Shown: piece after piece, positions 1-64,000 of the stretch
Layout of the letters: each line of letters starts with the position of its first letter
Position numbering within the stretch: the first letter of the stretch is position 1
Origin: a virus
Length of the DNA: 64,000 nucleotides
Direction: 5' to 3' (one strand)
IMG/VR virus record: IMGVR_UViG_3300023174_000122
Coordinates: 21,344-85,343 of that record
Notes under the pieces: model-generated
Told to the model about the DNA's origin: nothing
What the model saw: the letters and a program-made list of their open reading frames with translations, nothing else
Databases searched by the model: none
Position numbers and translations under genes: made by a program

Positions 1-2
1 CA

Positions 3-3000
3 AAAATATCTAATATAAATCAATTATCCAATGCTGGATCATTTAAAAGTATTACTGGGGCAGTTTTTGAATCAGCAGTAGGGCTTGCTACAGGCTCTTT
101 AAACGAAGGCCGAGCTCAAAATGCACCAATAGATTTTGCTTCGCCAACCACAGAACTTAAAAAATTATTTAATGGACTCCAGGCTTCTCAATATGAAGCA
201 AAAGTTAACTCTAATCCAGATCAAGTTAATAGTGTTGCTCAAAAGATATTAAATCTAGGATTAGTTTCTGGAGGTCTAAAAGGGAAAATAGCTAAACAAT
301 TAGGTCCAGATTATAAAAAAGAAACTAATCAAAAGGTGCTTGGTTTAGAAAGAAACGAGTTGGAAAGGATAAGAGATTCAGGAGGCAAATTAACTCCAGA
401 GCAATCAAATAGATTAACTAGATTAAATAGTTTGAAAAAAAATAAAGCTGCTGCTGGCTTTATACCTAATTTCTCTGCTCTTCAAGAAGCTATGCAAAGA
501 GAACAAGCCGCTGGAATAAATCCAAGTCAAATTAGGGTTGGATCAGATTCATCTTTAGCTGGAAAAGATAATCCATATGGACTTGGAATTTATAATACAA
601 AAGACGAACCAGCAGGATTAAAGCAAGGAATAAATAGATCAAAAGGACATATACCAAATTTTGCTATGCCAGTTGCAACGCCTGGAGCAGGAAGCATACC
701 AGTTCCAGAAATGAAAGAACTTGGAAAAAGCGCGAAAGATGCATCAACTGCTCAAGAAAAACATACCGCTAAAATGCAACTTGCTCAAGGAAAACTACTC
801 GCTTTTGGAATGGGTATGTCAGTTCTTCAAGGCACAATGATGCAATTTGGAGATCAAACTAGCAAATTATCTCAAGTGATGAATTCAGCTACTAGCGTAA
901 TTAGCACAGCTAGTACTGGTCTTGGTACATTTGGCACAGGTAAAGGAGGAATTGCTGCTACTGGAGGAATGTTAGCTATGCAAGGTGTAGCAGGACTATC
1001 TGCTTCAGCAGACAAACCACGCACAACCGAAATAGCAAAATTAAATGCCGATTTAGATAAAATGAGAGAATCTGCTGGAAAATTAGATGGAGTAGTTAGT
1101 CAATTAACTCCAACTTTAAATGATTATGCAGCTGAAATGGAAAAGTCTTTACCAGACCAATCTAAAGTAAAAGAATTTAAATCTGCTATATTAAATAGCA
1201 TATCTACTTTAGGTCCAGAGATGCAACAATCTATAATGAAAAATATATCTTCTCCTAAAGAGGTTCAAGGAACTTTAGCTAAAGCCCAAGAAAAAAGTGG
1301 AGCAGCTCAAGCAGAAAATCAATTATCTACTCAACTAAGTCAAAAACAACTATCAATAAGACAAAATATGGGAGCTCAAGGACAAATTGGCAGAATATTA
1401 ACAGCTGTTCCTGGTATGTCAGGAATAGGAGAGAAGATGATGAATAGGCAAGGCCCAGACAACGCTTTTAGCCAGCAAGAACAGGAATCTATTTCGGGTG
1501 ATTTATTATCTCCATTGACTAAAACTACTGAAGGTACGGTAGCTTTAGCAAATAGTTTAGCTGCTACAGCTGGAAATTCAAATGATTTTTTTAAAAAATT
1601 AGAAAATGTATCTGCTTCCCTTGGAGTAAATACAGAATCTTTTGGAAAATTAAATTCTATTCTTGCTAGTTCTCCACAATCCGCTGGGGCACTTGAAAAA
1701 ACTATAGTAAAAGCTTTAGAAGCTTCAATTAAAAAAGCAAAAGAATTAGCCCAACTTTCTGGTGGAGGAGCTACTACTTCAAAAAATTATACTGGAATTA
1801 GTAAATTATTTGGTAACACAAAAGAAGAGCTTTTACATCCAGCTGGAAAAAGTAGTTATGAAATGGAAACAGCTTCGGCTGGATATCTTTACAATCAAAC
1901 TAAAGATAAACCTGGTTTAGAAAATCTACATGGTGAAGCTGCTGGTCAATTAATGGATCAACTTAATAAAGGTGGAGTTAGTTTAGAGCAAATTGAAAAA
2001 CTTGCGCCAAATTTATCAAAAGATTTTCAAAAAATGGCTAGCAATAGACTAGAAAGACAAAAAAGTGTTATGGGAGATGCTCTTACCGCTGGTGGAGCAA
2101 ATCCAGAAGAAGTAAAAAAATTATTAGAAAATTTTAAACCACCCGATGCTGCTGAGACATTAACAAAAGAACTTTTTGGTGAATTACCAGCAGATATAAC
2201 TAAAATGGGAACTTTTATAGTAGCTCAAACCGCAGAGCAAATCAAATCAAATTCTGCCGCTGTTGCTTTAACAGATGCTTTAACTAACCTTAGAAGTGCA
2301 ATTGAAAAAAATCAAAATCCAACAGCTAATGCGGCAGGATTTGCGGAAAATGCTACAAACCCAGAGACACCTAAACCAGATATCTTAAATAGTGCATTGG
2401 CTGGTGGTGGTATAATAACAGCTATAACTACTGGTGTTGTATCAGCGGTTGGATCTTCTTTGGTTAGTAAAATGCTTGGCACAGCTGCAACTGCTGCTCC
2501 TGCGGTTGGGACTGCTTCGACTACTGCAGTTGGGGCTACTACGACTGGTGCAGTTACAGGTGGGGTTGTTGGTGGTACTGAAGTTGCGGCTGGGGCTGCT
2601 GCTGGTGGTGCTGAAGTTGCAGCAGCTACTGGATTAACTACTGTTCTTGGCACAATAGCCGCTGGACTAGCAGCGTTTGCTGGTGGAGCAGCTGTTGGAT
2701 ATGGAGTAAGTCAAATATCTGCTGGAAAAGATGAGCAAGGCAACGATCAAAACGTGGCAGAGAAGTTGGGGGGTGCTATGTATAATGCCGCACCATCACT
2801 TTTTGGAGGTAATAGTGAACAAGATCAGCAAGCTTTAGACGATGATTATAATAAAAAACTTGCTAAAGAAAACGAACGATCTAAAAAAATAAAACAACAA
2901 AAAGCACTAGAATCCGCTCCAAAAGTAGATCAACAAACTGAAGATCAAGCTAAATCAGCAGAAACAATTGCAAAAAAAGAAGCACCTCAGCAAAATCAAA

Positions 3001-3197
3001 CAACTAATATAAATGTTGCCCCAAGTGTTAGTGTCTCACAAGTTGCCGCTACTGATAAAGCTGAACTTCAAAAAATGATAGAAGCAGAAGTTAAGAAATT
3101 TGGAGAGACTATTATTAAGATCGCAGATGATAGATCAAAAGCAAGATTAAGTGGCACAGTCAATCCCCCACAAGCTATGCAAAGACAGATGGGATAA
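3..3197 (+). CDS. Tail tape-measure protein (5' end outside window)
   Basis: The frame is open from the window's left edge, so the true start lies upstream; a GTG at 336 is internal. The visible 1064 residues are rich in Ala, Gln, Lys and Ser, with long helical and coiled-coil-like stretches. A strongly hydrophobic Ala/Gly/Val segment lies near 2400 to 2710, as expected for a tape-measure protein that sets tail length and may enter the host membrane. Two copies of an IPNF motif (AAGFIPNF near 457 to 480, GHIPNF near 643 to 660) resemble motifs recurring in very long phage proteins. The C-terminus is a charged helix. It heads the tail block, directly before two tail proteins. The assignment rests on composition, length and position; no enzymatic motif was seen. 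Confidence 0.7.
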   Translation, partial: KISNINQLSNAGSFKSITGAVFESAVGLATGSLNEGRAQNAPIDFASPTTELKKLFNGLQASQYEAKVNSNPDQVNSVAQKILNLGLVSGGLKGKIAKQLGPDYKKETNQKVLGLERNELERIRDSGGKLTPEQSNRLTRLNSLKKNKAAAGFIPNFSALQEAMQREQAAGINPSQIRVGSDSSLAGKDNPYGLGIYNTKDEPAGLKQGINRSKGHIPNFAMPVATPGAGSIPVPEMKELGKSAKDASTAQEKHTAKMQLAQGKLLAFGMGMSVLQGTMMQFGDQTSKLSQVMNSATSVISTASTGLGTFGTGKGGIAATGGMLAMQGVAGLSASADKPRTTEIAKLNADLDKMRESAGKLDGVVSQLTPTLNDYAAEMEKSLPDQSKVKEFKSAILNSISTLGPEMQQSIMKNISSPKEVQGTLAKAQEKSGAAQAENQLSTQLSQKQLSIRQNMGAQGQIGRILTAVPGMSGIGEKMMNRQGPDNAFSQQEQESISGDLLSPLTKTTEGTVALANSLAATAGNSNDFFKKLENVSASLGVNTESFGKLNSILASSPQSAGALEKTIVKALEASIKKAKELAQLSGGGATTSKNYTGISKLFGNTKEELLHPAGKSSYEMETASAGYLYNQTKDKPGLENLHGEAAGQLMDQLNKGGVSLEQIEKLAPNLSKDFQKMASNRLERQKSVMGDALTAGGANPEEVKKLLENFKPPDAAETLTKELFGELPADITKMGTFIVAQTAEQIKSNSAAVALTDALTNLRSAIEKNQNPTANAAGFAENATNPETPKPDILNSALAGGGIITAITTGVVSAVGSSLVSKMLGTAATAAPAVGTASTTAVGATTTGAVTGGVVGGTEVAAGAAAGGAEVAAATGLTTVLGTIAAGLAAFAGGAAVGYGVSQISAGKDEQGNDQNVAEKLGGAMYNAAPSLFGGNSEQDQQALDDDYNKKLAKENERSKKIKQQKALESAPKVDQQTEDQAKSAETIAKKEAPQQNQTTNINVAPSVSVSQVAATDKAELQKMIEAEVKKFGETIIKIADDRSKARLSGTVNPPQAMQRQMG

Positions 3198-3203
3198 TTT
3201 AGT

Positions 3204-4883
3204 ATGGCATCTTTTAATATATCTTTAGATTATCCAGAAATTACAAGCGCCACAAAGAGCATAGAAAAAAATCAAGCAAATATATTATTAAAAACCGTAC
3301 AAGATATCACTGTTAAGGGGAATTTACTAGCGATAAATAATCAGTCTGATTATGCCGCAATATGGGATCAAATTAATGCTATAAGTGATAACTCTAGCGC
3401 AAAAAATTGCACTCTTAATTTTGCAAATCTAGTTTCTTACTCTGGAGCTAAAATATTAAATATAAATTTTGATGAAACAAAAAATCAAGACGTTAAGAGC
3501 AAAAACTTTTCTATAACTTTCCAAATATATGAAGCAGTTACAAGTTCGATGTTAACATCATACGGTGTGTCATTAACAGATTTAAAAGATTTAGCAGATG
3601 TTAAAATAACGCAATCCAAAGAAGACAATATGGAGGGAACTAATTTAATAACTTCTGTGAATTTATCTTTTAATGAAAATGCAAGTACCTTTTCAAAAGG
3701 TAGAGCCGAAGCAATTAGTAAAGTTATACTTGCCGCAACAAACGCATTAACTCTTACTGCTTCTAGAACAACTTCTTCTAATATATATGATGAAAAAACT
3801 GCATCTTATACATTCATAGAAACAAAAAACAAATTCCGAGGAAGCTCAGGCGGATTTGCAATTTTAAGATCTAATAATTATAACATTCAAAATAATGGAG
3901 CAATTAATGTAACAGAAACTGAGCAAATAAAAATTGAAAAAAATACTTATACGATAGGTGAACTTTATAGTAAAGCCGATTCAGATGCTAATGCAGCTAG
4001 AGGTAGATGTATAGCTTTTATAAACTTGTATTATAATATATCATATGGAGCTGTTCCATCTCAATATAGAAATGTATGGATTGAATCAAGTAGGCAAATA
4101 ACAGTAGACGAGGCTCCAGGAACAGCTCAATATACAGTATCTATAACTAATGAACCAGAATACGCCAACAATGTTAGAGTAGAGATTGTAAATACTATAG
4201 AAGATCTTAAAAAAGAAGACTCAAAAAGAAAAATAACAAGGGGCACTATAACTGGCATAGGAAGTCCTCCAAATAAAGAACTTGCTCCTGCAAGTAATAA
4301 AAAATTATCATATGCAAAAACTTATTTTGATACTAATTATAAACCTAAATTTGTACAGGCAAAAACTTATACAGATAGGACAAGTGAAGTAAGTGGAGCG
4401 AAATATAAAACTTATATTACAAATGGAGATGTTTCATATAATATAAGTGAAGGCTCTATAAGCTTTAGCCTAACTTATGAAAGTAAACCAACTTTTACAG
4501 TGAAAACTGCGACCATGCTACATGGTTCGGCAGAAATATCAACTGAATCTGCAGTTAATTTAGCAAATCAATTTATCGTAATTGGAGGACTTTCGCCAGG
4601 AGAAGAACTAATACAACAAGGCGCGCAAGCCAAACCAATAAATGAAAACTTAAAAGTGCAAGGTGTTTTCAAAAGTGCCAAGGATTTACAAACTTATATA
4701 TCTACTTTTAAAGATTTAGTAAAAAATGTTTACGCAAACGGAATTATTAGATCAATCAATGTCTCAGCTAATTTAATTGAAAGATCTTTTCAAGCTAGCG
4801 CATCTTGGTTTAAATTTGGTGAATATAGAGAGAGATCATCATTTGAAGCTAAAGTAACCGCAAAAAGTGAAGTGCAAATATAA
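3204..4883 (+). CDS. Tail structural protein, paralogue-like to next gene
   Basis: This 559-residue protein has no recognised domain. It is predominantly beta-type (alternating Ile/Thr/Ser/Asn), with no signal peptide or membrane segment. Its order of conserved blocks parallels the following gene: a Cys-Thr-Leu strand, then an INF/INL strand with a tyrosine-rich strand, then an isoleucine-rich helix ending in NALT. The two may be diverged copies. It starts 6 bases after the tape-measure stop and shares one base with the next start (TAATG). Position directly after the tape measure suggests a distal tail or baseplate component. No clear ribosome-binding site was seen. Confidence 0.5.
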   Translation: MASFNISLDYPEITSATKSIEKNQANILLKTVQDITVKGNLLAINNQSDYAAIWDQINAISDNSSAKNCTLNFANLVSYSGAKILNINFDETKNQDVKSKNFSITFQIYEAVTSSMLTSYGVSLTDLKDLADVKITQSKEDNMEGTNLITSVNLSFNENASTFSKGRAEAISKVILAATNALTLTASRTTSSNIYDEKTASYTFIETKNKFRGSSGGFAILRSNNYNIQNNGAINVTETEQIKIEKNTYTIGELYSKADSDANAARGRCIAFINLYYNISYGAVPSQYRNVWIESSRQITVDEAPGTAQYTVSITNEPEYANNVRVEIVNTIEDLKKEDSKRKITRGTITGIGSPPNKELAPASNKKLSYAKTYFDTNYKPKFVQAKTYTDRTSEVSGAKYKTYITNGDVSYNISEGSISFSLTYESKPTFTVKTATMLHGSAEISTESAVNLANQFIVIGGLSPGEELIQQGAQAKPINENLKVQGVFKSAKDLQTYISTFKDLVKNVYANGIIRSINVSANLIERSFQASASWFKFGEYRERSSFEAKVTAKSEVQI

Positions 4884-6409
4884 TGAGCAATATAAGTTTA
4901 CCATATGGTTTTTTAGAAGGCTCAAGTTTAGCTGATAAAAAGATTACAGCTTTTGCTACCAAAAGAATAGAGCCAATATTTAATGGCCCAATTCAATACG
5001 CAAATAAGGTAGTGTTTACAATAGAAGGAGAATATCTTCCTCAAGGAGTTGAAGGGAATATACCTAATCAAGCAACAATTGGTATTAAAACATTTTTAGA
5101 TAGTTTTTCTACATTAAATAATGGTAATTGTACGCTTTCAAGTATAAATTTGAATGAAGCTAATTGGATTGGTCATATTCCATATACTGTAGAATGCGAA
5201 TGCTATAGTTTCATGGATGATAATTTAAATAAGACTATAAATGCTAAAAATGAAATAAGTGTTACCGAAAATATAGATGGAACAATTTCTATTAATAGAA
5301 GTATAGACGTAAGTGCAATATCAATTGCTGGTTCAAATGCTCTAACTAACGCAAAAACTTTTGCTCAATTTCTTAGTGGACAAACATCAAGTTGGAATTT
5401 AAATTACTCTACAAGCTCTAAAAATGGAACTTTTGGTTCAACTGTATTAAATAGTTCTTCAGAAACAGCAGACGTTACTAATGGAAGTTACAGTATACAA
5501 CAAAATTTTACAGCTAATCTCTCAAACACGCATATAAACAAAAAAGCTATAGTAAAAAACAATATAGAAAAACAATCCAGTATTGATGGATTGGCTACGT
5601 TAAATATAAAATCTAGCGTTATAGGAGGAATTAATTCATCTGAACTAGAATTAAAAAGTCTAGCAAAAACAAACGCTTTTTCTCCTCCTGCAGATTTTTA
5701 TTTAATATCAAATACGACTAGTTATGATGATGTCCAAAAAACAATTGAAATTAATACTGTTTATTCTAATGATTTAACTATAACTAAAAATGGAAATAAA
5801 GTCACAAATAGTTTAAGTTTTAATTATGATTTTTTTGCTCAAACTACAAGCGCTTCATTTAATTCTGAATCTAAACCAGCTACAGTAATAAAATCTACTA
5901 ACAATACAAAAGCAGATTTATCTAAAGACATTTCAAAACAAATAAAAGATTATGATCCTTTAGGACAAAATCTTATCTTAGAGGGCGCAAGCGATAGCGA
6001 TAGTATTTTAACCCAATCATCAGCATATTCAGAAAATTATATATCATCTCCTGCTGTGCAAGGTGGTTCGCAAGGTATATCTATGCATGATCTTAGCTGT
6101 AATATTGATTATCAGGCTGGATTTCCACAGAATACTTTTGCACCAATTTTAAGTGGTAAAGGTGAATATTACCTTGAAAATTTAGATTTTGTTAACAATT
6201 CAGTCTTGACTGTTTCAGTGCAAGGAAAATATGTTACTACTCCACCTACCGTAAGCTTTTTTAAAGATTTTGTAACAAGCGGGGAAATAGTCAAATTAAG
6301 CAAAACTTTATTATTAAAAGACGAAATTTCAATTGACCATAAAAATAGAACTTTTAATTATACAAAACAAACCGTTGGAAATGATTCAACCTTCAAGGAT
6401 ATAACATGA
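4883..6409 (+). CDS. Tail structural protein
   Basis: This 508-residue beta-rich protein is unrecognised by family. Near residues 90 to 120 it has CTLSSIN followed by a Cys-rich strand (TVECECYSF), matching in order and spacing a block in the preceding protein. A later SNALT helix is also shared. The middle is dominated by Ser/Thr/Asn repeats of the kind seen in extended tail or fibre proteins. Start and stop overlap the neighbours by 1 and 4 bases (TAATG, ATGA), so it is probably translated with them as one operon. A distal-tail or baseplate role is inferred from position only. Confidence 0.5.
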   Translation: MSNISLPYGFLEGSSLADKKITAFATKRIEPIFNGPIQYANKVVFTIEGEYLPQGVEGNIPNQATIGIKTFLDSFSTLNNGNCTLSSINLNEANWIGHIPYTVECECYSFMDDNLNKTINAKNEISVTENIDGTISINRSIDVSAISIAGSNALTNAKTFAQFLSGQTSSWNLNYSTSSKNGTFGSTVLNSSSETADVTNGSYSIQQNFTANLSNTHINKKAIVKNNIEKQSSIDGLATLNIKSSVIGGINSSELELKSLAKTNAFSPPADFYLISNTTSYDDVQKTIEINTVYSNDLTITKNGNKVTNSLSFNYDFFAQTTSASFNSESKPATVIKSTNNTKADLSKDISKQIKDYDPLGQNLILEGASDSDSILTQSSAYSENYISSPAVQGGSQGISMHDLSCNIDYQAGFPQNTFAPILSGKGEYYLENLDFVNNSVLTVSVQGKYVTTPPTVSFFKDFVTSGEIVKLSKTLLLKDEISIDHKNRTFNYTKQTVGNDSTFKDIT

Positions 6410-9400
6410 AAAATAGTACTAAATATTTTTTAAATAATCTTAGCGTCGGGACCGAGGATTATATATTGCATTATATGTTTGATAGCGATAATTTTAGTGG
6501 AAATTATTACGTATATAATAATTCTACTTATGAAGATTATACTGGATATTATTCTGGATCAAATTTAACCAATAATTTAAATAAACAAACTGGATATTTA
6601 TATTTTACTGGCACAAGTAATTTAAAGATAAACCTTAAAGACTTTCAGAGCGATTCTTATACATTTTTGCTATCTTACGAAAGAACTAACAATAGTCCTT
6701 GTGTGTTATTTTCTAATTTAAATACTGGCGCTAATGGTCAATATTACGGTTTTAATGCTTGTGTTAATAGCTATAATAATCTTTTAATTGAATATTATGA
6801 TTCTAATAAAGAATTAAAATATCTTTCTCCAAAATACAATCTAGACACAAAAGGGATTATTAGCTTTAGGGGTTACGCTGATAATATTTTCTTGAGTTAT
6901 TATAATGCTGCATATGATGATTTATTTACTGAAGCTTTTTCTATTGATAATAATATTTCGCCAAACGTAAGTGGTTTAATAGTCTTGGCTAGCGGAAAGT
7001 TTTCTAACTTACCAAATTATAGTGGCTACATCAAAGACTTTATCTTTATCGACAAAAACATAAATGATTCTCAGTTAAATAAAATTATAGATCAATTCAC
7101 TTATAATTTAAAAACATACTATACTTTTGAGAAAGGCGCAGAATCTTACAGCTATAGTAATTACCCAGAGGATGTTACTCATGTTTTTGATAGTTATGTT
7201 GATGTAACTGGTTGTTTTAATAATACATTTTTAGATAATACTGGAGTAATTTATGGCAGTATAACAGGAAGTAATTATAGTTTAGATCTTACTGGAATCA
7301 CTGGATACAATTTAACTACTCCACAAAATTTATTATTATTAAAAAATAAAATTAAAAAATTTGAATATTTTGGGGATGGAACAGCTTTAGCTTTATTACA
7401 AGATAATACTATTACTGGATGGGGAAGTAATGATCAAGGATCTCTTTATGGAGTTACTGGATACGCTGGACATTGGACTGGATCTCCAGTTGGAAAACTA
7501 ACAAATATAACAGACATATCTTGCAAAAATAATTTTTGCTTTGCCTTAAAAGATGATAATACGGTAACTGGGTGGGGAGATAATGGTTACGGAAAGATAT
7601 ATGGCACAATATTATATACCGATCCAATGAATAACATTTTTACTGGAAATTATAGTGACACTCCACTTGGCCAATTAACAGATATTACTAGTGCTAAAGT
7701 TGGATATAATCATTCATTATTCTTAAAAAATGATGGAACATTAATTATTTGGGGAGATAATAGTTTTAATCAAGTTGCATTTATTAATGATAGAGAGAAT
7801 TTAAATTATCCTCTTAAAATACAAATTACTGGCATATATAATGATTGGAGCTATCTTTCTGGATTAACTTTAAACTATACTGGACAATATAACTCTAAAC
7901 CAGCATATAAATATACCAATGATCTTGAAAATTTTGGTCTTTCCTTATATAACAATACAACTGGCTGGATTTTAGATTATGGTAGTTTATCTGATGTTAT
8001 TGAAATTACTGGTAATACAAGCTTGCCAACAAACAACAATTTAAATATTCCATATCAAATAGTAATTGAAAATAGTCAAGATACAGGAATTAATGGATTA
8101 TATATTTATAGAAGTGTAGATTCAATTTATTGGAAAGATGGCACTAACTCTAATGTGATCATTGGAAATGATGGAGGATATGGTAATAACGTATGGGGTA
8201 TTGAATCTTACGGAGATATAGTTTATTTTAATAGTGGAATTGGTTCGCCAAGTTTATTTCCTTTAACTGGTTGGAGTGGAAATAATGAATTTGATTACTA
8301 TGGTGATATTACTATCAAACCAAAATATGTTCAATTGGATTATGTATATAATAGTGATACTGAAGGAAGATTTACTGGAGTTTTTGAAGAGACTTTGATA
8401 GCTCAATTAACTGGAATATCAAAAATATCTGTTGGAGGATATCATAATGTAGCTTTAAAAGCAGATGGAACTGTAACTGGTTGGGGCGGAGAAGGTCTTG
8501 ACGCAAATCCAAGAGGTGGAAATGGCTTAACTGGAGTATTAGATATTGCTGCTGGAACTACTCATACAATAGCTATATTAAATACTAATAACTCAATAAC
8601 AGGTTGGGGAGATGATATGCATGGTCAAGCTGGTGATCCACTTGGTTTAACTGGCGCAATTCAAATAGATGCTGGATTTAATTTTTCTACTATTCTTTTA
8701 GCAAATAAAAATTTAAATTATTATGGATTAGTAGGATTTGGTAATTTCTTAACAAATGTTAAAAAATATAATAGTTCAGAATATGGAACGTATGCAGAAT
8801 ATATAACTGGTCAACAAGTTAAAAATTTAGTTTCTGGTAACGCTTATTTTAATTATACCATAGAAGTTGAAAGACCGACTATAGTAACAGAAACAATAAC
8901 AACAATAGTTAGTCAAATTTCTGGTTATGAAAATCAACTATTATTTTCTGGAGTAACTGGATACAATACTGGTTGGTATAAAGATATCCCAGATTTTTGT
9001 GGAACAGGATTTCCGCTTTATCTTATTTCTGGTATTATCGGAACTATCACGGGAGATGTATTAACTGGAATTGATATAACCACTTCATCTTCTATTTCTC
9101 AAAGAGTAGTTCTCTCAAATCAAACTTATCAAACTGGATTTTCTTCTGGTATTTACGACTCTCTCAAAACTGGAAATTATATTTATGAATTTAATTATAC
9201 CAATAATGGTAATGATGTTAACGGATTAGAAAATTTATACTTAGATTCTGGTTATTATACTCAACAGTCTAAAAATATTTTAGACAGAGAAAATTGCTTG
9301 ATAACAAATAAAAATACCACCCTAAATTATAATAAAAATTATACTTTAGAGAAGAACATAGAATTCTTAAAAGATTTTGGTGTTGACTTATTATTGATTA

Positions 9401-10059
9401 ATCAACTTATAGATAACAAAGATATAATTGAAATTTACTTATTTAAAATAAATAGCGGCCTAAATGTAGATTTAAATAATTCATTATTAATGAGCAAGTC
9501 TTCTAAAGATTTTAGATTTAATAATAGCGGATTAAATTATTCCGTAAATTTAAATGGTGTAGCTCAAATTACAGGGAGCAATTATACTATATCTAATACG
9601 ACATTAGGTTCTCCAGTTTCATTTTATGAATTTAGTGATAATCTTGATGGGGATTTCATCAAAACTAATGAATTTTTATTAAATTATACTGGTCAGACTG
9701 GTCAAGCTTTATCAACAAAAGACTTTTTATATTTAAATGGTCAAAAATTAATAAGTGGATATCAATATAATTTTGGGTCTTCTGCTGTGAGCTTTGTTAC
9801 TGGAAACATTCCTGTCACAGGATTAATATATGGATTTAATGTGTTGGTTGATTATGTTGTATATACTGGTAATATGTATACTTTTGATTTACCTAGATTT
9901 AGTAAAAATAGTGAATTAATATGGTTAAATGGTATTAAATTAAGATCTGATAGCTATTATGAAATTTCAGAAAATGATTCTTTTTATAATCCAATTTTTA
10001 GTGACAAAACAGCTGTAAATATATATAATAATACGGATAATTATTTTAATGAGTACTAA
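6406..10059 (+). CDS. LamG-like and RCC1-repeat tail/adhesin protein
   Basis: This 1217-residue surface protein has several parts. Residues about 15 to 235 look like a concanavalin/LamG-type jelly roll: alternating strands, a YFTGTSNL-like edge strand, and a closing GYIKDFIFIDK...L strand-helix. Residues about 320 to 470 and 675 to 800 carry RCC1-type propeller repeats with signatures such as DNTVTGWGDN and ADGTVTGWGG, split by a roughly 200-residue insertion. The C-terminal third is rich in Thr-Gly and Asn-Tyr. LamG and RCC1 folds bind glycans or proteins, so host-surface binding at the tail tip is likely (inference). It overlaps the preceding gene by 4 bases and the next by 11. Confidence 0.6.
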   Translation: MKNSTKYFLNNLSVGTEDYILHYMFDSDNFSGNYYVYNNSTYEDYTGYYSGSNLTNNLNKQTGYLYFTGTSNLKINLKDFQSDSYTFLLSYERTNNSPCVLFSNLNTGANGQYYGFNACVNSYNNLLIEYYDSNKELKYLSPKYNLDTKGIISFRGYADNIFLSYYNAAYDDLFTEAFSIDNNISPNVSGLIVLASGKFSNLPNYSGYIKDFIFIDKNINDSQLNKIIDQFTYNLKTYYTFEKGAESYSYSNYPEDVTHVFDSYVDVTGCFNNTFLDNTGVIYGSITGSNYSLDLTGITGYNLTTPQNLLLLKNKIKKFEYFGDGTALALLQDNTITGWGSNDQGSLYGVTGYAGHWTGSPVGKLTNITDISCKNNFCFALKDDNTVTGWGDNGYGKIYGTILYTDPMNNIFTGNYSDTPLGQLTDITSAKVGYNHSLFLKNDGTLIIWGDNSFNQVAFINDRENLNYPLKIQITGIYNDWSYLSGLTLNYTGQYNSKPAYKYTNDLENFGLSLYNNTTGWILDYGSLSDVIEITGNTSLPTNNNLNIPYQIVIENSQDTGINGLYIYRSVDSIYWKDGTNSNVIIGNDGGYGNNVWGIESYGDIVYFNSGIGSPSLFPLTGWSGNNEFDYYGDITIKPKYVQLDYVYNSDTEGRFTGVFEETLIAQLTGISKISVGGYHNVALKADGTVTGWGGEGLDANPRGGNGLTGVLDIAAGTTHTIAILNTNNSITGWGDDMHGQAGDPLGLTGAIQIDAGFNFSTILLANKNLNYYGLVGFGNFLTNVKKYNSSEYGTYAEYITGQQVKNLVSGNAYFNYTIEVERPTIVTETITTIVSQISGYENQLLFSGVTGYNTGWYKDIPDFCGTGFPLYLISGIIGTITGDVLTGIDITTSSSISQRVVLSNQTYQTGFSSGIYDSLKTGNYIYEFNYTNNGNDVNGLENLYLDSGYYTQQSKNILDRENCLITNKNTTLNYNKNYTLEKNIEFLKDFGVDLLLINQLIDNKDIIEIYLFKINSGLNVDLNNSLLMSKSSKDFRFNNSGLNYSVNLNGVAQITGSNYTISNTTLGSPVSFYEFSDNLDGDFIKTNEFLLNYTGQTGQALSTKDFLYLNGQKLISGYQYNFGSSAVSFVTGNIPVTGLIYGFNVLVDYVVYTGNMYTFDLPRFSKNSELIWLNGIKLRSDSYYEISENDSFYNPIFSDKTAVNIYNNTDNYFNEY

Positions 10060-13000
10060 AAATAAAGTAGAAGCTATAACGCTAAATGGAAGCAACCAAT
10101 ATATGGGTGGCAAAATATATTTTTGCAGTTTTAGTCCAAATTTTAGTGAAAAGCCAAGCGAAGTTCAAGTTAATGTGATAAGTGAAAATGGTACATATTC
10201 TAAGCCAAATATTAATTTTAGTGCTCCAGTAAAAGTTAAAATTGGAAAATTAGATCTTGGCGATATGTACCCTTATAAATATAAAAATCGATATTCTTCT
10301 CAAGGAAATATTTTAGAAGTGTCATTTATAGATCCAAGTTTTATTTTAGATAAAATTTTTGTTGGATTAATTGGTAAGCATGGATGGAGTACAACCTTCG
10401 CAAAAGAAATAAAAGAATCAAATGAAAAAACTTTCTCAGAAGCTTTAGGAATACCTAGTAGTAGCAGCAGCAGTAGTAGCAGCGGTGTTGGCGAAGGTAC
10501 TGACATTTATCATAGAGTAACTGATAATTTTTGGTTAATTGGAAGACAATTTCATCCTTGCGATGAAAATAAAGATAATGTCATAACTCATCAAGAAGCA
10601 TATAATGTAGATCCTTGTGATCCATGTCCATCTTGTCCAGAAGATAAATATGAGAATCGTTGCAAAGAATTAGCTTATACAACTATATTTGAAGTAGGAT
10701 ACTGTTTTCAAGATCTAATTGATACGGTTTCAAGTTTTAAGATTAAGCAAGGTTCAACAGACATAACTTTAGAAACTCCTCAAGGATTAACTATAGATCA
10801 ATTAAATAAATTCTATAGAGACTACCACGGACCTTTAAGAGAAGTCTTAACAGCTTGGGCAAATGATTTTGGTCTTAATTGGTATTACGATATAAAAGAT
10901 AAAAAAATTAAATTCATCGATATCTCGTCGAAAGAAATACAAGTAGATGTTAAAACTACAATTGCTAAATATGATAAAAAAAGTCTTATTTCTTATGATC
11001 ACGAAGTATCTGCTGAAAATACTAGTCAACGAGGCGCAATCTCTTGGTATGAAAGGGGTGGAGAAAGAAAAAGCGCAGACTGCTCGAAGGCTAATACGGT
11101 TATACTTTCTGCGCTATATGGGGCCGATTATCTTGGTAATAGAAGTCGAACTCTTCTTAAAGGAGATGACATTAATTCTAATACGGACATAATGGGCTCA
11201 ATATTAAGAGCTTATAACCCATTACTTCGTGAATTATTCTGGCAAAGAGCCGTTTATAAAATGAACAAATCATCAGATCTAATAGATTATATCAATGATT
11301 TTTCTATAGGTGCTGGTAGCAGTAGCAGCAGCAGCAGCAGCAGTGTTCCATTTGGAAGTTTTGGTGATGATAATTATGAATATCAATCATCTAATAATAA
11401 AATACTACCAGAACTAGGAGATATGCAAATTCTTGCAGTTATTGATTGCGGTTTATCTAAAACCGATAAAGAAAAAACAACTTTTCAAAAATTTGCTAAT
11501 GCTCAATATGAAGATCTAACAAGAAGCATGAACACTTACGATAGAATAAAATTTATTCAAAATAGCGGATTTTTTGTTGTTGCGTATATAAATGAAGATA
11601 CTTTAGCTAAAAGGTACGATATGGAAGATGAGCTTTATAGTTTTCTTGGTAAATTTTTTATTAGAGAGCACCTTTTTCGTTTGTGTGGAATCACTGGAAA
11701 TGATGAATTTGTAAAAAATAATACTAACTTAGAGTCTGCTGATGGCACAGCTACTATTTATTCTAAAAAAGATGGTATTGGTAGTCATCCATTAAGTAAA
11801 TATAAATTTTATAAAAGTGGTTATTTAGGATGTATTGTTGGAAGTGGTAATGTATCTACGACAGATCCAAAATCAAATAAAGGAGCTATTGGACAGAGTC
11901 AAGGATTTCAAATGCAGGAAAGACAAGCAAATGGAATAAATACAGTGCAGTTACAAGAAACTCCTCAAAAATATGTTGATGCAGGAGGAAGTGCTGGATC
12001 TATGATATCTCCTGAAAAAGGTAAAGAAAGTATGTCTAGATTTGAGCAAACTGCAATTATTTTAGAGCGAGAACCTAAGTGGTATCCAGAAGTTCAATTA
12101 TTTCAAGATCAATATAATGATTACATTAATAAAAATTTAAGTCAAATGGAATGGAAATTATTTGGAAATAATGGCATGCCTCCTGGATCCGATTGGGTGA
12201 CAACAGCATTTGGAGGAAATACTGGATTTTTAAAAAGTGGAATAGCTGGATCAATTAAAGTATTTGTTGTGGAGACTGGAGATTTTCCTGTATATCCTTT
12301 ATTCCAAGAAGATTTCGGTAGTACTTACTCGCATCCTATAGATCAAACGGCTACCGCTTCCAGAAAAATGCTAAGAAGAGTAGGCGGAAAATATTCTCCT
12401 CAAACTCCAATAGGATTATTAAATAATACATGTCATAAGATTAACTTTGGTAAAAGTAAAACTCTACCAGAAATTTATACTCCACCACATACTTTTGTCA
12501 AATCAACTAAAAAAGATTTAATAGAAAAAGATATTTTAAGTGAAACAAAGTCTCAAGGAGCAGGAGGAGGAGCTAAATCTTGTGATGTAGGTCTAGGAAA
12601 AGAACCTCACAGAGTGCCAGCTTATAGAGTATATGTTTCTCAATCTTTTTCTCAAGCGGTTACATTGCCAAAAATACAAACTGGAGTATTTTCGAATATG
12701 AAATGCGATACTGCCGTAAGAAATTTAAATGTTAGTTATACTAAATTAACTGATGATGATTTTAAAAGCTATACGGGAAGTAACGGTTATGGATGTATTC
12801 CTGATACAAGATATTTAGATGGAATAAATAACGCTTATACTGGGAATGTTTTTTCTAATACTGTACCAGATGATAGTTTGAATATAGAAATCAAAGGTTT
12901 ACCAGATCTTCAAGACTACGCTCAAGAAATTAAGCAAGGTTTAGATAGTGTTAATATACAAATTTCTGATCAAGGCATTAATTCAACTTTGCAATACAGT

Positions 13001-13084
13001 ACAAAAATGGTAAAAGGCATATCTTCAGATTTATTAAAATTCCAAAATTCTAGAAGATTTGATAAAAATGCTAGAGGCATATAA
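10049..13084 (+). CDS. Baseplate hub-like protein with EF-hand-type loop and two polyserine tracts
   Basis: This 1011-residue protein contains a segment near residues 245 to 295 (LREVLTAWANDFGLNWYYD, then KIKFID) that resembles gpD/gp27-type hub proteins, in which a small domain reads LNxLAxxFGLNWYxD. A perfect EF-hand or dockerin-type calcium loop, DENKDNVITHQE, lies near residues 171 to 182 and is followed by a Cys cluster (CDPCPSCPE). Two tracts of nine serines lie at 10457-10483 and 11318-11344, probably as flexible linkers. It overlaps both neighbours (11 bases and 1 base). The hub role is inferred from one motif and position, so confidence is moderate. Confidence 0.5.
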   Translation: MSTKNKVEAITLNGSNQYMGGKIYFCSFSPNFSEKPSEVQVNVISENGTYSKPNINFSAPVKVKIGKLDLGDMYPYKYKNRYSSQGNILEVSFIDPSFILDKIFVGLIGKHGWSTTFAKEIKESNEKTFSEALGIPSSSSSSSSSGVGEGTDIYHRVTDNFWLIGRQFHPCDENKDNVITHQEAYNVDPCDPCPSCPEDKYENRCKELAYTTIFEVGYCFQDLIDTVSSFKIKQGSTDITLETPQGLTIDQLNKFYRDYHGPLREVLTAWANDFGLNWYYDIKDKKIKFIDISSKEIQVDVKTTIAKYDKKSLISYDHEVSAENTSQRGAISWYERGGERKSADCSKANTVILSALYGADYLGNRSRTLLKGDDINSNTDIMGSILRAYNPLLRELFWQRAVYKMNKSSDLIDYINDFSIGAGSSSSSSSSSVPFGSFGDDNYEYQSSNNKILPELGDMQILAVIDCGLSKTDKEKTTFQKFANAQYEDLTRSMNTYDRIKFIQNSGFFVVAYINEDTLAKRYDMEDELYSFLGKFFIREHLFRLCGITGNDEFVKNNTNLESADGTATIYSKKDGIGSHPLSKYKFYKSGYLGCIVGSGNVSTTDPKSNKGAIGQSQGFQMQERQANGINTVQLQETPQKYVDAGGSAGSMISPEKGKESMSRFEQTAIILEREPKWYPEVQLFQDQYNDYINKNLSQMEWKLFGNNGMPPGSDWVTTAFGGNTGFLKSGIAGSIKVFVVETGDFPVYPLFQEDFGSTYSHPIDQTATASRKMLRRVGGKYSPQTPIGLLNNTCHKINFGKSKTLPEIYTPPHTFVKSTKKDLIEKDILSETKSQGAGGGAKSCDVGLGKEPHRVPAYRVYVSQSFSQAVTLPKIQTGVFSNMKCDTAVRNLNVSYTKLTDDDFKSYTGSNGYGCIPDTRYLDGINNAYTGNVFSNTVPDDSLNIEIKGLPDLQDYAQEIKQGLDSVNIQISDQGINSTLQYSTKMVKGISSDLLKFQNSRRFDKNARGI

Positions 13085-15177
13085 TGGTAACAAACTCTTT
13101 CATAAGAAGAAATTTTTTAAACCAAACTGGAGATTTTAATACCACTTGGAAAATTTCTGCTAATAATCTTACTGGATCTGGCTCTTTTGGCTTGAGTGGA
13201 GTAGGACAAAATTATTCATTTACAATAAAAAGTGGAGAAATATATGACCCATATAATAAACTGCTTGGTTCATATCAAGTTAATATACCTTTTACTTTAC
13301 AAAATAATATAAATAATTCAAAAGACTCCTTATATTATAATGAATCTCCTAAATTTTTATTTAAAACTAATGATTTTTTTACAAATCATAATTATAATTA
13401 TTTTTTCGTTAATCCTTCTGGCCTAGATATTGATTTTGATTTTTTTATAAAAGGCGAAGCAACTACTTTACAAATTTCCACATTAAATCGTAGGTCTAAA
13501 AATGATAATACTAATGTCATAGTAAATACAATAACTGGTAAAATTGTTAACACGAATAGTAATTTAAATGTAAAAATTTTTGATGGAAATATTCTAGATG
13601 CTCCGCAGTATACATTATCTGGATTTCCACTATCTTTTAATGATACTGGATACTTTTACATAAATTCAGATAGTGGGACAAATAAATTTTTAAATAATAA
13701 CTTAAATTTAGGAATGGTTTTAAACACTAATTTTGGACAAAGCAATTTTAATCTAAATATCGTAAATGAGTATATACCTTTTAGATTTTCTTCACTTTCA
13801 CTAAGTCCAAGCGGGGATATGTCTATAGCCCAAGATCAAACATTAAATGTATTAGCTCAATATGGTACTGATAGTGGTTCGTTTTTAAATATAAAATTAG
13901 AGTATATATCTGGTTCGACTGGATTTTTTACTGGATATCTTCCAGGTACAGGATATGTAACTGATACAATTTATGGGATAATAACTGGATCTGGTTATAT
14001 AGAAAAAATATTAAATTATCCAATCTTATTAACAGGATATAACGCATTCAAATCAAGTTATGATTATTCTGAGGCAACAAATATAAAAATAACTGGTTTT
14101 GCTTATGCTACTGGAGATGTTATATTTAATTATTCTGTGACTGGAACTGGATTAGGTACAGGTTTTGCATATTTAGATATACCTTCTAGTGGAAATATTA
14201 ATGTTCATCTTTCTGGATATGTACCTTATGTAGGAGGTGGACTTTTAAGTTATACAACTGGTAATTTTATAACAACTGGATATTCAGTAGATCAAAGCAA
14301 TGACCCAATAACAATAACTGGATATTCTTCTCAAGTCACAAATTTTATAAACGTAAAATATACTGGAGATATAACTGGAGTATTTTTAGAGAGTGGGCAG
14401 TATAAAAGCAAACTATTTAGTGGATATCATACGTCTTCATATGCTGGACAAAAAATAACCAGCGACCCATATTATTTATTAGCTACTGGATACGCTACTG
14501 GATATAACAAAACTGGAATTGTAGATGCTGATTTTTTTAGATTTTTTGAAGGTGGAAATTATTTTTTTATAAAGAACGCCACAGGAATTTCTGGGTATTC
14601 TCTTATATCTGATTCTGAAAATGTAATTACTGGATTATCAGGCTTATTAAATTGTAAAACTGCAGATCCTATAAAATATTCTGGTATAGCATTAATGTCT
14701 GGGATTAATAAATTTAATCTTTTTGTAGATGAGTGCGATGAAAATCCAATATTCTTTTATTTTCTAGCTACTGGTAAAGCTATTGGAGAAATTAATTTAT
14801 ATTCCGCCTTAGATAATAAAGTGGTTGATGCTGATATATTAAAATTTTTAATTATTGGCGCCAGTGGAAGCAATAAGAACAAATTTGCTAATTTAGAAAA
14901 CTTAAATTATTTAACTGGGAACGCTTATGGAACTGGAATAAGAACTAGGATATCTCATCTTGGAAATACTATAAGTGGAAGTGGATATTTTAGTGGTATT
15001 TTTTCAGAAGGTTCTTGCGAAAATTTAGGCATTTGGGAGCATAATTTTATTGATTTTACAATTACCACTGGTCTTTATCTAACAAATAACTATATATCTT
15101 CTTTTGAAAGTAAAATTATCTCTTCGGAAGAGAATATATCCTCTAATTTCAATAGTATTAAGTTCACTATTCTATAA
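13084..15177 (+). CDS. Thr-Gly-rich fibre/adhesin-like protein
   Basis: No family is recognised for this 697-residue protein. Its striking feature is about 28 Thr-Gly dipeptides, typically Ile-Thr-Gly or Thr-Gly-Tyr/Phe, concentrated between residues 260 and 480 and encoded almost always by ACTGGA or ACTGGT/C. The pattern suggests a beta-rich repetitive fibre in which TG marks turns. There is no signal peptide or membrane helix, as expected for a virion protein. The start overlaps the preceding stop by one base. A 39-base gap with a conserved element follows it. Confidence 0.5.
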   Translation: MVTNSFIRRNFLNQTGDFNTTWKISANNLTGSGSFGLSGVGQNYSFTIKSGEIYDPYNKLLGSYQVNIPFTLQNNINNSKDSLYYNESPKFLFKTNDFFTNHNYNYFFVNPSGLDIDFDFFIKGEATTLQISTLNRRSKNDNTNVIVNTITGKIVNTNSNLNVKIFDGNILDAPQYTLSGFPLSFNDTGYFYINSDSGTNKFLNNNLNLGMVLNTNFGQSNFNLNIVNEYIPFRFSSLSLSPSGDMSIAQDQTLNVLAQYGTDSGSFLNIKLEYISGSTGFFTGYLPGTGYVTDTIYGIITGSGYIEKILNYPILLTGYNAFKSSYDYSEATNIKITGFAYATGDVIFNYSVTGTGLGTGFAYLDIPSSGNINVHLSGYVPYVGGGLLSYTTGNFITTGYSVDQSNDPITITGYSSQVTNFINVKYTGDITGVFLESGQYKSKLFSGYHTSSYAGQKITSDPYYLLATGYATGYNKTGIVDADFFRFFEGGNYFFIKNATGISGYSLISDSENVITGLSGLLNCKTADPIKYSGIALMSGINKFNLFVDECDENPIFFYFLATGKAIGEINLYSALDNKVVDADILKFLIIGASGSNKNKFANLENLNYLTGNAYGTGIRTRISHLGNTISGSGYFSGIFSEGSCENLGIWEHNFIDFTITTGLYLTNNYISSFESKIISSEENISSNFNSIKFTIL

Positions 15178-15183
15178 TGAAAC

Positions 15184-15216
15184 TAGTGTAAATACACGAA
15201 GGAAAAAGGAAAAAAT
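15184..15216 (+). promoter_or_regulatory. Conserved intergenic leader element A
   Basis: The gap before the gene at 15217 contains TAGTGTAAAT with a GTGTA-AA-TACAC inverted repeat (15186-15197), then a doubled purine ribosome-binding site (GAAGGAAAAAGGAAAAAAT) ending at the ATG. The same order, a gtgtaa core then two AGG blocks then AAAAT, recurs before the starts at 21216 and 21663. A role in translation initiation, RNA processing or late transcription is inferred from this conservation only. Confidence 0.4.
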
Positions 15217-16182
15217 ATGTATATTCCAGTGCAATACCCCAGAGATCCTTGTAATCTTCCTATTGAAAGTGGTGAAGCCCCAAATTTTAATTTTACTTTA
15301 GAAAATAAATTAAATTTAGATTACTCTACAAAGCATAAAGTTATAATATATAAAAGTGGCATAAATACTGGATACTGGCCTATATTTGAAACAAATTATC
15401 AAAATAATTTAAACTTTAATTTAAAACTAGACTCTGGGGAGTACAAGACTGAAATTAAGAGCATATACCAAGAAGATAAGACCTATTTAAATTTTTGTAA
15501 TAATGGGATAGAAGTTTTAAATTTTATTGATACATCTATTAGCAATCAATCTGGTTTTAAAGTTTTTAAAACTTCTCTTGAATTATTCTTTGAAGATTTT
15601 TTGAAAGAAAATTCAAAAAACAAAATTGCAAACATTTATTTTGACAATGATCCACAAAATATAACTGGGTTTGATTTTACTAATAGCACTGGAATTTTAA
15701 GAAATTCTTTAACAGGAGTTAAGATTCTAAATTCTTATTTGGACGGTACATCAATCGTAGAAGCTATTCCTTATATAGATCGAGTATCTTGGTCTGAAAA
15801 CAGCAATAATACAATACAAATCGTTAATATTATCACTAATAGTGCCCCATATATAATTGGTGGTACTTCTCCTCGACCAAGTCTAACAGATATTTACTAT
15901 TCTCCACCGTTTGAAATTAGATATAGAACATTAGCGAATTATTTAAATACTTATCTAGGGCCTGAGAGGTCAATTAATTTTATATTTTTTAATAAAAATT
16001 TAAACTTAAATGTAAACGAAAAACAATTTAAATACAATGAAAACCAAGTTAAATTATTTTACAAAACTTTAGCTTTTGAACTAGATGGTTTATTTGGAGA
16101 AAATGAAGTATCTCCTATTATAAAATCTATAAATAACGCTAGAGATATTCAAAAACAAAGAGTAGATTGTCCAGATGAGTAA
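15217..16182 (+). CDS. Hypothetical tail-associated protein
   Basis: This 321-residue protein is unrecognised. It is acidic and Asn/Tyr-rich, with mixed alpha/beta character and no signal peptide, membrane helix or known motif. A proline-rich N-terminus (YIPVQYPRDPC) precedes beta strands. The C-terminal 90 residues look more helical (FELDGLFGE, IIKSINNARDIQKQ) and resemble the end of baseplate-type proteins only loosely. A strong double purine ribosome-binding site (AAGGAAAAAGG) supports the start. It overlaps the following giant gene by 8 bases, suggesting coordinated synthesis with it, perhaps as an attachment or chaperone protein. Confidence 0.45.
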   Translation: MYIPVQYPRDPCNLPIESGEAPNFNFTLENKLNLDYSTKHKVIIYKSGINTGYWPIFETNYQNNLNFNLKLDSGEYKTEIKSIYQEDKTYLNFCNNGIEVLNFIDTSISNQSGFKVFKTSLELFFEDFLKENSKNKIANIYFDNDPQNITGFDFTNSTGILRNSLTGVKILNSYLDGTSIVEAIPYIDRVSWSENSNNTIQIVNIITNSAPYIIGGTSPRPSLTDIYYSPPFEIRYRTLANYLNTYLGPERSINFIFFNKNLNLNVNEKQFKYNENQVKLFYKTLAFELDGLFGENEVSPIIKSINNARDIQKQRVDCPDE

Positions 16183-19100
16183 ATATCTTACAAGAATAAA
16201 TTCTTCAAGCGGAAATTATGGTGATTCCTTTGGATTGACCACTGCTATTAACGGTGACGGAAAATTAATTTATGTTTATTCTTATGAGAATACTGGAGTT
16301 CACGTTTATTTAAAAAATAATTTTACTAACCAATGGATACCAAGTCATTATATAGATCGTACTGATCAATCCGATCCGATTGGATCTTTACAGATTAAAG
16401 TAAACAATCTTGGAAATATACTTTTATTTTCTGATGAAAAGCGGTTTTGGAGTTACAAAGCCCCAGTATATGATTTTGGATATGACTCCGCCAAAGGAGT
16501 TGTAAAAACAGAATTTATAAATAAATTAGCTATTAATTCAAATGGTAGAAAAATAATCACTAGCACAAAAAAACTAGACAATATTCCTAAAAAAGTTATT
16601 TTATATGATGAAGATAAAACCAGCGTAGCAAATTATGGTTTTACAGACTATTCAAGTCTTAAAGTTAAACAATTCGTTGATCCAACAATGGCAAGTTTAA
16701 ATTGCTATAAAAAAATTGGAGTCGGTCTGGACCACTTTACTGTATTAAAAACCAACGGAAAAGTAACTGGCTGGGGATATGATTATATGGATGCAAATTC
16801 ATTTCCTACTGGATTTACTAATGAAAATGATTTAATCAATGTGACTGATTTAGCATCCTTTGCTTATGGAAATCTTTTGATATACAATAGCGGTACATAT
16901 ACTGGATTGATAACTGGTTTCGGTTATAGCCAACTTTATAATGGAGACCCAAAAAGAACTGTATTTTCTAATATTCCTAAAAATACAGGTTTTACAAAAA
17001 TAGCAGCATTGAATGGTATTGCCTTGGCTATCAATCAGAATAGTGGGACAGTTTTTAATTGGGGAGATGACACCAACATAGATTGGTATAGTTATCCAGC
17101 GATAACACCTGATCAAATACCTAAACCACTACATCCTATAACTGGCGCGGTAGACATTGCATTGGGAGGGAAGCTGGGTCTTTATAATAGATCAACCGTT
17201 TATTTAATTCTTTTAAAAAATAATACTTGCACGGGTTGGGGTTATAAAGATAATGGTCATTTCAATTTTCCATACCGTAATGGTAAAAAAATAAAATCAA
17301 TTTCAGCTGGGATGAAAAATTCTTATTTATTATTTGATGATGGTGTCATACGTGGTTCTCCTGATATCAATGTCGCAGAGGGCTACAATGGTATGATTCC
17401 TTGGGAGTGTTTTGGAAGTGCTACTAGAATTAAAACTTCGAGTAAAGTTTCTTTAATTGATAATGATGATTTTAATCATGGTTTTACAGGACAAGGAGGA
17501 ATTACTACTTTTTATTCCCCATCTAATTACTATGGAGAAGACTACTCATCATTTTTCAAACCTTTTGGTGACAGTAGTCTACTTTATGATCGTCCTGAAG
17601 TTCTACCTTATGAATATACTCCAGCAGAAATAAATTTAAGAAATTCCGTGGATTTTGATTTATTTGATAGAACGCCTGAGGAATACGACGACATCGGTTT
17701 CGGTTTGTATACTAATAATATGTTTCCAGTAACTCATAATTTAAACGCTGTAATCAAAGAAAATGGAAAAATACATACTTGGCTTGGAACTTCAAGTACG
17801 AATGCTTTATCCATAGAGTTTAAGGATCTAAAGTGGGACCCGAATGGCAATGGCTACCCAGAAGAGTTCACCCGAACGATGATGAAAGAAGAATTGCTGC
17901 GTATCCCAGAATCAATACAAGAATGTACTGGCGAGGGTAATATAAATTCTAAGTTTGGAGATTCAATTGCTATGAACTCTGGGAATTTAATTTTTATCGC
18001 TGACCCTAGTTATAATAATACTGGAATTATTTATATATATTCTGAGCAATTAAATTGGGAAAAGACTGGAATAATAACTGGTAGTAAAAATAAAATCAAT
18101 GAATCTTTTGGTGAAAATTTTTATATCACAGATGATGGAAACACTGTTGTAGTGGGTTGCCCAGAGACATTTGATAAATCTGGATCTTTTTATATTTTTC
18201 AAAAAGAAGCAAATTCTTGGCAAGAAAAATTTAATGTTACTGGTTTTAGTGGAGAACATTATTCAGGACTTGGTAGTAAAATTATTATTAATGATTCAAA
18301 AAATTTAATTTTAGTTTCATCTTTAAGTGGATCTGGATCAATACATTTATATACTGGAAATAATCAAGGTTGGAGTGGCATAAGTATGATAAGTAATCCA
18401 TCAAACCCAATCTCTGGATCATGGAATTTAAATACTTTTAATCAATGGACAGCTAGCAAAAATTTAGAAACTTTAATTATACCAGATCCATATTTTAACT
18501 CAGGTGTGCCACAAACAATTTCTACTACAGTACGAATTCAAGAAGTAGCAAAAATAAGTGGAAACGATTTATCTTTCAACGATAATTTTGGTATTAGCTT
18601 AGCCATGAACTCGTCAGGAAATATTGTTGTAGTGGGTTCATATGGAGACGATATAAACGGAATTTCTAACGTTGGTTCTGCTTATATCTTTAATGGAAAT
18701 GGAGCTAATTGGGTTCAAGTAGCAAAGATCACAGGACGTGATGGTAGCGCAAACGATAGCTTTGGCTGTAGCGTAGCAATAAACTCGGGAGGAAATATTA
18801 TCCTTGTGGGCGCAAGTGGCGACTTATCTGGTACTGGTTCAGCTTATATCTTTACTGGAGATGGCGTCAATTGGGCACAAGCGGTAAAGATTACAGGAAG
18901 CAATTCTACTACAAATGGAAATTTCGGTTGTAGCGTAGCTCTAAATGCGTCAGGAGATGTTGCGCTCATAGGCGCAGTCAATGATAATATAATAGACCTT
19001 AGACCAAACTACGAAACCTTGAATTGGTACGGCCTTCAGGAACCCGAGGACGAAAATGGAAACCCAATCCCACCCGTAAACAGAAAACAAGGCGGCTCTG

Positions 19101-20686
19101 CTTATATTTTCACTGGAGATGGAGCTAATTGGAAAGAAGCTATGAAAATTAGACAACCAATGTATACTTCAAGTCAGTTAGACAATGAAGTGGACGACCA
19201 CGACCCCAGGGACGGTACCCCATTCTCATATAAACTATTCACTAATATTTCTGGTAATGCTATTCCATGGATGAACATGTATTACTGGTCAGCCAATGTA
19301 ACATATCGGATGGTCCTTCCAGACGCTTTTGGTTGTAGTGTAGCTCTAAATGCATTAGGAGACACAGCTATTATAGGAGCATCTAATACTCTTTTAGGTG
19401 ACGGAAGTGGCAGGTATTTCCCCCCACCGCACTATGACTCATTTGGTTCACTCAAGGTAAACGGTGGATCTGTATATGTATATACTGGAGCTGGAACAGG
19501 TTGGGCATGGGCTACTCAAATTTTTAAAGACCCAAATGGACCAAATTTTAATTGGAACTTACCTAATGAGCCTTATAACAGTATAGACTATGACGCTGGG
19601 CTATCGGATTACTATGGCCGTTCAGAAGATTTGTTTATAAGTGATTATTATGGAAGTAGTGTAGCTATAAATTCATCGGGAAATATTTTGCTTGTAGGGT
19701 CTTCTGAAGATCTAGTCTCAGTTGCTAGCAATGAAGGAGCAGTATATTCATATACTGGAAATAAAAATAAGTGGAAGCAATCTGCAAAAATAAGTGGAAG
19801 TCAAAACACTGCAAGATCCACAAACCATTTTTTTGGACATAGATTAGCTCTAAATAGCGAGGGAAATACTGCTGTCATAAGTTCAGAGGCAGGAAATTTA
19901 TTTGTTTTTAGCGGTGGCCCAAGTAATTGGACAAAATATCAATATATTCAACCTTTTGTAACTCCAGAGAATTTTGGTAATGCCTTAGCTATTAATAGTT
20001 CAGGAAATGTTTTTGCTGTAGGCGCTCCCAAAAATGATACTTATGGCGAAAATTTTGGCCTCGCTTATATTTTGGCGGATAACTCTTCACCTCAATTTTC
20101 TAATTTTGGTGGCGGTGGCAGTGGTACTCTTTATGTTATTGAGGGAGACTATTTTGGCGATTATATTCCTTTACCTATCAGTTCGAGTAGTTCTTCTTCG
20201 TCTTCTAGTTCTTCGTCTTCTAGTTCTTCGTCTTCTAGTTCTTCGTCTTCTAGTTCTTCGTCTTCTAGTTCTTCGTCTTCTAGTTCTTCGTCTTCTAGTT
20301 CTTCGTCTTCTAGTTCTTCGTCTTCTAGTTTACCTAATTACTTAACTAATCCAAATTATGAAACTTGTAAAAATTGCTGCGGAGTAGCTCCTTCTTTAAA
20401 TATCACTAATTTAAGAAGAAACAATTTAAATAAATTTAATGCAACTTTATCTATAGGGATAGAAAATAAAAATTGCTCTGATATTGTTGATTCTTATAAA
20501 GTATATTCTAATAATGATGTAATTTATGAAAATCTATATTCTGCGACTCCATCAGGGACTTACAATAAAGTAATAACAGTTTTCAATATATCTCCTATTA
20601 ATAACTGGGCAGAAATAAAATTAAAAGTAAATAATATATCAAATATATATCAAATCGCAACTGGTTTTAACGCAAGTTTTTATTAA
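16175..20686 (+). CDS. Giant RCC1 / FG-GAP repeat tail-fibre protein with 50-serine tract
   Basis: This 1503-residue protein opens with an FG-GAP-like unit (YGDSFGLTTAINGDGK), followed by RCC1-like propeller repeats (about residues 180 to 400; TNGKVTGWGYD, NNTCTGWGYKDNG). From about 590 to 1300 it has repeated FG-GAP/integrin-type blades with the pattern FG(C/D)S(V/I)A(I/L)N-x-(S/A)GNxxxVGA followed by GSAYIFTGDG-NW. Some blades carry inserted segments of different base composition (near 19000-19080 and 19160-19320). A tract of 50 serines (20180-20329) links to a small C-terminal beta domain with a CKNCC motif. FG-GAP and RCC1 propellers bind ligands, so this is a likely receptor-binding fibre. 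It overlaps the upstream gene by 8 bases. Confidence 0.65.
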   Translation: MSKYLTRINSSSGNYGDSFGLTTAINGDGKLIYVYSYENTGVHVYLKNNFTNQWIPSHYIDRTDQSDPIGSLQIKVNNLGNILLFSDEKRFWSYKAPVYDFGYDSAKGVVKTEFINKLAINSNGRKIITSTKKLDNIPKKVILYDEDKTSVANYGFTDYSSLKVKQFVDPTMASLNCYKKIGVGLDHFTVLKTNGKVTGWGYDYMDANSFPTGFTNENDLINVTDLASFAYGNLLIYNSGTYTGLITGFGYSQLYNGDPKRTVFSNIPKNTGFTKIAALNGIALAINQNSGTVFNWGDDTNIDWYSYPAITPDQIPKPLHPITGAVDIALGGKLGLYNRSTVYLILLKNNTCTGWGYKDNGHFNFPYRNGKKIKSISAGMKNSYLLFDDGVIRGSPDINVAEGYNGMIPWECFGSATRIKTSSKVSLIDNDDFNHGFTGQGGITTFYSPSNYYGEDYSSFFKPFGDSSLLYDRPEVLPYEYTPAEINLRNSVDFDLFDRTPEEYDDIGFGLYTNNMFPVTHNLNAVIKENGKIHTWLGTSSTNALSIEFKDLKWDPNGNGYPEEFTRTMMKEELLRIPESIQECTGEGNINSKFGDSIAMNSGNLIFIADPSYNNTGIIYIYSEQLNWEKTGIITGSKNKINESFGENFYITDDGNTVVVGCPETFDKSGSFYIFQKEANSWQEKFNVTGFSGEHYSGLGSKIIINDSKNLILVSSLSGSGSIHLYTGNNQGWSGISMISNPSNPISGSWNLNTFNQWTASKNLETLIIPDPYFNSGVPQTISTTVRIQEVAKISGNDLSFNDNFGISLAMNSSGNIVVVGSYGDDINGISNVGSAYIFNGNGANWVQVAKITGRDGSANDSFGCSVAINSGGNIILVGASGDLSGTGSAYIFTGDGVNWAQAVKITGSNSTTNGNFGCSVALNASGDVALIGAVNDNIIDLRPNYETLNWYGLQEPEDENGNPIPPVNRKQGGSAYIFTGDGANWKEAMKIRQPMYTSSQLDNEVDDHDPRDGTPFSYKLFTNISGNAIPWMNMYYWSANVTYRMVLPDAFGCSVALNALGDTAIIGASNTLLGDGSGRYFPPPHYDSFGSLKVNGGSVYVYTGAGTGWAWATQIFKDPNGPNFNWNLPNEPYNSIDYDAGLSDYYGRSEDLFISDYYGSSVAINSSGNILLVGSSEDLVSVASNEGAVYSYTGNKNKWKQSAKISGSQNTARSTNHFFGHRLALNSEGNTAVISSEAGNLFVFSGGPSNWTKYQYIQPFVTPENFGNALAINSSGNVFAVGAPKNDTYGENFGLAYILADNSSPQFSNFGGGGSGTLYVIEGDYFGDYIPLPISSSSSSSSSSSSSSSSSSSSSSSSSSSSSSSSSSSSSSSSSSSSSSSSSSLPNYLTNPNYETCKNCCGVAPSLNITNLRRNNLNKFNATLSIGIENKNCSDIVDSYKVYSNNDVIYENLYSATPSGTYNKVITVFNISPINNWAEIKLKVNNISNIYQIATGFNASFY
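20201..20330 (+). repeat. 15-bp tandem repeat encoding polyserine
   Basis: About 8.7 perfect copies of TCTTCTAGTTCTTCG lie in frame and encode only serine (TCT TCT AGT TCT TCG). The absence of any mismatch suggests recent expansion or active homogenisation by slippage or unequal recombination. Copy number is likely to vary between related phages. Confidence 0.95.
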
Positions 20687-20727
20687 AATAAAATAGATTT
20701 ATTATTAATATACATATATAATTTGAT

Positions 20728-21144
20728 ATGGATCAAAAACTATCAGAAAATATTAGTTTAGTTGTTCTCTACTTAATAGAGAGTGACATTGCTTTCTTAA
20801 AGCAATTTAAAAAATTTGTTCCAGTATTCAGCCAAGAAATTGATCAATTTGCCAAGGACCAAACATTAGGCAGGGCTGAGCTAGAAGGTTATATCAAAGT
20901 TAATAACTCAGAAACTATTAATTTTGTTGATAATTTTATTAAAAATAATCCTCAAGTTAAAGTCGATATTGATGAAATTGCAAAAAAATACGCTTCTAAA
21001 GACTTAAGAGGTAAGATATTTAAAATACCCAAGACCGAAGAAGCGTTTCAAAATCTTTTTACTTATATCCATTCAAATAATTCTAAATTTAGGCAATTCT
21101 CTGTTACCTCTGAAGAAGATTCTTGGGTCATATTTTTCCTTTAA
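20728..21144 (+). CDS. Hypothetical helical protein
   Basis: This 138-residue protein is unrecognised. It is almost entirely helical and charged, with no signal peptide. The sequence runs from a leucine-rich helix (SLVVLYLIESDIAFLKQFKKF) through a Lys/Asp-rich middle to a hydrophobic end (DSWVIFFL). It differs sharply from its beta-rich neighbours, so it may be a chaperone or assembly factor for the large fibre encoded upstream (inference from position). A TATAAT box at 20717-20722 ends 5 bases before the ATG, hinting at its own promoter, but the -35 region is weak. No ribosome-binding site was seen. Confidence 0.45.
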   Translation: MDQKLSENISLVVLYLIESDIAFLKQFKKFVPVFSQEIDQFAKDQTLGRAELEGYIKVNNSETINFVDNFIKNNPQVKVDIDEIAKKYASKDLRGKIFKIPKTEEAFQNLFTYIHSNNSKFRQFSVTSEEDSWVIFFL

Positions 21145-21158
21145 AATATATCATATTC

Positions 21159-21215
21159 TAGTGTAAATTAGTTGGGATTATATAAAAATCCTACACTAAA
21201 GGACAAAGGTAAAAT
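21159..21215 (+). promoter_or_regulatory. Conserved intergenic element B with bulged hairpin
   Basis: The 71-base gap contains TAGTGTAAATTA and, further on, a complementary arm: TAGTGTA (21159-21165) and GGATT (21175-21179) pair with AATCCTACACTA (21187-21198), giving a 12-bp stem with a 9-base bulge. Two purine blocks (AAAGGACAAAGG) then lead to AAAATATG at 21216. It resembles the elements before 15217 and 21663. It could be an RNA processing or termination/anti-termination signal. Only the sequence similarity and pairing are directly seen. Confidence 0.45.
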
Positions 21216-21632
21216 ATGAGTAATGATTATTTTGAGTTTAATAATATATCTTGTCATGGATTACCATCTTTTATTACTGGGTTAAACTATCAATTGCCAA
21301 CTGGTAAAAACGAGAAGGTTTTTACTAATTTAAAACCTATCGTAACTGGATTTTACAAAAATCAAGATCCTACTAGAAACCCTGATATTATACATGTTTC
21401 CAATTTACCAAATAATATTTTTTATAATACTGGAACAAACTATCTGCAAGGGTATGTTCAAGATCATGGAACTTATAATCTAAAAGTCCATATATTAGAG
21501 TCTGGAATTTTTTGCGAAAAAATAATAATATTAAATGTCATAAATACTGGGTTTAATTATTTATATAAAGTTAATTATCCTATTAACATTGGATTTATAA
21601 AATACAACGCATTACAGAGGTTGGGATTATAA
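21216..21632 (+). CDS. Hypothetical Thr-Gly-containing tail protein
   Basis: This 138-residue, beta-rich protein belongs to no recognised family. It contains several Thr-Gly motifs (FITGLN, VTGFY, NTGTN), as in the large fibre proteins nearby, and ends after a short hydrophobic stretch. There is no signal peptide. The start is supported by the purine-rich element immediately upstream (AAAGGACAAAGG). It is flanked on both sides by the conserved intergenic element, so it is probably expressed separately from the overlapping genes before 20686. A minor tail or adhesin component is the likeliest role by context. Confidence 0.4.
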   Translation: MSNDYFEFNNISCHGLPSFITGLNYQLPTGKNEKVFTNLKPIVTGFYKNQDPTRNPDIIHVSNLPNNIFYNTGTNYLQGYVQDHGTYNLKVHILESGIFCEKIIILNVINTGFNYLYKVNYPINIGFIKYNALQRLGL

Positions 21633-21662
21633 AGGTGTAATTTATAAATAGGAACAAGGAAA
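21619..21662 (+). promoter_or_regulatory. Conserved intergenic element C with TATAAATA box
   Basis: The sequence GGTTGGGATTATAAAGGTGTAATTTATAAATAGGAACAAGG leads into the ATG at 21663. It shares GTTGGGATTATA and GTGTAA with element B and a doubled AGG purine block with elements A and B. TATAAATA (21643-21650) equals the T4 late-promoter -10 consensus and lies 12 bases before the start codon. One occurrence in AT-rich DNA is weak evidence for a T4-type late promoter. Confidence 0.35.
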
Positions 21663-22703
21663 ATGGTAGATCAAAGCTATAATGTTCGTACTGGATTAAA
21701 AACTATATATAATATATATAACGGTTTGGGTCAATCCCAATGTTTTTATATTAATAATATAGAAGCGTCTGGTCTTTATTTTGAAAAAGAAAAAAAATAT
21801 CAATTCATTCAAACTCATATATCAAATAATGGTAATCCTTTAAATATTTATCTTGATAAATATGGAAATAAAAAATTAGAAGAATATGTATCAATAAGTG
21901 GTGTAGCTGGAATTGATAGGTATGTTACCGTTTCAATACCAAAAACTTTCACAGAAACAAATACTCTTTATTATGGAAATGAAAGTGGAGATTTTTTTGG
22001 GGCGCCAATTAAACTAATTTCAACTGAGTACTATTTAAAATACAATATAAAACTACTATGTTTTGACGCGTATCATGATAATGAAAAATATATTATACCT
22101 AATAATATTTTAACAAAAAATAAAAATAGTCAATCCTATACCTCTGGAATTTTACCAACTATCAATAAATATAATAATCTTTATGGTGGCCAAGCCCAAA
22201 GCGGTTATCTTACTAATATAAGAACAGATGTTATAAATATAAATGTTCTAGGTGCAAATAAAATTTTTATGAAAGATAATTTTAATTTTGATTTTTTTGG
22301 AAACAATTTAATTTATAAAAAAAATAGTAATAGCATAAATAAAGAGTGGTCTAATTTATATGAACTTTATAATTTAATTTCAGATTTATGTTTTACAGAT
22401 TCTGGGTCATTAAATTCTGGTGAAAATTTTGAAAATTATTATCAATATGGTTATCAGCTCTCTGGATGTGAAGGTTGCATTGATAAGTTGACTTTGACTA
22501 CTGGATATAATAATTTTTATTCTGGTGTTATAACTTTATTTTACAATCCAAGAAAAATCTATAAAAATTATCGTAGTTATCCGCGCATGAACGTCAATTA
22601 TGAGTATTTTTCAAATAAAGATTTTGTAACTTCAAGTTACATTATCGATTCAGGGAATTTTAATTACATTAAATATACAGGGGCTCAAGCTTATTATGTC
22701 TAA
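21663..22703 (+). CDS. Hypothetical structural protein
   Basis: This 346-residue protein is unrecognised. It is rich in Asn, Tyr, Lys and Gly and predominantly beta, with occasional Thr-Gly motifs and a short Cys motif (GCEGCIDKL) near residue 270 that might form a disulphide or metal site. No signal peptide or membrane helix is seen. Upstream lies the conserved leader element with AGGAACAAGG as ribosome-binding site. The stop overlaps the next start by 8 bases, so the two proteins are probably made together. A tail or fibre-associated role is inferred from position. Confidence 0.4.
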   Translation: MVDQSYNVRTGLKTIYNIYNGLGQSQCFYINNIEASGLYFEKEKKYQFIQTHISNNGNPLNIYLDKYGNKKLEEYVSISGVAGIDRYVTVSIPKTFTETNTLYYGNESGDFFGAPIKLISTEYYLKYNIKLLCFDAYHDNEKYIIPNNILTKNKNSQSYTSGILPTINKYNNLYGGQAQSGYLTNIRTDVININVLGANKIFMKDNFNFDFFGNNLIYKKNSNSINKEWSNLYELYNLISDLCFTDSGSLNSGENFENYYQYGYQLSGCEGCIDKLTLTTGYNNFYSGVITLFYNPRKIYKNYRSYPRMNVNYEYFSNKDFVTSSYIIDSGNFNYIKYTGAQAYYV

Positions 22704-25305
22704 TAAAATATATCAAAAAAATAGAAATAATTTAAGCTACAGGAACAAAAGGCTTTTTTCTAAAACCTATAATAGTATAGAAGACTTTAGCTCAAGTGGA
22801 AAAAATATAAATAATATATATACAGAGGAATATATGACTCAATCTAATAATAGATATAATCATATTCATTCGGGTGAAAAAGTTATAGAGGATATATCTT
22901 TTATACCATTACAAAATTATGTTAAACACATATACACGGGCTTATTTTATGGTAAAGAACCTTACAAATATGCAATTGGAGAATATAATCTTCCAAAAAT
23001 TACTGGAAACTTAATCACAGGAAGTATAAATTATGTGGATTATCAAGCAAAAAGCTATATAACGAATTCAAATGACCCATACTATATTTCTTATATGCCA
23101 AAGTCTGGAGAAAAACATGTTTTATTGTTGGACCTTAATTTGTATGGTTTTGAAGAAGACGCTATTGAAAATTGTGATATAGAATTAAATGCCATGGTTC
23201 TAAAAACTGGCTACTTCCATCAACTACCAAAAGACCCAAGTATATTGAATTTTGAAATTAATGATATAGACCCTATATACTTAGAAACCAATTCTATAAA
23301 TGATTATATAAGAAATAAAAGAGTTCTAAAATCTTGTGATGCTAATAGTTCTATAAGCTATAATGCTAGTTTTAATAGCGATACACCAGGCCTATTTGCT
23401 GATTTAAATTCTGTGGTTTCAGAATATAGATATGTAAAAAATATTGTTACAATATCTCCTCCGTTTGCTAGTAATAATAAAAATATACCTCTTCCATGTT
23501 TGTTCAAACATAATTTTGCAAATGATAATTTATCTTATAATATTGGAGAATATAAATTTTTAGTTTTTGATAGTTCAAATAATTTTTTACAAAGTGGAAA
23601 TTATATTACTGGTACTCAAACTGGATTTTTATATTTTTTACCTCCAGGAACCTATACAACAATAATATCTGGTAATGAAAAAGATTTCTTATATACAGAA
23701 AACAGTTTAAGTGGTAAGAACCAAAACATTGGTTTGGTTTCTATGAAAATTGATTTTATTACTGGAGAAAAATTACAAGAAATTTACATAGAAAATCAAG
23801 ATAAGATTTGGGCTACTTACGCATTAGGCCCAAGAGAATTAGTGTTTGGATCTGGATATAATAGTTTAAATTCACAAGATCCATCAGCTTTTACAATTGA
23901 TTTTGAAAGATCAATCAGTGGAACAATTGAAAGTCCATTTTTATTTTATAAAGAAGTTTCTGGATTATACTCTAATACATGTACGCCAACTATTGCTGTT
24001 GTGGGCGGAAGTAAAGCTGAATGCAAGACTTCGTTCTGTTTGATATGTCAACAAGCTTTTGGAAAAACTATGAATGGATCATCTTACATAGACGTACCTA
24101 AAAAATCTTTACAAGTAGATTTTATAACTAGTTTGAATTTTTTTACTAGTCCAGATTCAGACACGTATAGAATTGTTCTTGATTCTGATTTTAATGCTTT
24201 ATGTTGTTATTGTAAAGAAAAAGGATGTGGAGAAGATGTAGCTGGTCAAGTGCAAACAAAATTAAATCTTGCAAATTTAAAAGCAAGCGGTGCTGAACCA
24301 AGTGGAAACGCAATATATTCTGGAGTATTTTTCTTAGATGATATTAATCCACTAGCAGCTAAATTAAAATATAATATAAATTACTATTCTGGACAAATAG
24401 CAATGAATAGTTTTTATGAAGGAGATAAGATAACGTTCAAGCAGTATCCATTTGATTATGAAAAAGTATTTTTATCTTTATATGGCACAAGGCCAACTAT
24501 AAAAGAATATACTACTGAGTTTATATACTCTTCTAGTGCTATTGGAGATAATTATTTTAACAATAAAAATGATCTAATTAATAAAATTAATCTTAAATTA
24601 GCATCTTCTGGATTATATGTTTGGAAACCATTAAAATATGCAAAAGATCCTCAATATGAATATGCTCCACTTTTGACTGGAATTAATGGTGGAGTCAATG
24701 CTAGCGGAGATGATTTAATAAATATTATTTCATTAAGGAGTGGAAGATTTGGTAGTCATGATATAAAATTAAATCTACAACCTAGACTACAAATTTATAA
24801 TTATCTCGTTCCTAAAATTATAAGGCTTGAAGTTTCAGACAACTATATTGATTGGACTGGGGTTGCTATTTCTGAAAATAGACAACCAATTAATACTTAT
24901 ATTCAAAATCCAAATGCAAATATAGTAAATATTCCATACGATTCAATTGAAAACACAAAATATAAGATTACAAGAGAGATACCAACATCATCAGAAATAG
25001 AATTTAAAGTAGAAGAAGAGGAAGATTTAGAGACTTTATTAGAGAAATTAGCAAGTGGAAATACTAGTGGAAGTGGTACTTTAACTTGCGTAAAAGATCC
25101 TAGTGGAAGTGGAAAATTTTGTGGCACTGGTTTTGTAGATTATTATATTAATAAAACATTTACTTGTGAGTTACCAAAGGAATCTGGTGAAACTGGCAAT
25201 GATTCATCCTCATCCTCCTCATCTTCTTCTAAAAGCAGTGATTCACAGATTTTAACTCAAGAGATTGATAGATTTAGAATAGGATATTATGATTATTTAT
25301 CTTAA
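22696..25305 (+). CDS. Large tail/adhesin protein with polyserine tail
   Basis: This 869-residue protein belongs to no recognised family. It is largely beta-rich, with a Cys-rich segment around residues 435 to 530 (CTPTIAVVGGSKAECKTSFCLICQQ; LCCYCKEKGCGED) that could bind metal or form disulphides. A C-terminal region carries nine serines (25204-25230, TCA/TCC/TCT codons), then KSSDSQ and a short ending. Several Ser-Gly and Thr-Gly turns resemble those of the neighbouring fibres. It overlaps the preceding gene by 8 bases and is followed by a 31-base gap with a possible promoter. A virion surface role is inferred. Confidence 0.45.
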   Translation: MSNKIYQKNRNNLSYRNKRLFSKTYNSIEDFSSSGKNINNIYTEEYMTQSNNRYNHIHSGEKVIEDISFIPLQNYVKHIYTGLFYGKEPYKYAIGEYNLPKITGNLITGSINYVDYQAKSYITNSNDPYYISYMPKSGEKHVLLLDLNLYGFEEDAIENCDIELNAMVLKTGYFHQLPKDPSILNFEINDIDPIYLETNSINDYIRNKRVLKSCDANSSISYNASFNSDTPGLFADLNSVVSEYRYVKNIVTISPPFASNNKNIPLPCLFKHNFANDNLSYNIGEYKFLVFDSSNNFLQSGNYITGTQTGFLYFLPPGTYTTIISGNEKDFLYTENSLSGKNQNIGLVSMKIDFITGEKLQEIYIENQDKIWATYALGPRELVFGSGYNSLNSQDPSAFTIDFERSISGTIESPFLFYKEVSGLYSNTCTPTIAVVGGSKAECKTSFCLICQQAFGKTMNGSSYIDVPKKSLQVDFITSLNFFTSPDSDTYRIVLDSDFNALCCYCKEKGCGEDVAGQVQTKLNLANLKASGAEPSGNAIYSGVFFLDDINPLAAKLKYNINYYSGQIAMNSFYEGDKITFKQYPFDYEKVFLSLYGTRPTIKEYTTEFIYSSSAIGDNYFNNKNDLINKINLKLASSGLYVWKPLKYAKDPQYEYAPLLTGINGGVNASGDDLINIISLRSGRFGSHDIKLNLQPRLQIYNYLVPKIIRLEVSDNYIDWTGVAISENRQPINTYIQNPNANIVNIPYDSIENTKYKITREIPTSSEIEFKVEEEEDLETLLEKLASGNTSGSGTLTCVKDPSGSGKFCGTGFVDYYINKTFTCELPKESGETGNDSSSSSSSSSKSSDSQILTQEIDRFRIGYYDYLS

Positions 25306-25331
25306 ACATAATAGCATAATTACCATATAAT
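25303..25331 (+). promoter_or_regulatory. Weak sigma70-like promoter before Pro-Ser/Cys-rich gene
   Basis: TAAACA, a 17-base spacer and TATAAT (25326-25331) end 5 bases before the ATG at 25337. The -10 is perfect and the -35 matches 4 of 6. The tight placement matches stronger promoters on the minus strand and would give a leaderless or near-leaderless message. Confidence 0.35.
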
Positions 25332-25336
25332 ATACT

Positions 25337-26497
25337 ATGAAAAGTTTAGATGATATTTTAATAGTGCCTAAATCTAGGACCTTTTCTGCAAATAAGAATA
25401 CATGGTTTAAATATAAGATTGAAGGAATTCAAGGGTATTATTCTAATTTTACAACTCAAATGAGCCATAACACACTTGTTATTACCCCAGATTTATATAT
25501 TGTCGGACATATAAAAACTAACATTGGGTGGAACTATCAGTATGTGTACTTTTACGATAAAGAAAACAGAATTTCACAAATGATTATTGGAGTTTATATT
25601 TTAGATATGAGCTGTGATTCTGAAGAAGCTAGATGCGAAGATTTTAATTTTTCATCAAATCCTTTACCAAATGAAAATGGAAAATGCCCTCCGCATATTA
25701 TTTATATTCAAAATCTTACTTGTTACGGTTGCAAAAAAAATGATGGTAGTCCACCAAGTTTAGATCCAAACGAAGAAACTTGCGAAGAATATGATTTTTT
25801 TAGTAAACCACCAGTATGCGTTGACGGTACTAAATCTACAAAGATAAAAGTTAATTCTTTAGATTGTTATACCTGCGACCCCTATTCTAGTTCATCATCC
25901 TCTTCAGGTCCAGGTCCTAGCCCAGCTCCTAGCCCAAGTCCTAGCCCAAGTCCTAGCCCAGCTCCTAGCCCAAGTCCTAGCCCAAGTCCTAGCCCAAGTC
26001 CTAGCCCAAGTCCATTTCCAATATATCCTCAACCTCAACCTCATCCAGCAGGAAAAAAAGGAGAACCTCCTTGTTGCAGCTGCGCGAAGATGGGATGCCC
26101 AGGCGCTTTACTAACTAGCACCCCAGGTAGATGTAGTTGGCTGTTGAACGAAGAAGTGTGCTGCAGTGCAGGACCTCAACATTGTATAGATGAATTTTCT
26201 GGCTGGGATACCTGCGGCAAGTACTGCATTAAATGCGCTGAAGCATGTGCAAGCTGCTGCAGACCAAACAATGACAATCTTACTTTCTGCTCGAATGGGT
26301 GGCATTATAAAGAGAGAAAATGCGATTGCGGCTGCGACAACGCTTGTTCAGTTAATGAAAAAAAATGCAAGCCTCCTAAACATGCAATGATTCAATCATT
26401 TAACGAAGACAGTTTAATGTTTAGTTTACGTACTCAAGATTTAAAAGACGCTTTTAAATTGCCACCAATTACAATAGATTTTTTTAGTAATGAGTAA
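25337..26497 (+). CDS. Pro-Ser-linker, Cys-rich virion protein
   Basis: This 386-residue protein has three parts. Residues 1 to about 85 are beta-like, and up to about 180 there are repeated Cys-containing units (CEDFNFSSNP, CEEYDFFSKPP, each followed by LTCYGC or LDCYTC). Then come seven serines and a Pro-Ser/Ala tract of eight 4-residue units. Residues about 240 to 350 are extremely Cys-rich (CCSC, CC, CCRP, CDCGCDNAC), followed by a short ordinary C-terminus. Such a cysteine density is unusual for a cytoplasmically made virion protein and suggests metal binding or post-lysis disulphides. The Cys-rich DNA is visibly more GC-rich than its surroundings. It overlaps the next gene by 8 bases. 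Confidence 0.5.
   Translation: MKSLDDILIVPKSRTFSANKNTWFKYKIEGIQGYYSNFTTQMSHNTLVITPDLYIVGHIKTNIGWNYQYVYFYDKENRISQMIIGVYILDMSCDSEEARCEDFNFSSNPLPNENGKCPPHIIYIQNLTCYGCKKNDGSPPSLDPNEETCEEYDFFSKPPVCVDGTKSTKIKVNSLDCYTCDPYSSSSSSSGPGPSPAPSPSPSPSPSPAPSPSPSPSPSPSPSPSPFPIYPQPQPHPAGKKGEPPCCSCAKMGCPGALLTSTPGRCSWLLNEEVCCSAGPQHCIDEFSGWDTCGKYCIKCAEACASCCRPNNDNLTFCSNGWHYKERKCDCGCDNACSVNEKKCKPPKHAMIQSFNEDSLMFSLRTQDLKDAFKLPPITIDFFSNE
25916..26011 (+). repeat. 12-bp tandem repeat encoding Pro-Ser-Pro-Ser/Ala
   Basis: Eight in-frame copies of CCTAGCCCAAGT occur, two of them ending in GCT instead of AGT, giving PSPS or PSPA. The GCT variants are copies 1 and 4, which suggests block duplication of a three-unit segment. 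Confidence 0.95.
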
Positions 26498-28187
26498 ATA
26501 TAATTACGCAAGAATATACATGACAGGATTTAGGAGCGCGCCTATTGAAATAGCAACTCTTACTGAATTTAATAATAATAAAATTTCTTTTGAGCAACGC
26601 CCAATAAATAAAATTAAAATTAAAAACATAACTTTGTTCTCAACTTATAATTTTACTCCAGACCCAGGAACAATTTTGAGTGGGATAAGCTCAATATATG
26701 ATTCTTCTTATTCTGGAGATCTTTATAGCAAAGTCACTGGAATTGGAGAATTTATAGACGTAGGTAGCACAAATTCTTCTGGAATATATTTTGCTTCTGG
26801 ATATCAGACTGGGATATTTATTGATGGACAAAATTTTTATGATACTCATGGAAGACCTGTAACGCCAGTCAATACTAATTTTAGCATAGACTCTTCTAGT
26901 AATGTTAAATATATTTTAAGTGGTATTTTTACTGGATTACAAATTAAAAATAATTATAGTCCTTTAGATGCTGATTTAGAAAAAATTTCATTCTCTGGTA
27001 ATTCTCCAATAGCTTATAGAGAACATTCTTACACTGGAGTATATACTGGAATATCACAAATTAAAGATAATTTTTACAATGAAAATACTAACGTAGTATC
27101 TTTCTTTAAAAACTTTTTTTATACCGTTTATGGAACTGCACCATGGAACACAAGTTTTAATGTCGTAAATGATACATCAAATGGCCCAGGAGAGACTATT
27201 GGTATGGCTATTTTAAATAAAATTTTAAACAATGGCTCTGGATATGCAGATGAAATTAGAAATATAATAGCTAGCGGCAATATACCAAAAGTAAGATTAC
27301 CAAGAAATAATTTAACAGGACGTGCAGTATTGACTGGATTTTTAACAGGTAGAGTCTCACCTGAAAATTTTGGTTTGGGTGGAGTTGGTTCTGGATTTAA
27401 AAACTTTTTAAAATTAATAACTGGCTCTGGAATAAACGCCAAACAAGATTATGGTACAGGATTTTTAAATGCATATAATTATTTAAATTATAATACTCCA
27501 GTAGAGTCCGATTCTATAAATATAGAAGATGATGTTAGTGGTAATTTTTATACTTTAACTTATTCAACTGACCCATTGTTAACAGCTCCTCTTTATTTTA
27601 ATTCAATACAAACTCTTAATAATATTATTAATTCTGGTAGCGGATCTTATGGGGTCTATTCTCAAGTAATTGGAACAAAATTAAAATTAACTTCTGCATA
27701 TTCTGGAGAAAGTGGAAATCTTATACAAATAAATACTTTTGGTTCTGCCACTACTCCCACGCTTCAAAATGGAAATTATTTACTGAGTGGAGAGACTTAT
27801 TACGAATCTCTAATATCTACTGGAGTATTTAGTTCTTTTGTTGGAGGCACGGTTCTTGCTACAGGTCTTATGGCACAAAATTATTCTGATTATATTACTG
27901 GCAATATGACTGGAACTTTAGGAATAAAAACTTTTGCTAATACTTGGGATTTATATTTATCAGAAGATGGTTTATCTTATGCTTATGCTAGTCAAATGAC
28001 TGGTAAAACTACTCCTACTACTGTAGATTATACAACTAATTATATTGATGAAGCTACAATAAATTCTTATATTGTAAAACTTGTATATAAGAATCCTAAC
28101 CCTAGAATATATGATGATATTGTAGCTCTTAAAATAAGAGTAAACAATAATCAACAAATTATCATGAACATAACAGGAGTTGCATAA
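26490..28187 (+). CDS. Tail protein with sheath-type domain motif
   Basis: This 565-residue protein is beta-rich with many Thr-Gly turns in its first 350 residues. Around residues 370 to 420 the pattern of a segment with many asparagines and serines, then VIGTKLKLTSAYSGESGNLIQI, resembles a small domain found in phage tail sheath and related structural proteins, in which a strand ends in LTAKxxGxxGN. The N-terminus has no signal peptide. It overlaps its upstream neighbour by 8 bases and the next frame by a few. A tail-surface or sheath-related protein is the best guess, but the match is short. Confidence 0.4.
   Translation: MSKYNYARIYMTGFRSAPIEIATLTEFNNNKISFEQRPINKIKIKNITLFSTYNFTPDPGTILSGISSIYDSSYSGDLYSKVTGIGEFIDVGSTNSSGIYFASGYQTGIFIDGQNFYDTHGRPVTPVNTNFSIDSSSNVKYILSGIFTGLQIKNNYSPLDADLEKISFSGNSPIAYREHSYTGVYTGISQIKDNFYNENTNVVSFFKNFFYTVYGTAPWNTSFNVVNDTSNGPGETIGMAILNKILNNGSGYADEIRNIIASGNIPKVRLPRNNLTGRAVLTGFLTGRVSPENFGLGGVGSGFKNFLKLITGSGINAKQDYGTGFLNAYNYLNYNTPVESDSINIEDDVSGNFYTLTYSTDPLLTAPLYFNSIQTLNNIINSGSGSYGVYSQVIGTKLKLTSAYSGESGNLIQINTFGSATTPTLQNGNYLLSGETYYESLISTGVFSSFVGGTVLATGLMAQNYSDYITGNMTGTLGIKTFANTWDLYLSEDGLSYAYASQMTGKTTPTTVDYTTNYIDEATINSYIVKLVYKNPNPRIYDDIVALKIRVNNNQQIIMNITGVA
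28175..28179 (+). promoter_or_regulatory. Ribosome-binding site deciding start at 28189
   Basis: AGGAG lies 9 bases upstream of ATG 28189. A TTG at 28180, directly after it, would also open the frame but is too close to use this site. Confidence 0.6.
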
Positions 28188-28188
28188 T

Positions 28189-28884
28189 ATGCCTGCACCA
28201 CAATTTAAATCTATAACTCCTGCTAATCAAAATGCTCGATTTCCTTTTGAAGTAGATATAACAAATGACGGTAATGGAAACTATTTTGCTAATGTCAATC
28301 CTAGCTCCGTTATTTATAAATCTTTAAATTCAAAAGACATGATGGTATATAGCGGATATATTGATCAAGCAACAAATGCTCTTATATTAGCTACCGAAGG
28401 AAGTATCAGTGGACATGTAATAAATGGATTAGGTTCACCAACTAAATTAGATTCAACTAAAGAAAATCATATTATATATTTAGAAGTAGGGATTGGACCA
28501 AATCTTTATGCAACTGGAGCATCAATAAAAGTATCTGATCTCATAAAACCCTGGAGCGGTTATCCAGAATCAATTATCTATAATCCACCTTTAGAATTTG
28601 ATGAAAAAGGTGATTTAAAAAGCAGCGTTATTTATAGAAGACAAACAGCAGCTATTTTTCCACTAGCGTATTTAACAAATGACATAAATCAGGCTGGAAA
28701 AACTGTAATAATTAAAAAATCAGAAACAGACAAAACACCAAAAATTTATAAATTAGTGCAAACGATTGACTATTGTATATTAATGACAACTTTCAATTAT
28801 GATGGAAATCCAGTAGCTTATGGTGTTCCTTTTATGAATCCATTTCTTTGGTATAGTAGTAGTAGTAGCAGTAGTACGAGTTAA
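28189..28884 (+). CDS. Hypothetical structural protein with C-terminal polyserine
   Basis: This 231-residue protein is unrecognised. The start at ATG 28189 is chosen because AGGAG lies 9 bases upstream. It is a compact alpha/beta or beta protein with a conserved-looking core (PWSGYPESIIYNPPLEF; YRRQTAAIFPLAYL). The chain ends in seven serines then Thr-Ser (28855-28881, AGT/AGC codons), so the polyserine tail is exposed at the C-terminus. It begins as the previous gene ends and is followed 1 base later by the next start. A minor virion protein is likely by context. Confidence 0.45.
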   Translation: MPAPQFKSITPANQNARFPFEVDITNDGNGNYFANVNPSSVIYKSLNSKDMMVYSGYIDQATNALILATEGSISGHVINGLGSPTKLDSTKENHIIYLEVGIGPNLYATGASIKVSDLIKPWSGYPESIIYNPPLEFDEKGDLKSSVIYRRQTAAIFPLAYLTNDINQAGKTVIIKKSETDKTPKIYKLVQTIDYCILMTTFNYDGNPVAYGVPFMNPFLWYSSSSSSSTS

Positions 28885-28885
28885 T

Positions 28886-30190
28886 ATGAACGGATTAACG
28901 TCAACAAATTGGAATAACTCTTATGGAATGGAGAATCCAAAAAATATTTTAAATAAAGTAATTAGCCACGGAGCGCTACCAATTAATCAAAATTATGTAT
29001 TTTTTAATAATGGTGCAACAAGATTTATTAATGATTCTAAATTAACTCCAGAAATTAAAAAAGCTTTAGAAGATGAAAGAATAAAAAGAGGTCGTGGTCC
29101 AATACATGGCTCTGGTACGATCAGACCGATTGGATTCACTGAAGCTGAGATGTCTGATTTATTTTATAATTCATATGGTTTAGACGTTAGAATTTCTAGT
29201 GTACCACCTCCTATAGATCCTCTTACTATCGCCCTCTTAACCACGGGAGTAGGAAGTCTAGTGCAACTTCTAGCAGCTATGAGTATTTATTATATATTAC
29301 TTGATGTACTCAGAATTTTTTCTTCTAGTGCTAGTTTTCAATTACCTAAATTAGGATTTTCTGATTTTTACGGTTATGAAGAAAAACCAGTCGACCCTAA
29401 AAGCATTTTAAAAATAATTAATAGAAATTATCCATTGACAAATGATGGCGAATTACCAAATAATAGATTCGTAAATTTATCAAGTCAAGCAGCATTTAAA
29501 AAAATAACAGGAAATTCAAGTTACGATACTACCTTATCTAAGTATCAATTTAATGGGGGAGGAGGTTTTTCTACTGATTTACGTGGAGAACAAATGAAAA
29601 AATATATAGATAATTTATTAGGAAATTTAACAATAGAAAAATCACAAATAAATAAATTAAAAAAATTTTTTCCTAAAGATAGCGCTGCAATAGAAACTGC
29701 TCAACAAAATAAAAAAGCACTTCTAGAAATAATGAAAACTAAAACTAATCTTGGTGCAAATTATATACATGCAGATTTTTTAGATTATGTACCAGTTCTA
29801 CTTTCTTCTAGACAAAAAGGTTATCCTAATAAAGAGAAAGAAAAGTCTATATTTGGTCCATATATATGTAGATCTAAAAGAACATACCTATATTACCCAA
29901 AAATTATAGTTTCAACTGGAGCGATGTCTACTTTAAATTCTCCTCAGTTTTCCAGTATGGAAATCTTAAATCTAGGGGTTACTGTTTTTGGTGGATATCC
30001 AGATTTTTTTAGCACAGCTACTTTTGAAGATCTCGGACAATATATGGGCCTGGTATTAAGGATTGCTTCGTATGGAAGATTACCAATGCTCGGCGGTGCC
30101 TGTAATGTGCTAAATAAAGACCAAGCTTTTAATTTAGGAGCAGCCTTTAATCAAAAGACACAATTCAAAGCAAAATCAGACGGATGCTAA
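28886..30190 (+). CDS. Hypothetical protein with one membrane segment
   Basis: No family is recognised for this 434-residue protein. A single hydrophobic segment lies near residues 110 to 150 (LTIALLTTGVGSLVQLLAAMSIYYILLDVL). The rest is soluble and helical, Lys/Asn-rich, with a Gly-rich patch (FNGGGGFSTDL) near residue 225. A membrane-interacting virion or internal protein, for example one injected at infection, is conceivable. This is the last plus-strand gene. Its stop overlaps the convergent minus-strand gene by 4 bases, with no clear terminator between the two blocks. Confidence 0.45.
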   Translation: MNGLTSTNWNNSYGMENPKNILNKVISHGALPINQNYVFFNNGATRFINDSKLTPEIKKALEDERIKRGRGPIHGSGTIRPIGFTEAEMSDLFYNSYGLDVRISSVPPPIDPLTIALLTTGVGSLVQLLAAMSIYYILLDVLRIFSSSASFQLPKLGFSDFYGYEEKPVDPKSILKIINRNYPLTNDGELPNNRFVNLSSQAAFKKITGNSSYDTTLSKYQFNGGGGFSTDLRGEQMKKYIDNLLGNLTIEKSQINKLKKFFPKDSAAIETAQQNKKALLEIMKTKTNLGANYIHADFLDYVPVLLSSRQKGYPNKEKEKSIFGPYICRSKRTYLYYPKIIVSTGAMSTLNSPQFSSMEILNLGVTVFGGYPDFFSTATFEDLGQYMGLVLRIASYGRLPMLGGACNVLNKDQAFNLGAAFNQKTQFKAKSDGC

Positions 30191-30987
30191 ATCTTTTTTA
30201 TTCTTTCTATAAGCTCAAATATCTTAGCTTTAGGAATATCATTTAATGAGTTTATTTTTTCAGCATTTTCGAAATTTTCTTTAATTAATTTAATTTTTAA
30301 ATTATCAAACGATATATTCTTTTGTTTCATTATTTTTTCTAAAAGATTAAGCGGAGAAGTAGGGTTTTCTTGAACTTTGTTAGCCTCTTCTAGAAGTTTA
30401 GCGTCTCCAAGTTCTTCTTGAGAAACTATATTAATCTTAAGAAAATTACGTACACATCTTACAAACGCTCTATTCTCAGCAATCGCCGCTAAAAAGAATC
30501 TTGCAAAACTTTTTGTATTATTAACTGTCGCATCAGCTAGTGATTCAAAAATAATTTCATTACCATTTGTTTCGTAATTAGGCGACCAAGTAATCCTACA
30601 GCTTGTAGCAAAATATGTATCTGTGGCAGACACTACATTATATTCTACTTTTGTATAACCACGAATTTGAGCTAATTCTTTAATTCCACCCAAAAGGATA
30701 AGAAGGTCTTTATCTTCTAGTTTAGATACATCTGTTTCTTGAGTCTTTTGACGGTTATTGACGAGATACTCTGTTTTAACCATTTTACGCCAATTTATTG
30801 TACCATCATCATTATATACATAATTGATGCTCTTATCTTCTATTAAGCCGTACTTATTTCTAGAAATTAATTTGGGTGGTACTACTGAAGCTTCTTCGAC
30901 TTTAGATGTTATATGAATAGTGTCACTATTAAGGTCAGAACTATTAGCTGAAACTGTATTTTCCTGAGATTTAATTTTAGGGCTCAT
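30187..30987 (-). CDS. Conserved phage protein, possible annealing/recombination protein
   Basis: This 266-residue protein has a central motif, IRGYTKVEYNVV...ATSCRITWSPNYETNG...SFARFFLAAIAENRAFVRCVRNFLKINIV. Its layout (beta strands, then a long helix rich in AENRAFVRCVRNFL) loosely recalls Rad52-like single-strand annealing proteins, but this is not a firm match. The N-terminus is disordered (Ser/Asn-rich) and the C-terminus is charged and helical. A near-consensus promoter lies directly upstream (TTGACA, 17 bases, TATCAT), ending 6 bases before the ATG, so it is probably expressed separately and strongly. Being next to the replication block supports a DNA-metabolism role. Confidence 0.4.
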   Translation of the reverse strand: MSPKIKSQENTVSANSSDLNSDTIHITSKVEEASVVPPKLISRNKYGLIEDKSINYVYNDDGTINWRKMVKTEYLVNNRQKTQETDVSKLEDKDLLILLGGIKELAQIRGYTKVEYNVVSATDTYFATSCRITWSPNYETNGNEIIFESLADATVNNTKSFARFFLAAIAENRAFVRCVRNFLKINIVSQEELGDAKLLEEANKVQENPTSPLNLLEKIMKQKNISFDNLKIKLIKENFENAEKINSLNDIPKAKIFELIERIKKI

Positions 30988-30993
30988 TCTAAG

Positions 30994-31022
30994 ATGATAC
31001 CCTGTCTTTAACTTTTTGTCAA
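30994..31022 (-). promoter_or_regulatory. Sigma70-like promoter for gene at 30987
   Basis: The minus strand reads TTGACA, a 17-base spacer ending GG, then TATCAT (30994-30999), only 6 bases before the ATG. It overlaps the 3' end of the upstream glycosyltransferase gene. The predicted transcript would begin at or within a few bases of the start codon. Confidence 0.65.
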
Positions 31023-32198
31023 GTCCATAGAAAATATATAAAATTTATTTGGGTTCTCATTTATTATTTTAATATCATAAAATTCTTGAACATTTTCATT
31101 GATATTTTTAATAGGTTTATTATCGAAAAATGCTTTTTCACTTAAGAAAACTTGACCTTTACTTAATATAAGATTATTAGATTTATAAAATATATTTTTA
31201 TTTGGTTGTAGGGTTATTTTTTCTTCTATCTCTTTGTGCTTTAAAGGAACCTGTATAATTATTCCTTCGTCTATATATGCCATTTTATATTTATTTAAAT
31301 CATCTTTTTCTAGGTATGAATATAATTGATATTTTATATTTAATCTCTTGAGGTCTTTAATGAAGCTTGCACTAGATTCATCTTGGATAAAGTAATTAAC
31401 GCCGAGAATTGCGGCTTTGTTCTGTTTTAAGATATCCAAATCAATAGGCCGATCAGAGGATATAATGCATGGCATTAATTTGAGTTGTTGATTTAAATTT
31501 TTCTCATCAAAAAATAAATCCATTCTAACTACGCCTTGATTTACTGTTTGAGTACGCTCTACAACATGATCAGGTACGATATGAAAAATTTTATTATTAA
31601 ATAATCTACCAAGATAAATAGTATTAATCAATGAAAGTTTATTCTTTATATTTAGAGTTTTTAAAATGCTCTGTGCAATTAGTTCTGGTTTAATATTATT
31701 AATAGCCCTTGGATTTTCGTCAGCTGAATAACTTGGTTTGCTACCATTTCTTTCTGGTTCTAATAAGATCATATCTTCTTCTTTAGTCCAATAAGGTTTT
31801 ACATTAGCTATATTGTTATTACTGTAAACTGCTACTATTTTTTTTCCATATCCAGATGCAATATGAGCTCCAAAGCTATCTGCTCCTACGTGCATTAATG
31901 AATTTTTAATAATATATGCTACTTGTTTGATGTTCGTTTGACCAACTACACTATAGCAATTTTGTAAAATAGGCTCTTTATCTGCGCCAATTTGGACTAT
32001 GGTTATATTATTTTCTCTTAAATGAGGCAAAATTAAATCAACAACTTCTTGCCAATATTCATAATTTTTAGAATTAAATTTGCTATACGGCTGTAAACAT
32101 ATATATTTTTCAAGAGCCAACGGAAAATAAGATTCCAATATAAATGGCTTTCCTATTTTTAATCCAGAAGATGTAGCGTATGATTCTATTAGGTGCAT
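31008..32198 (-). CDS. GT9-type glycosyltransferase, C-terminal half plus extra domain
   Basis: Residues 1 to about 180 match the second Rossmann half of a heptosyltransferase-like (GT9) enzyme: HLIESYATSSGLKIG, then ICLQPYSKF...YW, VQIGADKEP and VGADSFGAHIASGYGKKIVAVYS. The first GT9 half is missing here but is present at the C-terminus of the protein encoded at 32836-34752, two genes upstream. Residues about 190 to 396 form an unrecognised alpha/beta region. GT9 enzymes transfer sugars from nucleotide donors, commonly onto LPS core. It either acts with the other half or is a repurposed fragment. The gap to the upstream gene is 3 bases. Confidence 0.6.
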   Translation of the reverse strand: MHLIESYATSSGLKIGKPFILESYFPLALEKYICLQPYSKFNSKNYEYWQEVVDLILPHLRENNITIVQIGADKEPILQNCYSVVGQTNIKQVAYIIKNSLMHVGADSFGAHIASGYGKKIVAVYSNNNIANVKPYWTKEEDMILLEPERNGSKPSYSADENPRAINNIKPELIAQSILKTLNIKNKLSLINTIYLGRLFNNKIFHIVPDHVVERTQTVNQGVVRMDLFFDEKNLNQQLKLMPCIISSDRPIDLDILKQNKAAILGVNYFIQDESSASFIKDLKRLNIKYQLYSYLEKDDLNKYKMAYIDEGIIIQVPLKHKEIEEKITLQPNKNIFYKSNNLILSKGQVFLSEKAFFDNKPIKNINENVQEFYDIKIINENPNKFYIFSMDLTKS

Positions 32199-32201
32199 AA
32201 A

Positions 32202-32843
32202 TTAATGAAAATTTTCTCCATATTTAGGTAAAAATGCATGTCTTATTTCTATATTTGGTTCTACTATGATTCTATGTCCAAGAGCTCTAACTTTCTCAAA
32301 AAAAGATACATGATCTAATCTTTTGTCATTAATATCATATATTACTTTTTTATGTAAATGCGCTGGAACGATAAAACATGTGCCTACTGAATGAATCTCA
32401 GTTTTAACATCTCCATTGGATTTATTATAGGGTGGTTTAAAATCAAATTTAATTCCATTAGAATCTATAAAACCATCAATATCATAAAATCTTTTCCAAG
32501 GCCACCAATCATTATCTTCTATATAAACATATGGGGCAACTACTTCTGTCGTTGAAATAGATAACAATTTTTCAATTATATCAAATGGATATTCGACTAT
32601 ATCTGAATCCATCCAAAAAACATGAGTGTAATCATCAGTAAGATTTTCTTCTATTATTTTATTTCTTAATCTAATCAACTTAGCATATCTATGTTCATTA
32701 CCTTCAATATACCCATCATATACGGCTCGATGCTTGTTCTCGAATGTTAAATTATTAAATATATTCTCCGCATTTTGCTTCCAAATAAACCATGCTCCTT
32801 TTGGAGAGATGAGTTGTGGAACAAGCACTTTAATTTCATTCAT
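32202..32843 (-). CDS. GT-A-fold glycosyltransferase
   Basis: This 213-residue protein has a nucleotide-sugar-binding GT-A core: a first strand with KVLVPQLIS, then RLRNKIIEENL and a metal-binding DxD motif in FWMDSDIVEYP near residue 80. APYVYIEDNDWWPWKRFYD and a C-terminal EIHSVGTCFIVP strand follow, typical of small Anp1-like transferases. It transfers a sugar from a nucleotide donor; acceptor and donor are unknown. It overlaps the upstream glycosyltransferase by 8 bases and precedes the GT9 half by 3, so the three are co-transcribed. Confidence 0.65.
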   Translation of the reverse strand: MNEIKVLVPQLISPKGAWFIWKQNAENIFNNLTFENKHRAVYDGYIEGNEHRYAKLIRLRNKIIEENLTDDYTHVFWMDSDIVEYPFDIIEKLLSISTTEVVAPYVYIEDNDWWPWKRFYDIDGFIDSNGIKFDFKPPYNKSNGDVKTEIHSVGTCFIVPAHLHKKVIYDINDKRLDHVSFFEKVRALGHRIIVEPNIEIRHAFLPKYGENFH

Positions 32844-34752
32844 CTTTTAAATCGAAAGCTATATTTGTTTTACCATTATGTTGATAATTAAACATTCTTT
32901 GAGTTCCAATGTGTGGTAAAAATGCAATTTCAAAATATCCTTTATGATCTCCAATGCCCTCTAGCCATAATAATTGATCCATTTGTGGTATATATTGAAT
33001 GACTTTATCTACAAAAGGATTGCCTTCTAATATTGAAAAATATTGAGGGTTAGTAGCGACATATAATTTTTTATTTGGATATTGCTTTTTAATTGAAGAA
33101 AACAAACTAGTAGAGATGTATATGTCTCCTATTGACTCTGGCATAACATATAAAACTCTATCTTCTGGTTTTTCTGGACCTAATATTTCTTCAAAACTAA
33201 TTTTTTTATTTTTTTCATTTTCTTGAGCTGCAATTTTTCTGAAATAATTTTCAATATCGTTACGTTTTGCGCCTTTAGCTATTTGTTCAATCCAATACTT
33301 ATGACCATCATCATTGTGATCTACATGACTCATTTTAAGTATATTATTATACATGCAAGTTAGCCATTCTGCATCATCTTTAATTTCTGGTATTTGGAAA
33401 TATGGATCTCTTTGCTCCTCTTTTGCGGAAAAATCATAGTTTGTTTCTGGAGCACTATCAATAAAATCTTCTATAAATTTACCAACAGTTTCAACGGAGA
33501 AATGCTCTATAGTCCACTCTCGGGCTTTTTTGCCCATCTCTTTCTTTTTTAGAGATGGCATATTGTATACTTTATGTATTTGTTTCGCTATTGAAGATGG
33601 TTTAGTAGAAGCTTTTTTAAATTCTGTCCCATGCTCTCTATACTCTGTCCAATCAAGAGCTAAAGACTGAGCATCATCTTCGCACATTTCTTGCCCACAA
33701 CTATAGTCTGTAACTAAAGTTATAAGTTCTGTTAATTTAGCCTCTTGAATAGGAATTTCTTGACCTCCACTAGTAAATGGATGACAATATACATCCATCA
33801 AATTATATACTTCATTTAATTGCTCTTCTGTAATTCCTAAACCTACGTTTGTAGTGATTTGAGATTTTTCGCTACCGCAGAATCTACAATTAACTTCTTG
33901 CCCATGGAATGGTTTAATTTCATAGTCACCACAACTTCTGCATATATAAGTTGTTAGTATTTCCTTTAGGTCAATTCCATATTCTTGAGCTAATCTATGT
34001 ATATTCCATCCTTCTCCCCAATGAGTGTGCAAAAGAAGATATGTATTTTTAATCTTAGGATTCTGTTGTTTCCAAAGAGCATATCCTTCTAAAAGATTTG
34101 GTACGCTTTTTCTAAGCTGGTTTCTAAATACGAAACCAACTATGAATGCGTCTAATGGAATGTTGTTCTTTTTTCTGAGTTCTTCTTTTTTATGATTCTC
34201 TAGCCTATAAAAGTTTTTTGTTTCAATCGGTCCGTGTACAGTTTTAACATGTTTATGCCCTAGATCGTGCATTGCTTTTGTAGCAAAATTACTCCAAATC
34301 CAATAATTTTTAATTTTATCTGCTTTGGTAAGCGCAGATGGTAGAATAGGTAAAGAGTCTAAAGTCGTCCATAATACCGAAGGGATTTTATTAAACCATT
34401 TTTTATCTACTGAAAAATCAATACCCCAAATATCTTGCACGGCTATATAAATATCAGGTTTTTCTTCCTGCATTACTTTATCTAAGTAATGTGCGCCATA
34501 ACTAGCTAACCTAGCTACATTAGGGTCTTTATTTAATTCTTGTAATTCTTGTTGCGAATTAGGTAATGATCCTACGCTTTTCCATGGGGTTCTTTCAAAT
34601 TCTGGATGATGATAAGGTAATCCACAAGAATAATGCACTATGTCATATTTACCCGTATTATATAAATACGATAATAAAGCTTTCGCTGCCCTGCCAAATC
34701 CAGTTTTAGCTAAACTAAAATCAGATTGATATAGTAGTTTCTTTTTTTTCAT
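32836..34752 (-). CDS. Fused GT4-type glycosyltransferase with zinc ribbon and GT9 N-terminal half
   Basis: This 638-residue protein begins with a GT-B (GT4-like) transferase: TGFGRAAKALLSYL near residue 18, DAFIVGFVFRNQLRK near 201, and a donor-binding TSGGQEIPIQEAKL near 316. A Cys4 zinc ribbon (C271-x2-C274, C289-x2-C292) is inserted inside the second domain. From about residue 531 a new domain starts, VLYVMPESIGDIYISTSLFSSIKKQYPNKKL with LEGNPFVDKVIQY, which is the first Rossmann half of a GT9 enzyme. The second half is encoded two genes downstream. It probably glycosylates virion or host-surface glycans, acceptor unknown. A 4-base gap separates it from the upstream SSB-like gene. Confidence 0.65.
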   Translation of the reverse strand: MKKKKLLYQSDFSLAKTGFGRAAKALLSYLYNTGKYDIVHYSCGLPYHHPEFERTPWKSVGSLPNSQQELQELNKDPNVARLASYGAHYLDKVMQEEKPDIYIAVQDIWGIDFSVDKKWFNKIPSVLWTTLDSLPILPSALTKADKIKNYWIWSNFATKAMHDLGHKHVKTVHGPIETKNFYRLENHKKEELRKKNNIPLDAFIVGFVFRNQLRKSVPNLLEGYALWKQQNPKIKNTYLLLHTHWGEGWNIHRLAQEYGIDLKEILTTYICRSCGDYEIKPFHGQEVNCRFCGSEKSQITTNVGLGITEEQLNEVYNLMDVYCHPFTSGGQEIPIQEAKLTELITLVTDYSCGQEMCEDDAQSLALDWTEYREHGTEFKKASTKPSSIAKQIHKVYNMPSLKKKEMGKKAREWTIEHFSVETVGKFIEDFIDSAPETNYDFSAKEEQRDPYFQIPEIKDDAEWLTCMYNNILKMSHVDHNDDGHKYWIEQIAKGAKRNDIENYFRKIAAQENEKNKKISFEEILGPEKPEDRVLYVMPESIGDIYISTSLFSSIKKQYPNKKLYVATNPQYFSILEGNPFVDKVIQYIPQMDQLLWLEGIGDHKGYFEIAFLPHIGTQRMFNYQHNGKTNIAFDLKDE

Positions 34753-34756
34753 TCTA

Positions 34757-35302
34757 CTACCAAAGATCGCTATCGTCTTTGGGGGTCAAATTTTCAGGTG
34801 CAGACTCTCCTTCTTTTTTATTTTTTAATTTCTTAATAGACTCTATTCTCTGAGATTCAAATACAGAAGTTAAAGAATATGATAGGAACTCTTTTAAAAG
34901 GCGAGCCTCATTGAAATAAAAGCCAATTAAATATGATTGTTTGTTTTCACTATTTTGCTTATCTTCTTTATTAACTGCGTAAGAAAATCCAACTTGTTTT
35001 TCATCTCTCATGTATGGACATAATTTAATTCTAGTAGTCTGCTTCTCTGAAGTATGATACGCTGAAAACTCTGTATTTCTTTCAATAGCGTCTAACATAC
35101 CAGCTGTTTCAGTTAAAGAGAATTTAACTTTAACGCTTTTATTTGGATTATTTTGATTTTCCGAAAATGAACCGATTTTCTTTGCCTCATTCCAAGAGGA
35201 TTGTTTAATTAATGAGCCCCAAATTGAGGCATCTTTTGGATTTACTGTGAAGCTGCAAGCAGTTCCACTATTTTTACTATTAGGTTTGTAGAATGATATC
35301 AT
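34757..35302 (-). CDS. Probable phage single-stranded DNA-binding protein
   Basis: This 181-residue protein begins with MISFYKPNSKNSGTACSF, a strand of mixed beta type, and includes a KVKFSLTETAGMLDAIERN segment and aromatic-rich strands. It ends in an acidic tail with a terminal aromatic, DDSDLW, analogous to the acidic C-terminal tips of bacterial SSB (DDDIPF) and phage T7 gp2.5. The tail and the position beside the DNA polymerase gene suggest single-strand DNA binding at the fork. It is not a recognisable OB-fold SSB, so this is inference. A good promoter (TTGACA, 17 bases, TAATAT) ends 6 bases before its ATG. Confidence 0.5.
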   Translation of the reverse strand: MISFYKPNSKNSGTACSFTVNPKDASIWGSLIKQSSWNEAKKIGSFSENQNNPNKSVKVKFSLTETAGMLDAIERNTEFSAYHTSEKQTTRIKLCPYMRDEKQVGFSYAVNKEDKQNSENKQSYLIGFYFNEARLLKEFLSYSLTSVFESQRIESIKKLKNKKEGESAPENLTPKDDSDLW

Positions 35303-35308
35303 ATAAAG

Positions 35309-35337
35309 ATATTATCTTGAATATGAAACAATGTCAA
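35309..35337 (-). promoter_or_regulatory. Sigma70-like promoter for SSB-like gene
   Basis: A perfect TTGACA (35332-35337, overlapping the polymerase stop region) is followed by a 17-base spacer and TAATAT (35309-35314), ending 6 bases before the ATG. Strong separate expression would fit a protein needed in stoichiometric amounts. Confidence 0.55.
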
Positions 35338-37922
35338 CTATTTTTATCAATCTTTTTTAAATCATTTAATTTCATATATATTTCATGATCTTGGATAGCT
35401 ATTAAATCACCAAATATACAATCGTCTCTTTTAGAACCTTTAACTATCACGATGTTTCCTTCTTCAAAATTCCTATCATTTAATAATTTGTTAGTCTCAA
35501 TATTATCGTTGAATATTAATACACTAATTGTGCTTGTTTCATCTGATATCTTTAGTCTAACATATCTTGTCTTTTTTGTATTTTTAGATATGCCAGAGAA
35601 CACTTCTTCTATTTGCCCAACGAATGCTACTTTAGAGTTTACTGGTTCATCTAATACATCAGATACATATTTAAGATTTTCTCTTTTCTCAGCAAAAATA
35701 TCTTTTAAATTTTTATTGTAAGTATATCCTAGAAGCTTCTTTTCGTAATACCAATTAGCAAAACTTTCGCTTTTGTTATTTTGTTCATATATACTTAAGT
35801 ATGGAGTATACTTTTCTTTGATCGTCTCTAGTCTATTATCTTTAATTACTACTTTATTTTTCTCATCTGTGAACTTATTAAGATGTTTAATAATTTTAAC
35901 TAAATCATAATCAAATTTGTTTGCAAAAGATATGGCATATTTTTTCTCCTTAGAAGTCAACATATTCCACAATTGAACTTCTAATACTATTTTACTTCTT
36001 GATTGATTGAATCCACTAAGTGCTCCAGCTTGAATTAATGCAGATAATGCTCCGATATTTAATCCAGCCTCTTCTGCCGCTTCAAATATTTCAAATTTAT
36101 TAGAGTATTTGTTTCTGAAGCTATTTAATTTTTCTATTGATTTGTCACTAATTCCTTTGATTGATAATAAACCAAATCTAATATCTTTATCCTCTATGGA
36201 GAAGTCCATTTCTGATTTAATAATATGCGGAGGAAGAAGTTTGATTCCGAAGTTATGCATTTCTTTTTGGATCTTAGATATTTCACCAATTGGATCTGGC
36301 TCATTCCTGCTCATCTTTAACAAAGATAAAAAGAATTGTTGAGGATAATTAAACTTAAGATAAATTGTGATTGCTGCTAGTCCAGCGTAAGCTATAGAAT
36401 GTGATTTATTAAATGAGTAGTTGGCAGAATCTTCTAGAATCTTCCATAGAATTTCGCCAACTTCTTTTGGAATTTTATTTTCTTTGCACTTTTGCTCAAT
36501 CTTTTGTTGCCAAGCTTTGATCTCTTCAGTTTTCTTTTTGCCTACAATTCTTCTTAAGATTTCTGCTTCATCTAAAGTAAACCCAATCTTATGAGCCATT
36601 TTCATTAATTGTTCTTGATATAAAGCAACTCCGCCAGTCTCTTTTAAAATTTCATCAAAGAACGGATGAATACTTTCTGATTGTTGATAATTTGTATGAG
36701 CTGCATATTTATCTACGAATTGAAGTGCTCCAGGTCTAGCCAAAGCAAGAACACCACTAAGCTCTTCTAGATTTTTTGGTTTAACTTTTTGACATACTCT
36801 GAAATTAGTTTCTGCTTCAATTTGAAATAAACCATGTGGGGATTTTAACTCTTGTAAATTTCTATAAATAGATTCATGATTTAAATCAATATCTTCTATT
36901 TTTATGTTAATGCTCTTGCAAACATTATCTACCACAGAAACGCTTCTTAAACCAAGAATATCTAACTTTATATTAAAAACGCTTGCCCAATTCATATCAA
37001 AACTAGATACCACTTCTTTATCTGAGGAAAATTCTGTTGGACATATAGTTTCTAGATCATAATATGAAAGCAGTACTCCAGAAGGATGCACTCCTTTGTT
37101 CTTAATCAAATCTCTTAATTTAAGAGCGATTTGGTAAGCTTCTTTATTTTCATCACACCAATCTTTAAACTGCTCAACTTCTACATAAGCTTCTGAAATA
37201 TCTTTTACTTGACCATAGGTTTTAGGAATTAAAGAAGAGATCATTGTCATTTCCTGCTCTGGTTTTTCAGCAACGATTTTACCGCACTCTTTAATAAGCA
37301 ATTTTCCACTTAAGCTATTAAAGGTTAATATTTTACTAGTTTTGCCTTTGAATTTATTTTCAAGATATTGGAGTACTTTTTGACGATTATAATAACAAAT
37401 ATCTAAATCTACGTCACACATCAAACTACCATCTAGATACGTTACTCCATCAACAACCTGCTTTTTAGCACGAATCTTGGATATAAATCTTTCAAAATAC
37501 AGGTCATACTTGACTGGATCGATTCTGGTAACGCCTACTAAATACAATATCAAAGATCCAGCGGCAGAACCTCTGCCTAAACCTACTGGAATATCGCTGG
37601 TTTTACAAAAATGGATAACATCCCATACCAATAATATATAATCAATAAACCCTAACTCTTTTAGGGTATCTAATTCGTGCTTTGCTCTATCAATATACTT
37701 CTTGTAATCCTTATGGGATTTATCGATATTTAAAGTTTTAAACCCATTTAATGCTAAAGCTCTTAAAAAATGATAATTGGATGAATCCTCGCTAATGCCT
37801 AAATGTCTTTTAGAGGCTAGATCAATTTCAAACTCAGGTAATCTTACTCCATGAATATCTAGTTCTGTATCTTCGAATTTATCTGAAAATTCTTTGATAT
37901 CGGAATAATTATGAGTCTTCAT
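35334..37922 (-). CDS. dnaE: DNA polymerase III alpha subunit, catalytic part without PHP domain
   Basis: This 862-residue protein covers palm, fingers, thumb and the C-terminal helix-hairpin-helix and OB region of bacterial DnaE. The nucleotide-binding GLGRGSAAGSL lies near residue 115. The catalytic aspartates lie in CDVDLDI (D170, D172) and KLDILGL (D321). The fingers include GVALYQEQLMKMA and AEILRRIVGKKK. The OB domain is near residue 760 (KVAFVGQIEEVFSG). The PHP domain is missing and is encoded by a separate gene three genes upstream. ATG 37922 is chosen because AGAGG lies 9 bases upstream; a TTG at 37949 has weaker support. It overlaps the small acidic-protein gene by 14 bases. It replicates the phage genome. 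Confidence 0.9.
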   Translation of the reverse strand: MKTHNYSDIKEFSDKFEDTELDIHGVRLPEFEIDLASKRHLGISEDSSNYHFLRALALNGFKTLNIDKSHKDYKKYIDRAKHELDTLKELGFIDYILLVWDVIHFCKTSDIPVGLGRGSAAGSLILYLVGVTRIDPVKYDLYFERFISKIRAKKQVVDGVTYLDGSLMCDVDLDICYYNRQKVLQYLENKFKGKTSKILTFNSLSGKLLIKECGKIVAEKPEQEMTMISSLIPKTYGQVKDISEAYVEVEQFKDWCDENKEAYQIALKLRDLIKNKGVHPSGVLLSYYDLETICPTEFSSDKEVVSSFDMNWASVFNIKLDILGLRSVSVVDNVCKSINIKIEDIDLNHESIYRNLQELKSPHGLFQIEAETNFRVCQKVKPKNLEELSGVLALARPGALQFVDKYAAHTNYQQSESIHPFFDEILKETGGVALYQEQLMKMAHKIGFTLDEAEILRRIVGKKKTEEIKAWQQKIEQKCKENKIPKEVGEILWKILEDSANYSFNKSHSIAYAGLAAITIYLKFNYPQQFFLSLLKMSRNEPDPIGEISKIQKEMHNFGIKLLPPHIIKSEMDFSIEDKDIRFGLLSIKGISDKSIEKLNSFRNKYSNKFEIFEAAEEAGLNIGALSALIQAGALSGFNQSRSKIVLEVQLWNMLTSKEKKYAISFANKFDYDLVKIIKHLNKFTDEKNKVVIKDNRLETIKEKYTPYLSIYEQNNKSESFANWYYEKKLLGYTYNKNLKDIFAEKRENLKYVSDVLDEPVNSKVAFVGQIEEVFSGISKNTKKTRYVRLKISDETSTISVLIFNDNIETNKLLNDRNFEEGNIVIVKGSKRDDCIFGDLIAIQDHEIYMKLNDLKKIDKNS

Positions 37923-38139
37923 TTTCATCTTCCTCTTGCTCTTTTTCAATTTTATCTATTTCTTCGTTAAAAACGTGCAAGCCTTTTGCTAGGATTTTCA
38001 TAGAGGCTCGATCTTTTAAACTATAAAAGACATCTGCTTTGCCCTTCTTCTTACCCTTTTCTATTGTTATAAGAAGATACTCTATACCATGATCTTCTAA
38101 ATTCTGTATGGTATCATAAACATTATCTAATGAGCCCAT
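37909..38139 (-). CDS. Small acidic-tailed protein
   Basis: This 76-residue protein is unrecognised. It has an alpha/beta core (GIEYLLITIEKGKKKGKADVFYSLKD) followed by a helix and a strongly acidic tail (EKEQEEDENEDS). It lies between the proofreading exonuclease and polymerase genes. It starts 1 base after the exonuclease stop and overlaps the polymerase gene by 14 bases, so it is probably translationally coupled to both. The strand-helix-acidic-tail layout also occurs in the small gene at 43563-43835. A role as a replisome accessory factor is only suggested by context. Confidence 0.5.
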   Translation of the reverse strand: MGSLDNVYDTIQNLEDHGIEYLLITIEKGKKKGKADVFYSLKDRASMKILAKGLHVFNEEIDKIEKEQEEDENEDS

Positions 38140-38140
38140 T

Positions 38141-38779
38141 TTATACCTCTATCTGCCATTTTAATTTGTTCCAAACTTTTAAATTCAAATCAAGATCATT
38201 TATTGCATCGTGAAGACTTTCATAATCATGCTCTATGCCATTCTCTTTACCCAAAAAGGTCAAAGAGCTTTTAACGTTTTTCTTTCTGGTATTAAGAATT
38301 TTATATTGATATTCAAGTAAATCATCTTTAGGCGTATAAATAGAATTATACTTAATGCCTCTTGCTACGGCATTAGTATCTATGATTTTATTCATTAAGC
38401 CTTTCCAATTCGATTGCATAGTTTTATAATATTCTTTTATAAGATAAATGTCAAATCCTAAAATATTATGTCCAATTATATAATCTGCATTATCGAGCCA
38501 ATCTTTTATAGTAGGAAATACTTCTTTTGGATCAAATCCTTCTTTCTGAACTTTTCTATGATCATATCTTGTGATCCTCGCAGCATCTTCACTTATCTTC
38601 AAATCTGTATCCCATTTTAAATAGAAATTTTTCTGGTCTATCTTCTTGTCACCTTTAACTTTTATCATTGCTATTTGCCAAGGAATATTGTGACAAAAAT
38701 TAAGGCAAAGATTAAATGTTTCGCAATCTATAAAAACTATAGTCTTATCCTTATCGTATCTTAAAAGATGCTCGTCCAT
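38141..38779 (-). CDS. DEDDh 3'-5' exonuclease (proofreading subunit-like)
   Basis: This 212-residue protein has the DnaQ/RNase T exonuclease motifs: D18-x-E20 (FIDCET), Exo II GHNILGFD with D110, and Exo III H190-x4-D195. The histidine form makes it DEDDh. It probably removes misincorporated nucleotides for the split DNA polymerase III encoded next to it, or trims recombination intermediates. It is sandwiched exactly between the PHP-domain gene (start adjacent at 38780) and the acidic protein gene. PolC-type polymerases carry such an exonuclease inserted inside their own PHP domain. Here it lies between separated PHP and core genes. Confidence 0.85.
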   Translation of the reverse strand: MDEHLLRYDKDKTIVFIDCETFNLCLNFCHNIPWQIAMIKVKGDKKIDQKNFYLKWDTDLKISEDAARITRYDHRKVQKEGFDPKEVFPTIKDWLDNADYIIGHNILGFDIYLIKEYYKTMQSNWKGLMNKIIDTNAVARGIKYNSIYTPKDDLLEYQYKILNTRKKNVKSSLTFLGKENGIEHDYESLHDAINDLDLNLKVWNKLKWQIEV

Positions 38780-39526
38780 TTAACTCCTTTTATTAATGCT
38801 TTCAAAACAAAATTCATTACTTGACATATGATCTAAATTAGGTTTGTTTAAAATGCTTCTATTGTTAATGCACCTAAAAGTTAGGTAAGCTTTAAAATCT
38901 TCTCTTGAATTATAAAAAATGCTTTGTGCTTTATATATTTTTAGATCATTTTTTTCTGCAAAAGATAAAGCCCTTTGTTTTACTAGCGAATCAAATGGTA
39001 GATCATTATCTTCTATAAAGAATATAGGCTTCGTAAAATCAAACTGAGGAATACAAAGACTATTCTTAAGAGTATTATTAAATATAAAAGAATCATAAAA
39101 AGGTATACATAAAATTAAATCATCAGTCCAATTTTTAGAAATTGTTTCATAATCCAATCTTGGTTCATAATAAAAACCTTCTTTTGATGCGATGCTGTAA
39201 AGCTTTGTTAACCGCTGGTATCCTTCTTTATTTTTAAAAAATAAAATAATCTTTGAAGATTTGGTCTTTGACTCTTCGGATTTATCGCTCATTGATTCGG
39301 TAACAGATATTCTTAATCCATAATTTAATTTGATATTATTTTTACGACAATTAGAATAAGCTTCAAGAAATGAAGACATGTTATCTTCTACTAGATAAAG
39401 CTCTTTCATTTTGTTTTGTTTACAGATTTGGATAATAGAATCTGGATAATCATCTTTTTCGTCTTTATCTTCAAGTGTCAAAATAGACCTACCCAAAGAA
39501 TAGTGAGATTTAAACAGCGGTATCAT
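38780..39526 (-). CDS. DNA polymerase III alpha, PHP-domain half
   Basis: This 248-residue protein matches the N-terminal PHP domain of DnaE. FKSHYSLGRSI is the PHP motif 1 strand (the usual HxHS is changed to KSHYS). IILFFKNKEGYQRLTKLYSIASKEGFYYEPRLD corresponds to the EGYxNLxxLxSxAxxEGFYYKPRxD block. A final segment is DFKAYLTFRCINNRSIL. The catalytic half is encoded at 35334-37922. The change in motif 1 suggests that metal-dependent phosphoesterase activity is lost, as in many DnaE proteins. It starts the gene set with the exonuclease and polymerase and is separated by 32 bases from the upstream nuclease gene. Confidence 0.75.
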   Translation of the reverse strand: MIPLFKSHYSLGRSILTLEDKDEKDDYPDSIIQICKQNKMKELYLVEDNMSSFLEAYSNCRKNNIKLNYGLRISVTESMSDKSEESKTKSSKIILFFKNKEGYQRLTKLYSIASKEGFYYEPRLDYETISKNWTDDLILCIPFYDSFIFNNTLKNSLCIPQFDFTKPIFFIEDNDLPFDSLVKQRALSFAEKNDLKIYKAQSIFYNSREDFKAYLTFRCINNRSILNKPNLDHMSSNEFCFESINKRS

Positions 39527-39558
39527 TTATATTAGGTTAACAGCAATTTTATAAAAAA

Positions 39559-40509
39559 TCAATCTAAAAAATTATCTTTCTTTGGGCTGCCTTGTTCGTT
39601 ATTAAATTTTGGGCATCCTTCGTACTTTCTTGTTTCTATTTTAAATCCATCAATATTTTTAAAATCATTATTTAAGCTGGTTTCTATGACCTCTCCACCT
39701 TGATTTATTTTAACATAATAATCATAAGAAGCTTTATATGGGCAGACCCAAGATCCTATACCACACATCCATTTATTCTTTGGACTATCTACTGCAAAAT
39801 TAGCCCTTGCGCTTTCTTCATCAAAATTATTTATATATTCATTAATATGCTCTAAGTAATATTCAAAACCTTTGATCTGTTCGTCATTAAATGAAAGCTC
39901 TTGAGTAGGCTTTTTGGGAAATCTAAGGAAAAGGAATTTAACTATGGGTTTTAATTTAGGCCAAAGCTTTTTGCTTGCTAGACTATACATCATCGCTTGG
40001 ATATTGGCTTCAAGCTCATCTCCTCGGAATTTATATTTGGAGCTCTTGTAGTCGATTATATGCATTTCTTTTTTGATTTTAATGGGCTTATCCATAAACC
40101 CACGAATATGATATTTAGGTTGGTCATTTTGAATATTAAAGGCATACTCTGGTTTCACTATCTTTCCATTTTCCCCAAAGAAATCTTCTTTAAGTCCGAC
40201 TAGAATCATTTCATCTAATAGTTCATAATTGGATTCAGCCAGACCCACTTTCAAGGATAATTTTTTAACTAATTTAGATATGCCTTTGCTACCATTAATT
40301 GCATTATTTTTAATTATGATATCATAATGTCTTTTATGTCTTTCTTTTAATAGTAATTCAAAAACTGTATGACAAATCGTACCTCTCAAAGCTCCTTCAT
40401 TCTGAGCTTGAGGAATTTTATCATGATAATTGTTCCAGTAAACCCAAGAACATGTTTCAAGGGTTTTTATTCTAGAGGCTGATAAAACTTTTAAAGCGCT
40501 TTTTTCCAT
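39559..40509 (-). CDS. PD-(D/E)XK nuclease, RecB/Cas4-like
   Basis: This 316-residue protein has a RecB-family nuclease core: RIKTLETCSWVYWNNYHDKIP near the N-terminus, GTICHTVFELLLKE, then IRGFMDKPIKIKKEMHIIDYKSSK with the D...D-x-K catalytic set, and EANIQAMMYSLASKK. Four cysteines (the N-terminal LETCS, then WMCGIGSWVCP and EGCP near the end) resemble the iron-sulphur cluster of Cas4/AddB nucleases. It probably processes DNA ends in recombination-dependent replication. It overlaps the primase gene upstream by 19 bases. Confidence 0.75.
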   Translation of the reverse strand: MEKSALKVLSASRIKTLETCSWVYWNNYHDKIPQAQNEGALRGTICHTVFELLLKERHKRHYDIIIKNNAINGSKGISKLVKKLSLKVGLAESNYELLDEMILVGLKEDFFGENGKIVKPEYAFNIQNDQPKYHIRGFMDKPIKIKKEMHIIDYKSSKYKFRGDELEANIQAMMYSLASKKLWPKLKPIVKFLFLRFPKKPTQELSFNDEQIKGFEYYLEHINEYINNFDEESARANFAVDSPKNKWMCGIGSWVCPYKASYDYYVKINQGGEVIETSLNNDFKNIDGFKIETRKYEGCPKFNNEQGSPKKDNFLD

Positions 40510-41396
40510 TGAAGTATTTCCTCTCTTGTCATCTCTCCAAAATCTTTTTTAACGGGTAGGGCGATTTTGAGTTGTCGTTGATCAAAGTATCTTTTAAGTC
40601 TAGAATAGATTTTATCTGCTCCAATATTTCCTGCCATATTTTTATTTGAATCATTATTCAAACTAATATATATCTTTTTAATATCTAATTTGAGCATATG
40701 ATTTAATATGGGCAAACTGAGACTAGTGCCGAAGGTAACTAAAACATTTTTAACGCCACTTTGCCATAAATTTAACATATCTCCTACGCTCTCTACCAGT
40801 ATTACTTCTCTTTGTTCTTGCAGTATAGAATCATTTAAAAATAATGGATATAAAAAGTCGCTTTTTTCTCCAAGATGTTTCCATTTTATCTTAGATATAT
40901 TTGTAACATCTCTACCAGAGAATCCTATGATATTATTTTTTAAATTGAAAATAGGAAAAACATATCTATTCTTCATTTTACCAGCGTGGGCTACACCACC
41001 TTTAAATTGAGATATAGTTTCTTGGGTTATATTTCTATTGATCCAGTAATCGTGCCGATTCTCTAGTCTATCTAAAATGTTTATATCAAAACTTTTTGCA
41101 GATTTAATTAAAGGCTTTTCTACATCTGAAGCAATTTGAGATATGAAATTTTTATTTTTAAGCCATTGTTTGGCTTCATCAACGTCATCTAATTTTAAAG
41201 TTAATTTGACTAATGAATTTAAATCGCCACTTATGTTTTGTTTAAAGTCAAACCAGTTGCCACTATTTTTTTCTATTTTTAATACTGTATCGTTATCACT
41301 ATCTCTATATAGTGGTCTTGTTCGGTATTCCTTACCATGGTCTTTCAACTTGTATCCTAAATCCGTAAGGACTTGAAAGACGTTTAATTCTTCCAT
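40491..41396 (-). CDS. dnaG: DnaG-type primase without zinc ligands
   Basis: The catalytic core of this 301-residue protein is clear: RYVFPIFNLKNNIIGFSGRDV matches the DnaG RNA-polymerase core, and TOPRIM signatures are visible (VILVESVGDMLNLWQSGVKNVLVTFGTSLS; then IYISLNNDSNKNMAG in place of DGDxAG). The N-terminal region corresponds in layout to the CHC2 zinc domain (RTRPLYRDSDN, then NWFDFKQNISGD), but all zinc-binding Cys/His positions are absent. A C-terminal helicase-binding domain is not evident. It makes RNA primers for the phage fork with the DnaB-type helicase encoded two genes upstream. The start overlaps ThyX by 13 bases. Confidence 0.75.
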   Translation of the reverse strand: MEELNVFQVLTDLGYKLKDHGKEYRTRPLYRDSDNDTVLKIEKNSGNWFDFKQNISGDLNSLVKLTLKLDDVDEAKQWLKNKNFISQIASDVEKPLIKSAKSFDINILDRLENRHDYWINRNITQETISQFKGGVAHAGKMKNRYVFPIFNLKNNIIGFSGRDVTNISKIKWKHLGEKSDFLYPLFLNDSILQEQREVILVESVGDMLNLWQSGVKNVLVTFGTSLSLPILNHMLKLDIKKIYISLNNDSNKNMAGNIGADKIYSRLKRYFDQRQLKIALPVKKDFGEMTREEILQWKKAL

Positions 41397-42040
41397 TCTA
41401 ATGCCTCTGCTATTACTGGAAAGTTATTTATGAATATTTTTTTACATTCATCAGCAATCAATCTGTGTTCTTTTTGGGTGTTCTCTTGAGTTCTTAATTC
41501 AATATAGTGAATCCAACTTCTTAAAGACCCTTTCATATACATTGTAGTTTGCGTTGTTAATGGTAAAACCATTCTTGCAACTTCTTTAGCTATCCCATTA
41601 TCAATCATTGTTTGATAACAATGCTCCGACAAAGAAAGAGATTCTGCTAAAAGTGCATTTAAATTATTAAACTCTGGATGATTTTTAGGTAAAAGATCTT
41701 CTCCAACTTGCCTATTCTTACTTCCTTGAAGTCTTAACTCTACGTCTTCGTAATCGGTGGCTTCGCTATATCTTTGTGAAAATTCTTGGAAGCTAAATGA
41801 TCTATGCCTTAAAATTTGAGCAGCAATTCCACGGCTAGTTTTAATTTCAACGCACATATCAACAAGCTCAAATGGACTCCAATGCTTATGTTTAATTAGA
41901 AATTTTAATAGTTTTGGAGCGCTTTCAAGATTCATTTGATTAGACGGATTGCTAACTCTAGCACAAAATGCAACTAAATCTTCTGCATTTTTAATTTCTT
42001 TAATCTCTGGTTTTGTTACTGATACTAAATTTACGTTCAT
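41384..42040 (-). CDS. thyX: Flavin-dependent thymidylate synthase ThyX
   Basis: This 218-residue protein carries the diagnostic ThyX motif RHRSFSFQEFSQRYS (residues about 78 to 92; RHRxxSxxxxSxRYS). It makes dTMP from dUMP with methylene-tetrahydrofolate and FAD, supplying thymidine for phage replication. Length is typical of the family. The start overlaps the helicase stop by 4 bases and the stop region overlaps the primase start, so it is translated within the replication operon. Phage ThyX genes are common. Its place between helicase and primase marks an early metabolic module. Confidence 0.9.
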   Translation of the reverse strand: MNVNLVSVTKPEIKEIKNAEDLVAFCARVSNPSNQMNLESAPKLLKFLIKHKHWSPFELVDMCVEIKTSRGIAAQILRHRSFSFQEFSQRYSEATDYEDVELRLQGSKNRQVGEDLLPKNHPEFNNLNALLAESLSLSEHCYQTMIDNGIAKEVARMVLPLTTQTTMYMKGSLRSWIHYIELRTQENTQKEHRLIADECKKIFINNFPVIAEALEWKN

Positions 42041-43521
42041 AGTATTTCTCCATCATTTTGATTAGAATCATTAAGTTCGTAACGCTCTCTTTGAGAAGCG
42101 GATACATCGTTCAAAGAACCGCGCTCTTCAATATTAAAATTTTCTACTTGATAATTCAAGTAATTCTGCGCCCATGTTTCTTTGCCAGTGCAATCTAATC
42201 TTCTAACTAGATCTTGGTGACCCGCAGCATCTTTACCTTGAAATCTAGTTTTTGTTGGTATCAATTTATGCGTACCAAATGCTTGACCATCTAAAGCAAG
42301 CTCATCTAAAGTTTTTCTTCTAAAGATTGCTACAAAAGAAGCAAACCATTGAAGTCTATCTGATAAAGAGATTACTGAGCTATCGTCAACTACCTCTGCA
42401 CCTTTTCTATTAAAGCTTTCTCCAGTTCTATTTAATTGCATCGCAGTAATAACTGGACATTGAATCTCTTCTGATATCCTTTTAAGTTTATCAATTTTAT
42501 CTCCAATAGCTTGGTGCTCTGCCCAATTTTGACCGACCTTTTCTCCAGTTAATTTTATATAATCGTAAGCAATCATAGCTTGATTTCCTCTGCCAACTTT
42601 TGAAAGATACCATCTGCGGATAATAGAACAAATTTGATCTATGTTTTTGTTACCGACATGATAATGAAAATATTCATACTTCTTTACCTTGCTCCAAGCT
42701 TCTCTTACTTTCCTTGTCATCTCTTCATTTTTACGCCAGTTACCAGTTTCAAGATACCAAACTGGTACTCCGCTCAAAGATGCAACCATTCTTAATTGAA
42801 TATCTACAGTTTGCATTTCGGTATCTAGAATTAAAGTTTTAGTTTTGTTCTTGGGATTAATAGCGGTCTTAAAGCAAATATCATTAAGCCAAGTCGACTT
42901 TCCTTGGCCAGGTCTACTAGCGATAGCATAAATATTACCATTTTTCAAACCACCATACATTCTATTAAATTCTGAATATGGAGTGATTAGTCCAGTTTCA
43001 TCTTTAGGTGTATTTCCTCTTTCTTCGATAAGATCTTCTACTCCTTCGAAAATATTAATTGGTATATCATTTTCAGAATAAGAGGATATTTTTTTGTTGT
43101 ATATGCCATCTATCTTACCAATAATCTCATCTAATGAATCTTCTGCATTTTTAGTAACATATTCTTTAAGATTATCTGCTGTTTGACAAAGCTCTCTTCG
43201 AACTCTAAATTTAATTAATTCCTTGCAAGCTGTCATAGTAGCTTCTTCTGTGATCTGAGAAAAGGTTAAATTATCTATATAATCAAAAATATTAATTTCA
43301 TCTTTAAAAGATATGCCTAAGTTCTTTATCTTTTCTGCTAATAAGACTTTATCTACATTTTCGCCTTTATATTTGACATTCTTAAATACTGAATAAATAG
43401 TAGAATGGACATCATTAAAGAAGTCATTTTCAGATAAAAAGACATCAATATCAGCGAATAAATCTTGATATTTTAATAAACCGCTAAGAACATGGCGTTC
43501 TACTTGTAAGGAGTAAATCAT
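42037..43521 (-). CDS. dnaB: Replicative DNA helicase, DnaB type
   Basis: This 494-residue protein has an N-terminal helical domain (YSLQVERHVLSGLLKYQDLF) and a RecA-fold helicase core with Walker A ASRPGQGKST (residues 201 to 210). TLILDTEMQ is followed by a Walker B-type AMIAYDYIKL and the arginine-finger region RTGESFNRKGAEVVDDSSVI with PVITAMQLNRTGES. The family unwinds the fork as a hexamer, 5' to 3'. It heads a separate transcript: a good promoter (TTGACT, 17 bases, TATCAT) ends 9 bases before the ATG. It is followed by overlapping ThyX and primase genes. Confidence 0.9.
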   Translation of the reverse strand: MIYSLQVERHVLSGLLKYQDLFADIDVFLSENDFFNDVHSTIYSVFKNVKYKGENVDKVLLAEKIKNLGISFKDEINIFDYIDNLTFSQITEEATMTACKELIKFRVRRELCQTADNLKEYVTKNAEDSLDEIIGKIDGIYNKKISSYSENDIPINIFEGVEDLIEERGNTPKDETGLITPYSEFNRMYGGLKNGNIYAIASRPGQGKSTWLNDICFKTAINPKNKTKTLILDTEMQTVDIQLRMVASLSGVPVWYLETGNWRKNEEMTRKVREAWSKVKKYEYFHYHVGNKNIDQICSIIRRWYLSKVGRGNQAMIAYDYIKLTGEKVGQNWAEHQAIGDKIDKLKRISEEIQCPVITAMQLNRTGESFNRKGAEVVDDSSVISLSDRLQWFASFVAIFRRKTLDELALDGQAFGTHKLIPTKTRFQGKDAAGHQDLVRRLDCTGKETWAQNYLNYQVENFNIEERGSLNDVSASQRERYELNDSNQNDGEIL

Positions 43522-43530
43522 TCAATATAT

Positions 43531-43559
43531 ATGATACCAAACTAAAAATTAAAAGTCAA
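43531..43559 (-). promoter_or_regulatory. Sigma70-like promoter for DnaB-type helicase
   Basis: TTGACT (43554-43559), a 17-base spacer ending GG, and TATCAT (43531-43536), 9 bases before the ATG. It has the same GG-TATCAT end as the promoter for the gene at 30987, suggesting a shared phage promoter class. Confidence 0.6.
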
Positions 43560-43562
43560 GTT

Positions 43563-43835
43563 TTAACTATCCTCGTCATCATGTTCTTCATCTTCTTTTT
43601 CGTTATTTCTATTAATTAAATCTGTGGTAGCTTCAAAGTTTAATTGATCAACGCTTTGGCCCCATGTATTTAAATAATATAAAAGAGCCATAGCATTTAT
43701 TTGATTATCAAATTTTGTATATACTTGGGGTTCGCCTTTTGCAGAGAAATTAAATAAAATATACCCACCATAACTGCACTCGTCAATCTGTTTTAATAAA
43801 GACTCTGGAAAGTTAAATTTTTTCTTATTAGTCAC
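43563..43835 (-). CDS. Small acidic-tailed protein
   Basis: This 90-residue protein begins at GTG. It is unrecognised: an alpha/beta core (GGYILFNFSAKGEPQVYTKFDNQINAMALLYYLN) precedes a long acidic tail (EKEDEEHDDEDS). Its order of strand, basic or polar loop, helix and acidic tail is similar to the 76-residue protein at 37909-38139, also placed among replication genes. They may be distant paralogues or functional analogues, such as single-strand DNA or polymerase-interacting acidic factors. No ribosome-binding site was seen. Confidence 0.4.
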   Translation of the reverse strand: MTNKKKFNFPESLLKQIDECSYGGYILFNFSAKGEPQVYTKFDNQINAMALLYYLNTWGQSVDQLNFEATTDLINRNNEKEDEEHDDEDS

Positions 43836-43850
43836 TATAAACTTTTACAC

Positions 43851-44270
43851 TTAAATGATAAGTACTCCACACTTTTCTTCTATATATTGTGGTGATAAAT
43901 TTTGAAGGTCATCTTCGTAAAGTTCTAAGAATTTAAATTGATTTGAGTCTATCCATTTTTCTTTCTTTACATCTCTTTTAATGCTCTCAAGATACTTTAA
44001 TCTAGAATTATCATGAAAGAATTTATTAAATGATTCATGCTGTGCTCCTTGTATCTCAACAGCTATCTTTTTCGTTGCATTTAATAAGTCTATCTTAAGC
44101 ATGCTTCCATAAACTGGGAATTCTTCGTAAACTATATTATTCTTCCAATAAGGGTAAAAAAATGATTTAAACTTATATTGAAGTTTGCTTCTACTTTTAG
44201 CCTCCCAATTTATTAAGTATCTTCTGACGTTTTTGTTAACGAGTTTTCCGTTAACATTTAAAAGTCTCAT
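43851..44270 (-). CDS. PD-(D/E)XK-type endonuclease
   Basis: This 139-residue protein has a restriction-endonuclease-like core: FPVYGSMLKIDLLN, then KKIAVEIQGAQHESF (E-x-Q in place of E-x-K) and a helix with KYLESIKRDVKKEKWI, finishing FKFLELYEDD. The order D...ExQ...helix...strand fits small phage nucleases of the Vsr/DUF559-like type. It may act in recombination or mismatch or resolvase steps. It overlaps the recombinase stop by 4 bases, so it is coupled to the strand-exchange protein gene. The substrate is not known. Confidence 0.55.
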   Translation of the reverse strand: MRLLNVNGKLVNKNVRRYLINWEAKSRSKLQYKFKSFFYPYWKNNIVYEEFPVYGSMLKIDLLNATKKIAVEIQGAQHESFNKFFHDNSRLKYLESIKRDVKKEKWIDSNQFKFLELYEDDLQNLSPQYIEEKCGVLII

Positions 44271-45412
44271 AAAGCTAGAGCATTGATAAATTTATTATAA
44301 AAGAAATCTACTATAGGTTTATTATCTTCTAAATAGGACCTAAGATTATCTATACCTTGGTGCTGTTTTTTTAATTCTAAATTTTCTTTTTTAAGCTCTT
44401 CTACAATATCATCTGTAAAAGTAACCCATGCTCCTTTGGCAGCTGCGAACTCCCAAGAAAGAATTTGGTCAATAACCTCATACTCTCTCCATACCGAAGA
44501 ACCATCTTTTCTGCCATACTTAATCGGGTACTGAACTTTAGAATTAGTAGTTTCGTTGGTGGACTTTTTAATAATAATTTTAACATTATGTCCAATTATC
44601 TTATTCTTTGTTTGATCGTATCTTTCATTTGGTTTTTCAAGTATAAGGTCTTTGCCAAACTTTGGTTCAAATTCGAGAATCCAATTTGCAAAATGTAATA
44701 ACGCATTTCCACCAGTTGCAGTTGTTTGTCTAATATCTTTATTTGCAGCGTATGGGTCAAGCTTAATATCTGAACGAACTTGACTAATGAATATCGCCAT
44801 ATGTCCACGTTTAGAAAGAGCTAATGATATTTTTTTCATAAGCATTGAAGATATTACTGCTCCTCCTGCAACCTTTGTCGCTTCTGTCATACTTTTAAGA
44901 CTATCCCCTTTAGTCATTAAACCATCGACCGAGTCCAATATAAACATATACCTTTTGCCTTCATCATTATTTTGAATGAGATCTTTCATAAGCTCCGAAA
45001 CTGTTTCGAAAATATTACATTCGAAAACGAAACATGTGCCGTCTTCCCATTCTTCAGCAGAAGTTACAAACTTTATACCAGACCTCTCTTTAATCTCTTT
45101 GCTTAATCTTCCTTCGGCTTTAAATAATAAAGCTTTAGAGTCCTTTACGGTCTTTAAGAAATTTTTCATTACCTCTAGTGCTTCTGAAGTTTTTCCACCC
45201 TCATTCATTCCAATAAATCTATGCAATCCTGGGCATAGTCCTCCACTAGTTGCAATATCTAAATTTAGGCTTCCAGTAGAGACTTTATAGTAAATCTCTT
45301 CTTCATAATTATAATGATCGTCTTTATTTTCTTTTAAAAATGAAGATAATCTGCTTTTTGCGCTCGGTCCAGTATCTTGTACTGGTTCTTGATCTTTAGG
45401 TTTTCTTCCCAT
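44267..45412 (-). CDS. RecA/UvsX-type recombinase
   Basis: This 381-residue protein has a RecA-fold ATPase core with Walker A GMNEGGKT (residues 68 to 75) in place of the usual GPESSGKT, and LFKAEGRL. A Walker B strand FILDSVDGL follows, then VAGGAVISSMLMKKISLALSKRGHMAIFISQ and TATGGNALLHFANWILEF. These match strand-exchange proteins such as RecA and UvsX. It drives homologous recombination and recombination-dependent replication. It overlaps the downstream endonuclease by 4 bases and the upstream small gene by 17. The long charged C-terminal tail is typical. Confidence 0.8.
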   Translation of the reverse strand: MGRKPKDQEPVQDTGPSAKSRLSSFLKENKDDHYNYEEEIYYKVSTGSLNLDIATSGGLCPGLHRFIGMNEGGKTSEALEVMKNFLKTVKDSKALLFKAEGRLSKEIKERSGIKFVTSAEEWEDGTCFVFECNIFETVSELMKDLIQNNDEGKRYMFILDSVDGLMTKGDSLKSMTEATKVAGGAVISSMLMKKISLALSKRGHMAIFISQVRSDIKLDPYAANKDIRQTTATGGNALLHFANWILEFEPKFGKDLILEKPNERYDQTKNKIIGHNVKIIIKKSTNETTNSKVQYPIKYGRKDGSSVWREYEVIDQILSWEFAAAKGAWVTFTDDIVEELKKENLELKKQHQGIDNLRSYLEDNKPIVDFFYNKFINALAL

Positions 45413-45746
45413 AGTTTATAAATTCTAACAGGCTTTTAGGTTTTTTGCAAACTTTTTTATCTTCCCCAATTTTTATTTCTTGTATTTCGAATTTAATTGG
45501 TTTATCTAGCTCTAGATTATCTTTGATTTTTTCCATAGCTATAAACTTCTTACCATCTTCTGTTAAAAAGAACGCTAAACTAGGTAGGTTAGCAGGCTTT
45601 AGCCCATTCCAAAATGAATAACCTTTATATGTTTTGATTAGCTTTTGAGCTATTTTAATCTCTCTTGGCCAATCTACTTTTTGATTAACGTATTTTTTAA
45701 TTATAAATTGACAAAGTTTATGTGGAGTAAGTTTTTTACTAGACAT
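45396..45746 (-). CDS. Conserved small phage protein, replication block
   Basis: This 116-residue protein is unrecognised by name but has a conserved-looking pattern: KVDWPREIKIAQKLIKTYKGYSFWNGLK and LPSLAFFLTEDGKKFI. Similar short proteins with DW..E...A.KL occur beside phage recombinases. The basic N-terminus and the position directly before a RecA-like gene (17-base overlap) suggest a mediator or loader role (inference). A promoter-like TTGCTA-17-TATAAA lies just upstream and ends 6 bases before the ATG, so this gene opens the recombination operon. Confidence 0.45.
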   Translation of the reverse strand: MSSKKLTPHKLCQFIIKKYVNQKVDWPREIKIAQKLIKTYKGYSFWNGLKPANLPSLAFFLTEDGKKFIAMEKIKDNLELDKPIKFEIQEIKIGEDKKVCKKPKSLLEFINYGKKT

Positions 45747-45752
45747 CTTATA

Positions 45753-45781
45753 TTTATAATATAAGTTTATATTTTTAGCAA
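45753..45781 (-). promoter_or_regulatory. Probable promoter of recombinase operon with overlapping hairpin
   Basis: TTGCTA (45776-45781), a 17-base spacer, then TATAAA (45753-45758), 6 bases before the ATG at 45746. An inverted repeat CTTATAT-TTATA-ATATAAG (45747-45765, 7-bp arms) covers the -10 region and could bind a dimeric regulator. The -35 is weak. Confidence 0.45.
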
Positions 45782-46752
45782 GTTTTATTTTTATAATATT
45801 TTATAGTTTTCAATATGCCATCTTTAAATGAGGTAGCAGGAAACCAATTTAATTCTTTATTGATTTTAGTATTATCTATTGCGTATCTAAAATCATGCCC
45901 CTTACGATCTTCTACAAAAGATATGTAATCTTGTGGGTTAAGATTCATAGCCTCGCAGATATCATTAATAATCTCTAAGTTTGTTTTTTCACAATTTCCG
46001 CCAATATTATAAGTTTCTCCAATTTTACCATTATTTAATATGAGCCACACTGCTTCACAATGATCCTCAACATAAATCCAATCTCTTATATTTTTTCCAG
46101 TACCATAAACAGGTATTTTTTTATTATTTAATATAGAATTAATAACAACTGGTATGAATTTTTCATTATGCTGATTTGAACCATAATTATTAGAGCAGTT
46201 AGAGATTGTAGCTAATACTTTAAAAGTATGATGATAAGCTCTAACTAACATATCACTAGCAGCTTTTGAAGCCGAATATGGCGAATTTGGAGCATAAGCT
46301 GTTGTTTCCATAAATTTACCTTGTTCCCCTAAACTACCATAAACTTCATCAGTGGAAATGTGATGAAATCTGATTTCTGGAAAATCCCTAATAATTTCTA
46401 ATAAGTTAAATGTTCCTAATGCGTTAGACTTAAAAAATCTTCTTGGATCAGTTATTGAATTATCTACGTGTGTTTCTGCTGCAAAATGAACTATATGAGT
46501 TATTTTATTTTCTTTTAATATATTTTTAAATTTTTTAATTTCTATAGGAATTTCTAAATTCTCCAACCAAAAATCTTCAAATCTATATTTAATATTGTCT
46601 TTAAAGAAATCTGCGTTTTTTATATTTGCTGCACCATAATATTTCCCTGCAGTATCTATATTTACCAAAAGGTCTACTTCTTTTTTATTGATTATATATT
46701 TAATAAAATTAGAACCAATAAAACCAAGACCACCAGTTACCAAAATATTCAT
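45775..46752 (-). CDS. rmlB: dTDP-glucose 4,6-dehydratase-like enzyme
   Basis: This 325-residue extended short-chain dehydrogenase has NAD-binding TGGLGFIGS near residue 6, the diagnostic HHISTDEVYGSL near 132, and the catalytic YSASKAASD near 160 (YxxxK), with RDWIYVEDHCEA near 222. It removes water from a nucleotide sugar to give the 4-keto-6-deoxy form, the usual entry to rhamnose and many deoxy/amino sugars. RmlB is the closest family, although the exact donor is not settled. It overlaps the GDP-mannose dehydratase gene by 4 bases, so both belong to the carbohydrate cluster. Confidence 0.85.
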   Translation of the reverse strand: MNILVTGGLGFIGSNFIKYIINKKEVDLLVNIDTAGKYYGAANIKNADFFKDNIKYRFEDFWLENLEIPIEIKKFKNILKENKITHIVHFAAETHVDNSITDPRRFFKSNALGTFNLLEIIRDFPEIRFHHISTDEVYGSLGEQGKFMETTAYAPNSPYSASKAASDMLVRAYHHTFKVLATISNCSNNYGSNQHNEKFIPVVINSILNNKKIPVYGTGKNIRDWIYVEDHCEAVWLILNNGKIGETYNIGGNCEKTNLEIINDICEAMNLNPQDYISFVEDRKGHDFRYAIDNTKINKELNWFPATSFKDGILKTIKYYKNKTC

Positions 46753-47888
46753 GAATAGTTTTCTATATCTGATTTTACCATTTTTTCTATTAAATTATCA
46801 AATGAAACTTTTGGCGCCCATCCTAATTCTTCTCTGGCTTTTGTAGAATCTCCAAGTAATAGTTCTACTTCTGCTGGTCTATAAAATTTAGGATTGATTT
46901 GGACTAGAGTTTTGTGGTCCAAAACATACATTAAATGTTCGTTTTGACCAATCCAATCGCCTTTAATTCCAGCAATAGCAAAAGACTTCTCTACAAATTC
47001 TTTAATTGTATGAGTTTCATTTGATGAGAATACATATTCTTTAGGAATTCCATCATAATTTTTATTATAAATATCTTGATTTAACATCATCCAAACGCCT
47101 TCAATAAAATCTTCGGCATCACTCCAGTCTCTTTTGGCTTCCATATTTCCTAGTTCAAGTGGAAGAAATTCTTCATTATTTTTTAATGCGTGATAAATTC
47201 TAGATACATTTTTAGTAATTTTTCTTGTTACGAATTCTTCACCACGCCTTGTTCCTTCATGATTAAATAGCCAACCTTGAATAGCATATAAATTATAAGA
47301 ATCTCTATATACTTTAATCAGTTGTCTAGAGGCTGCTTTACTTGCTCCATAAGGACTTCTTGGCCTAAGAGGATGTTTTTCGTCTTGAGGAGTATAAAGT
47401 ACATTTCCGAACTCTTCACTAGATCCAGCTTGATATAGTCTACAGTTTGACTTGTATAGTCTAATAGCTTCAAGAATATCAAGAACTGCCGTAGAATTCG
47501 TAGCCCAAGTTTGGCGAGCAAAATCCCAGCTGCTTGCTACAAAACTTTGTGCTGCAAAATTAATAAAATAATCTGGTTGAAGTTTTTCTACTGTTCTAGC
47601 GATGGCATGAGAATCATTTAAATCAAAATTAATCAAATGAAATCTATCAGAATTAATATGTTTAATATTCTTATGATTATATACGCTCAGTCTTCTAACT
47701 CCGCCAAATATTAAAAGATCAGTATTCTTTAATAAAAAATCTACCATATGACTTCCATCTTGACCAGTTACCCCAGTAATAACTACAGTTTTTCTACCTT
47801 TTATTATTTTTGCTGCATCTTCGATGTTTAAGATATTAGCAGTATCTATCTTTTTGCCATAATAGGTTTCTTTAAAATTTTGGCTCAT
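46749..47888 (-). CDS. gmd: GDP-mannose 4,6-dehydratase
   Basis: This 379-residue protein has VITGVTGQDGSHMVDFLL near residue 35, INFAAQSFVASSWDFARQTWATNS, QAGSSEEFGNV, PRSPYGASKAASRQLIKVYRDSYNLYAIQGWLFNHEG and GNMEAKRDWSDAEDFIEGVW, which together identify GMD. It converts GDP-mannose to GDP-4-keto-6-deoxy-mannose, a precursor of fucose and related sugars. The N-terminus (MSQNFKETYYGKKIDTAN) is a few dozen residues longer than usual. A reductase/epimerase-like gene follows in the cluster (48522-49289), consistent with a downstream product. Confidence 0.9.
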   Translation of the reverse strand: MSQNFKETYYGKKIDTANILNIEDAAKIIKGRKTVVITGVTGQDGSHMVDFLLKNTDLLIFGGVRRLSVYNHKNIKHINSDRFHLINFDLNDSHAIARTVEKLQPDYFINFAAQSFVASSWDFARQTWATNSTAVLDILEAIRLYKSNCRLYQAGSSEEFGNVLYTPQDEKHPLRPRSPYGASKAASRQLIKVYRDSYNLYAIQGWLFNHEGTRRGEEFVTRKITKNVSRIYHALKNNEEFLPLELGNMEAKRDWSDAEDFIEGVWMMLNQDIYNKNYDGIPKEYVFSSNETHTIKEFVEKSFAIAGIKGDWIGQNEHLMYVLDHKTLVQINPKFYRPAEVELLLGDSTKAREELGWAPKVSFDNLIEKMVKSDIENYS

Positions 47889-47893
47889 TAGTT

Positions 47894-48454
47894 TTAATTT
47901 TTAAAAATTACTAAAAGTCCTCTTTGACATCTTTCTTGAGGTAAAGAGTTTTTATTAAAAAGATAATGATGAATGTTTCTTTTTTTACAAATTTCATATA
48001 TCTCTCTTAAATTAATAAAAGACGCAAATTCTTCAACGATATTGATGTCATGATAAATTAATATACCTTTATCATTAAGAAGATTGTCGTAAACGTGTTC
48101 AAACCATTGATTTGTACTGTGATGGTCTGCATCGCTCATAATAAAATCGAATTTTTCTTTAGTAGAGAAAACGAATTCTTTTTCATTCATAGTGATGATT
48201 TCGGCTTTTTTACCGTAGGCTTGCGTTACATTTTGTGGAATTTGATGGCCCCAATCTATCCAATTATCTACTATTGTAAATTTTGGATTGTTTTTATTAT
48301 ATTCAATGCCAGCTAAAATTGCATCACAACTTCTGCCACCTCCAAGGCCAAGTTCTAAAATACTAGATGGTTTTTGACTAACAATTAAACCTTGAACTAA
48401 ATGAGCATGAGCTAGATCTATTTTAACTGTTTCGTTGCTTCTAAAATCTTGCAT
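47894..48454 (-). CDS. Class I SAM-dependent methyltransferase
   Basis: This 186-residue protein has a methyltransferase motif I, SILELGLGGGRSCDAILAG, near residue 36, then FTIVDNWIDWG (motif II) and FDFIMSDADHHSTNQWFEHVYDNLLNDKGILIYHDI. It resembles small-molecule or sugar methyltransferases (Methyltransf_24-like), so it probably methylates a sugar or surface molecule from this cluster. It ends 6 bases before the GMD gene. A promoter-like TTGAAT-17-TAGAAT lies 34 bases upstream, with a possible 7-codon leader frame in between. Confidence 0.75.
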   Translation of the reverse strand: MQDFRSNETVKIDLAHAHLVQGLIVSQKPSSILELGLGGGRSCDAILAGIEYNKNNPKFTIVDNWIDWGHQIPQNVTQAYGKKAEIITMNEKEFVFSTKEKFDFIMSDADHHSTNQWFEHVYDNLLNDKGILIYHDINIVEEFASFINLREIYEICKKRNIHHYLFNKNSLPQERCQRGLLVIFKN

Positions 48455-48488
48455 ATTTTTATCTAGGACTAGAATGAGTCATTTTAAT

Positions 48489-48517
48489 ATTCTATACCTT
48501 CTAAAGTTAAAATTCAA
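48489..48517 (-). promoter_or_regulatory. Sigma70-like promoter before carbohydrate genes
   Basis: TTGAAT (48512-48517), a 17-base spacer and TAGAAT (48489-48494) in the 67-base gap. An ATG of a 7-codon frame (48459-48482, MTHSSPR then stop) lies 6 bases downstream of the -10, the same spacing as at other promoters here. That frame ends 4 bases before the methyltransferase start. Confidence 0.4.
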
Positions 48518-48521
48518 TTAT

Positions 48522-49289
48522 TTATTTTGAATTTTGTATCAAATTATTTAAACTGTCTTCTATTGGTGTTAAATGCAAATCAGGAATATATTTATAGTTG
48601 CCAGTATACTTTAAATTATTATCGTTTTGTATAATAATATCACTTTTAGAATTAGATATATTTTTAATAATTTGAGCTATATCACTTAATTTATATTTTT
48701 TTTCATATACGCAATCAATTTCTTCATATTCTTCTGAGTTGTTAATTATGATTAAATCAATTAAATTAATTAAATCATTAATATAATATATATCAAAAAA
48801 TAAATTTTCCCAAATTACTATATCCTCATTTTTTAAACATTTTTCTATAGTTGAGTATACAAAAGAATCCTTCATGCCTAGTTCACCAAAAACATTAAAT
48901 ATTCTTAAATTTTTTATATTTTCTTTATCCTTAATTAGTGACGTACAAATCTTTTTACTCAAACCATAAAAAGTATCTTGTTTATATATTTCTGCTCCAC
49001 TAGAAAAAGTTATTAACTTTGTATTTTTCTTTTTAAAATTTAAAACATTATCTAATATTTTAATATTATTATAAAAGTCTTTTTCTGTATCTATTTTAAT
49101 TCTTCTCCCGCCCTTTACAGCAGAATTAATAATAAAATCAAAATCGTTAACGCTCAAATAGTCTTTTACTTTTTTAGCGTCAGTTAGATCTAGCTCTGAA
49201 CTAGTTGGATAAGATAAAGCGTATTTGTTTAATTTAGATATAGAACTTTTACCTACGAATCCAGAACCGCCAGCAACTAGAATTTTCAT
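48522..49289 (-). CDS. Nucleotide-sugar epimerase/reductase, GDP-fucose synthase-like
   Basis: This 255-residue short-chain dehydrogenase has a KILVAGGSGFVGKSS Rossmann start and an ELDLTDAKKVKDYL segment. FDFIINSAVKGGRRI resembles the AAKVGG region of GDP-L-fucose synthase, and YGLSKKIC supplies YxxxK near residue 108. It is shorter than a typical fucose synthase. It probably completes a GDP-sugar made by the GMD encoded nearby; whether the product is fucose, colitose or another sugar is unknown. It starts 1 base after the transketolase half. Confidence 0.6.
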   Translation of the reverse strand: MKILVAGGSGFVGKSSISKLNKYALSYPTSSELDLTDAKKVKDYLSVNDFDFIINSAVKGGRRIKIDTEKDFYNNIKILDNVLNFKKKNTKLITFSSGAEIYKQDTFYGLSKKICTSLIKDKENIKNLRIFNVFGELGMKDSFVYSTIEKCLKNEDIVIWENLFFDIYYINDLINLIDLIIINNSEEYEEIDCVYEKKYKLSDIAQIIKNISNSKSDIIIQNDNNLKYTGNYKYIPDLHLTPIEDSLNNLIQNSK

Positions 49290-49766
49290 TTATCTTTTTA
49301 AACTTAAAAAGCATGGTTGATTATTATTTAATAATTCTGGTAAGCACTCTGTCATTTCTTTTTCATCTTCAGGCCAATACTGTTTTATGTTTTTAAAAGT
49401 ATCTAAATACTGTTTTATATCGTCCATCCAATGACTAATTCCATCGTGCTCATAGTCCTTATCTCTACCACTACAAATTAATTTAACTGGAATATTTTCA
49501 TAATTTATATATGTTCTAATTATTTCAAATGGTCTATAAATTAAAAAAGTACCTATAGAATAAACAACAGGTATCTTGCCTTCGAGGGCTAATCCGCATG
49601 CAACCCCCATCATAGAAAATTCTGCTGCTTGGCAATTTAAAAATCTATCTGGATAATCAGATATTATCTTATCAAAACCTCCATAGCCAAGATCTCCAGT
49701 CAATGATAATATCTTATCATTCTGGCTCATATTTCTATGTAATTCTTTGAAAAATGTTCTACGCAT
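49290..49766 (-). CDS. Transketolase, pyrimidine-binding half
   Basis: This 158-residue protein matches the middle (pyrimidine-binding) domain of transketolases: LSLTGDLGYGGFDKI, then FLNCQAAEFSMMGVACGLALEGKIPVVYSIGTFLIYRPFEIIRTYI (E is the TPP-activating residue) and GRDKDYEHDGISHW. With the TPP-binding half at 49913-50548 it should form a two-subunit transketolase that rearranges sugar skeletons, for instance for unusual branched or higher sugars. A third C-terminal domain is absent. It overlaps the upstream methyltransferase fragment by 8 bases. Confidence 0.75.
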   Translation of the reverse strand: MRRTFFKELHRNMSQNDKILSLTGDLGYGGFDKIISDYPDRFLNCQAAEFSMMGVACGLALEGKIPVVYSIGTFLIYRPFEIIRTYINYENIPVKLICSGRDKDYEHDGISHWMDDIKQYLDTFKNIKQYWPEDEKEMTECLPELLNNNQPCFLSLKR

Positions 49767-49935
49767 CTTTTTTATCTACTTCAAAAGCAAATGCATTCGT
49801 ATGTATACAATTTGGAAAAACATCTGATAGTATATTTAAATTATCTCCATCGAAAACCCCAATTTCTAAATAGTTCAGAATGTCGTTTGATTTTAGTTTT
49901 TCTAAAAGATATCTATGAATGTGGTGTGCTAACAT
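49759..49935 (-). pseudogene. Truncated SAM-methyltransferase-like fragment
   Basis: This short frame of about 58 residues starts at ATG 49935 and contains YLEIGVFDGDNL, the glycine-rich SAM-binding motif I of class I methyltransferases, preceded by an N-terminal helix typical of surface-glycan methyltransferases. It then stops after FAFEVDKKDA, where the later motifs should be. It overlaps both transketolase halves (23 and 8 bases). It may be a decayed or imported fragment kept for translational coupling, or a small SAM-binding protein. The lack of later motifs makes an active methyltransferase unlikely. Confidence 0.5.
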
Positions 49936-50548
49936 ATGTATTGTGCTCCTCTTGCGATAAAAGATTATAATGACCAGATAAGCCTTTGACAAAAGAAAAC
50001 TTCTGATAAATATAATCCGTTAATCTTATTTCTATATTCTGATGTAAATTTTTTAATTTTTGAATAATTTCATATTTATCAAATTCCGCTAAAGCACTAT
50101 ATCCATTCACATTGGCATATATTTTCAAATTATTTATTTTATATTTATTGACTATATTAAAGGTCTCGTAAATACTGCCTTCAAACATTTCTCCATCGCT
50201 TATCAAGCAATAGACATTTCTAGTTTTATCTGCTAACGCCATACCGCATGCTGCAGGTAGCCCACAACCTAAACTTCCAGTTGAATAAAAAATTTTATTT
50301 TCTAAATCTCTATTTGGATGAACGCCATGTTTCTCATGAAGTGCTTCTGCGTTGATTCCGTAATATTTTTCTAGAACTACATACAGAGCTAATCCTGCGT
50401 GTCCATTACTTAATATAAACGGTTCATTTTCTTTTTTAACAGAATAAATTTCATCTATAATACCAACAGAACTTAAGTTGCTAGACAAATGAGATAGTTT
50501 GCGGTTATAACTTATTTCTAAAATTCTTTTTTCTAGTTTATTAATCAT
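49913..50548 (-). CDS. Transketolase, TPP-binding half
   Basis: This 211-residue protein has the N-terminal thiamin-diphosphate-binding domain of transketolases: LSNGHAGLALYVVLEKYYG, the GHxxPAL-like helix, STGSLGCGLPAACGMALA and the metal-TPP motif ISDGEMFEGSIYE...KINNLKIYANVNGY. The start at ATG 50548 overlaps the preceding glycosyltransferase by 8 bases and fits the domain start (KRILEISYNRKLSHLSS); a TTG at 50578 is less likely. It pairs with the half at 49290-49766. Separate transketolase halves are known in bacteria, but the methyltransferase fragment between them is odd. Confidence 0.75.
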   Translation of the reverse strand: MINKLEKRILEISYNRKLSHLSSNLSSVGIIDEIYSVKKENEPFILSNGHAGLALYVVLEKYYGINAEALHEKHGVHPNRDLENKIFYSTGSLGCGLPAACGMALADKTRNVYCLISDGEMFEGSIYETFNIVNKYKINNLKIYANVNGYSALAEFDKYEIIQKLKNLHQNIEIRLTDYIYQKFSFVKGLSGHYNLLSQEEHNTYVSTPHS

Positions 50549-51230
50549 ATATAATTGCTGCAGAATATATTTCTGCAAGATACATTCTTTGTTGAAGAGT
50601 AGTGCCTGGCCAATGAATTAAAAAGTCTCCTTGCGACCATTGGCCGTTATTGCCATAAAAATCTTTGCCTTGTCTGTAATGACTTAAACTATTAATGCTT
50701 CCATGAAAATTGGTTTCTGGATAAAGCCTGTAATCGTACGAGTTTATCATTTTTTGAGGAAGTATTTTTGTTATCTTTTTGATATGTTCGTTTTGAGCTA
50801 TAAGATCTATTATAGCTTGTTGCTCTGCCCATGCATCATTTGCATATTTAGGGTAAAGACTAATTATATTTGAAAAAAATGCTCTTGAGCTTATTGTATT
50901 TTTTATAATAAATGAATCTACGTTTATATTATTTGCGTCCGTCGATACAAAGAAATCGTGTTCAGCGTCTATTAGGTCTGTAATTTTTATACTAAAATTA
51001 GTTATTAGCGTGTCCACTCCGCACCAATACAATAAATCGCATTTATTGTTCTCTAGTAACTCTAAGCTCCTATATATTTTTTCAAAACCTAAATTTGAAA
51101 ATTTAAAATCTGATAGTCTTTCTTCAAAAAGATAATTATGTTTTTTGCAATATTCTATTTTATTTACAGAGGTTACGTCTCTGAGAGATTTGTAGTTGTC
51201 TTTTGACAATGTGAATATCATTGTTCTCAT
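50541..51230 (-). CDS. GT34-like (GMA12/MNN10-type) glycosyltransferase
   Basis: This 229-residue protein has FSNLGFEKIYRSLELLENN followed by the catalytic-site-like YWCGVDTLITN. FFVSTDANNINVDSFIIKNTISSRAFFSNI, AWAEQQAIIDLI and a closing GDFLIHWPGT follow. This order matches GT34-type alpha-galactosyl/mannosyl transferases. The donor and acceptor cannot be told. It overlaps the transketolase half by 8 bases and the upstream small gene by 4, so it belongs to the same operon. It probably adds a sugar to a phage- or host-surface glycan. Confidence 0.6.
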   Translation of the reverse strand: MRTMIFTLSKDNYKSLRDVTSVNKIEYCKKHNYLFEERLSDFKFSNLGFEKIYRSLELLENNKCDLLYWCGVDTLITNFSIKITDLIDAEHDFFVSTDANNINVDSFIIKNTISSRAFFSNIISLYPKYANDAWAEQQAIIDLIAQNEHIKKITKILPQKMINSYDYRLYPETNFHGSINSLSHYRQGKDFYGNNGQWSQGDFLIHWPGTTLQQRMYLAEIYSAAIIYD

Positions 51231-51565
51231 GATTTGAATTCTTTTATTTTAGTGTTAAAATACTTTTTTTGTAATTCGTGTTTTTTATTATATCTTAACA
51301 TATTAGCTTCGTCTACTTCTTTTGCCGTTATTGAACCGTACCTAGCTTTTTCAACTGCATCAAATGTAATCTTATTAGCGTCAATCATTTCATGATATTC
51401 TTTTGAATTGATAATTTCTTGCATTGCATTTTCACCAATTTGTTCTTTTATATAATCTAAACACTCTTTCCAATAAGGTTCGACTTGTTGATTTATATTC
51501 TTCTTTATATGAAGGATACTTAAGTAATCAAATGCATAAGCTTCATCGACTAATAGATTAATCAT
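51227..51565 (-). CDS. Hypothetical protein of glycan cluster
   Basis: This 112-residue protein belongs to no recognised family. The start at ATG 51565 (MINLLVDEAYAFDYLSIL) is preferred, because the alternative TTG at 51616 would overlap the upstream transferase gene by 34 bases. It is largely helical and charged (QEIINSKEYHEMIDANKITFDAVEKARYG), with a hydrophobic N-terminal helix. Its location between two glycosyltransferases suggests an accessory or regulatory role in sugar handling, but no motif supports a function. Confidence 0.45.
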   Translation of the reverse strand: MINLLVDEAYAFDYLSILHIKKNINQQVEPYWKECLDYIKEQIGENAMQEIINSKEYHEMIDANKITFDAVEKARYGSITAKEVDEANMLRYNKKHELQKKYFNTKIKEFKS

Positions 51566-51582
51566 AGTATATGATGTATAAT

Positions 51583-52500
51583 TTAAAAGATTAAATCTAA
51601 ATAATTTTCTTTCCAAAATGGATAGACTTCTCCATTAAGAGCTTTTTTTATAATATCATAGGATAGCTTCGGCACTAGCTTAGATTCGTTATCTTGATGA
51701 AGATGTACATTCTGAGGATATAGCCAATTCATATCTGATATCTGTATATCCTTTAAAACTGGCAAGACCACATCTGAAGCGTTTATTGGAATATTTATAA
51801 TGATTATAGACTTAATATCAAAACACGCAGCTAGGTTCATAAATCCACTATTTAAGCCTATAAAGTATTCGCAAGTAGAAAGTTCTTCTATTGAATCTAT
51901 TATTGATTTACCACAAAAATTAGAGCAATTTTGTAATCCAACTGATTCACCACCAAACTCTACAAATGAATATTGTGAATTTGACGTTATAAATTCATTT
52001 ATCATTTTAATATTTTCTGGGTATATTTGCCTTGGTTTGGGGTGTGAATTTAATGAGAAGGCACTTACCCCTGTGCTTAAATGTATACCAATTTTATTTT
52101 TAATTTTTTGCTTGTTTGTGTTTAAATAAGATTTAGGTTTTGCATGTATTGGCAAATTAAGAAATCTACGCATCTTTTGTATAAGATGCCCACTACCTAG
52201 ATTATAAAACTCCAAAAGCTCTACTCTTAAAAAATCATCGCTTTGAACATGGTTAGACTCTTTGAATTTATTAAAATGTAAAATGTCTGCAAAATGCTTA
52301 GATTGACTAAATATATTCAAATTGCTTCTTGTATTTTCATCTTTAAATAGAAGATGACTTAAAGTGACAGCGTCTCCAATTCCTTGATTATAGTTAACTA
52401 TATTTGTATAGCGGGAGTAGCCTTTAACTTTATCTATATTATTCTTTGAAGACTCTAGCCTAGAATAGTATGATAGTATATAATCTTTTATATCATTCAA
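51583..52500 (-). CDS. GT9/heptosyltransferase-like glycosyltransferase
   Basis: This protein of about 305 residues has the GT9 layout: VNYNQGIGDAVTLSHLLFKD near residue 45, YSFVEFGGESVGLQNC near 190, then CGKSIIDSIEELSTCEYFIGLNSGFMNLAACFDIKSIIII, which corresponds to the nucleotide-sugar-binding C-terminal half. It probably transfers a sugar onto a glycan core. No ATG opens the frame. TTG 52500 is proposed because a promoter (TTGACT-17-TAAAAT) ends 8 bases upstream; TTG 52524 is an alternative that would overlap that promoter. The start is uncertain. Confidence 0.6.
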   Translation of the reverse strand: MNDIKDYILSYYSRLESSKNNIDKVKGYSRYTNIVNYNQGIGDAVTLSHLLFKDENTRSNLNIFSQSKHFADILHFNKFKESNHVQSDDFLRVELLEFYNLGSGHLIQKMRRFLNLPIHAKPKSYLNTNKQKIKNKIGIHLSTGVSAFSLNSHPKPRQIYPENIKMINEFITSNSQYSFVEFGGESVGLQNCSNFCGKSIIDSIEELSTCEYFIGLNSGFMNLAACFDIKSIIIINIPINASDVVLPVLKDIQISDMNWLYPQNVHLHQDNESKLVPKLSYDIIKKALNGEVYPFWKENYLDLIF

Positions 52501-52508
52501 GATAATAA

Positions 52509-52537
52509 ATTTTATCTTAAACAAGATTACAAGTCAA
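52509..52537 (-). promoter_or_regulatory. Sigma70-like promoter at 52509-52537
   Basis: TTGACT (52532-52537), a 17-base spacer and TAAAAT (52509-52514), about 8 bases before the TTG start at 52500. This would begin a transcript covering the GT9, GT34 and transketolase genes. Confidence 0.5.
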
Positions 52538-52542
52538 GCAGT

Positions 52543-53184
52543 TTATACTAATGTCAAAAGATATTTTAATTGATTTAGCGAACCAAGCATTTCATCTCTT
52601 ATATTTAATAAATCTGAATCTTGAACTTTATCTAGCATATCATTCAAACTAATCAAAAATCTAATATAATTATTTGTTAATCCAAGAAAATCTGTATCTT
52701 TATAGTTAGCAAGAGTAAGATTAAATGTACCAGCAGCGATTACTCTACCATATTTGCCCATGTATGTTTCAATGAATTCATCAGTATTTTCCATCAAACT
52801 ACTTACAATTTCGTCAAATGATTTATGTTGTGAAAATGAGGTTGTTTGCCAATGTAAGATTTTATATTGGTGTTGCATTTGCAGAAGAGTTGTCTGAATT
52901 AATTCGCCCTTACCATTGTTTTCTGCTTTAATTTCTTTTACTTCTGAGGCTGGTGCAGTTACTGCTGTATTTATTGGTTCTTTAATTTTATTAATATTTT
53001 TAATATCTTCTGTAAAATCTACTTCAATTTCGTTAGCTTTAGATTTGTTTTTTGGATGGCTAAAAGTATTAAGACAAATTGCTACTTTTTGATCATTTGG
53101 CATTTCATCTTCTTTAAGGGAATGCATGCAACGCCCCATATAGTCGTTTTGTTTTTCGTTATCTTTTCTTTGAGGTATAGGCAC
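52543..53184 (-). CDS. DUF5856-like helical protein fused to capsid-type N-terminal peptide
   Basis: This 213-residue protein has an N-terminus of MPIPQRKDNEKQNDYMGRCMHSL, which matches a leader seen in phage prohead proteases and capsid-associated proteins (MPIPKPxxxE..DFxxRCM). A Lys/Glu-rich linker follows. From about residue 100 the LQMQHQYKILHWQTTSFSQHKSFDEIVSSLMENTDEFIETYMGKYG block resembles the helical DUF5856/ferritin-like family found in large phages. A protein combining both is unusual. The function is unknown; a role in virion assembly or iron/redox stress is possible. It lies between an epimerase gene and a GT9-like gene. Confidence 0.55.
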   Translation of the reverse strand: MPIPQRKDNEKQNDYMGRCMHSLKEDEMPNDQKVAICLNTFSHPKNKSKANEIEVDFTEDIKNINKIKEPINTAVTAPASEVKEIKAENNGKGELIQTTLLQMQHQYKILHWQTTSFSQHKSFDEIVSSLMENTDEFIETYMGKYGRVIAAGTFNLTLANYKDTDFLGLTNNYIRFLISLNDMLDKVQDSDLLNIRDEMLGSLNQLKYLLTLV

Positions 53185-53199
53185 ATCAGCTATTACACG

Positions 53200-53775
53200 T
53201 TATTTACATGGGTTAGCTATACTATTAGAAGTATTATTAATCTCATTAAATATCACTTTGGATAAAGCGTCGGCTTCTATATAGTAAGTCAATTCTAAAC
53301 CATTATTCCAATAATACCTATCATCTTTTTTATAGAATCTATTGGTATAATCATCTTTTCCAACTATATAACAAGGTCTAACTATTGAATAGTTTTTAAT
53401 GTTATCTATAATAAAATCTTCGCACTCTTTTTTATTATGAGCATATCTAGCCATTTCATACATATCTGGACTTACATTTTGAAATGGGATACCTTCAACC
53501 GCGCTAGTTGATATAAATATATATCTATTAAACTTTAAAGACTGATAAGTATTTTTAAATTGATTTAAATTATAACAAGAAAAGTCAACTACAACATCAT
53601 ATTCTTTATTTTTTATATTGAAGCAATATTTTTCATTGTCTCTATCTATAATAATATCTGGAGTTTTTGTAATTCCTCTGTTGGCTAGAATTAAGTTATA
53701 GTCACTATTAAGAGATACATAGTCTACAAAATTCTTACCTACGAATTTACTACCGCCGAGTATTAGGATATTCAT
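53200..53775 (-). CDS. NAD(P)-dependent epimerase/reductase-like protein
   Basis: This 191-residue short-chain dehydrogenase-like protein begins MNILILGGSKFVGKNF and includes EYDVVVDFSCYNLNQFKN and FISTSAVEGI. A YxxxK-type catalytic helix lies near residue 108 (YEMARYAHNKKE) and PCYIVGKDDYTN follows. The variation around the catalytic residues makes the substrate unclear. It is shorter than a full epimerase, closer to atypical SDR or NmrA-like proteins of nucleotide-sugar pathways. It starts 1 base from the methyltransferase gene upstream, in the same operon. Confidence 0.6.
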   Translation of the reverse strand: MNILILGGSKFVGKNFVDYVSLNSDYNLILANRGITKTPDIIIDRDNEKYCFNIKNKEYDVVVDFSCYNLNQFKNTYQSLKFNRYIFISTSAVEGIPFQNVSPDMYEMARYAHNKKECEDFIIDNIKNYSIVRPCYIVGKDDYTNRFYKKDDRYYWNNGLELTYYIEADALSKVIFNEINNTSNSIANPCK

Positions 53776-54363
53776 TTATAGAATTCTCCAGTATCTGTTT
53801 TCAATTACTTCAAATTTTTTATTATTTTCTAAACAATATTGATTCACAGCTTTCGCTACATCTGGCGCAAAAACAAAGTCGTCTCCAAAAATAACACCAT
53901 TCGGACTTAAAAGATTTGAATAATTATTTATGTCTGCATATACATCTTCATACATATGAGATCCGTCTATATATATTAAATCTGCTTTGAGATTCATGTC
54001 TTTAAATTTTTTATAATAAAATAAAGAAGTATTTGGACATGGAACTATATAGTCTTCACATTTTTCAAAAAGAATATTATTAAGAAATTTGTAATAAATT
54101 TGAGGGTAACCATTTTTTAAATCTTCTTTTTCTAAATCCCAAGTCCCTAAAAAAGTATCGACGCAGTATATTTTGCATTTGATATTATTTCTTTTTAAAA
54201 TATTAGCCATATTAATAGCTGACTGCCCCTTCCAAGTACCCACTTCTATAATAACTTTAGGTTCAACTTGCAAATCTAAAATAAGTTTTTCAAAAATTGG
54301 ATGATCGCCACCCCAACCAGTTAAATCTCTTGCAAAAAATGGTAAATCTTCGTAAATGCTCAT
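53776..54363 (-). CDS. Class I SAM-dependent methyltransferase
   Basis: This 195-residue protein shows a methyltransferase motif: PKVIIEVGTWKGQSAINMA near residue 35, CKIYCVDTFLGTWD, ADLIYIDGSHMYEDVYADINNYSNLLSPNGVIFGDD. Many glycan methyltransferases and class I enzymes of the Methyltransf_24 type have this layout. It probably methylates a sugar or similar small group in the glycan cluster. It is unrelated in detail to the 186-residue methyltransferase at 47894-48454, apart from the shared fold. Confidence 0.7.
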   Translation of the reverse strand: MSIYEDLPFFARDLTGWGGDHPIFEKLILDLQVEPKVIIEVGTWKGQSAINMANILKRNNIKCKIYCVDTFLGTWDLEKEDLKNGYPQIYYKFLNNILFEKCEDYIVPCPNTSLFYYKKFKDMNLKADLIYIDGSHMYEDVYADINNYSNLLSPNGVIFGDDFVFAPDVAKAVNQYCLENNKKFEVIENRYWRIL

Positions 54364-54374
54364 TACTAATAGTA

Positions 54375-55130
54375 CTAACTAATGTTATGATTGTGCATTA
54401 TATTTAAAATATCGTCGATAGTTTTAAATGTTTTAATATTTTTATTTTGATGCCAATTCAAAACAGAAAGATTTTGTTCTTTCCATTCCCAATAATAAAT
54501 ATAAGTTGGAATACCAATACTTGTGGCTATATGCGCCATGCCACTAGTTATCCCTATAAAAATTTTAGATTCAGATAAAGTCTTAATTGAGTTCGTGAGT
54601 TCTCCTTCGTGTTCTCCTACTATAGTAGCTTTGTAATTTTTTAAACATAACATTTTTCTATATATATCATTTTTAAAGTCTGAAGAAATATTTCTATGGT
54701 TATCTATCCAATTTGGTTTTGCTACTTCGTATATGCCTTTATTTTGATTATAAAATTTTGATTCTATTTGGATGCTGATTTTATTTATGTTATTTAAATT
54801 TTTCTTTAATTTAGTAGGCACTGGTAGATTATTACAAAACAATGCGCTCTCTGGTATAGTAAAGGATCTAGTAAATTCATTATGTTGATTTTGAGGTTCA
54901 TCTACTATTTCAATTTCTGCTCCAAAAGAATCTAAAAGATTAAAACATTCTTTTATTTTTTCTTCGTAATTATGATTATAGTTTGTTTTAAAGTTTTCAA
55001 AACTATAAGGATATTTTGATATATAAACTTTACTTTTATTTTGTTTGCTCAAAAGAATTACTCCGCTTGCTATTAGCCAAATATCACCTAAATGAGCTCC
55101 ATCTGCAATTCCATAGATTTTTTTATTCAT
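54375..55130 (-). CDS. GT9-like protein, tandem copy 2
   Basis: This 251-residue protein begins MNKKIYGIADGAHLGDIWLIASGVILLS. The preceding gene begins MKKIYGLHPGAHFGDIWLSISSAILYS, so the two are clear tandem paralogues; the ATG at 55130 is chosen by that alignment (55157 is an alternative). Later blocks SESKIFIGITSGMAHIATSIGIPTYIYYW match the nucleotide-sugar-binding end of GT9-type transferases. It probably transfers a sugar, acceptor unknown. A weak promoter-like TATAAT lies 4 bases before the start. Confidence 0.55.
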   Translation of the reverse strand: MNKKIYGIADGAHLGDIWLIASGVILLSKQNKSKVYISKYPYSFENFKTNYNHNYEEKIKECFNLLDSFGAEIEIVDEPQNQHNEFTRSFTIPESALFCNNLPVPTKLKKNLNNINKISIQIESKFYNQNKGIYEVAKPNWIDNHRNISSDFKNDIYRKMLCLKNYKATIVGEHEGELTNSIKTLSESKIFIGITSGMAHIATSIGIPTYIYYWEWKEQNLSVLNWHQNKNIKTFKTIDDILNIMHNHNIS

Positions 55131-55131
55131 A

Positions 55132-55863
55132 TTAATTATATATGATACCGTGCTCATTGAAAATATTTAATATATCTTCAAATGTTTTAAATTTTTTAAT
55201 ATTTTTATTTTTATGAAATTGATCCAAATATATATCTTCATTTTGTTTAAAATCATATAAATAAACTGGTATTCCAACACTAGATCCAATATGAGCCATT
55301 CCACTATCAATACCTATAAATATATTTGATTCAGCTATTTTGTTAATAGAGCTTTCTATTCCAATATGCTCTCCAACAGAATTTATTTTTAGATTTTGAA
55401 AACTAATAAAATTAAGAAAAATTTTTTCTAATTCTAGATATGAAATATTTCTGTATTCATTTTGTGCGCTATTTTTTCTAGAGGTATAAATCCCTTTTTC
55501 TTTATCAAAAAATAATGAAGCTAGTTGTAAAGATATAGTATTCTTGTCTTTAGGTTTGTGTTTAATTTTTGTAAATACAATAGGATCTTCATTTAAAAAA
55601 GCTCCTCTGCTTATTGGAAAGTGAATAGTATTTTCATCATATTGATTTTGAAAATCATCAACTATTTCAATTTTTGCTTCTGTTGTGTCTAAAACATTTA
55701 AACATTCTATAATAATATCTTTTCGATCATAATTTTCGTAATCTGCGTATCTAGACAAATAGATTATTTCTTTATTTTTTTTACTATACAATATAGCAGA
55801 ACTTATAGATAACCATATATCTCCAAAATGCGCTCCTGGATGTAATCCATAAATTTTTTTCAT
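55132..55863 (-). CDS. GT9-like protein, tandem copy 1
   Basis: This 243-residue paralogue of the following gene has the same opening (KIYGLHPGAHFGDIWLSIS), the same central KIAESNIFIGIDSGMAHIGSSVGIPVYLYDF block and the same ending (KFKTFEDILNIFNEHG versus TFKTIDDILNIMHNHN). The conserved DSGMAHIGSS block resembles the GT9 donor-binding loop. The tandem copies may have diverged to add two different sugars. It starts 1 base after the HTTM gene stop. Confidence 0.55.
   Translation of the reverse strand: MKKIYGLHPGAHFGDIWLSISSAILYSKKNKEIIYLSRYADYENYDRKDIIIECLNVLDTTEAKIEIVDDFQNQYDENTIHFPISRGAFLNEDPIVFTKIKHKPKDKNTISLQLASLFFDKEKGIYTSRKNSAQNEYRNISYLELEKIFLNFISFQNLKINSVGEHIGIESSINKIAESNIFIGIDSGMAHIGSSVGIPVYLYDFKQNEDIYLDQFHKNKNIKKFKTFEDILNIFNEHGIIYN
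55135..55163 (-). promoter_or_regulatory. Weak promoter before GT9-like tandem copy 2
   Basis: TTTTCA (55158-55163), 17 bases, TATAAT (55135-55140), 4 bases before ATG 55130. The -10 is perfect and the -35 matches 4 of 6. It lies within the upstream paralogue's coding end, so it may be chance in AT-rich DNA. Confidence 0.3.
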
Positions 55864-55864
55864 A

Positions 55865-56722
55865 TTATTTTACAAAGTATTGATTACAAAAGCTTAGTAA
55901 TGCTAGGATAACTGTTGGTGCGAAGAACCATAACCTTAAAAAAATTAGCATTCCAAAATGTAAACCTAGTGCGCAAAGAATGGCGAGAGGTCTTGTCTCT
56001 TTTAAAAAGAAAAGAATTGGTGAAAAAAATTGAAAACACATCGTTCCATAATTTAAAGTTTTTGCAATAAATAAATTTAAAAACATGCTTTTGCATATTC
56101 TTCTTCCCCATGATTCAGATAAAGCAGCATTTCTTAAGGCTAATCCTTCTTGCCAGTATTTGTCTTTAAGTTTGTGTATGCTGGAAAGAAAATAACTACT
56201 TATAACTGTAAGCTGTATGATTCTTAAGCTCCAGCCATCTATGGTCTCGAGATTAGAAGAAAAGCCTAAAAAATAATCAATTGAATATTTAGAGCCACAA
56301 TCTATTAATAGTAATGAAAATAACATTACTCTAGCAAATACATCTGCATCACTAAATATTATTGGCATTATTCTAGCTTGTAAAGATGAGTAAGTAATAA
56401 AAAAAATTAATATTGATAAATTTGTTAGAAAACCAAAAATAGAAGTTAAACCAGAAACTACGAATAAAAATAAAATAATAATTTGGGCTAGCTCTGATCT
56501 GAGTATAAATCTAAAATTAAATAGCGAACTTTGCCTTATGTAGGCTCTGTCGTAAAAGACTGAACTGTATAAACCATTTGGTTTAGAAAAAAGAATGACA
56601 TACCTAAATATAAATAGAAACGAAGACAAAAAATATCCGCAATATAATATTCTTAATATTGCAGCAAAATAACTGGATATTTTATATTCAAAGAAAAAAT
56701 TATATATATCTAAAGCGCTCAT
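55865..56722 (-). CDS. HTTM-domain (vitamin-K carboxylase-like) membrane protein
   Basis: This 285-residue multi-pass membrane protein has about six to eight hydrophobic segments. The layout fits the HTTM (horizontally transferred transmembrane) family, which includes vitamin-K-dependent gamma-carboxylase relatives: AAILRILYCGYFL near the start, an SSIHKLKDKYWQEGLALRNAALSES loop, then ILCALGLHFGMLIFLRLWFF with the conserved FH-type helix. It sits in the host inner membrane. HTTM proteins in bacteria are thought to modify lipids, peptides or quinone-linked substrates, and function is unproven here. It overlaps the partner gene upstream by 23 bases. HTTM genes are very unusual on a phage. Confidence 0.7.
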   Translation of the reverse strand: MSALDIYNFFFEYKISSYFAAILRILYCGYFLSSFLFIFRYVILFSKPNGLYSSVFYDRAYIRQSSLFNFRFILRSELAQIIILFLFVVSGLTSIFGFLTNLSILIFFITYSSLQARIMPIIFSDADVFARVMLFSLLLIDCGSKYSIDYFLGFSSNLETIDGWSLRIIQLTVISSYFLSSIHKLKDKYWQEGLALRNAALSESWGRRICKSMFLNLFIAKTLNYGTMCFQFFSPILFFLKETRPLAILCALGLHFGMLIFLRLWFFAPTVILALLSFCNQYFVK

Positions 56723-57230
56723 CGAAGTTTTTATCTTCCAGCTTCCAAGAAAATATTAATTCCTCTTTTATTGGTTTTGATCTATTTTTTACTATTTCGT
56801 CTGTTTCAAAAGAGCTGTAAAGTGATGAAAAAATTTCAAAAGAAAGTAATTGATCGTTACGATTATAAAAATACGCTTCAATTTTTTCTTTAAAATAATC
56901 ATTCATAAATGCATTGAAATTATAAAAAGTATAATTAAAAGCCAAATGTTGTCTTACAAAATGTGGCCCTATATAAAAATTCCCAATTTTTTCATCTTTT
57001 CTTAAGTACCATACTTTTTTAGAATGCAAAGAAATTCCTACTAGTTTAATATCTCTGAATTCATTATTCATTCCTAAAAAAAGAGCAAAAGAAGAAAAAA
57101 ATCTGCTCATCTTTACAAAAGGGTCTCGTTTTTTTAAAAGTTCAATATCTGTTTGTATAGTGTTAATTAATATTTCTTGAACCAAAAAAAATAAATATAA
57201 TGAAATTATAATAATTTTAAAAAAAATCAT
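56700..57230 (-). CDS. HTTM-associated protein with N-terminal membrane anchor
   Basis: This 176-residue protein has one N-terminal hydrophobic segment (FFKIIIISLYLFFLVQEIL) and a soluble domain of unknown fold, rich in Phe, Tyr and Asn. Similar small partners are encoded beside bacterial HTTM genes. It overlaps the HTTM gene by 23 bases, arguing for a complex. The domain has no recognisable catalytic motif. It may be a substrate-binding or regulatory subunit (inference). Confidence 0.5.
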   Translation of the reverse strand: MIFFKIIIISLYLFFLVQEILINTIQTDIELLKKRDPFVKMSRFFSSFALFLGMNNEFRDIKLVGISLHSKKVWYLRKDEKIGNFYIGPHFVRQHLAFNYTFYNFNAFMNDYFKEKIEAYFYNRNDQLLSFEIFSSLYSSFETDEIVKNRSKPIKEELIFSWKLEDKNFDERFRYI

Positions 57231-57236
57231 ATCTAA

Positions 57237-57944
57237 TTATTTATTACGTTTAATTAAATCAACTTCAGTAGATGTAGTAATAAGTTTATTTTTAGTTTTA
57301 AAGAAAAATGTTTGATATAGTCTTCCTTCTTCAAAGATGTTTGAAAATCCATCAGCTCCACTGTGAGGTTTTTGAGATCTACAAAGAATCAATCTATTAT
57401 AAACTGCACCTAAAGAGTCTATTAATTTCCAATTTTCTTTAGAAGTCATCCAATCGTAATTATTTTTCTTATTAATATTTTCCCATAAAAATAGTCCAGA
57501 ATCAATTGGCGCTTGTGGATTTAAATAAATTAAACCTACCCAATCATTATGCTCTAGCGAATTCCACCAATCGGTTACATGGTTATGAACAGCATCTCCT
57601 AATTTCTGACCAACTAATGGTTTTATATGAAATGTGCAATTCCATTTTGGGCTTTTTTTTGGTTCTTCATGATTTCTTTTGCCATCACTATCATATGGGT
57701 GTTTAGGCCTAGTCCTTTGCCAATTTTCTCTATCTAATTCCTCTCCAGTTAAGAATTCTAAATTTTTAATTAGACTTTCTGAAGATTTGAATGGGCAGTC
57801 ACGCCATTCTTTAAAATTATTTGCATACCAATCTTCTGTGCCGTAAGGTAAATATCTATCAAATGTTAGTTCATGTAAAGCGTACTGTCTTACTTTATCT
57901 GGATCTTTATAAAAATTTTCTGCAATAATGATATCTTTTTTCAA
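57237..57944 (-). CDS. DUF6445-like, possible 2-oxoglutarate/Fe(II) oxygenase
   Basis: This 235-residue protein begins IIIAENFYKDPDKVRQYAL, the typical opening of DUF6445 proteins, which share the double-stranded beta-helix layout of Fe(II)/2-oxoglutarate oxygenases. Later come WVGLIYLNPQAPIDSGLFLW, NRLILCRSQKPHSGADGF and RLYQTFFF, matching the conserved end of that family (N-R-L...H.g..GF...RL.QtFFF). Whether the iron-binding triad is intact cannot be settled by eye. It overlaps the next oxygenase by 4 bases, making a two-oxygenase pair upstream of the HTTM genes. Confidence 0.6.
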   Translation of the reverse strand: MKKDIIIAENFYKDPDKVRQYALHELTFDRYLPYGTEDWYANNFKEWRDCPFKSSESLIKNLEFLTGEELDRENWQRTRPKHPYDSDGKRNHEEPKKSPKWNCTFHIKPLVGQKLGDAVHNHVTDWWNSLEHNDWVGLIYLNPQAPIDSGLFLWENINKKNNYDWMTSKENWKLIDSLGAVYNRLILCRSQKPHSGADGFSNIFEEGRLYQTFFFKTKNKLITTSTEVDLIKRNK

Positions 57945-58831
57945 GTTAATAAATCTCCTAAAGTTTGATTAAAGTATTCAAAATAAGTTGGACTAGACTC
58001 AAGGTCATAAAATTCTTCTTTTTTCCACCGTTCAAAAGTAGACCCTGTTTCTTTTTTCTTTTTCTTTATAGCCTCTAGGTTTCTTTTAATAATATAGTTG
58101 GGGTCGCTATGAAACCAGTGAACTATTGCACTTCTATCAAATTTTGCACCAATATATCCATGATATGAATACGGACAAACTTCAAAAGCAAATAGTCTGT
58201 TATTTACTGGTTTTACTTCTTTTACCAATGAATCTGACTCGTAATTAGTATATACTCCTGTGCCTCCACCATCTTTTTCTTCTAAAGGAGACTTATTGTT
58301 TAAGTAGTAAATAATCGCTATTTGTCTAGCAATTTTAGATGTATTTGGTTGTAAATTTTTAGAGTCATCTTGGTATTCGCAATCTACACCTGTTAATTTT
58401 ATTTTTTTATTTTTGTCGTTGATTGCAGAACAAATACCAAGATCTGCATGAGACCAACCATCTCTAGAAGGTTTTTCTTTTGATCCTTTATGTAAATGCA
58501 CTGACATAGCTAAGTGTTGATTTAATTCAACGCCAAAAAGTTGGGCTATAAAATCTTTATATACTTCTTCTGCAAAAAAATTATATCCGTCTGTGAGATC
58601 TTGTTCTTTTAACCCGTATATGTAAGCGTCATAGAGCAATTCTCCAGGACCTATTTTTCCAGCAGGTTTTTCTGTTTTTAAAATAAGAGATGCAAATTTT
58701 TTACATAATTTATTATAGATCTCTTCTGTAAAAAAATTATCTATTATAGCGTGATTATAAGGCTCGCTAAATTTTTCTATTTTAATATTTTCTGATATAT
58801 AAGGGTGACAGGTTATGGGTACAGAGTCCAT
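57941..58831 (-). CDS. 2-oxoglutarate/Fe(II)-dependent oxygenase, prolyl-hydroxylase type
   Basis: This 296-residue protein has SHADLG with the iron-binding H128-x-D130, GGTGVYTN (a beta-helix turn), and distal H224 with R233 in HGYIGAKFDRSAIVHWF, a complete H-x-D...H...R set of 2OG oxygenases. Length and layout suit prolyl/lysyl-type hydroxylases and related sugar or lipid hydroxylases. The substrate is unknown; candidates are virion or glycan substrates of this cluster. It opens an operon with a strong promoter (TTGAAA-17-TATAAT, 5 bases before the ATG). Confidence 0.75.
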   Translation of the reverse strand: MDSVPITCHPYISENIKIEKFSEPYNHAIIDNFFTEEIYNKLCKKFASLILKTEKPAGKIGPGELLYDAYIYGLKEQDLTDGYNFFAEEVYKDFIAQLFGVELNQHLAMSVHLHKGSKEKPSRDGWSHADLGICSAINDKNKKIKLTGVDCEYQDDSKNLQPNTSKIARQIAIIYYLNNKSPLEEKDGGGTGVYTNYESDSLVKEVKPVNNRLFAFEVCPYSYHGYIGAKFDRSAIVHWFHSDPNYIIKRNLEAIKKKKKETGSTFERWKKEEFYDLESSPTYFEYFNQTLGDLLT

Positions 58832-58836
58832 AAAAG

Positions 58837-58865
58837 ATTATATTGGACAAGGCTTATTTTTTCAA
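58837..58865 (-). promoter_or_regulatory. Strong sigma70-like promoter of oxygenase/HTTM operon
   Basis: TTGAAA (58860-58865), a 17-base spacer, perfect TATAAT (58837-58842), 5 bases before the ATG at 58831. The remainder of the 124-base gap to 58955 is AT-rich with no other clear feature apart from a 23-codon plus-strand frame of doubtful reality. Confidence 0.65.
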
Positions 58866-58955
58866 TATAATAATAATATGACCATTTCTACTAGTTTAAT
58901 TTGTTTTGCTGTATTGGTTTATATATATTATTTAGTAGAAAGAGTTAAGTAAAAA

Positions 58956-60239
58956 TTAATAAATAGCGTATTTTTGGTTTAAATAAGTTTCAACTTGCTG
59001 GCGTTCTGTTAAGGTTAATGTTCTATTATAAATTACTATTTCACATACATATGAATCAGATGCCTCTTCGTTCCCACCATTCCAAATTCCTCCACCAACT
59101 GATATTCCATTTAAAATAACTGTTGAATTAGAAGCACCGCTAGATTGTGAAACTCCATTTTGAGAAAAATCAAAAGTTGTATTTGGATCAGAAAATGCAG
59201 TTGTAATTAAAAAATCTGTTGAAGTTTGCTCTCCTTCAGCAAGCCACCCATTATCTCCTCCACCATAAAATCTATTACTATAATTACCCCATGTTCCAAT
59301 TAAAACATTACCAAAATAAGATGAAAATATTCTTCCAGTATTTGTTGATTTTTGTTTTGTAACTGAAAAGAAAGTAAATCCAGTAAGACCAAAACTAGTG
59401 TTACTTAATCCTGTGTTACTACCAACTATAAACTCTATTGCTGGTTTTCCATTTAAAAAAGAAGAAACAAAAGTTGGCGCATTTTGATTATCTGGAGTTA
59501 ATACAATACTATTTCCACTTTGATCTGCCCACTCAGTTACATAGTCTGAATTTGCTGTTGAAGTTGTAATGCTTCCGCTGATAGAACCAACTGGATAGAA
59601 TGCAACTGACGATGTTGTTGGAGATCCAGTTCCATTTACCAAAGTCCAAGCTCCAGAATAATTTGCGTTTGTATTTGTGGCTAGTAACTCGGTTGAATTG
59701 TCTAGATTAAAAAGGTTCTCTCCATTTATAAAATAAGGAAGTTTTACAAAACCCTCCGAATCTTCGTATGCGCCGAAAGTGTATGTTCCATTTGCAGGCG
59801 AATAGTCATCAGTAAATCCAGTAATAACCACTTGATTAAGACGCTGACCAAGTATACTCCAGCTTTCTCCATTGGATGAAGAAAATCCAATCGTATTTGA
59901 AATAACATATAAGAAAAATTGTTCTTCGTTAGAATCCCAAATTATTGTGTATCCATTTGTGGAAGATAGAGTATAATTATTAACTCTATATCCCTCATAG
60001 TTAAATGTCGGAACAGTTGTTGCCGTATATGTTCCATTAACACTTGGATTGCTTGTTCCAGATATTATAATCTCTGAGATATAATTAAATGAGAATTTGC
60101 TTACCCCAGCGTCAGCTTTCAACCAAAGAGATAATCCACCTAAACTTGATGGAAGAAAAGAAGCTCCTTGTCTTGGAATTTTGAAGGTTGTATTTTTTTT
60201 AAAATTTAAGTTTGCTTGTTTTTTAACTGTAAAAGACAT
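58956..60239 (-). CDS. LamG-like (concanavalin-type) adhesin
   Basis: This 427-residue protein starts GLSLWLKADAGVSKF, then EWADQSGNSIVLTP, LNGKPAIEFIVGSNTGL and FFSVTKQKSTNTGRIF, and ends SYVCEIVIYNRTLTLTERQQVETYLNQKY. This order is the LamG/pentraxin-like jelly roll found in many phage fibres and bacterial adhesins; the closing EIVIYNRTLTxxERQQVETYL is especially typical. An inserted Gly/Ser/Thr-rich block occupies residues about 55 to 200. It is probably a receptor-binding or decoration protein. It lies apart from the tail block, on the opposite strand. Confidence 0.7.
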   Translation of the reverse strand: MSFTVKKQANLNFKKNTTFKIPRQGASFLPSSLGGLSLWLKADAGVSKFSFNYISEIIISGTSNPSVNGTYTATTVPTFNYEGYRVNNYTLSSTNGYTIIWDSNEEQFFLYVISNTIGFSSSNGESWSILGQRLNQVVITGFTDDYSPANGTYTFGAYEDSEGFVKLPYFINGENLFNLDNSTELLATNTNANYSGAWTLVNGTGSPTTSSVAFYPVGSISGSITTSTANSDYVTEWADQSGNSIVLTPDNQNAPTFVSSFLNGKPAIEFIVGSNTGLSNTSFGLTGFTFFSVTKQKSTNTGRIFSSYFGNVLIGTWGNYSNRFYGGGDNGWLAEGEQTSTDFLITTAFSDPNTTFDFSQNGVSQSSGASNSTVILNGISVGGGIWNGGNEEASDSYVCEIVIYNRTLTLTERQQVETYLNQKYAIY

Positions 60240-60252
60240 AAATTATATTACA

Positions 60253-60519
60253 CTACTGTTTTAAGTAGTTTTTTATATCTTTTATTAGCTTTTTTCTCTT
60301 ATTGTGTTCTAATACTGTTACAAAAGTGGCAACTGATATTGGAAAAAATATCCTAAGAAAGAACTGAAGGTGATCTTCTCTACTTAATAAATCAAAGTAA
60401 TTAATATAAAGGTCACTTAGCCCCCAAAATGTGAAAAGCATTGCTGGAATAAATGTAATGAAAAAGAACTTATCATAAGTTTTTAAATTAATCCACCAAT
60501 TTTTTATTTTCATCGCCAT
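60253..60519 (-). CDS. Small membrane protein (holin-like layout)
   Basis: This 88-residue protein has two hydrophobic segments (KFFFITFIPAMLFTFWGL, FFLRIFFPISVATFVTVL) and a strongly basic C-terminus (NKRKKLIKDIKNYLKQ). This is consistent with a small membrane protein such as a holin, but no endolysin gene is visible nearby. MKIKNWW (ATG 60513) is an alternative start. It is separated by 18 bases from the upstream lipoprotein-like gene. Confidence 0.4.
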   Translation of the reverse strand: MAMKIKNWWINLKTYDKFFFITFIPAMLFTFWGLSDLYINYFDLLSREDHLQFFLRIFFPISVATFVTVLEHNKRKKLIKDIKNYLKQ

Positions 60520-60537
60520 ACATAGGCTTACACATTA

Positions 60538-60870
60538 TTAAATTGGAGTTGCTTGATATGGAACTCCATTTGATAATACTGGTGGTACTTTATATTGAGA
60601 ATCTGTTGGAGTAGACGAAGCTCCAGAGGCTGTGTCTGGAGAACTAAAAGTAGAGAATTGAAATTCTTTTTCCATGTTAACATCATTTTCATTAACCTCT
60701 ATTTGCTTAGACATACCGTTAACTTCTAGAGCTACTGGGCTTTTATGACCTGATACATTAAGCATCATTTCGCCTTGTTCATTTTTAGTTATTTTAATTC
60801 TTATTTGATCTTCTGTATAAGAATAAGTTGTTAATAGAAATGCCGCTAATAGTATTATTGTTTTTTTCAT
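60538..60870 (-). CDS. Secreted small protein with signal peptide
   Basis: This 110-residue protein has an N-terminal signal peptide (MKKTIILLAAFLLTTYSYT) with a hydrophobic core after two lysines, then a beta-rich acidic domain (KSPVALEVNGMSKQIEVNE) and a Ser/Pro/Thr-rich tail. It is probably exported to the periplasm. No family is recognised. It overlaps the upstream gene by 4 bases and belongs to the small-protein cluster 60253-61647. Confidence 0.5.
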   Translation of the reverse strand: MKKTIILLAAFLLTTYSYTEDQIRIKITKNEQGEMMLNVSGHKSPVALEVNGMSKQIEVNENDVNMEKEFQFSTFSSPDTASGASSTPTDSQYKVPPVLSNGVPYQATPI

Positions 60871-61193
60871 AAGGTTTTATATATTGGGGTTTGGAAAACA
60901 TTGGATTTATTTTTTAAACGTACTTGTTTCATGGTATAACCTATCATCACATACAAAGGTTCTTCTGAATTTGTAGGCTTTGCAGGTTTGCCTAGACTTA
61001 AAATATATTTATGGCTATCATGGCCAATAGGTTCTGCGCTCTGGGTAAAGCAAGAACCTTCATCTGTTACATATTCAAAATCCATGCCATAATTATCTAT
61101 TTGTTGTTTTACTAAAAACGGATGAGGACTATAAACTGTATAAAAAATACTAATTGCAATACAAATGCCCACGATAAAAGGTATCTTATTCAT
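60867..61193 (-). CDS. Small protein with N-terminal membrane anchor
   Basis: This 108-residue protein has an N-terminal hydrophobic anchor (IPFIVGICIAISIFYTVYS), then a soluble domain with a single Cys (GSCFTQSAEP) and YILSLGKPAKP. It is unrecognised. The start overlaps the gene upstream by 4 bases (ATGA-type), as does its stop with the next, showing tight coupling in this small-gene operon. Confidence 0.5.
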   Translation of the reverse strand: MNKIPFIVGICIAISIFYTVYSPHPFLVKQQIDNYGMDFEYVTDEGSCFTQSAEPIGHDSHKYILSLGKPAKPTNSEEPLYVMIGYTMKQVRLKNKSNVFQTPIYKTL

Positions 61194-61408
61194 TGGATTG
61201 TAAAAATAGAATACCTACCTTTGCCTAAGCATTGGTAATAGTATCTATACTTCTCTTCTCCAACTTTATGAACTCCAAAAACTTCATCTTTAAAGTAATC
61301 CTTTAAACTAACTGTGTCGTGATCTCCAACATGTTTTTTGATCCAAGTAGAAACTTCACCAACGTTTCCTTCAAAGACTACTACTTTTCCATGACTTGTG
61401 TATTGCAT
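61190..61408 (-). CDS. Hypothetical small soluble protein
   Basis: This 72-residue alpha/beta protein (GKVVVFEGNVGEVSTWIKKHVGDHDTVSLKDYF) is unrecognised and has no signal or membrane segment. It overlaps its upstream neighbour by 28 bases and its downstream neighbour by 4. It is possibly a cytoplasmic partner of the adjoining membrane proteins. Confidence 0.45.
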   Translation of the reverse strand: MQYTSHGKVVVFEGNVGEVSTWIKKHVGDHDTVSLKDYFKDEVFGVHKVGEEKYRYYYQCLGKGRYSIFTIQ

Positions 61409-61647
61409 TTTTCTGTTCCACTTGCTGTTTGTATATCTAAATTATTTTTAGTTTGTTTAGCTATTATTGATCCTATCATACTTAATATAAGAACGCAAGC
61501 AAAAATTAGAGCATAATGTGTTTTTTCTTGGGCTTTCTTCTTAGCCCTATATTGATGGAAATTACTTATGAAGGCTTCTGTATCTCTTTTTGAGGGAAGA
61601 CTTTTTTCATAATTACTTAATAATAAGTTTCTCATATGATTATCCAT
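61381..61647 (-). CDS. Small single-pass membrane protein
   Basis: This 88-residue protein has a cytoplasmic basic N-terminal part (NYEKSLPSKRDTEAF, HQYRAKKKAQEKTH) and a single membrane helix (YALIFACVLILSMIGSIIA), then a short Cys-containing tail. It is unrecognised. The layout resembles small anti-sigma or signal-coupling proteins but also many other small membrane proteins. It follows 9 bases after the pseudopilin gene. Confidence 0.45.
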   Translation of the reverse strand: MDNHMRNLLLSNYEKSLPSKRDTEAFISNFHQYRAKKKAQEKTHYALIFACVLILSMIGSIIAKQTKNNLDIQTASGTEKCNTQVMEK

Positions 61648-61656
61648 TGCTTTATT

Positions 61657-62316
61657 CTATCTGGCTTTTGTGTCAGATTCTAATATTACACTACCATCTG
61701 TTCTTAAAAGATTTCTTGTGCTTCCATGTGGATTTTTAATTGTTTTATCTAAAGCACCACTAGAATGATTAGTAAAAGCTTTGGTAAAGTCAACTAAGAA
61801 ATAATCATTTGTATCTAATGCTAATATTTTTTTAGAATTTTCTATACCATATTCACCACCTGCTCCTCCAAAACAAGATCCTCTTTTCCAAATAGTAGGA
61901 TGTTGTTCGTTGTGTGCAGGACAACTAAATACTGTATTTGCTTTCTTTTTTTTACCTGTATATGTAACAGGAATATAGTTAGTGAGATAATATTCTATGT
62001 TAGATTTATCAACTACATTTTGAGTTGTGCCACCAAATCTACTATCGCTAATAAATGTATTAATTGTTTGACCATCTGGACCTGGAGGCAACCAACCATC
62101 ATTTTCTGCTGCAAATAATAAAATACTTGTACCCACTTGTTTCATATTCGAAGCACAAGCAGCTTGAGACGATTTACGTTTTACTGCACCAAAAGCAGAG
62201 AATGATAAGCTCATTACGAATGCCATTATGACTATTACAACTGTCATTTCAACTAATGTGAAACCAAAAAATTTTAATAATTTTGGACGTTTTAAAAGCG
62301 TGTTGGGAGTTTGCAT
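61657..62316 (-). CDS. Prepilin-type pseudopilin with H-X9-DG signature
   Basis: The N-terminus of this 219-residue protein is a type IV prepilin leader (KFFGFTLVEMTVVIVIMAFVMSL; cleavage before F of FTLVE with a Glu at position 5). NMKQVGTSILLFAAENDGWLPP follows. The end carries H-GSTRNLLRT-DG, nine residues between H and DG, the processing-associated H-X9-DG motif common in Planctomycetota, Verrucomicrobiota and Lentisphaerota. It probably forms part of a type II secretion or pilus-like pseudopilus. AGGAG lies 6 bases before ATG 62316, a Shine-Dalgarno spacing unlike most genes here. It overlaps the upstream PEP-CTERM gene by 25 bases. Confidence 0.85.
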   Translation of the reverse strand: MQTPNTLLKRPKLLKFFGFTLVEMTVVIVIMAFVMSLSFSAFGAVKRKSSQAACASNMKQVGTSILLFAAENDGWLPPGPDGQTINTFISDSRFGGTTQNVVDKSNIEYYLTNYIPVTYTGKKKKANTVFSCPAHNEQHPTIWKRGSCFGGAGGEYGIENSKKILALDTNDYFLVDFTKAFTNHSSGALDKTIKNPHGSTRNLLRTDGSVILESDTKAR

Positions 62317-64000
62317 TTGTTTCTCCTCACGATTCTAAGGCCTATCAAAACACTAGCACCACCTAATAGAAGTGAAAATGTAGAAGGTTCTGGAATAACA
62401 TTTACTACTCCATCTGTGGTAAAACTATTAGCATCCCATTTCAAATTTGAATTAGCAGTATCTAAATTAGGTAATGCTGCTAGTAATGTATTAACATCAA
62501 ATGCAGATGCTTCGATTGACGCAAAATTAAATAAATCGTAACTATCATTCATTTGAAATGAGTAATTATCTAATGTTTCAAATGTCCATGATGTATTAGC
62601 CCCTAATGTTAACAAACTACTTACATTGATAGCATCGTAGGTGGTACCTCTGGTAGTTGGTGCGCCTAATTGGAATTGGAATGTTCCGTTACTTCCATTT
62701 AACTCATAAGCAGTTAGCAGACCAGGACTATTGCCAGGTGCCACAGTACCACCATTTAGAGTTAAGCCCTGCACACTACCAGAGCCACCTAATGTACCTC
62801 CTGTATTTACTAAAACATCTCCTGCACTTCCATTTACTGATAGTAAACTTCCATTGATAGTTGTACTACCAATATTACCACCAGAATTTACTGTTGCTGT
62901 ACCAGAATTGACGATAACAGTTCCAGCTGTTCCTTCTACTAATAATGTGCCACCACCTACAGTACTAGTACCCAAAAGACTACCGCCTGATTTTACATTG
63001 AGTGTGCCACCAGTATTAACTGTTGATATACCAGTTCTTCCATATACATCTAATGTGCTACCATTTATAGTTGTGATACCAGAATTGCCACCAGAATTTA
63101 CTGTTGCTGTACCAGAGTTGACAACAGTCTGTCCAACTGATCCTGATATCAACAAAGTGCCACCATTAACAGTAGCTTTCGAAGATGTACCACCTGTCTT
63201 TACATCAAAAGTACTGCCTGTTGCAATAGTTGTTTCACCTACTGTACCACTATTGAGCAAGCTTCCTCCTGTGAGAGTAGAGTTACCAAGAAACCCTCCA
63301 CTATAAACTGTAGCAGTTCCTGCAGACATGGAGAATGTACTGCCAGTTCCTCTCAAGTCCAAAGTACCACCACCTTGTGTTATTGTACCAGTTGTACCAT
63401 CTACTGATACTGTAGTGGTGACGCCGATAGAGAAATTACCAATAGTCCCAGTGCTATCAACTATTAAGTTTCCTGCGTTAGCAGTTATATTACCAGCTGT
63501 ACCTTTAACTCTTAAAGTTCCACCTGATACTATCGCAGCACTAGAAGCAATAGAGCCAGCAGTATCAACTACAAATATACCATCTTGTATGGTAGTGTCT
63601 CCATTATAAGAATTGACTGCTTGAAAAGTTGCTGTTCCAGTTCCTGATTTGGTTAAACCTCTGAGCGCAGACCCTGTATTGAGTAAGGAGCCCTTAAAGA
63701 GAAAATCTCCCACACCACCTACAACGCTTGTATCTGCAACTGTTCCTCCAATATCTAATGTTCCATCAAATTGCACAGTTAAATTGGTACTGTTATTGAA
63801 CAATCTTCTGCCACCACTTGAACCTGTAGATACAGTGAGCGTATTGGCACTATTAGTAAACTGCAGTAATGTTTTGTATCCTCCATGATTGGTAAAGTTC
63901 ATATTATTACCTTGATATTGATTCATAACATAAGTAGTAACAGCAGCAGAATTAGATCCTGCTAGATCCAATGTTCCCATAGTAGAAAGACTGGTTGACC
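62292..64000 (-). CDS. PEP-CTERM autotransporter-like beta-helix protein (5' end outside window)
   Basis: The frame is open past the right edge (reading ...STSLST before an internal ATG at 63980), so the start is missing. About 562 visible residues consist of Gly/Thr/Val/Asn-rich repeats with the signature TVNSGG, GGTLxVxGTAG and TVAPGNSPG of autotransporter-associated beta-strand repeats, forming a beta-helix. The C-terminus is a PEP-CTERM sorting signal: PEPSTFSLLLGGASVLIGL then RIVRRNK. Exosortase of the host would anchor and cleave it. Such proteins are surface proteins of Verrucomicrobiota/Planctomycetota-type bacteria. It shares an operon with the H-X9-DG pseudopilin. Confidence 0.85.
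   Translation of the reverse strand, partial: STSLSTMGTLDLAGSNSAAVTTYVMNQYQGNNMNFTNHGGYKTLLQFTNSANTLTVSTGSSGGRRLFNNSTNLTVQFDGTLDIGGTVADTSVVGGVGDFLFKGSLLNTGSALRGLTKSGTGTATFQAVNSYNGDTTIQDGIFVVDTAGSIASSAAIVSGGTLRVKGTAGNITANAGNLIVDSTGTIGNFSIGVTTTVSVDGTTGTITQGGGTLDLRGTGSTFSMSAGTATVYSGGFLGNSTLTGGSLLNSGTVGETTIATGSTFDVKTGGTSSKATVNGGTLLISGSVGQTVVNSGTATVNSGGNSGITTINGSTLDVYGRTGISTVNTGGTLNVKSGGSLLGTSTVGGGTLLVEGTAGTVIVNSGTATVNSGGNIGSTTINGSLLSVNGSAGDVLVNTGGTLGGSGSVQGLTLNGGTVAPGNSPGLLTAYELNGSNGTFQFQLGAPTTRGTTYDAINVSSLLTLGANTSWTFETLDNYSFQMNDSYDLFNFASIEASAFDVNTLLAALPNLDTANSNLKWDANSFTTDGVVNVIPEPSTFSLLLGGASVLIGLRIVRRNKCKLPTRF
62323..62327 (-). promoter_or_regulatory. Canonical Shine-Dalgarno before pseudopilin
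   Basis: AGGAG on the minus strand lies 6 bases before ATG 62316. Most minus-strand phage genes here lack such a site, so it supports a host-like origin of this end of the window. Confidence 0.6.
62851..62912 (-). repeat. Near-identical repeat in autotransporter gene, copy 1
   Basis: This segment aligns almost base for base with 63061-63122, 210 bases (70 codons) away, including a shared CCAGAATTTACTGTTGCTGT on the plus strand. The 70-residue period is the beta-helix repeat unit. It is a recent tandem duplication or is kept uniform by recombination. Confidence 0.8.
63061..63122 (-). repeat. Near-identical repeat in autotransporter gene, copy 2
   Basis: Second copy of the 62-base near-identical repeat, 210 bases from copy 1, in the same reading frame. 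Confidence 0.8.

Follow-up and report, generated by a model that had tools for sequence, protein, structure and literature searches.

The phage genome examined here carries two overlapping genes, for a multi-pass membrane protein of the HTTM family and for a small membrane-anchored partner, and the preferred reading, held with a probability of about 0.4, is that they encode a two-subunit membrane enzyme of the HTTM/SdpB type, which would act on an exported polypeptide during infection. The pair is a phage version of a type known from bacteria and eukaryotes and, with a compact HTTM protein, a putative catalytic lysine and one small partner, it may provide a minimal system for studying the function of the HTTM core beyond blood clotting. 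The window, i.e. the whole stretch of 64,000 nucleotides that was analysed, corresponds to bases 21344-85343 of the 85,343-base IMG/VR virus record IMGVR_UViG_3300023174_000122. The relatives to which it is compared are two IMG/VR phage contigs that also bear an HTTM gene, L002 (136 kb) and L005 (93 kb), and G010 (113 kb), the capsid protein of which is 82% identical to that of the window. The features discussed are collected in table 1.

Table 1. Positions of the genes and of the promoter element in the window.
Feature	Position	Strand	Basis
Second GT9-like protein	54375..55157	-	immediately follows DUF6445 in G010
GT9-like protein, next gene after HTTM	55132..55863	-	sub-threshold Glyco_transf_9, E=0.19
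285-aa multi-pass membrane protein of the HTTM family (SdpB/VKGC core)	55865..56722	-	PF05090 and VKGC profile match
Anchored partner (176 aa) with a single N-terminal TM helix and a predicted alpha/beta domain	56700..57230	-	conserved pair
DUF6445-like/phrog_1644 protein, DSBH-like C-terminus	57237..57944	-	phrog_1644, E=3.4e-19
2OG-Fe(II) oxygenase	57941..58831	-	PF13640; H128-x-D130, H224, R233
Promoter TTGAAA-17-TATAAT, 5 nt upstream of the ATG of the 2OG gene	58837..58865	-	string and G010 counterpart
Micro-ORF of 24 aa with a single TM segment (MTISTSLICFAVLVYIYYLVERVK), divergent to the 2OG gene	58878..58952	+	same gap in G010 (L106 3230-3304, minus)
LamG-like structural protein of the virion, belonging to the oxygenase block (upstream)	58956..60239	-	phrog_10356, E=7.4e-8

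The HTTM protein and its anchored partner

The four reading frames that the original prediction had placed in tandem, for the HTTM protein, its partner, a DUF6445-type protein and an oxygenase, were all found at their positions on the minus strand. The HTTM assignment holds on profile searching, with the window's copy matching PF05090 at E=2e-7 (31.3 bits against a curated cut-off of 27.7) and the copies of L002 and L005 reaching 49.6-49.7 bits; each of the three homologues contains four to six strong hydrophobic segments, consistent with a multi-pass protein. A profile made of the three phage copies matches the chains of human vitamin K-dependent carboxylase (VKGC) at E=5.5e-6, and a wider one, including also six Bacteroidota relatives, at E=2.5e-13. 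In both profile alignments K184, part of the phage motif KLKDKYWQEG, aligns with the VKGC segment VKKL-DADWVEG, the second lysine of which is Lys218 (numbered on the full-length chain), the residue that starts the VKGC reaction (PMC9146348). The equivalent lysine is present in all the phage and bacterial members examined, and the positions that are invariant in nine aligned phage and bacterial HTTM sequences are D127, Y177, K184, W190, G193, H255, G257, F267 and F278. On these alignments the phage protein is related to the VKGC core and conserves the equivalent of Lys218. His160, which is also reported to be essential in VKGC (PMC9146348), is not conserved, the phages having Gly or Ala at that position, and there is no large C-terminal lumenal region, so that a role as a Glu carboxylase proper is unlikely. 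The AlphaFold model of the HTTM protein, obtained from three sequences, is unusable (pLDDT 41.5), and the pocket is not visible in it.

The partner, described as anchored, has a single N-terminal TM helix. Its counterparts in L002 and L005 (185-187 aa) also have one TM segment and directly precede the HTTM gene, and in all three phages the two genes overlap by 23 nt (positions 56700-56722 of the window, 10001-10023 of L002 and 10401-10423 of L005). Between L002 and L005 the HTTM genes differ with dN 0.24 and dS 0.81, i.e. with a dN/dS of about 0.3, and the partner genes with a dN/dS of about 0.4; both proteins are therefore constrained and, as far as substitution rates tell, the HTTM protein is under purifying selection. 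Profile searches gave no family match for the partner, its AlphaFold model (pLDDT 64.6) found no fold match in PDB or BFVD with Foldseek, and no sequence link was detected with SdpA, DUF5819 or bacterial partner genes (hhalign E=0.6). The closest Bacteroidota HTTM relatives usually have, directly upstream, a short gene whose product is hydrophobic at its N-terminus, in one case a DUF5819 gene (78.6 bits), and it is by position and topology only that the phage partner may be tied to SdpA and to the DUF5819-type partners. Just upstream of the HTTM region, L002 (7858-8388) and L005 (5907-6440) encode another TM-anchored protein, which, by its conserved NSCFVDS and GHA motifs, looks like a cysteine protease of the papain/transglutaminase type.

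The adjoining oxygenase block and sugar genes

The oxygenase announced as complete in its H-x-D...H...R motif is confirmed by a match to 2OG-FeII_Oxy_3 (E=2.7e-7, 31.9 bits, above the cut-off of 27), and its copy in G010, 54% identical, keeps H128-A-D130, H224 and R233. The claim of a second oxygenase stands only in part: the match of the adjacent protein to the DUF6445 family falls below the cut-off (E=0.0068, 16.8 bits against 24), so that it is only DUF6445-like; it belongs to phrog_1644 and carries a variant HxxD...H...R motif with H122-V-T-D125 in place of HxD. It is 67% identical to its copy in G010, where a shorter LamG counterpart precedes the 2OG gene. An ordinary guess, as yet unproven, is that the block modifies the adjacent LamG-like structural protein or surface sugars.

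The two oxygenase genes had been gathered with the HTTM pair into one operon and, together with the adjacent GT9-like transferases, into one pathway for the modification of a virion or surface substrate, a view for which tandem orientation and tight spacing speak in the window genome alone. The genes do not co-occur across the relatives. In L002 and L005 the HTTM pair is preceded by a TM gene of 88-91 aa, from which an HSP20-like gene on the opposite strand separates it, and is followed by a gene starting with MP(I/M)PQPKKNE (DUF5856-type in L005) and by a glycosyltransferase-like gene, and no LamG, 2OG or DUF6445 gene is found at the site. G010, the entire record of which lacks HTTM, shows the order PEP-CTERM, 79 aa, 108 aa, 88 aa TM, LamG, 2OG, DUF6445, GT9-like, methyltransferase, epimerase, DUF5856 and glycosyltransferase-like, which is that of the window except that the HTTM pair and one of the GT9-like genes are missing. 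Since the pair occurs without oxygenases at its site in two phages and the oxygenases occur, in conserved order, without the pair in a third, a single pathway is very improbable. On this comparison of gene orders, the HTTM pair and the LamG-2OG-DUF6445 block are independent cassettes meeting in the window genome, the latter recombining as a cassette of its own; cargo cassettes lying side by side in phages are easily taken for one pathway.

The promoter said to drive the operon exists as a string, and is to be assigned to the oxygenase block rather than to the HTTM unit, because a counterpart (TTAGAA-17-TATAAT-5-ATG) lies at the same position and with the same 17-nt spacing before the oxygenase of G010, where no HTTM gene follows. 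Promoter-like sites in the AT-rich region are no more frequent than expected by chance (31 found, 40.8 expected). The conserved placement indicates that the element is probably genuine; it would be of the near-leaderless kind and belong to the 2OG gene, the start codon of which would lie near the transcript start. Of the 62 ATG ORFs of 80 or more aa in the window, three have a TATAAT 4-6 nt ahead of their start codon (positions 58837, 20728 and 25337), and another lies upstream of position 3353 in L106, an arrangement that suggests near-leaderless phage promoters. The micro-ORF in the gap between the 2OG and LamG-like genes had been missed by length cut-offs.

GT9-like transferases had also been predicted to adjoin the unit. 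Neighbouring genes are indeed there, and the similarity is below threshold for one (table 1) and absent for the other, which shows no Pfam family above cut-off and no GT9 match; none of L002, L005 and G010 has, at that place, a counterpart of the gene directly after HTTM. The sugar-nucleotide/glycosyltransferase cluster at about 45.7-55.9 kb includes split transketolase-like genes (49290-50578, minus strand), and in L002 and L005 it is partly replaced by aminotransferase, NeuB-like and dehydroquinate synthase-like genes, as judged from translations read by eye.

Phage residence and distribution

Structural and replication genes, among them those for tail, LamG-like and DNA polymerase III-type proteins, are found in the window and in the remainder of the record. 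The major capsid protein has at least 397 related stretches among viral contigs and no match among 50,697 isolated phage records, which points to a large uncultivated lineage of tailed phages with no counterpart record in that collection. That the segment might instead be host chromosome beside a prophage, or an assembly chimera, is suggested by the cellular look of the PEP-CTERM and prepilin-like genes at its right end. The same neighbours, the PEP-CTERM protein included, nevertheless stand in the same order in the independent viral contigs L005 and G010, and PEP-CTERM genes recur in 13 of 50 lineage records, which makes this alternative extremely improbable; a host flank was rejected on the basis of synteny in three other contigs. 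As the HTTM pair, its 23-nt overlap and the flanking genes are kept in L002 and L005, the segment is, by its gene order, phage and not host. The GDP-mannose dehydratase, tried for host assignment, was uninformative, giving matches from mixed phyla.

The PEP-CTERM proteins (window 62292-63980, minus strand; L005 6447-8381; L106 1-1671) combine the C-terminal sorting motif with a repeat-rich, passenger-like body. Exosortase (PF09721) was not found in 16 records, and the phages may borrow that of the host for the sorting of their PEP-CTERM protein, which would also suggest an exosortase-bearing host. The prepilin-like gene (61657-62316, minus strand), with an N-terminal methylation motif (PF07963), lies within the phage accessory block and was not seen at the corresponding place in L005 or G010.

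HTTM is, as anticipated, an unusual phage cargo. A tblastn search of the 50,697 INPHARED phage records gave no match, and the gene was found in 2 of 50 lineage records (L002 and L005) besides the window, a count that is a lower bound because the lineage records are fragments. Degenerate scans for further viral homologues returned just L002 and L005 again, a scan of bacterial genomes with the phage HTTM alignment confirmed no homologue, and the one match to a defence system, for L002, was at chance level (E=0.024). No phage HTTM protein is described in the open-access literature searched, and the searchable literature treats HTTM proteins mainly through human GGCX and SdpB.

Possible function and relation to known systems

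In the proposed mechanism, the partner and the HTTM protein would assemble in the inner membrane of the host as the two subunits of an enzyme. The HTTM subunit would supply the catalytic lysine, which, as in VKGC, would probably serve to activate a membrane quinone in its reduced form, and the partner would present, on the outer side of the membrane, an exported polypeptide. The pair might thus mature or modify an exported phage or host polypeptide, by analogy with SdpA and SdpB, which act on SdpC. The chemistry of HTTM proteins other than VKGC is not established in the literature examined, and the quinone link is drawn by analogy with VKGC; the more specific proposal of a phage quinone-dependent, protein-modifying enzyme of the VKGC superfamily, with two subunits and acting chemically on a polypeptide that the infected cell exports, is unlikely when taken as a whole. 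No candidate substrate gene common to all three HTTM phages was identified.

The same genes could serve without catalysis, as a complex for superinfection exclusion or envelope remodelling that changes a receptor at the surface or keeps DNA from entering. Small TM proteins are encoded nearby (the 88-aa TM gene and the 24-aa micro-ORF), the HTTM pair has an accessory distribution, and the partner evolves fast, with 31-33% identity and the dN/dS given above, as exclusion proteins often do. That the catalytic lysine of VKGC and residues near it are conserved in nine of nine aligned members suggests chemistry instead, so that a non-enzymatic role, while conceivable, is on the unlikely side.

A further alternative is the maturation of an SDP-like toxin, in which a phage-encoded hydrophobic peptide would kill host or competitor cells. 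SdpA and SdpB are required for SdpC processing in B. subtilis, and the HTTM proteins of L002 and L005 match the SdpB family TIGR04033 (E=3.5e-11, 43.2 bits and E=8.5e-11, 42 bits, respectively), both below the curated cut-off of 178.4 bits, with no match for the window's copy. Neither SdpC (TIGR04032) nor SdpI (PF13630) was found in the records of the window, L002, L005 and G010, which are possibly incomplete, when the B. subtilis control was positive for both, and an SDP toxin system proper is therefore not supported. SdpC-type C-termini being highly variable (PMC6818787), a diverged precursor of this type is possible in the phages; toxin maturation as such is improbable. A two-subunit enzyme acting on an exported polypeptide is retained as the preferred reading of the HTTM pair.

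As to the oxygenase block, cyanophages (e.g. S-WAM2, S-SSM7) have DUF6445-like genes of the same phrog_1644 type, in some records adjoining glycosyltransferase genes; they are 23-33% identical to the window's, which differs in directly following the 2OG and LamG-like structural genes. With the Bacteroidota pairs of HTTM and DUF5819-type genes (e.g. L119, L121, L122, L126, L128) the phage pair shares gene order, an HTTM protein of about 300 aa, the invariant D, K, W, G and H and, in most cases, an N-terminal hydrophobic segment in the upstream gene product; these pairs are, however, cellular, their HTTM proteins are just 19-25% identical to those of the phages, and homology of the partners is undetectable. 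In the sdpABC operon of B. subtilis, the likeness lies in a small anchored-protein gene followed by that of an HTTM protein of about 290 aa, whereas the phage pair has no SdpC or SdpI and a partner that is not recognisable as SdpA. Finally, human VKGC (GGCX; PDB 9bvk, 9l20, 9wf2) aligns with the phage protein along the HTTM core over about 240 residues, with Lys218 kept; the phage protein differs in being without His160 and without the C-terminal region of about 450 residues, and in having its small partner encoded by a separate gene.

Follow-up and report, generated by a model that had tools for sequence, protein, structure and literature searches.

Phage morons and superinfection-exclusion genes are accessory, optional and variable genes for envelope proteins. 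PEP-CTERM sorting has been regarded as a surface system of bacteria with links to exopolysaccharide. According to one report, PEP-CTERM proteins always carry a signal peptide, and all species that have them also have an exosortase (PMC3237569). A literature search by titles and abstract starts, with most subscription papers outside its scope, found no report of phage-encoded PEP-CTERM proteins.

In this study, 64,000 nucleotides of viral DNA (hereafter, the window; G000:C1:21344-85343) were analysed. The linear IMG/VR record to which they belong is 85,343 bases long and stops where the window stops on the right, so the window cannot be extended in that direction. The first and last 3 kb of this contig share no 20-mer, giving no sign of a terminal repeat or a circular contig. 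A tight run of seven genes on one strand (60253-64000, minus strand), headed by a PEP-CTERM gene and a pseudopilin gene, occupies the right end of the window. We interpret this run as the 3' portion of a surface locus that the phage carries and that the contig end truncates. The locus may serve in surface remodelling, perhaps for superinfection exclusion; the interpretation as a whole is held with even confidence.

The pseudopilin and PEP-CTERM/PATR genes overlap by 25 bases, and five further genes lie close behind the pseudopilin on the same strand, down to position 60253. The pair had been described from the sequence alone as part of an overlapping operon, and its place at the head of seven same-strand genes agrees with this description. 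Most of the five further products appeared, by eye, to be membrane-bound or exported. The features are listed below, where bracketed numbers ([0], [4] and so on) denote protein clusters across the compared loci.

62292..64000, minus strand: PEP-CTERM/PATR repeat protein, family [0] (ORF 62292-63998; 568 residues visible, 5' end past the contig end)
62322..62396, minus strand: PEP-CTERM tail, residues 535-559 of [0], with a PEP motif, a hydrophobic helix and a basic end (TIGR02595, 16.4 bits)
63570..63656, minus strand: PATR (autotransporter-associated) repeat, residues 115-143 of [0] (PF12951, 28.4 bits)
61657..62316, minus strand: pseudopilin of 219 aa, family [4], an optional member of the locus (above the cut-offs of PF07963 and TIGR02532)
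62206..62265, minus strand: prepilin cleavage/methylation motif GFTLVEM, residues 18-37 of [4] (PF07963)
61693..61728, minus strand: H-X9-DG motif, residues 197-208 of [4] (H197, D207 and G208 invariant in 11/11)
61381..61647, minus strand: single-helix membrane protein of 88 aa, family [2], conserved beside [0] or [4]
61190..61408, minus strand: protein of 72 aa, family [13], conserved and overlapping [2] by 28 bases
60867..61193, minus strand: protein of 108 aa with an N-terminal hydrophobic segment, family [3], conserved in the locus
60538..60870, minus strand: exported-looking protein of 110 aa, family [20], whose place is taken by a FecR-domain protein, [10], in other contigs
60253..60519, minus strand: protein of 88 aa with two hydrophobic segments, family [1], conserved, ending the locus and holin-like by eye only

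Families [1] and [2] had no significant family match in the NCBIfam, Pfam and PHROG scans, each with one non-significant match. In L007, L008 and L012, the [13] protein and a [2]-like part form a single fused protein, and the FecR-domain call for [10] comes from PF04773 in the L023 copy (E 1.1e-7). The window also encodes a DNA polymerase, a DnaB-like helicase and a UvsX-like recombinase, together with glycan genes (two GDP-mannose-dehydratase-like, one epimerase-like, one GT9 and another glycosyltransferase), which fit the surface theme and are not proof of it. The Shine-Dalgarno site that had been considered unique to the pseudopilin proved not to be so: in the 20 bases upstream, 10 of 60 candidate ORFs have a match of at least 5 bases, and AGGAG-type sites at a workable distance stand ahead of 38141-38779 and 57237-57944 as well.

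Relatives in IMG/VR were found at 12 loci for the pseudopilin (70-98% identical) and at 21 loci for [0], together on 23 contigs besides the window. The names of these contigs carry 19 different sample numbers, which we take to be given by the contig-name prefix, and in records of 134, 172 and 217 kb some of the copies lie internally. Position is conserved in the clade: the usual order is often [12], then [0], the optional [4], [2], [13], [3], [10] or [20], [1] and variable genes, followed in most contigs by the packaging side with the sigma-like factor [6], [7], the ERCC4 nuclease [8] and the terminase [9]. The terminase is 77-100% identical in 16 of the 24 records, is matched at 28% in G006 and is not matched in seven, the window record among them. 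The probable capsid gene of the window record, named by its position and our own reading (no PHROG match), is 67-74% identical in nine other records, all of which also carry the terminase; the window phage therefore belongs to that clade. Since L007, L008 and L012 have other surroundings and no close terminase, the pair seems to be present in at least two phage groups. In the INPHARED collection, [0], the pseudopilin and the capsid candidate found no match, and the L011 terminase matched 59 records, all at less than 60% identity. Viruses of this group are known from environmental DNA only.

The sequence-only reading had placed the pair beside a phage genome, either as surface-altering morons or as the host side of a prophage boundary. 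Carriage by the phage, inside its genome, is now practically certain, given relatives on 23 other contigs, some of them internal, the conserved order up to the terminase, and nine records with both the terminase and the probable capsid gene; the surface alteration itself we infer. That the genes are host DNA at the edge of a prophage, or that the contig is chimeric, could have been suspected from their place at the contig end and from their cellular relatives. However, the flanking phage genes are conserved with the pair and are linked to terminase and capsid candidates, and integrase (PF00589) was detected in 0/24 phage records, mostly fragments, with the control positive in 14/14 genomes. 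This explanation is refuted, and we give it next to no probability.

In the window, [0] exceeds the cut-off of PF12951 (27 bits, Pfam scan) and only just that of TIGR02595 PEP_CTERM (16 bits), and it falls narrowly below that of Pfam PF07589 (20.2 against 20.7); the L003 copy scores 18.7 on TIGR02595. Serine and threonine make up 27% of the window protein. PEPS is invariant in 16/16 aligned [0] proteins; at E<=1, the PEP_CTERM model is matched by 15 of them and the beta-strand repeat model by 13, and the repeat number varies among copies. In the 11 best of the 21 IMG/VR loci, identity to the window protein was 75-89% in the best segment. Full-length relatives begin with a signal-peptide-like N-terminus by a crude pattern, the window copy being cut there, and in three copies (L011, L034 and L184) the tail is a variant that lacks a clear membrane helix. 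The designation as a PEP-CTERM autotransporter stands in its PEP-CTERM tail and its autotransporter-associated repeats, but not as a strict autotransporter: the C-terminus is the PEP-CTERM tail, and the Pfam and NCBIfam scans found no translocator beta-barrel family in the window protein.

The window pseudopilin exceeds the cut-offs of PF07963 (22.5 bits against 21.2) and TIGR02532 (18.2 against 16.3). Both GFTLVEM and the literal H-X9-DG motif are invariant in 11/11 aligned phage copies. The H-X9-DG model TIGR04294 scored in 0/4 phage pseudopilins (one scanned at E<=0.1, three at E<=1) and in 1/4 cellular relatives, below the cut-off (E<=1), and DUF1559 (PF07596) was not matched in the window pseudopilin (Pfam scan, E<=0.1). 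The name H-X9-DG pseudopilin is thus justified by the pilin models and the literal motif, but not by TIGR04294 in the four phage copies. A predicted structure was set aside (pLDDT 39.8). Other phage pseudopilins, in L055-L057, are 31-34% identical, with no PEP-CTERM gene nearby by pattern.

The junction behind [0] is visible in 22 of the 24 contigs (the 23 and the window), L031 and L033 ending too early. The pseudopilin is present in 13 of these (the window and L003-L014, the last one cut) and absent from nine (L018, L019, L023, L025, L027, L029, L030, L034 and L035), where no remnant was detected at E<=0.01; L174 and L175 retain a 31-residue match to the pseudopilin start. The nine contigs without it indicate that [0] does not need the pseudopilin. 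In a quick tree, the 11 full phage pseudopilins form one group apart from 17 cellular copies (SH-aLRT 100), a pattern consistent with a single old acquisition. Purifying selection acts on both genes, with a median dN/dS of about 0.2 (Nei-Gojobori; 0.21 for [0] with 115/120 pairs used, and 0.18 for the pseudopilin with 54/55 pairs used).

The clade carries a variable locus of one to three genes for exported PEP-CTERM proteins, which are predicted exosortase substrates, beside small membrane-protein genes. The search for terminase relatives in IMG/VR confirmed 484 stretches; among the best 80, the 43 in records of at least 14 kb were searched for [0], and 15 of the 43 matched at 1e-10. Nine regions were picked by hand among the 43 for close reading. 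G597, G605 and G610 have no [0] match, yet the corresponding place holds one to three PEP-CTERM genes in each; G596 and G601 have one each and G599 has two; L217 and L218 have none, and L219 does not cover the place. With PEP-CTERM genes missing from L217 and L218 and the pseudopilin from nine of 22 contigs, neither gene is essential. A crude tail pattern matched 42 of 764 ORFs in 35 loci, 41 of them at this locus and one false (L222:9391, family [3]), and missed one protein seen by eye (L019, 597 aa); within the window and two left stretches, it matched one of 81 ORFs, the window [0] itself. When ten further phage proteins were scanned, nine matched some PEP-CTERM model at E<=0.5, four of these nine reaching or exceeding the TIGR02595 cut-off, and the L184 protein (542 aa) matched no PEP-CTERM model. 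L011 and L030 have terminases that are 100% identical, whereas over 667 aligned residues their PEP-CTERM proteins share 59% identity and the pseudopilin is present in L011 and not in L030. The PEP-CTERM proteins change faster than the terminase, and turnover of the locus is fast.

Exosortase (PF09721) and prepilin peptidase (PF01478) were each detected in 0/24 phage records, mostly fragments, with the controls positive in 1/14 and 12/14 genomes, respectively. The absence of these two enzymes and of integrase from the phages is supported and, most records being fragments, not proven. As neither sorting enzyme was detected in the 24 records, the host probably supplies both enzymes that mature the proteins. 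Exosortase was found in 6/7 genomes holding cellular pseudopilin relatives; the seven relatives from the genome-contig scan comprise three from Lentisphaeria/Lentisphaerae, one from Verrucomicrobia subdivision 3, two from Armatimonadota (Chthonomonas and Fimbriimonadaceae) and one from another bacterium. In the phylum of the subdivision-3 genome, 346/387 genomes have a pseudopilin relative at 1e-6. A match to [0] at 1e-45 was found in 1/387 genomes of that phylum (G114) and in 3/286 of G114's class, the best matches to phage [0] in these three genomes being about 33-47% identical. In G114, a PEP-CTERM/PATR protein and an H-X9-DG pseudopilin adjoin on one strand, and a G654 protein is 49% identical to the [0] of L011 over 602 residues. 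Comparison of 20 kb of L011 with 384 genomes of one class gave two DNA matches, which lie inside PEP-CTERM and pseudopilin genes and therefore represent homology, not spacers. Among cellular neighbours at 28 loci (seven from the genome-contig scan, 20 from the phylum search and L078), five have a PEP-CTERM-like tail and four of these also a recognised pilin ORF; the flanks are mostly 1.5 kb, and no association is claimed. The proposal that the pair points to a host in the PVC superphylum is reasonable, with cellular relatives in Verrucomicrobiota, Lentisphaerota and Armatimonadota and with a PEP-CTERM substrate implying a host that has exosortase (PMC3237569), but no spacer, prophage or isolate ties the phage to a host. 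The nearest cellular relatives detected belong to Verrucomicrobiota, which is therefore the best guess for the host, not a demonstration.

In the preferred interpretation, the phage encodes, upstream of its packaging genes, a Ser/Thr/Gly-rich beta-repeat protein that is exported and ends in a PEP-CTERM tail; with it come the pseudopilin, where present, and a series of small proteins that are exported or membrane-bound. The PEP-CTERM tail would be processed by a host exosortase and the pseudopilin by a host prepilin peptidase, and the infected cell would display the products. That these are host-processed surface proteins is likely. The remodelling may mask or change receptors against rival phages; superinfection exclusion would be the most likely benefit, and we propose it tentatively. 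The pseudopilin may help its partner via the host type II secretion or pilus apparatus.

Surface action could also serve aggregation, adhesion or persistence of infected cells, not rival exclusion. PEP-CTERM proteins have been linked to floc formation in other bacteria (PMC9850573; cited in PMC12642866), and weak matches to related PEP-CTERM models, among them floc_PepA for L079 and L013, were obtained with the G492 relative and with two further proteins of the phage loci. However, these floc_PepA matches are far below the cut-off (26.1 and 16.9 against 80), and a phage with no detected integrase would presumably gain less from a long-term change of host behaviour; we consider this purpose unlikely. 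The locus might instead be a lysis or release cassette in which [1] acts as holin and the small exported proteins resemble spanins, with the outer layers weakened or crossed by the PEP-CTERM protein and the pseudopilin. The membrane-bound or exported appearance of all products, the two hydrophobic segments of [1] and the nearness of the packaging genes would suit such a cassette, but no holin, spanin or endolysin family was matched among the locus proteins scanned, and, unlike the widespread [1], the PEP-CTERM gene and the pseudopilin gene are both optional. Lysis genes also do not typically turn over fast or carry purposeful anchoring tags, which leaves the cassette quite improbable.

Two further explanations concern why the phages carry the genes at all and where their products act. 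Captured host genes of little or no benefit to the phage, retained by chance, would explain a presence that varies among near-identical phages; such chance retention is disfavoured by dN/dS well below 1, and the conserved position in the clade and the one deeply separate phage pseudopilin group also make it very unlikely. A role of the PEP-CTERM protein or the pseudopilin as a virion part appears just as doubtful: the PEP-CTERM protein is repeat-rich and diversifying, and a LamG-like protein at 58956-60239, two genes beyond the locus proteins, matches a virion structural PHROG, but the signal peptide, the PEP-CTERM tail and the invariant prepilin motif are export signals. Remodelling of the infected-cell surface remains the preferred interpretation.

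Family [12], which lies outside the window, may add an enzyme to this surface locus. It has 176 aa, with a hydrophobic segment at the N-terminus; its NSC, GHA and YDP motifs are invariant, and we take them to be a papain- or transglutaminase-like triad. It stands directly upstream of a PEP-CTERM gene in L005, L010, L011, L014, L019, L025, L029 and L030, and in all six closely read terminase-relative regions with PEP-CTERM genes. It is one gene further off in four contigs: in L013, L023 and L035 the intervening gene shows the PEP-CTERM pattern itself, and in L034 it does not; L004, L007, L008, L031 and L033 lack it at that place. With the predicted structure (pLDDT 53.3), Foldseek gave no match at E<=0.001, its weak rows including the cysteine proteases vasohibins and AvrPphB among many unrelated folds, and a profile search of solved chains gave unrelated rows only (best E 0.0083). 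As these structure searches brought no confirmation, the Cys-His-Asp reading of [12] is a lead only. It is possible, though rather unlikely, that a hypervariable array of exosortase substrates, the optional pseudopilin and membrane-anchored [12] together hijack C-terminal sorting and pilus-type export to rebuild the infected-cell surface, with [12] acting as a protease or transpeptidase on the tagged proteins.

If the proposed role is true, it would show that viruses exploit exosortase, and the locus would account for variation in the surface that one phage clade presents; it would also point to exosortase-bearing hosts for a large uncultured group (the 484 terminase-relative stretches in IMG/VR). 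The phage proteins are natural test substrates for exosortase and for pseudopilins whose role is poorly known.

Compared with PEP-CTERM/exosortase (EpsH) sorting, the locus is alike in having one substrate family with several members, but here the substrates are phage-encoded, number one to three upstream of the terminase, and occur in records where no exosortase was detected. The flocculation PEP-CTERM proteins (PepA, NF033554) are likewise exported and thought to shape the cell surface, whereas the phage members and nearby cellular members score far below the model cut-off and the passenger here is a PATR repeat protein. With the H-X9-DG/DUF1559-type pseudopilins of PVC bacteria and Armatimonadota, the phage pseudopilin shares the prepilin motif, the H-X9-DG near the C-terminus and cellular relatives in these groups; it differs in its separation from the cellular copies, with TIGR04294 unscored and DUF1559 not found. 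The locus genes resemble phage morons and superinfection-exclusion genes in being accessory, optional and variable and in encoding envelope proteins, but here they combine a host C-terminal sorting signal with a prepilin signal, in phages with no detected integrase. Each of the protein families is known already; what looks new is that phages use them together as a variable locus.

Five PEP-CTERM-like proteins carried variant tails, in which the PEP motif was retained but neither a hydrophobic helix nor a basic end was clearly recognisable, and two 52-aa open reading frames consisted of little beyond the PEP-CTERM tail. They were located as follows:

Locus L011, 6890-9847, variant tail
Locus L034, 1384-3159, variant tail
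Locus L034, 3163-5208, variant tail
Locus L034, 5212-5370, 52-aa tail-only frame
Locus L184, 4537, variant tail
Locus L184, 6310, 52-aa tail-only frame
Locus L221, 11022, variant tail

The variant-tail proteins possibly represent a different anchor type or an unanchored form. Both 52-aa frames adjoined full-length copies and look like recombination leftovers.

The small-protein families [2] and [13] of the surface locus were encoded in the window by two distinct, overlapping genes (61190-61647, minus strand), whereas they were joined into a single 154-aa protein in L007, L008 and L012.

Five sugar or glycan genes were located on the minus strand of the window (31008-32198, 32836-34752, 45775-46752, 46749-47888 and 48522-49289), and their products comprised a GT9-like protein, a second glycosyltransferase, two GDP-mannose-dehydratase-like proteins and one epimerase-like protein. 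At 57237-58831 (minus strand), a 2OG-Fe(II) oxygenase-like protein (PF13640) adjoined a 'minor coat protein' PHROG match.

Pilin-motif proteins of 369 and 282 aa in other virus records (L055, 7998-9107; L056 and L057, both 8001-8849) appeared unrelated, and a pattern search of their neighbourhood found no PEP-CTERM gene. In genome G491, the region L228, 7931-13927, encodes a cellular pseudopilin and, 58 bases downstream of it, a protein of 1,712 aa that looks exported; the two may form a further pseudopilin-substrate pair.
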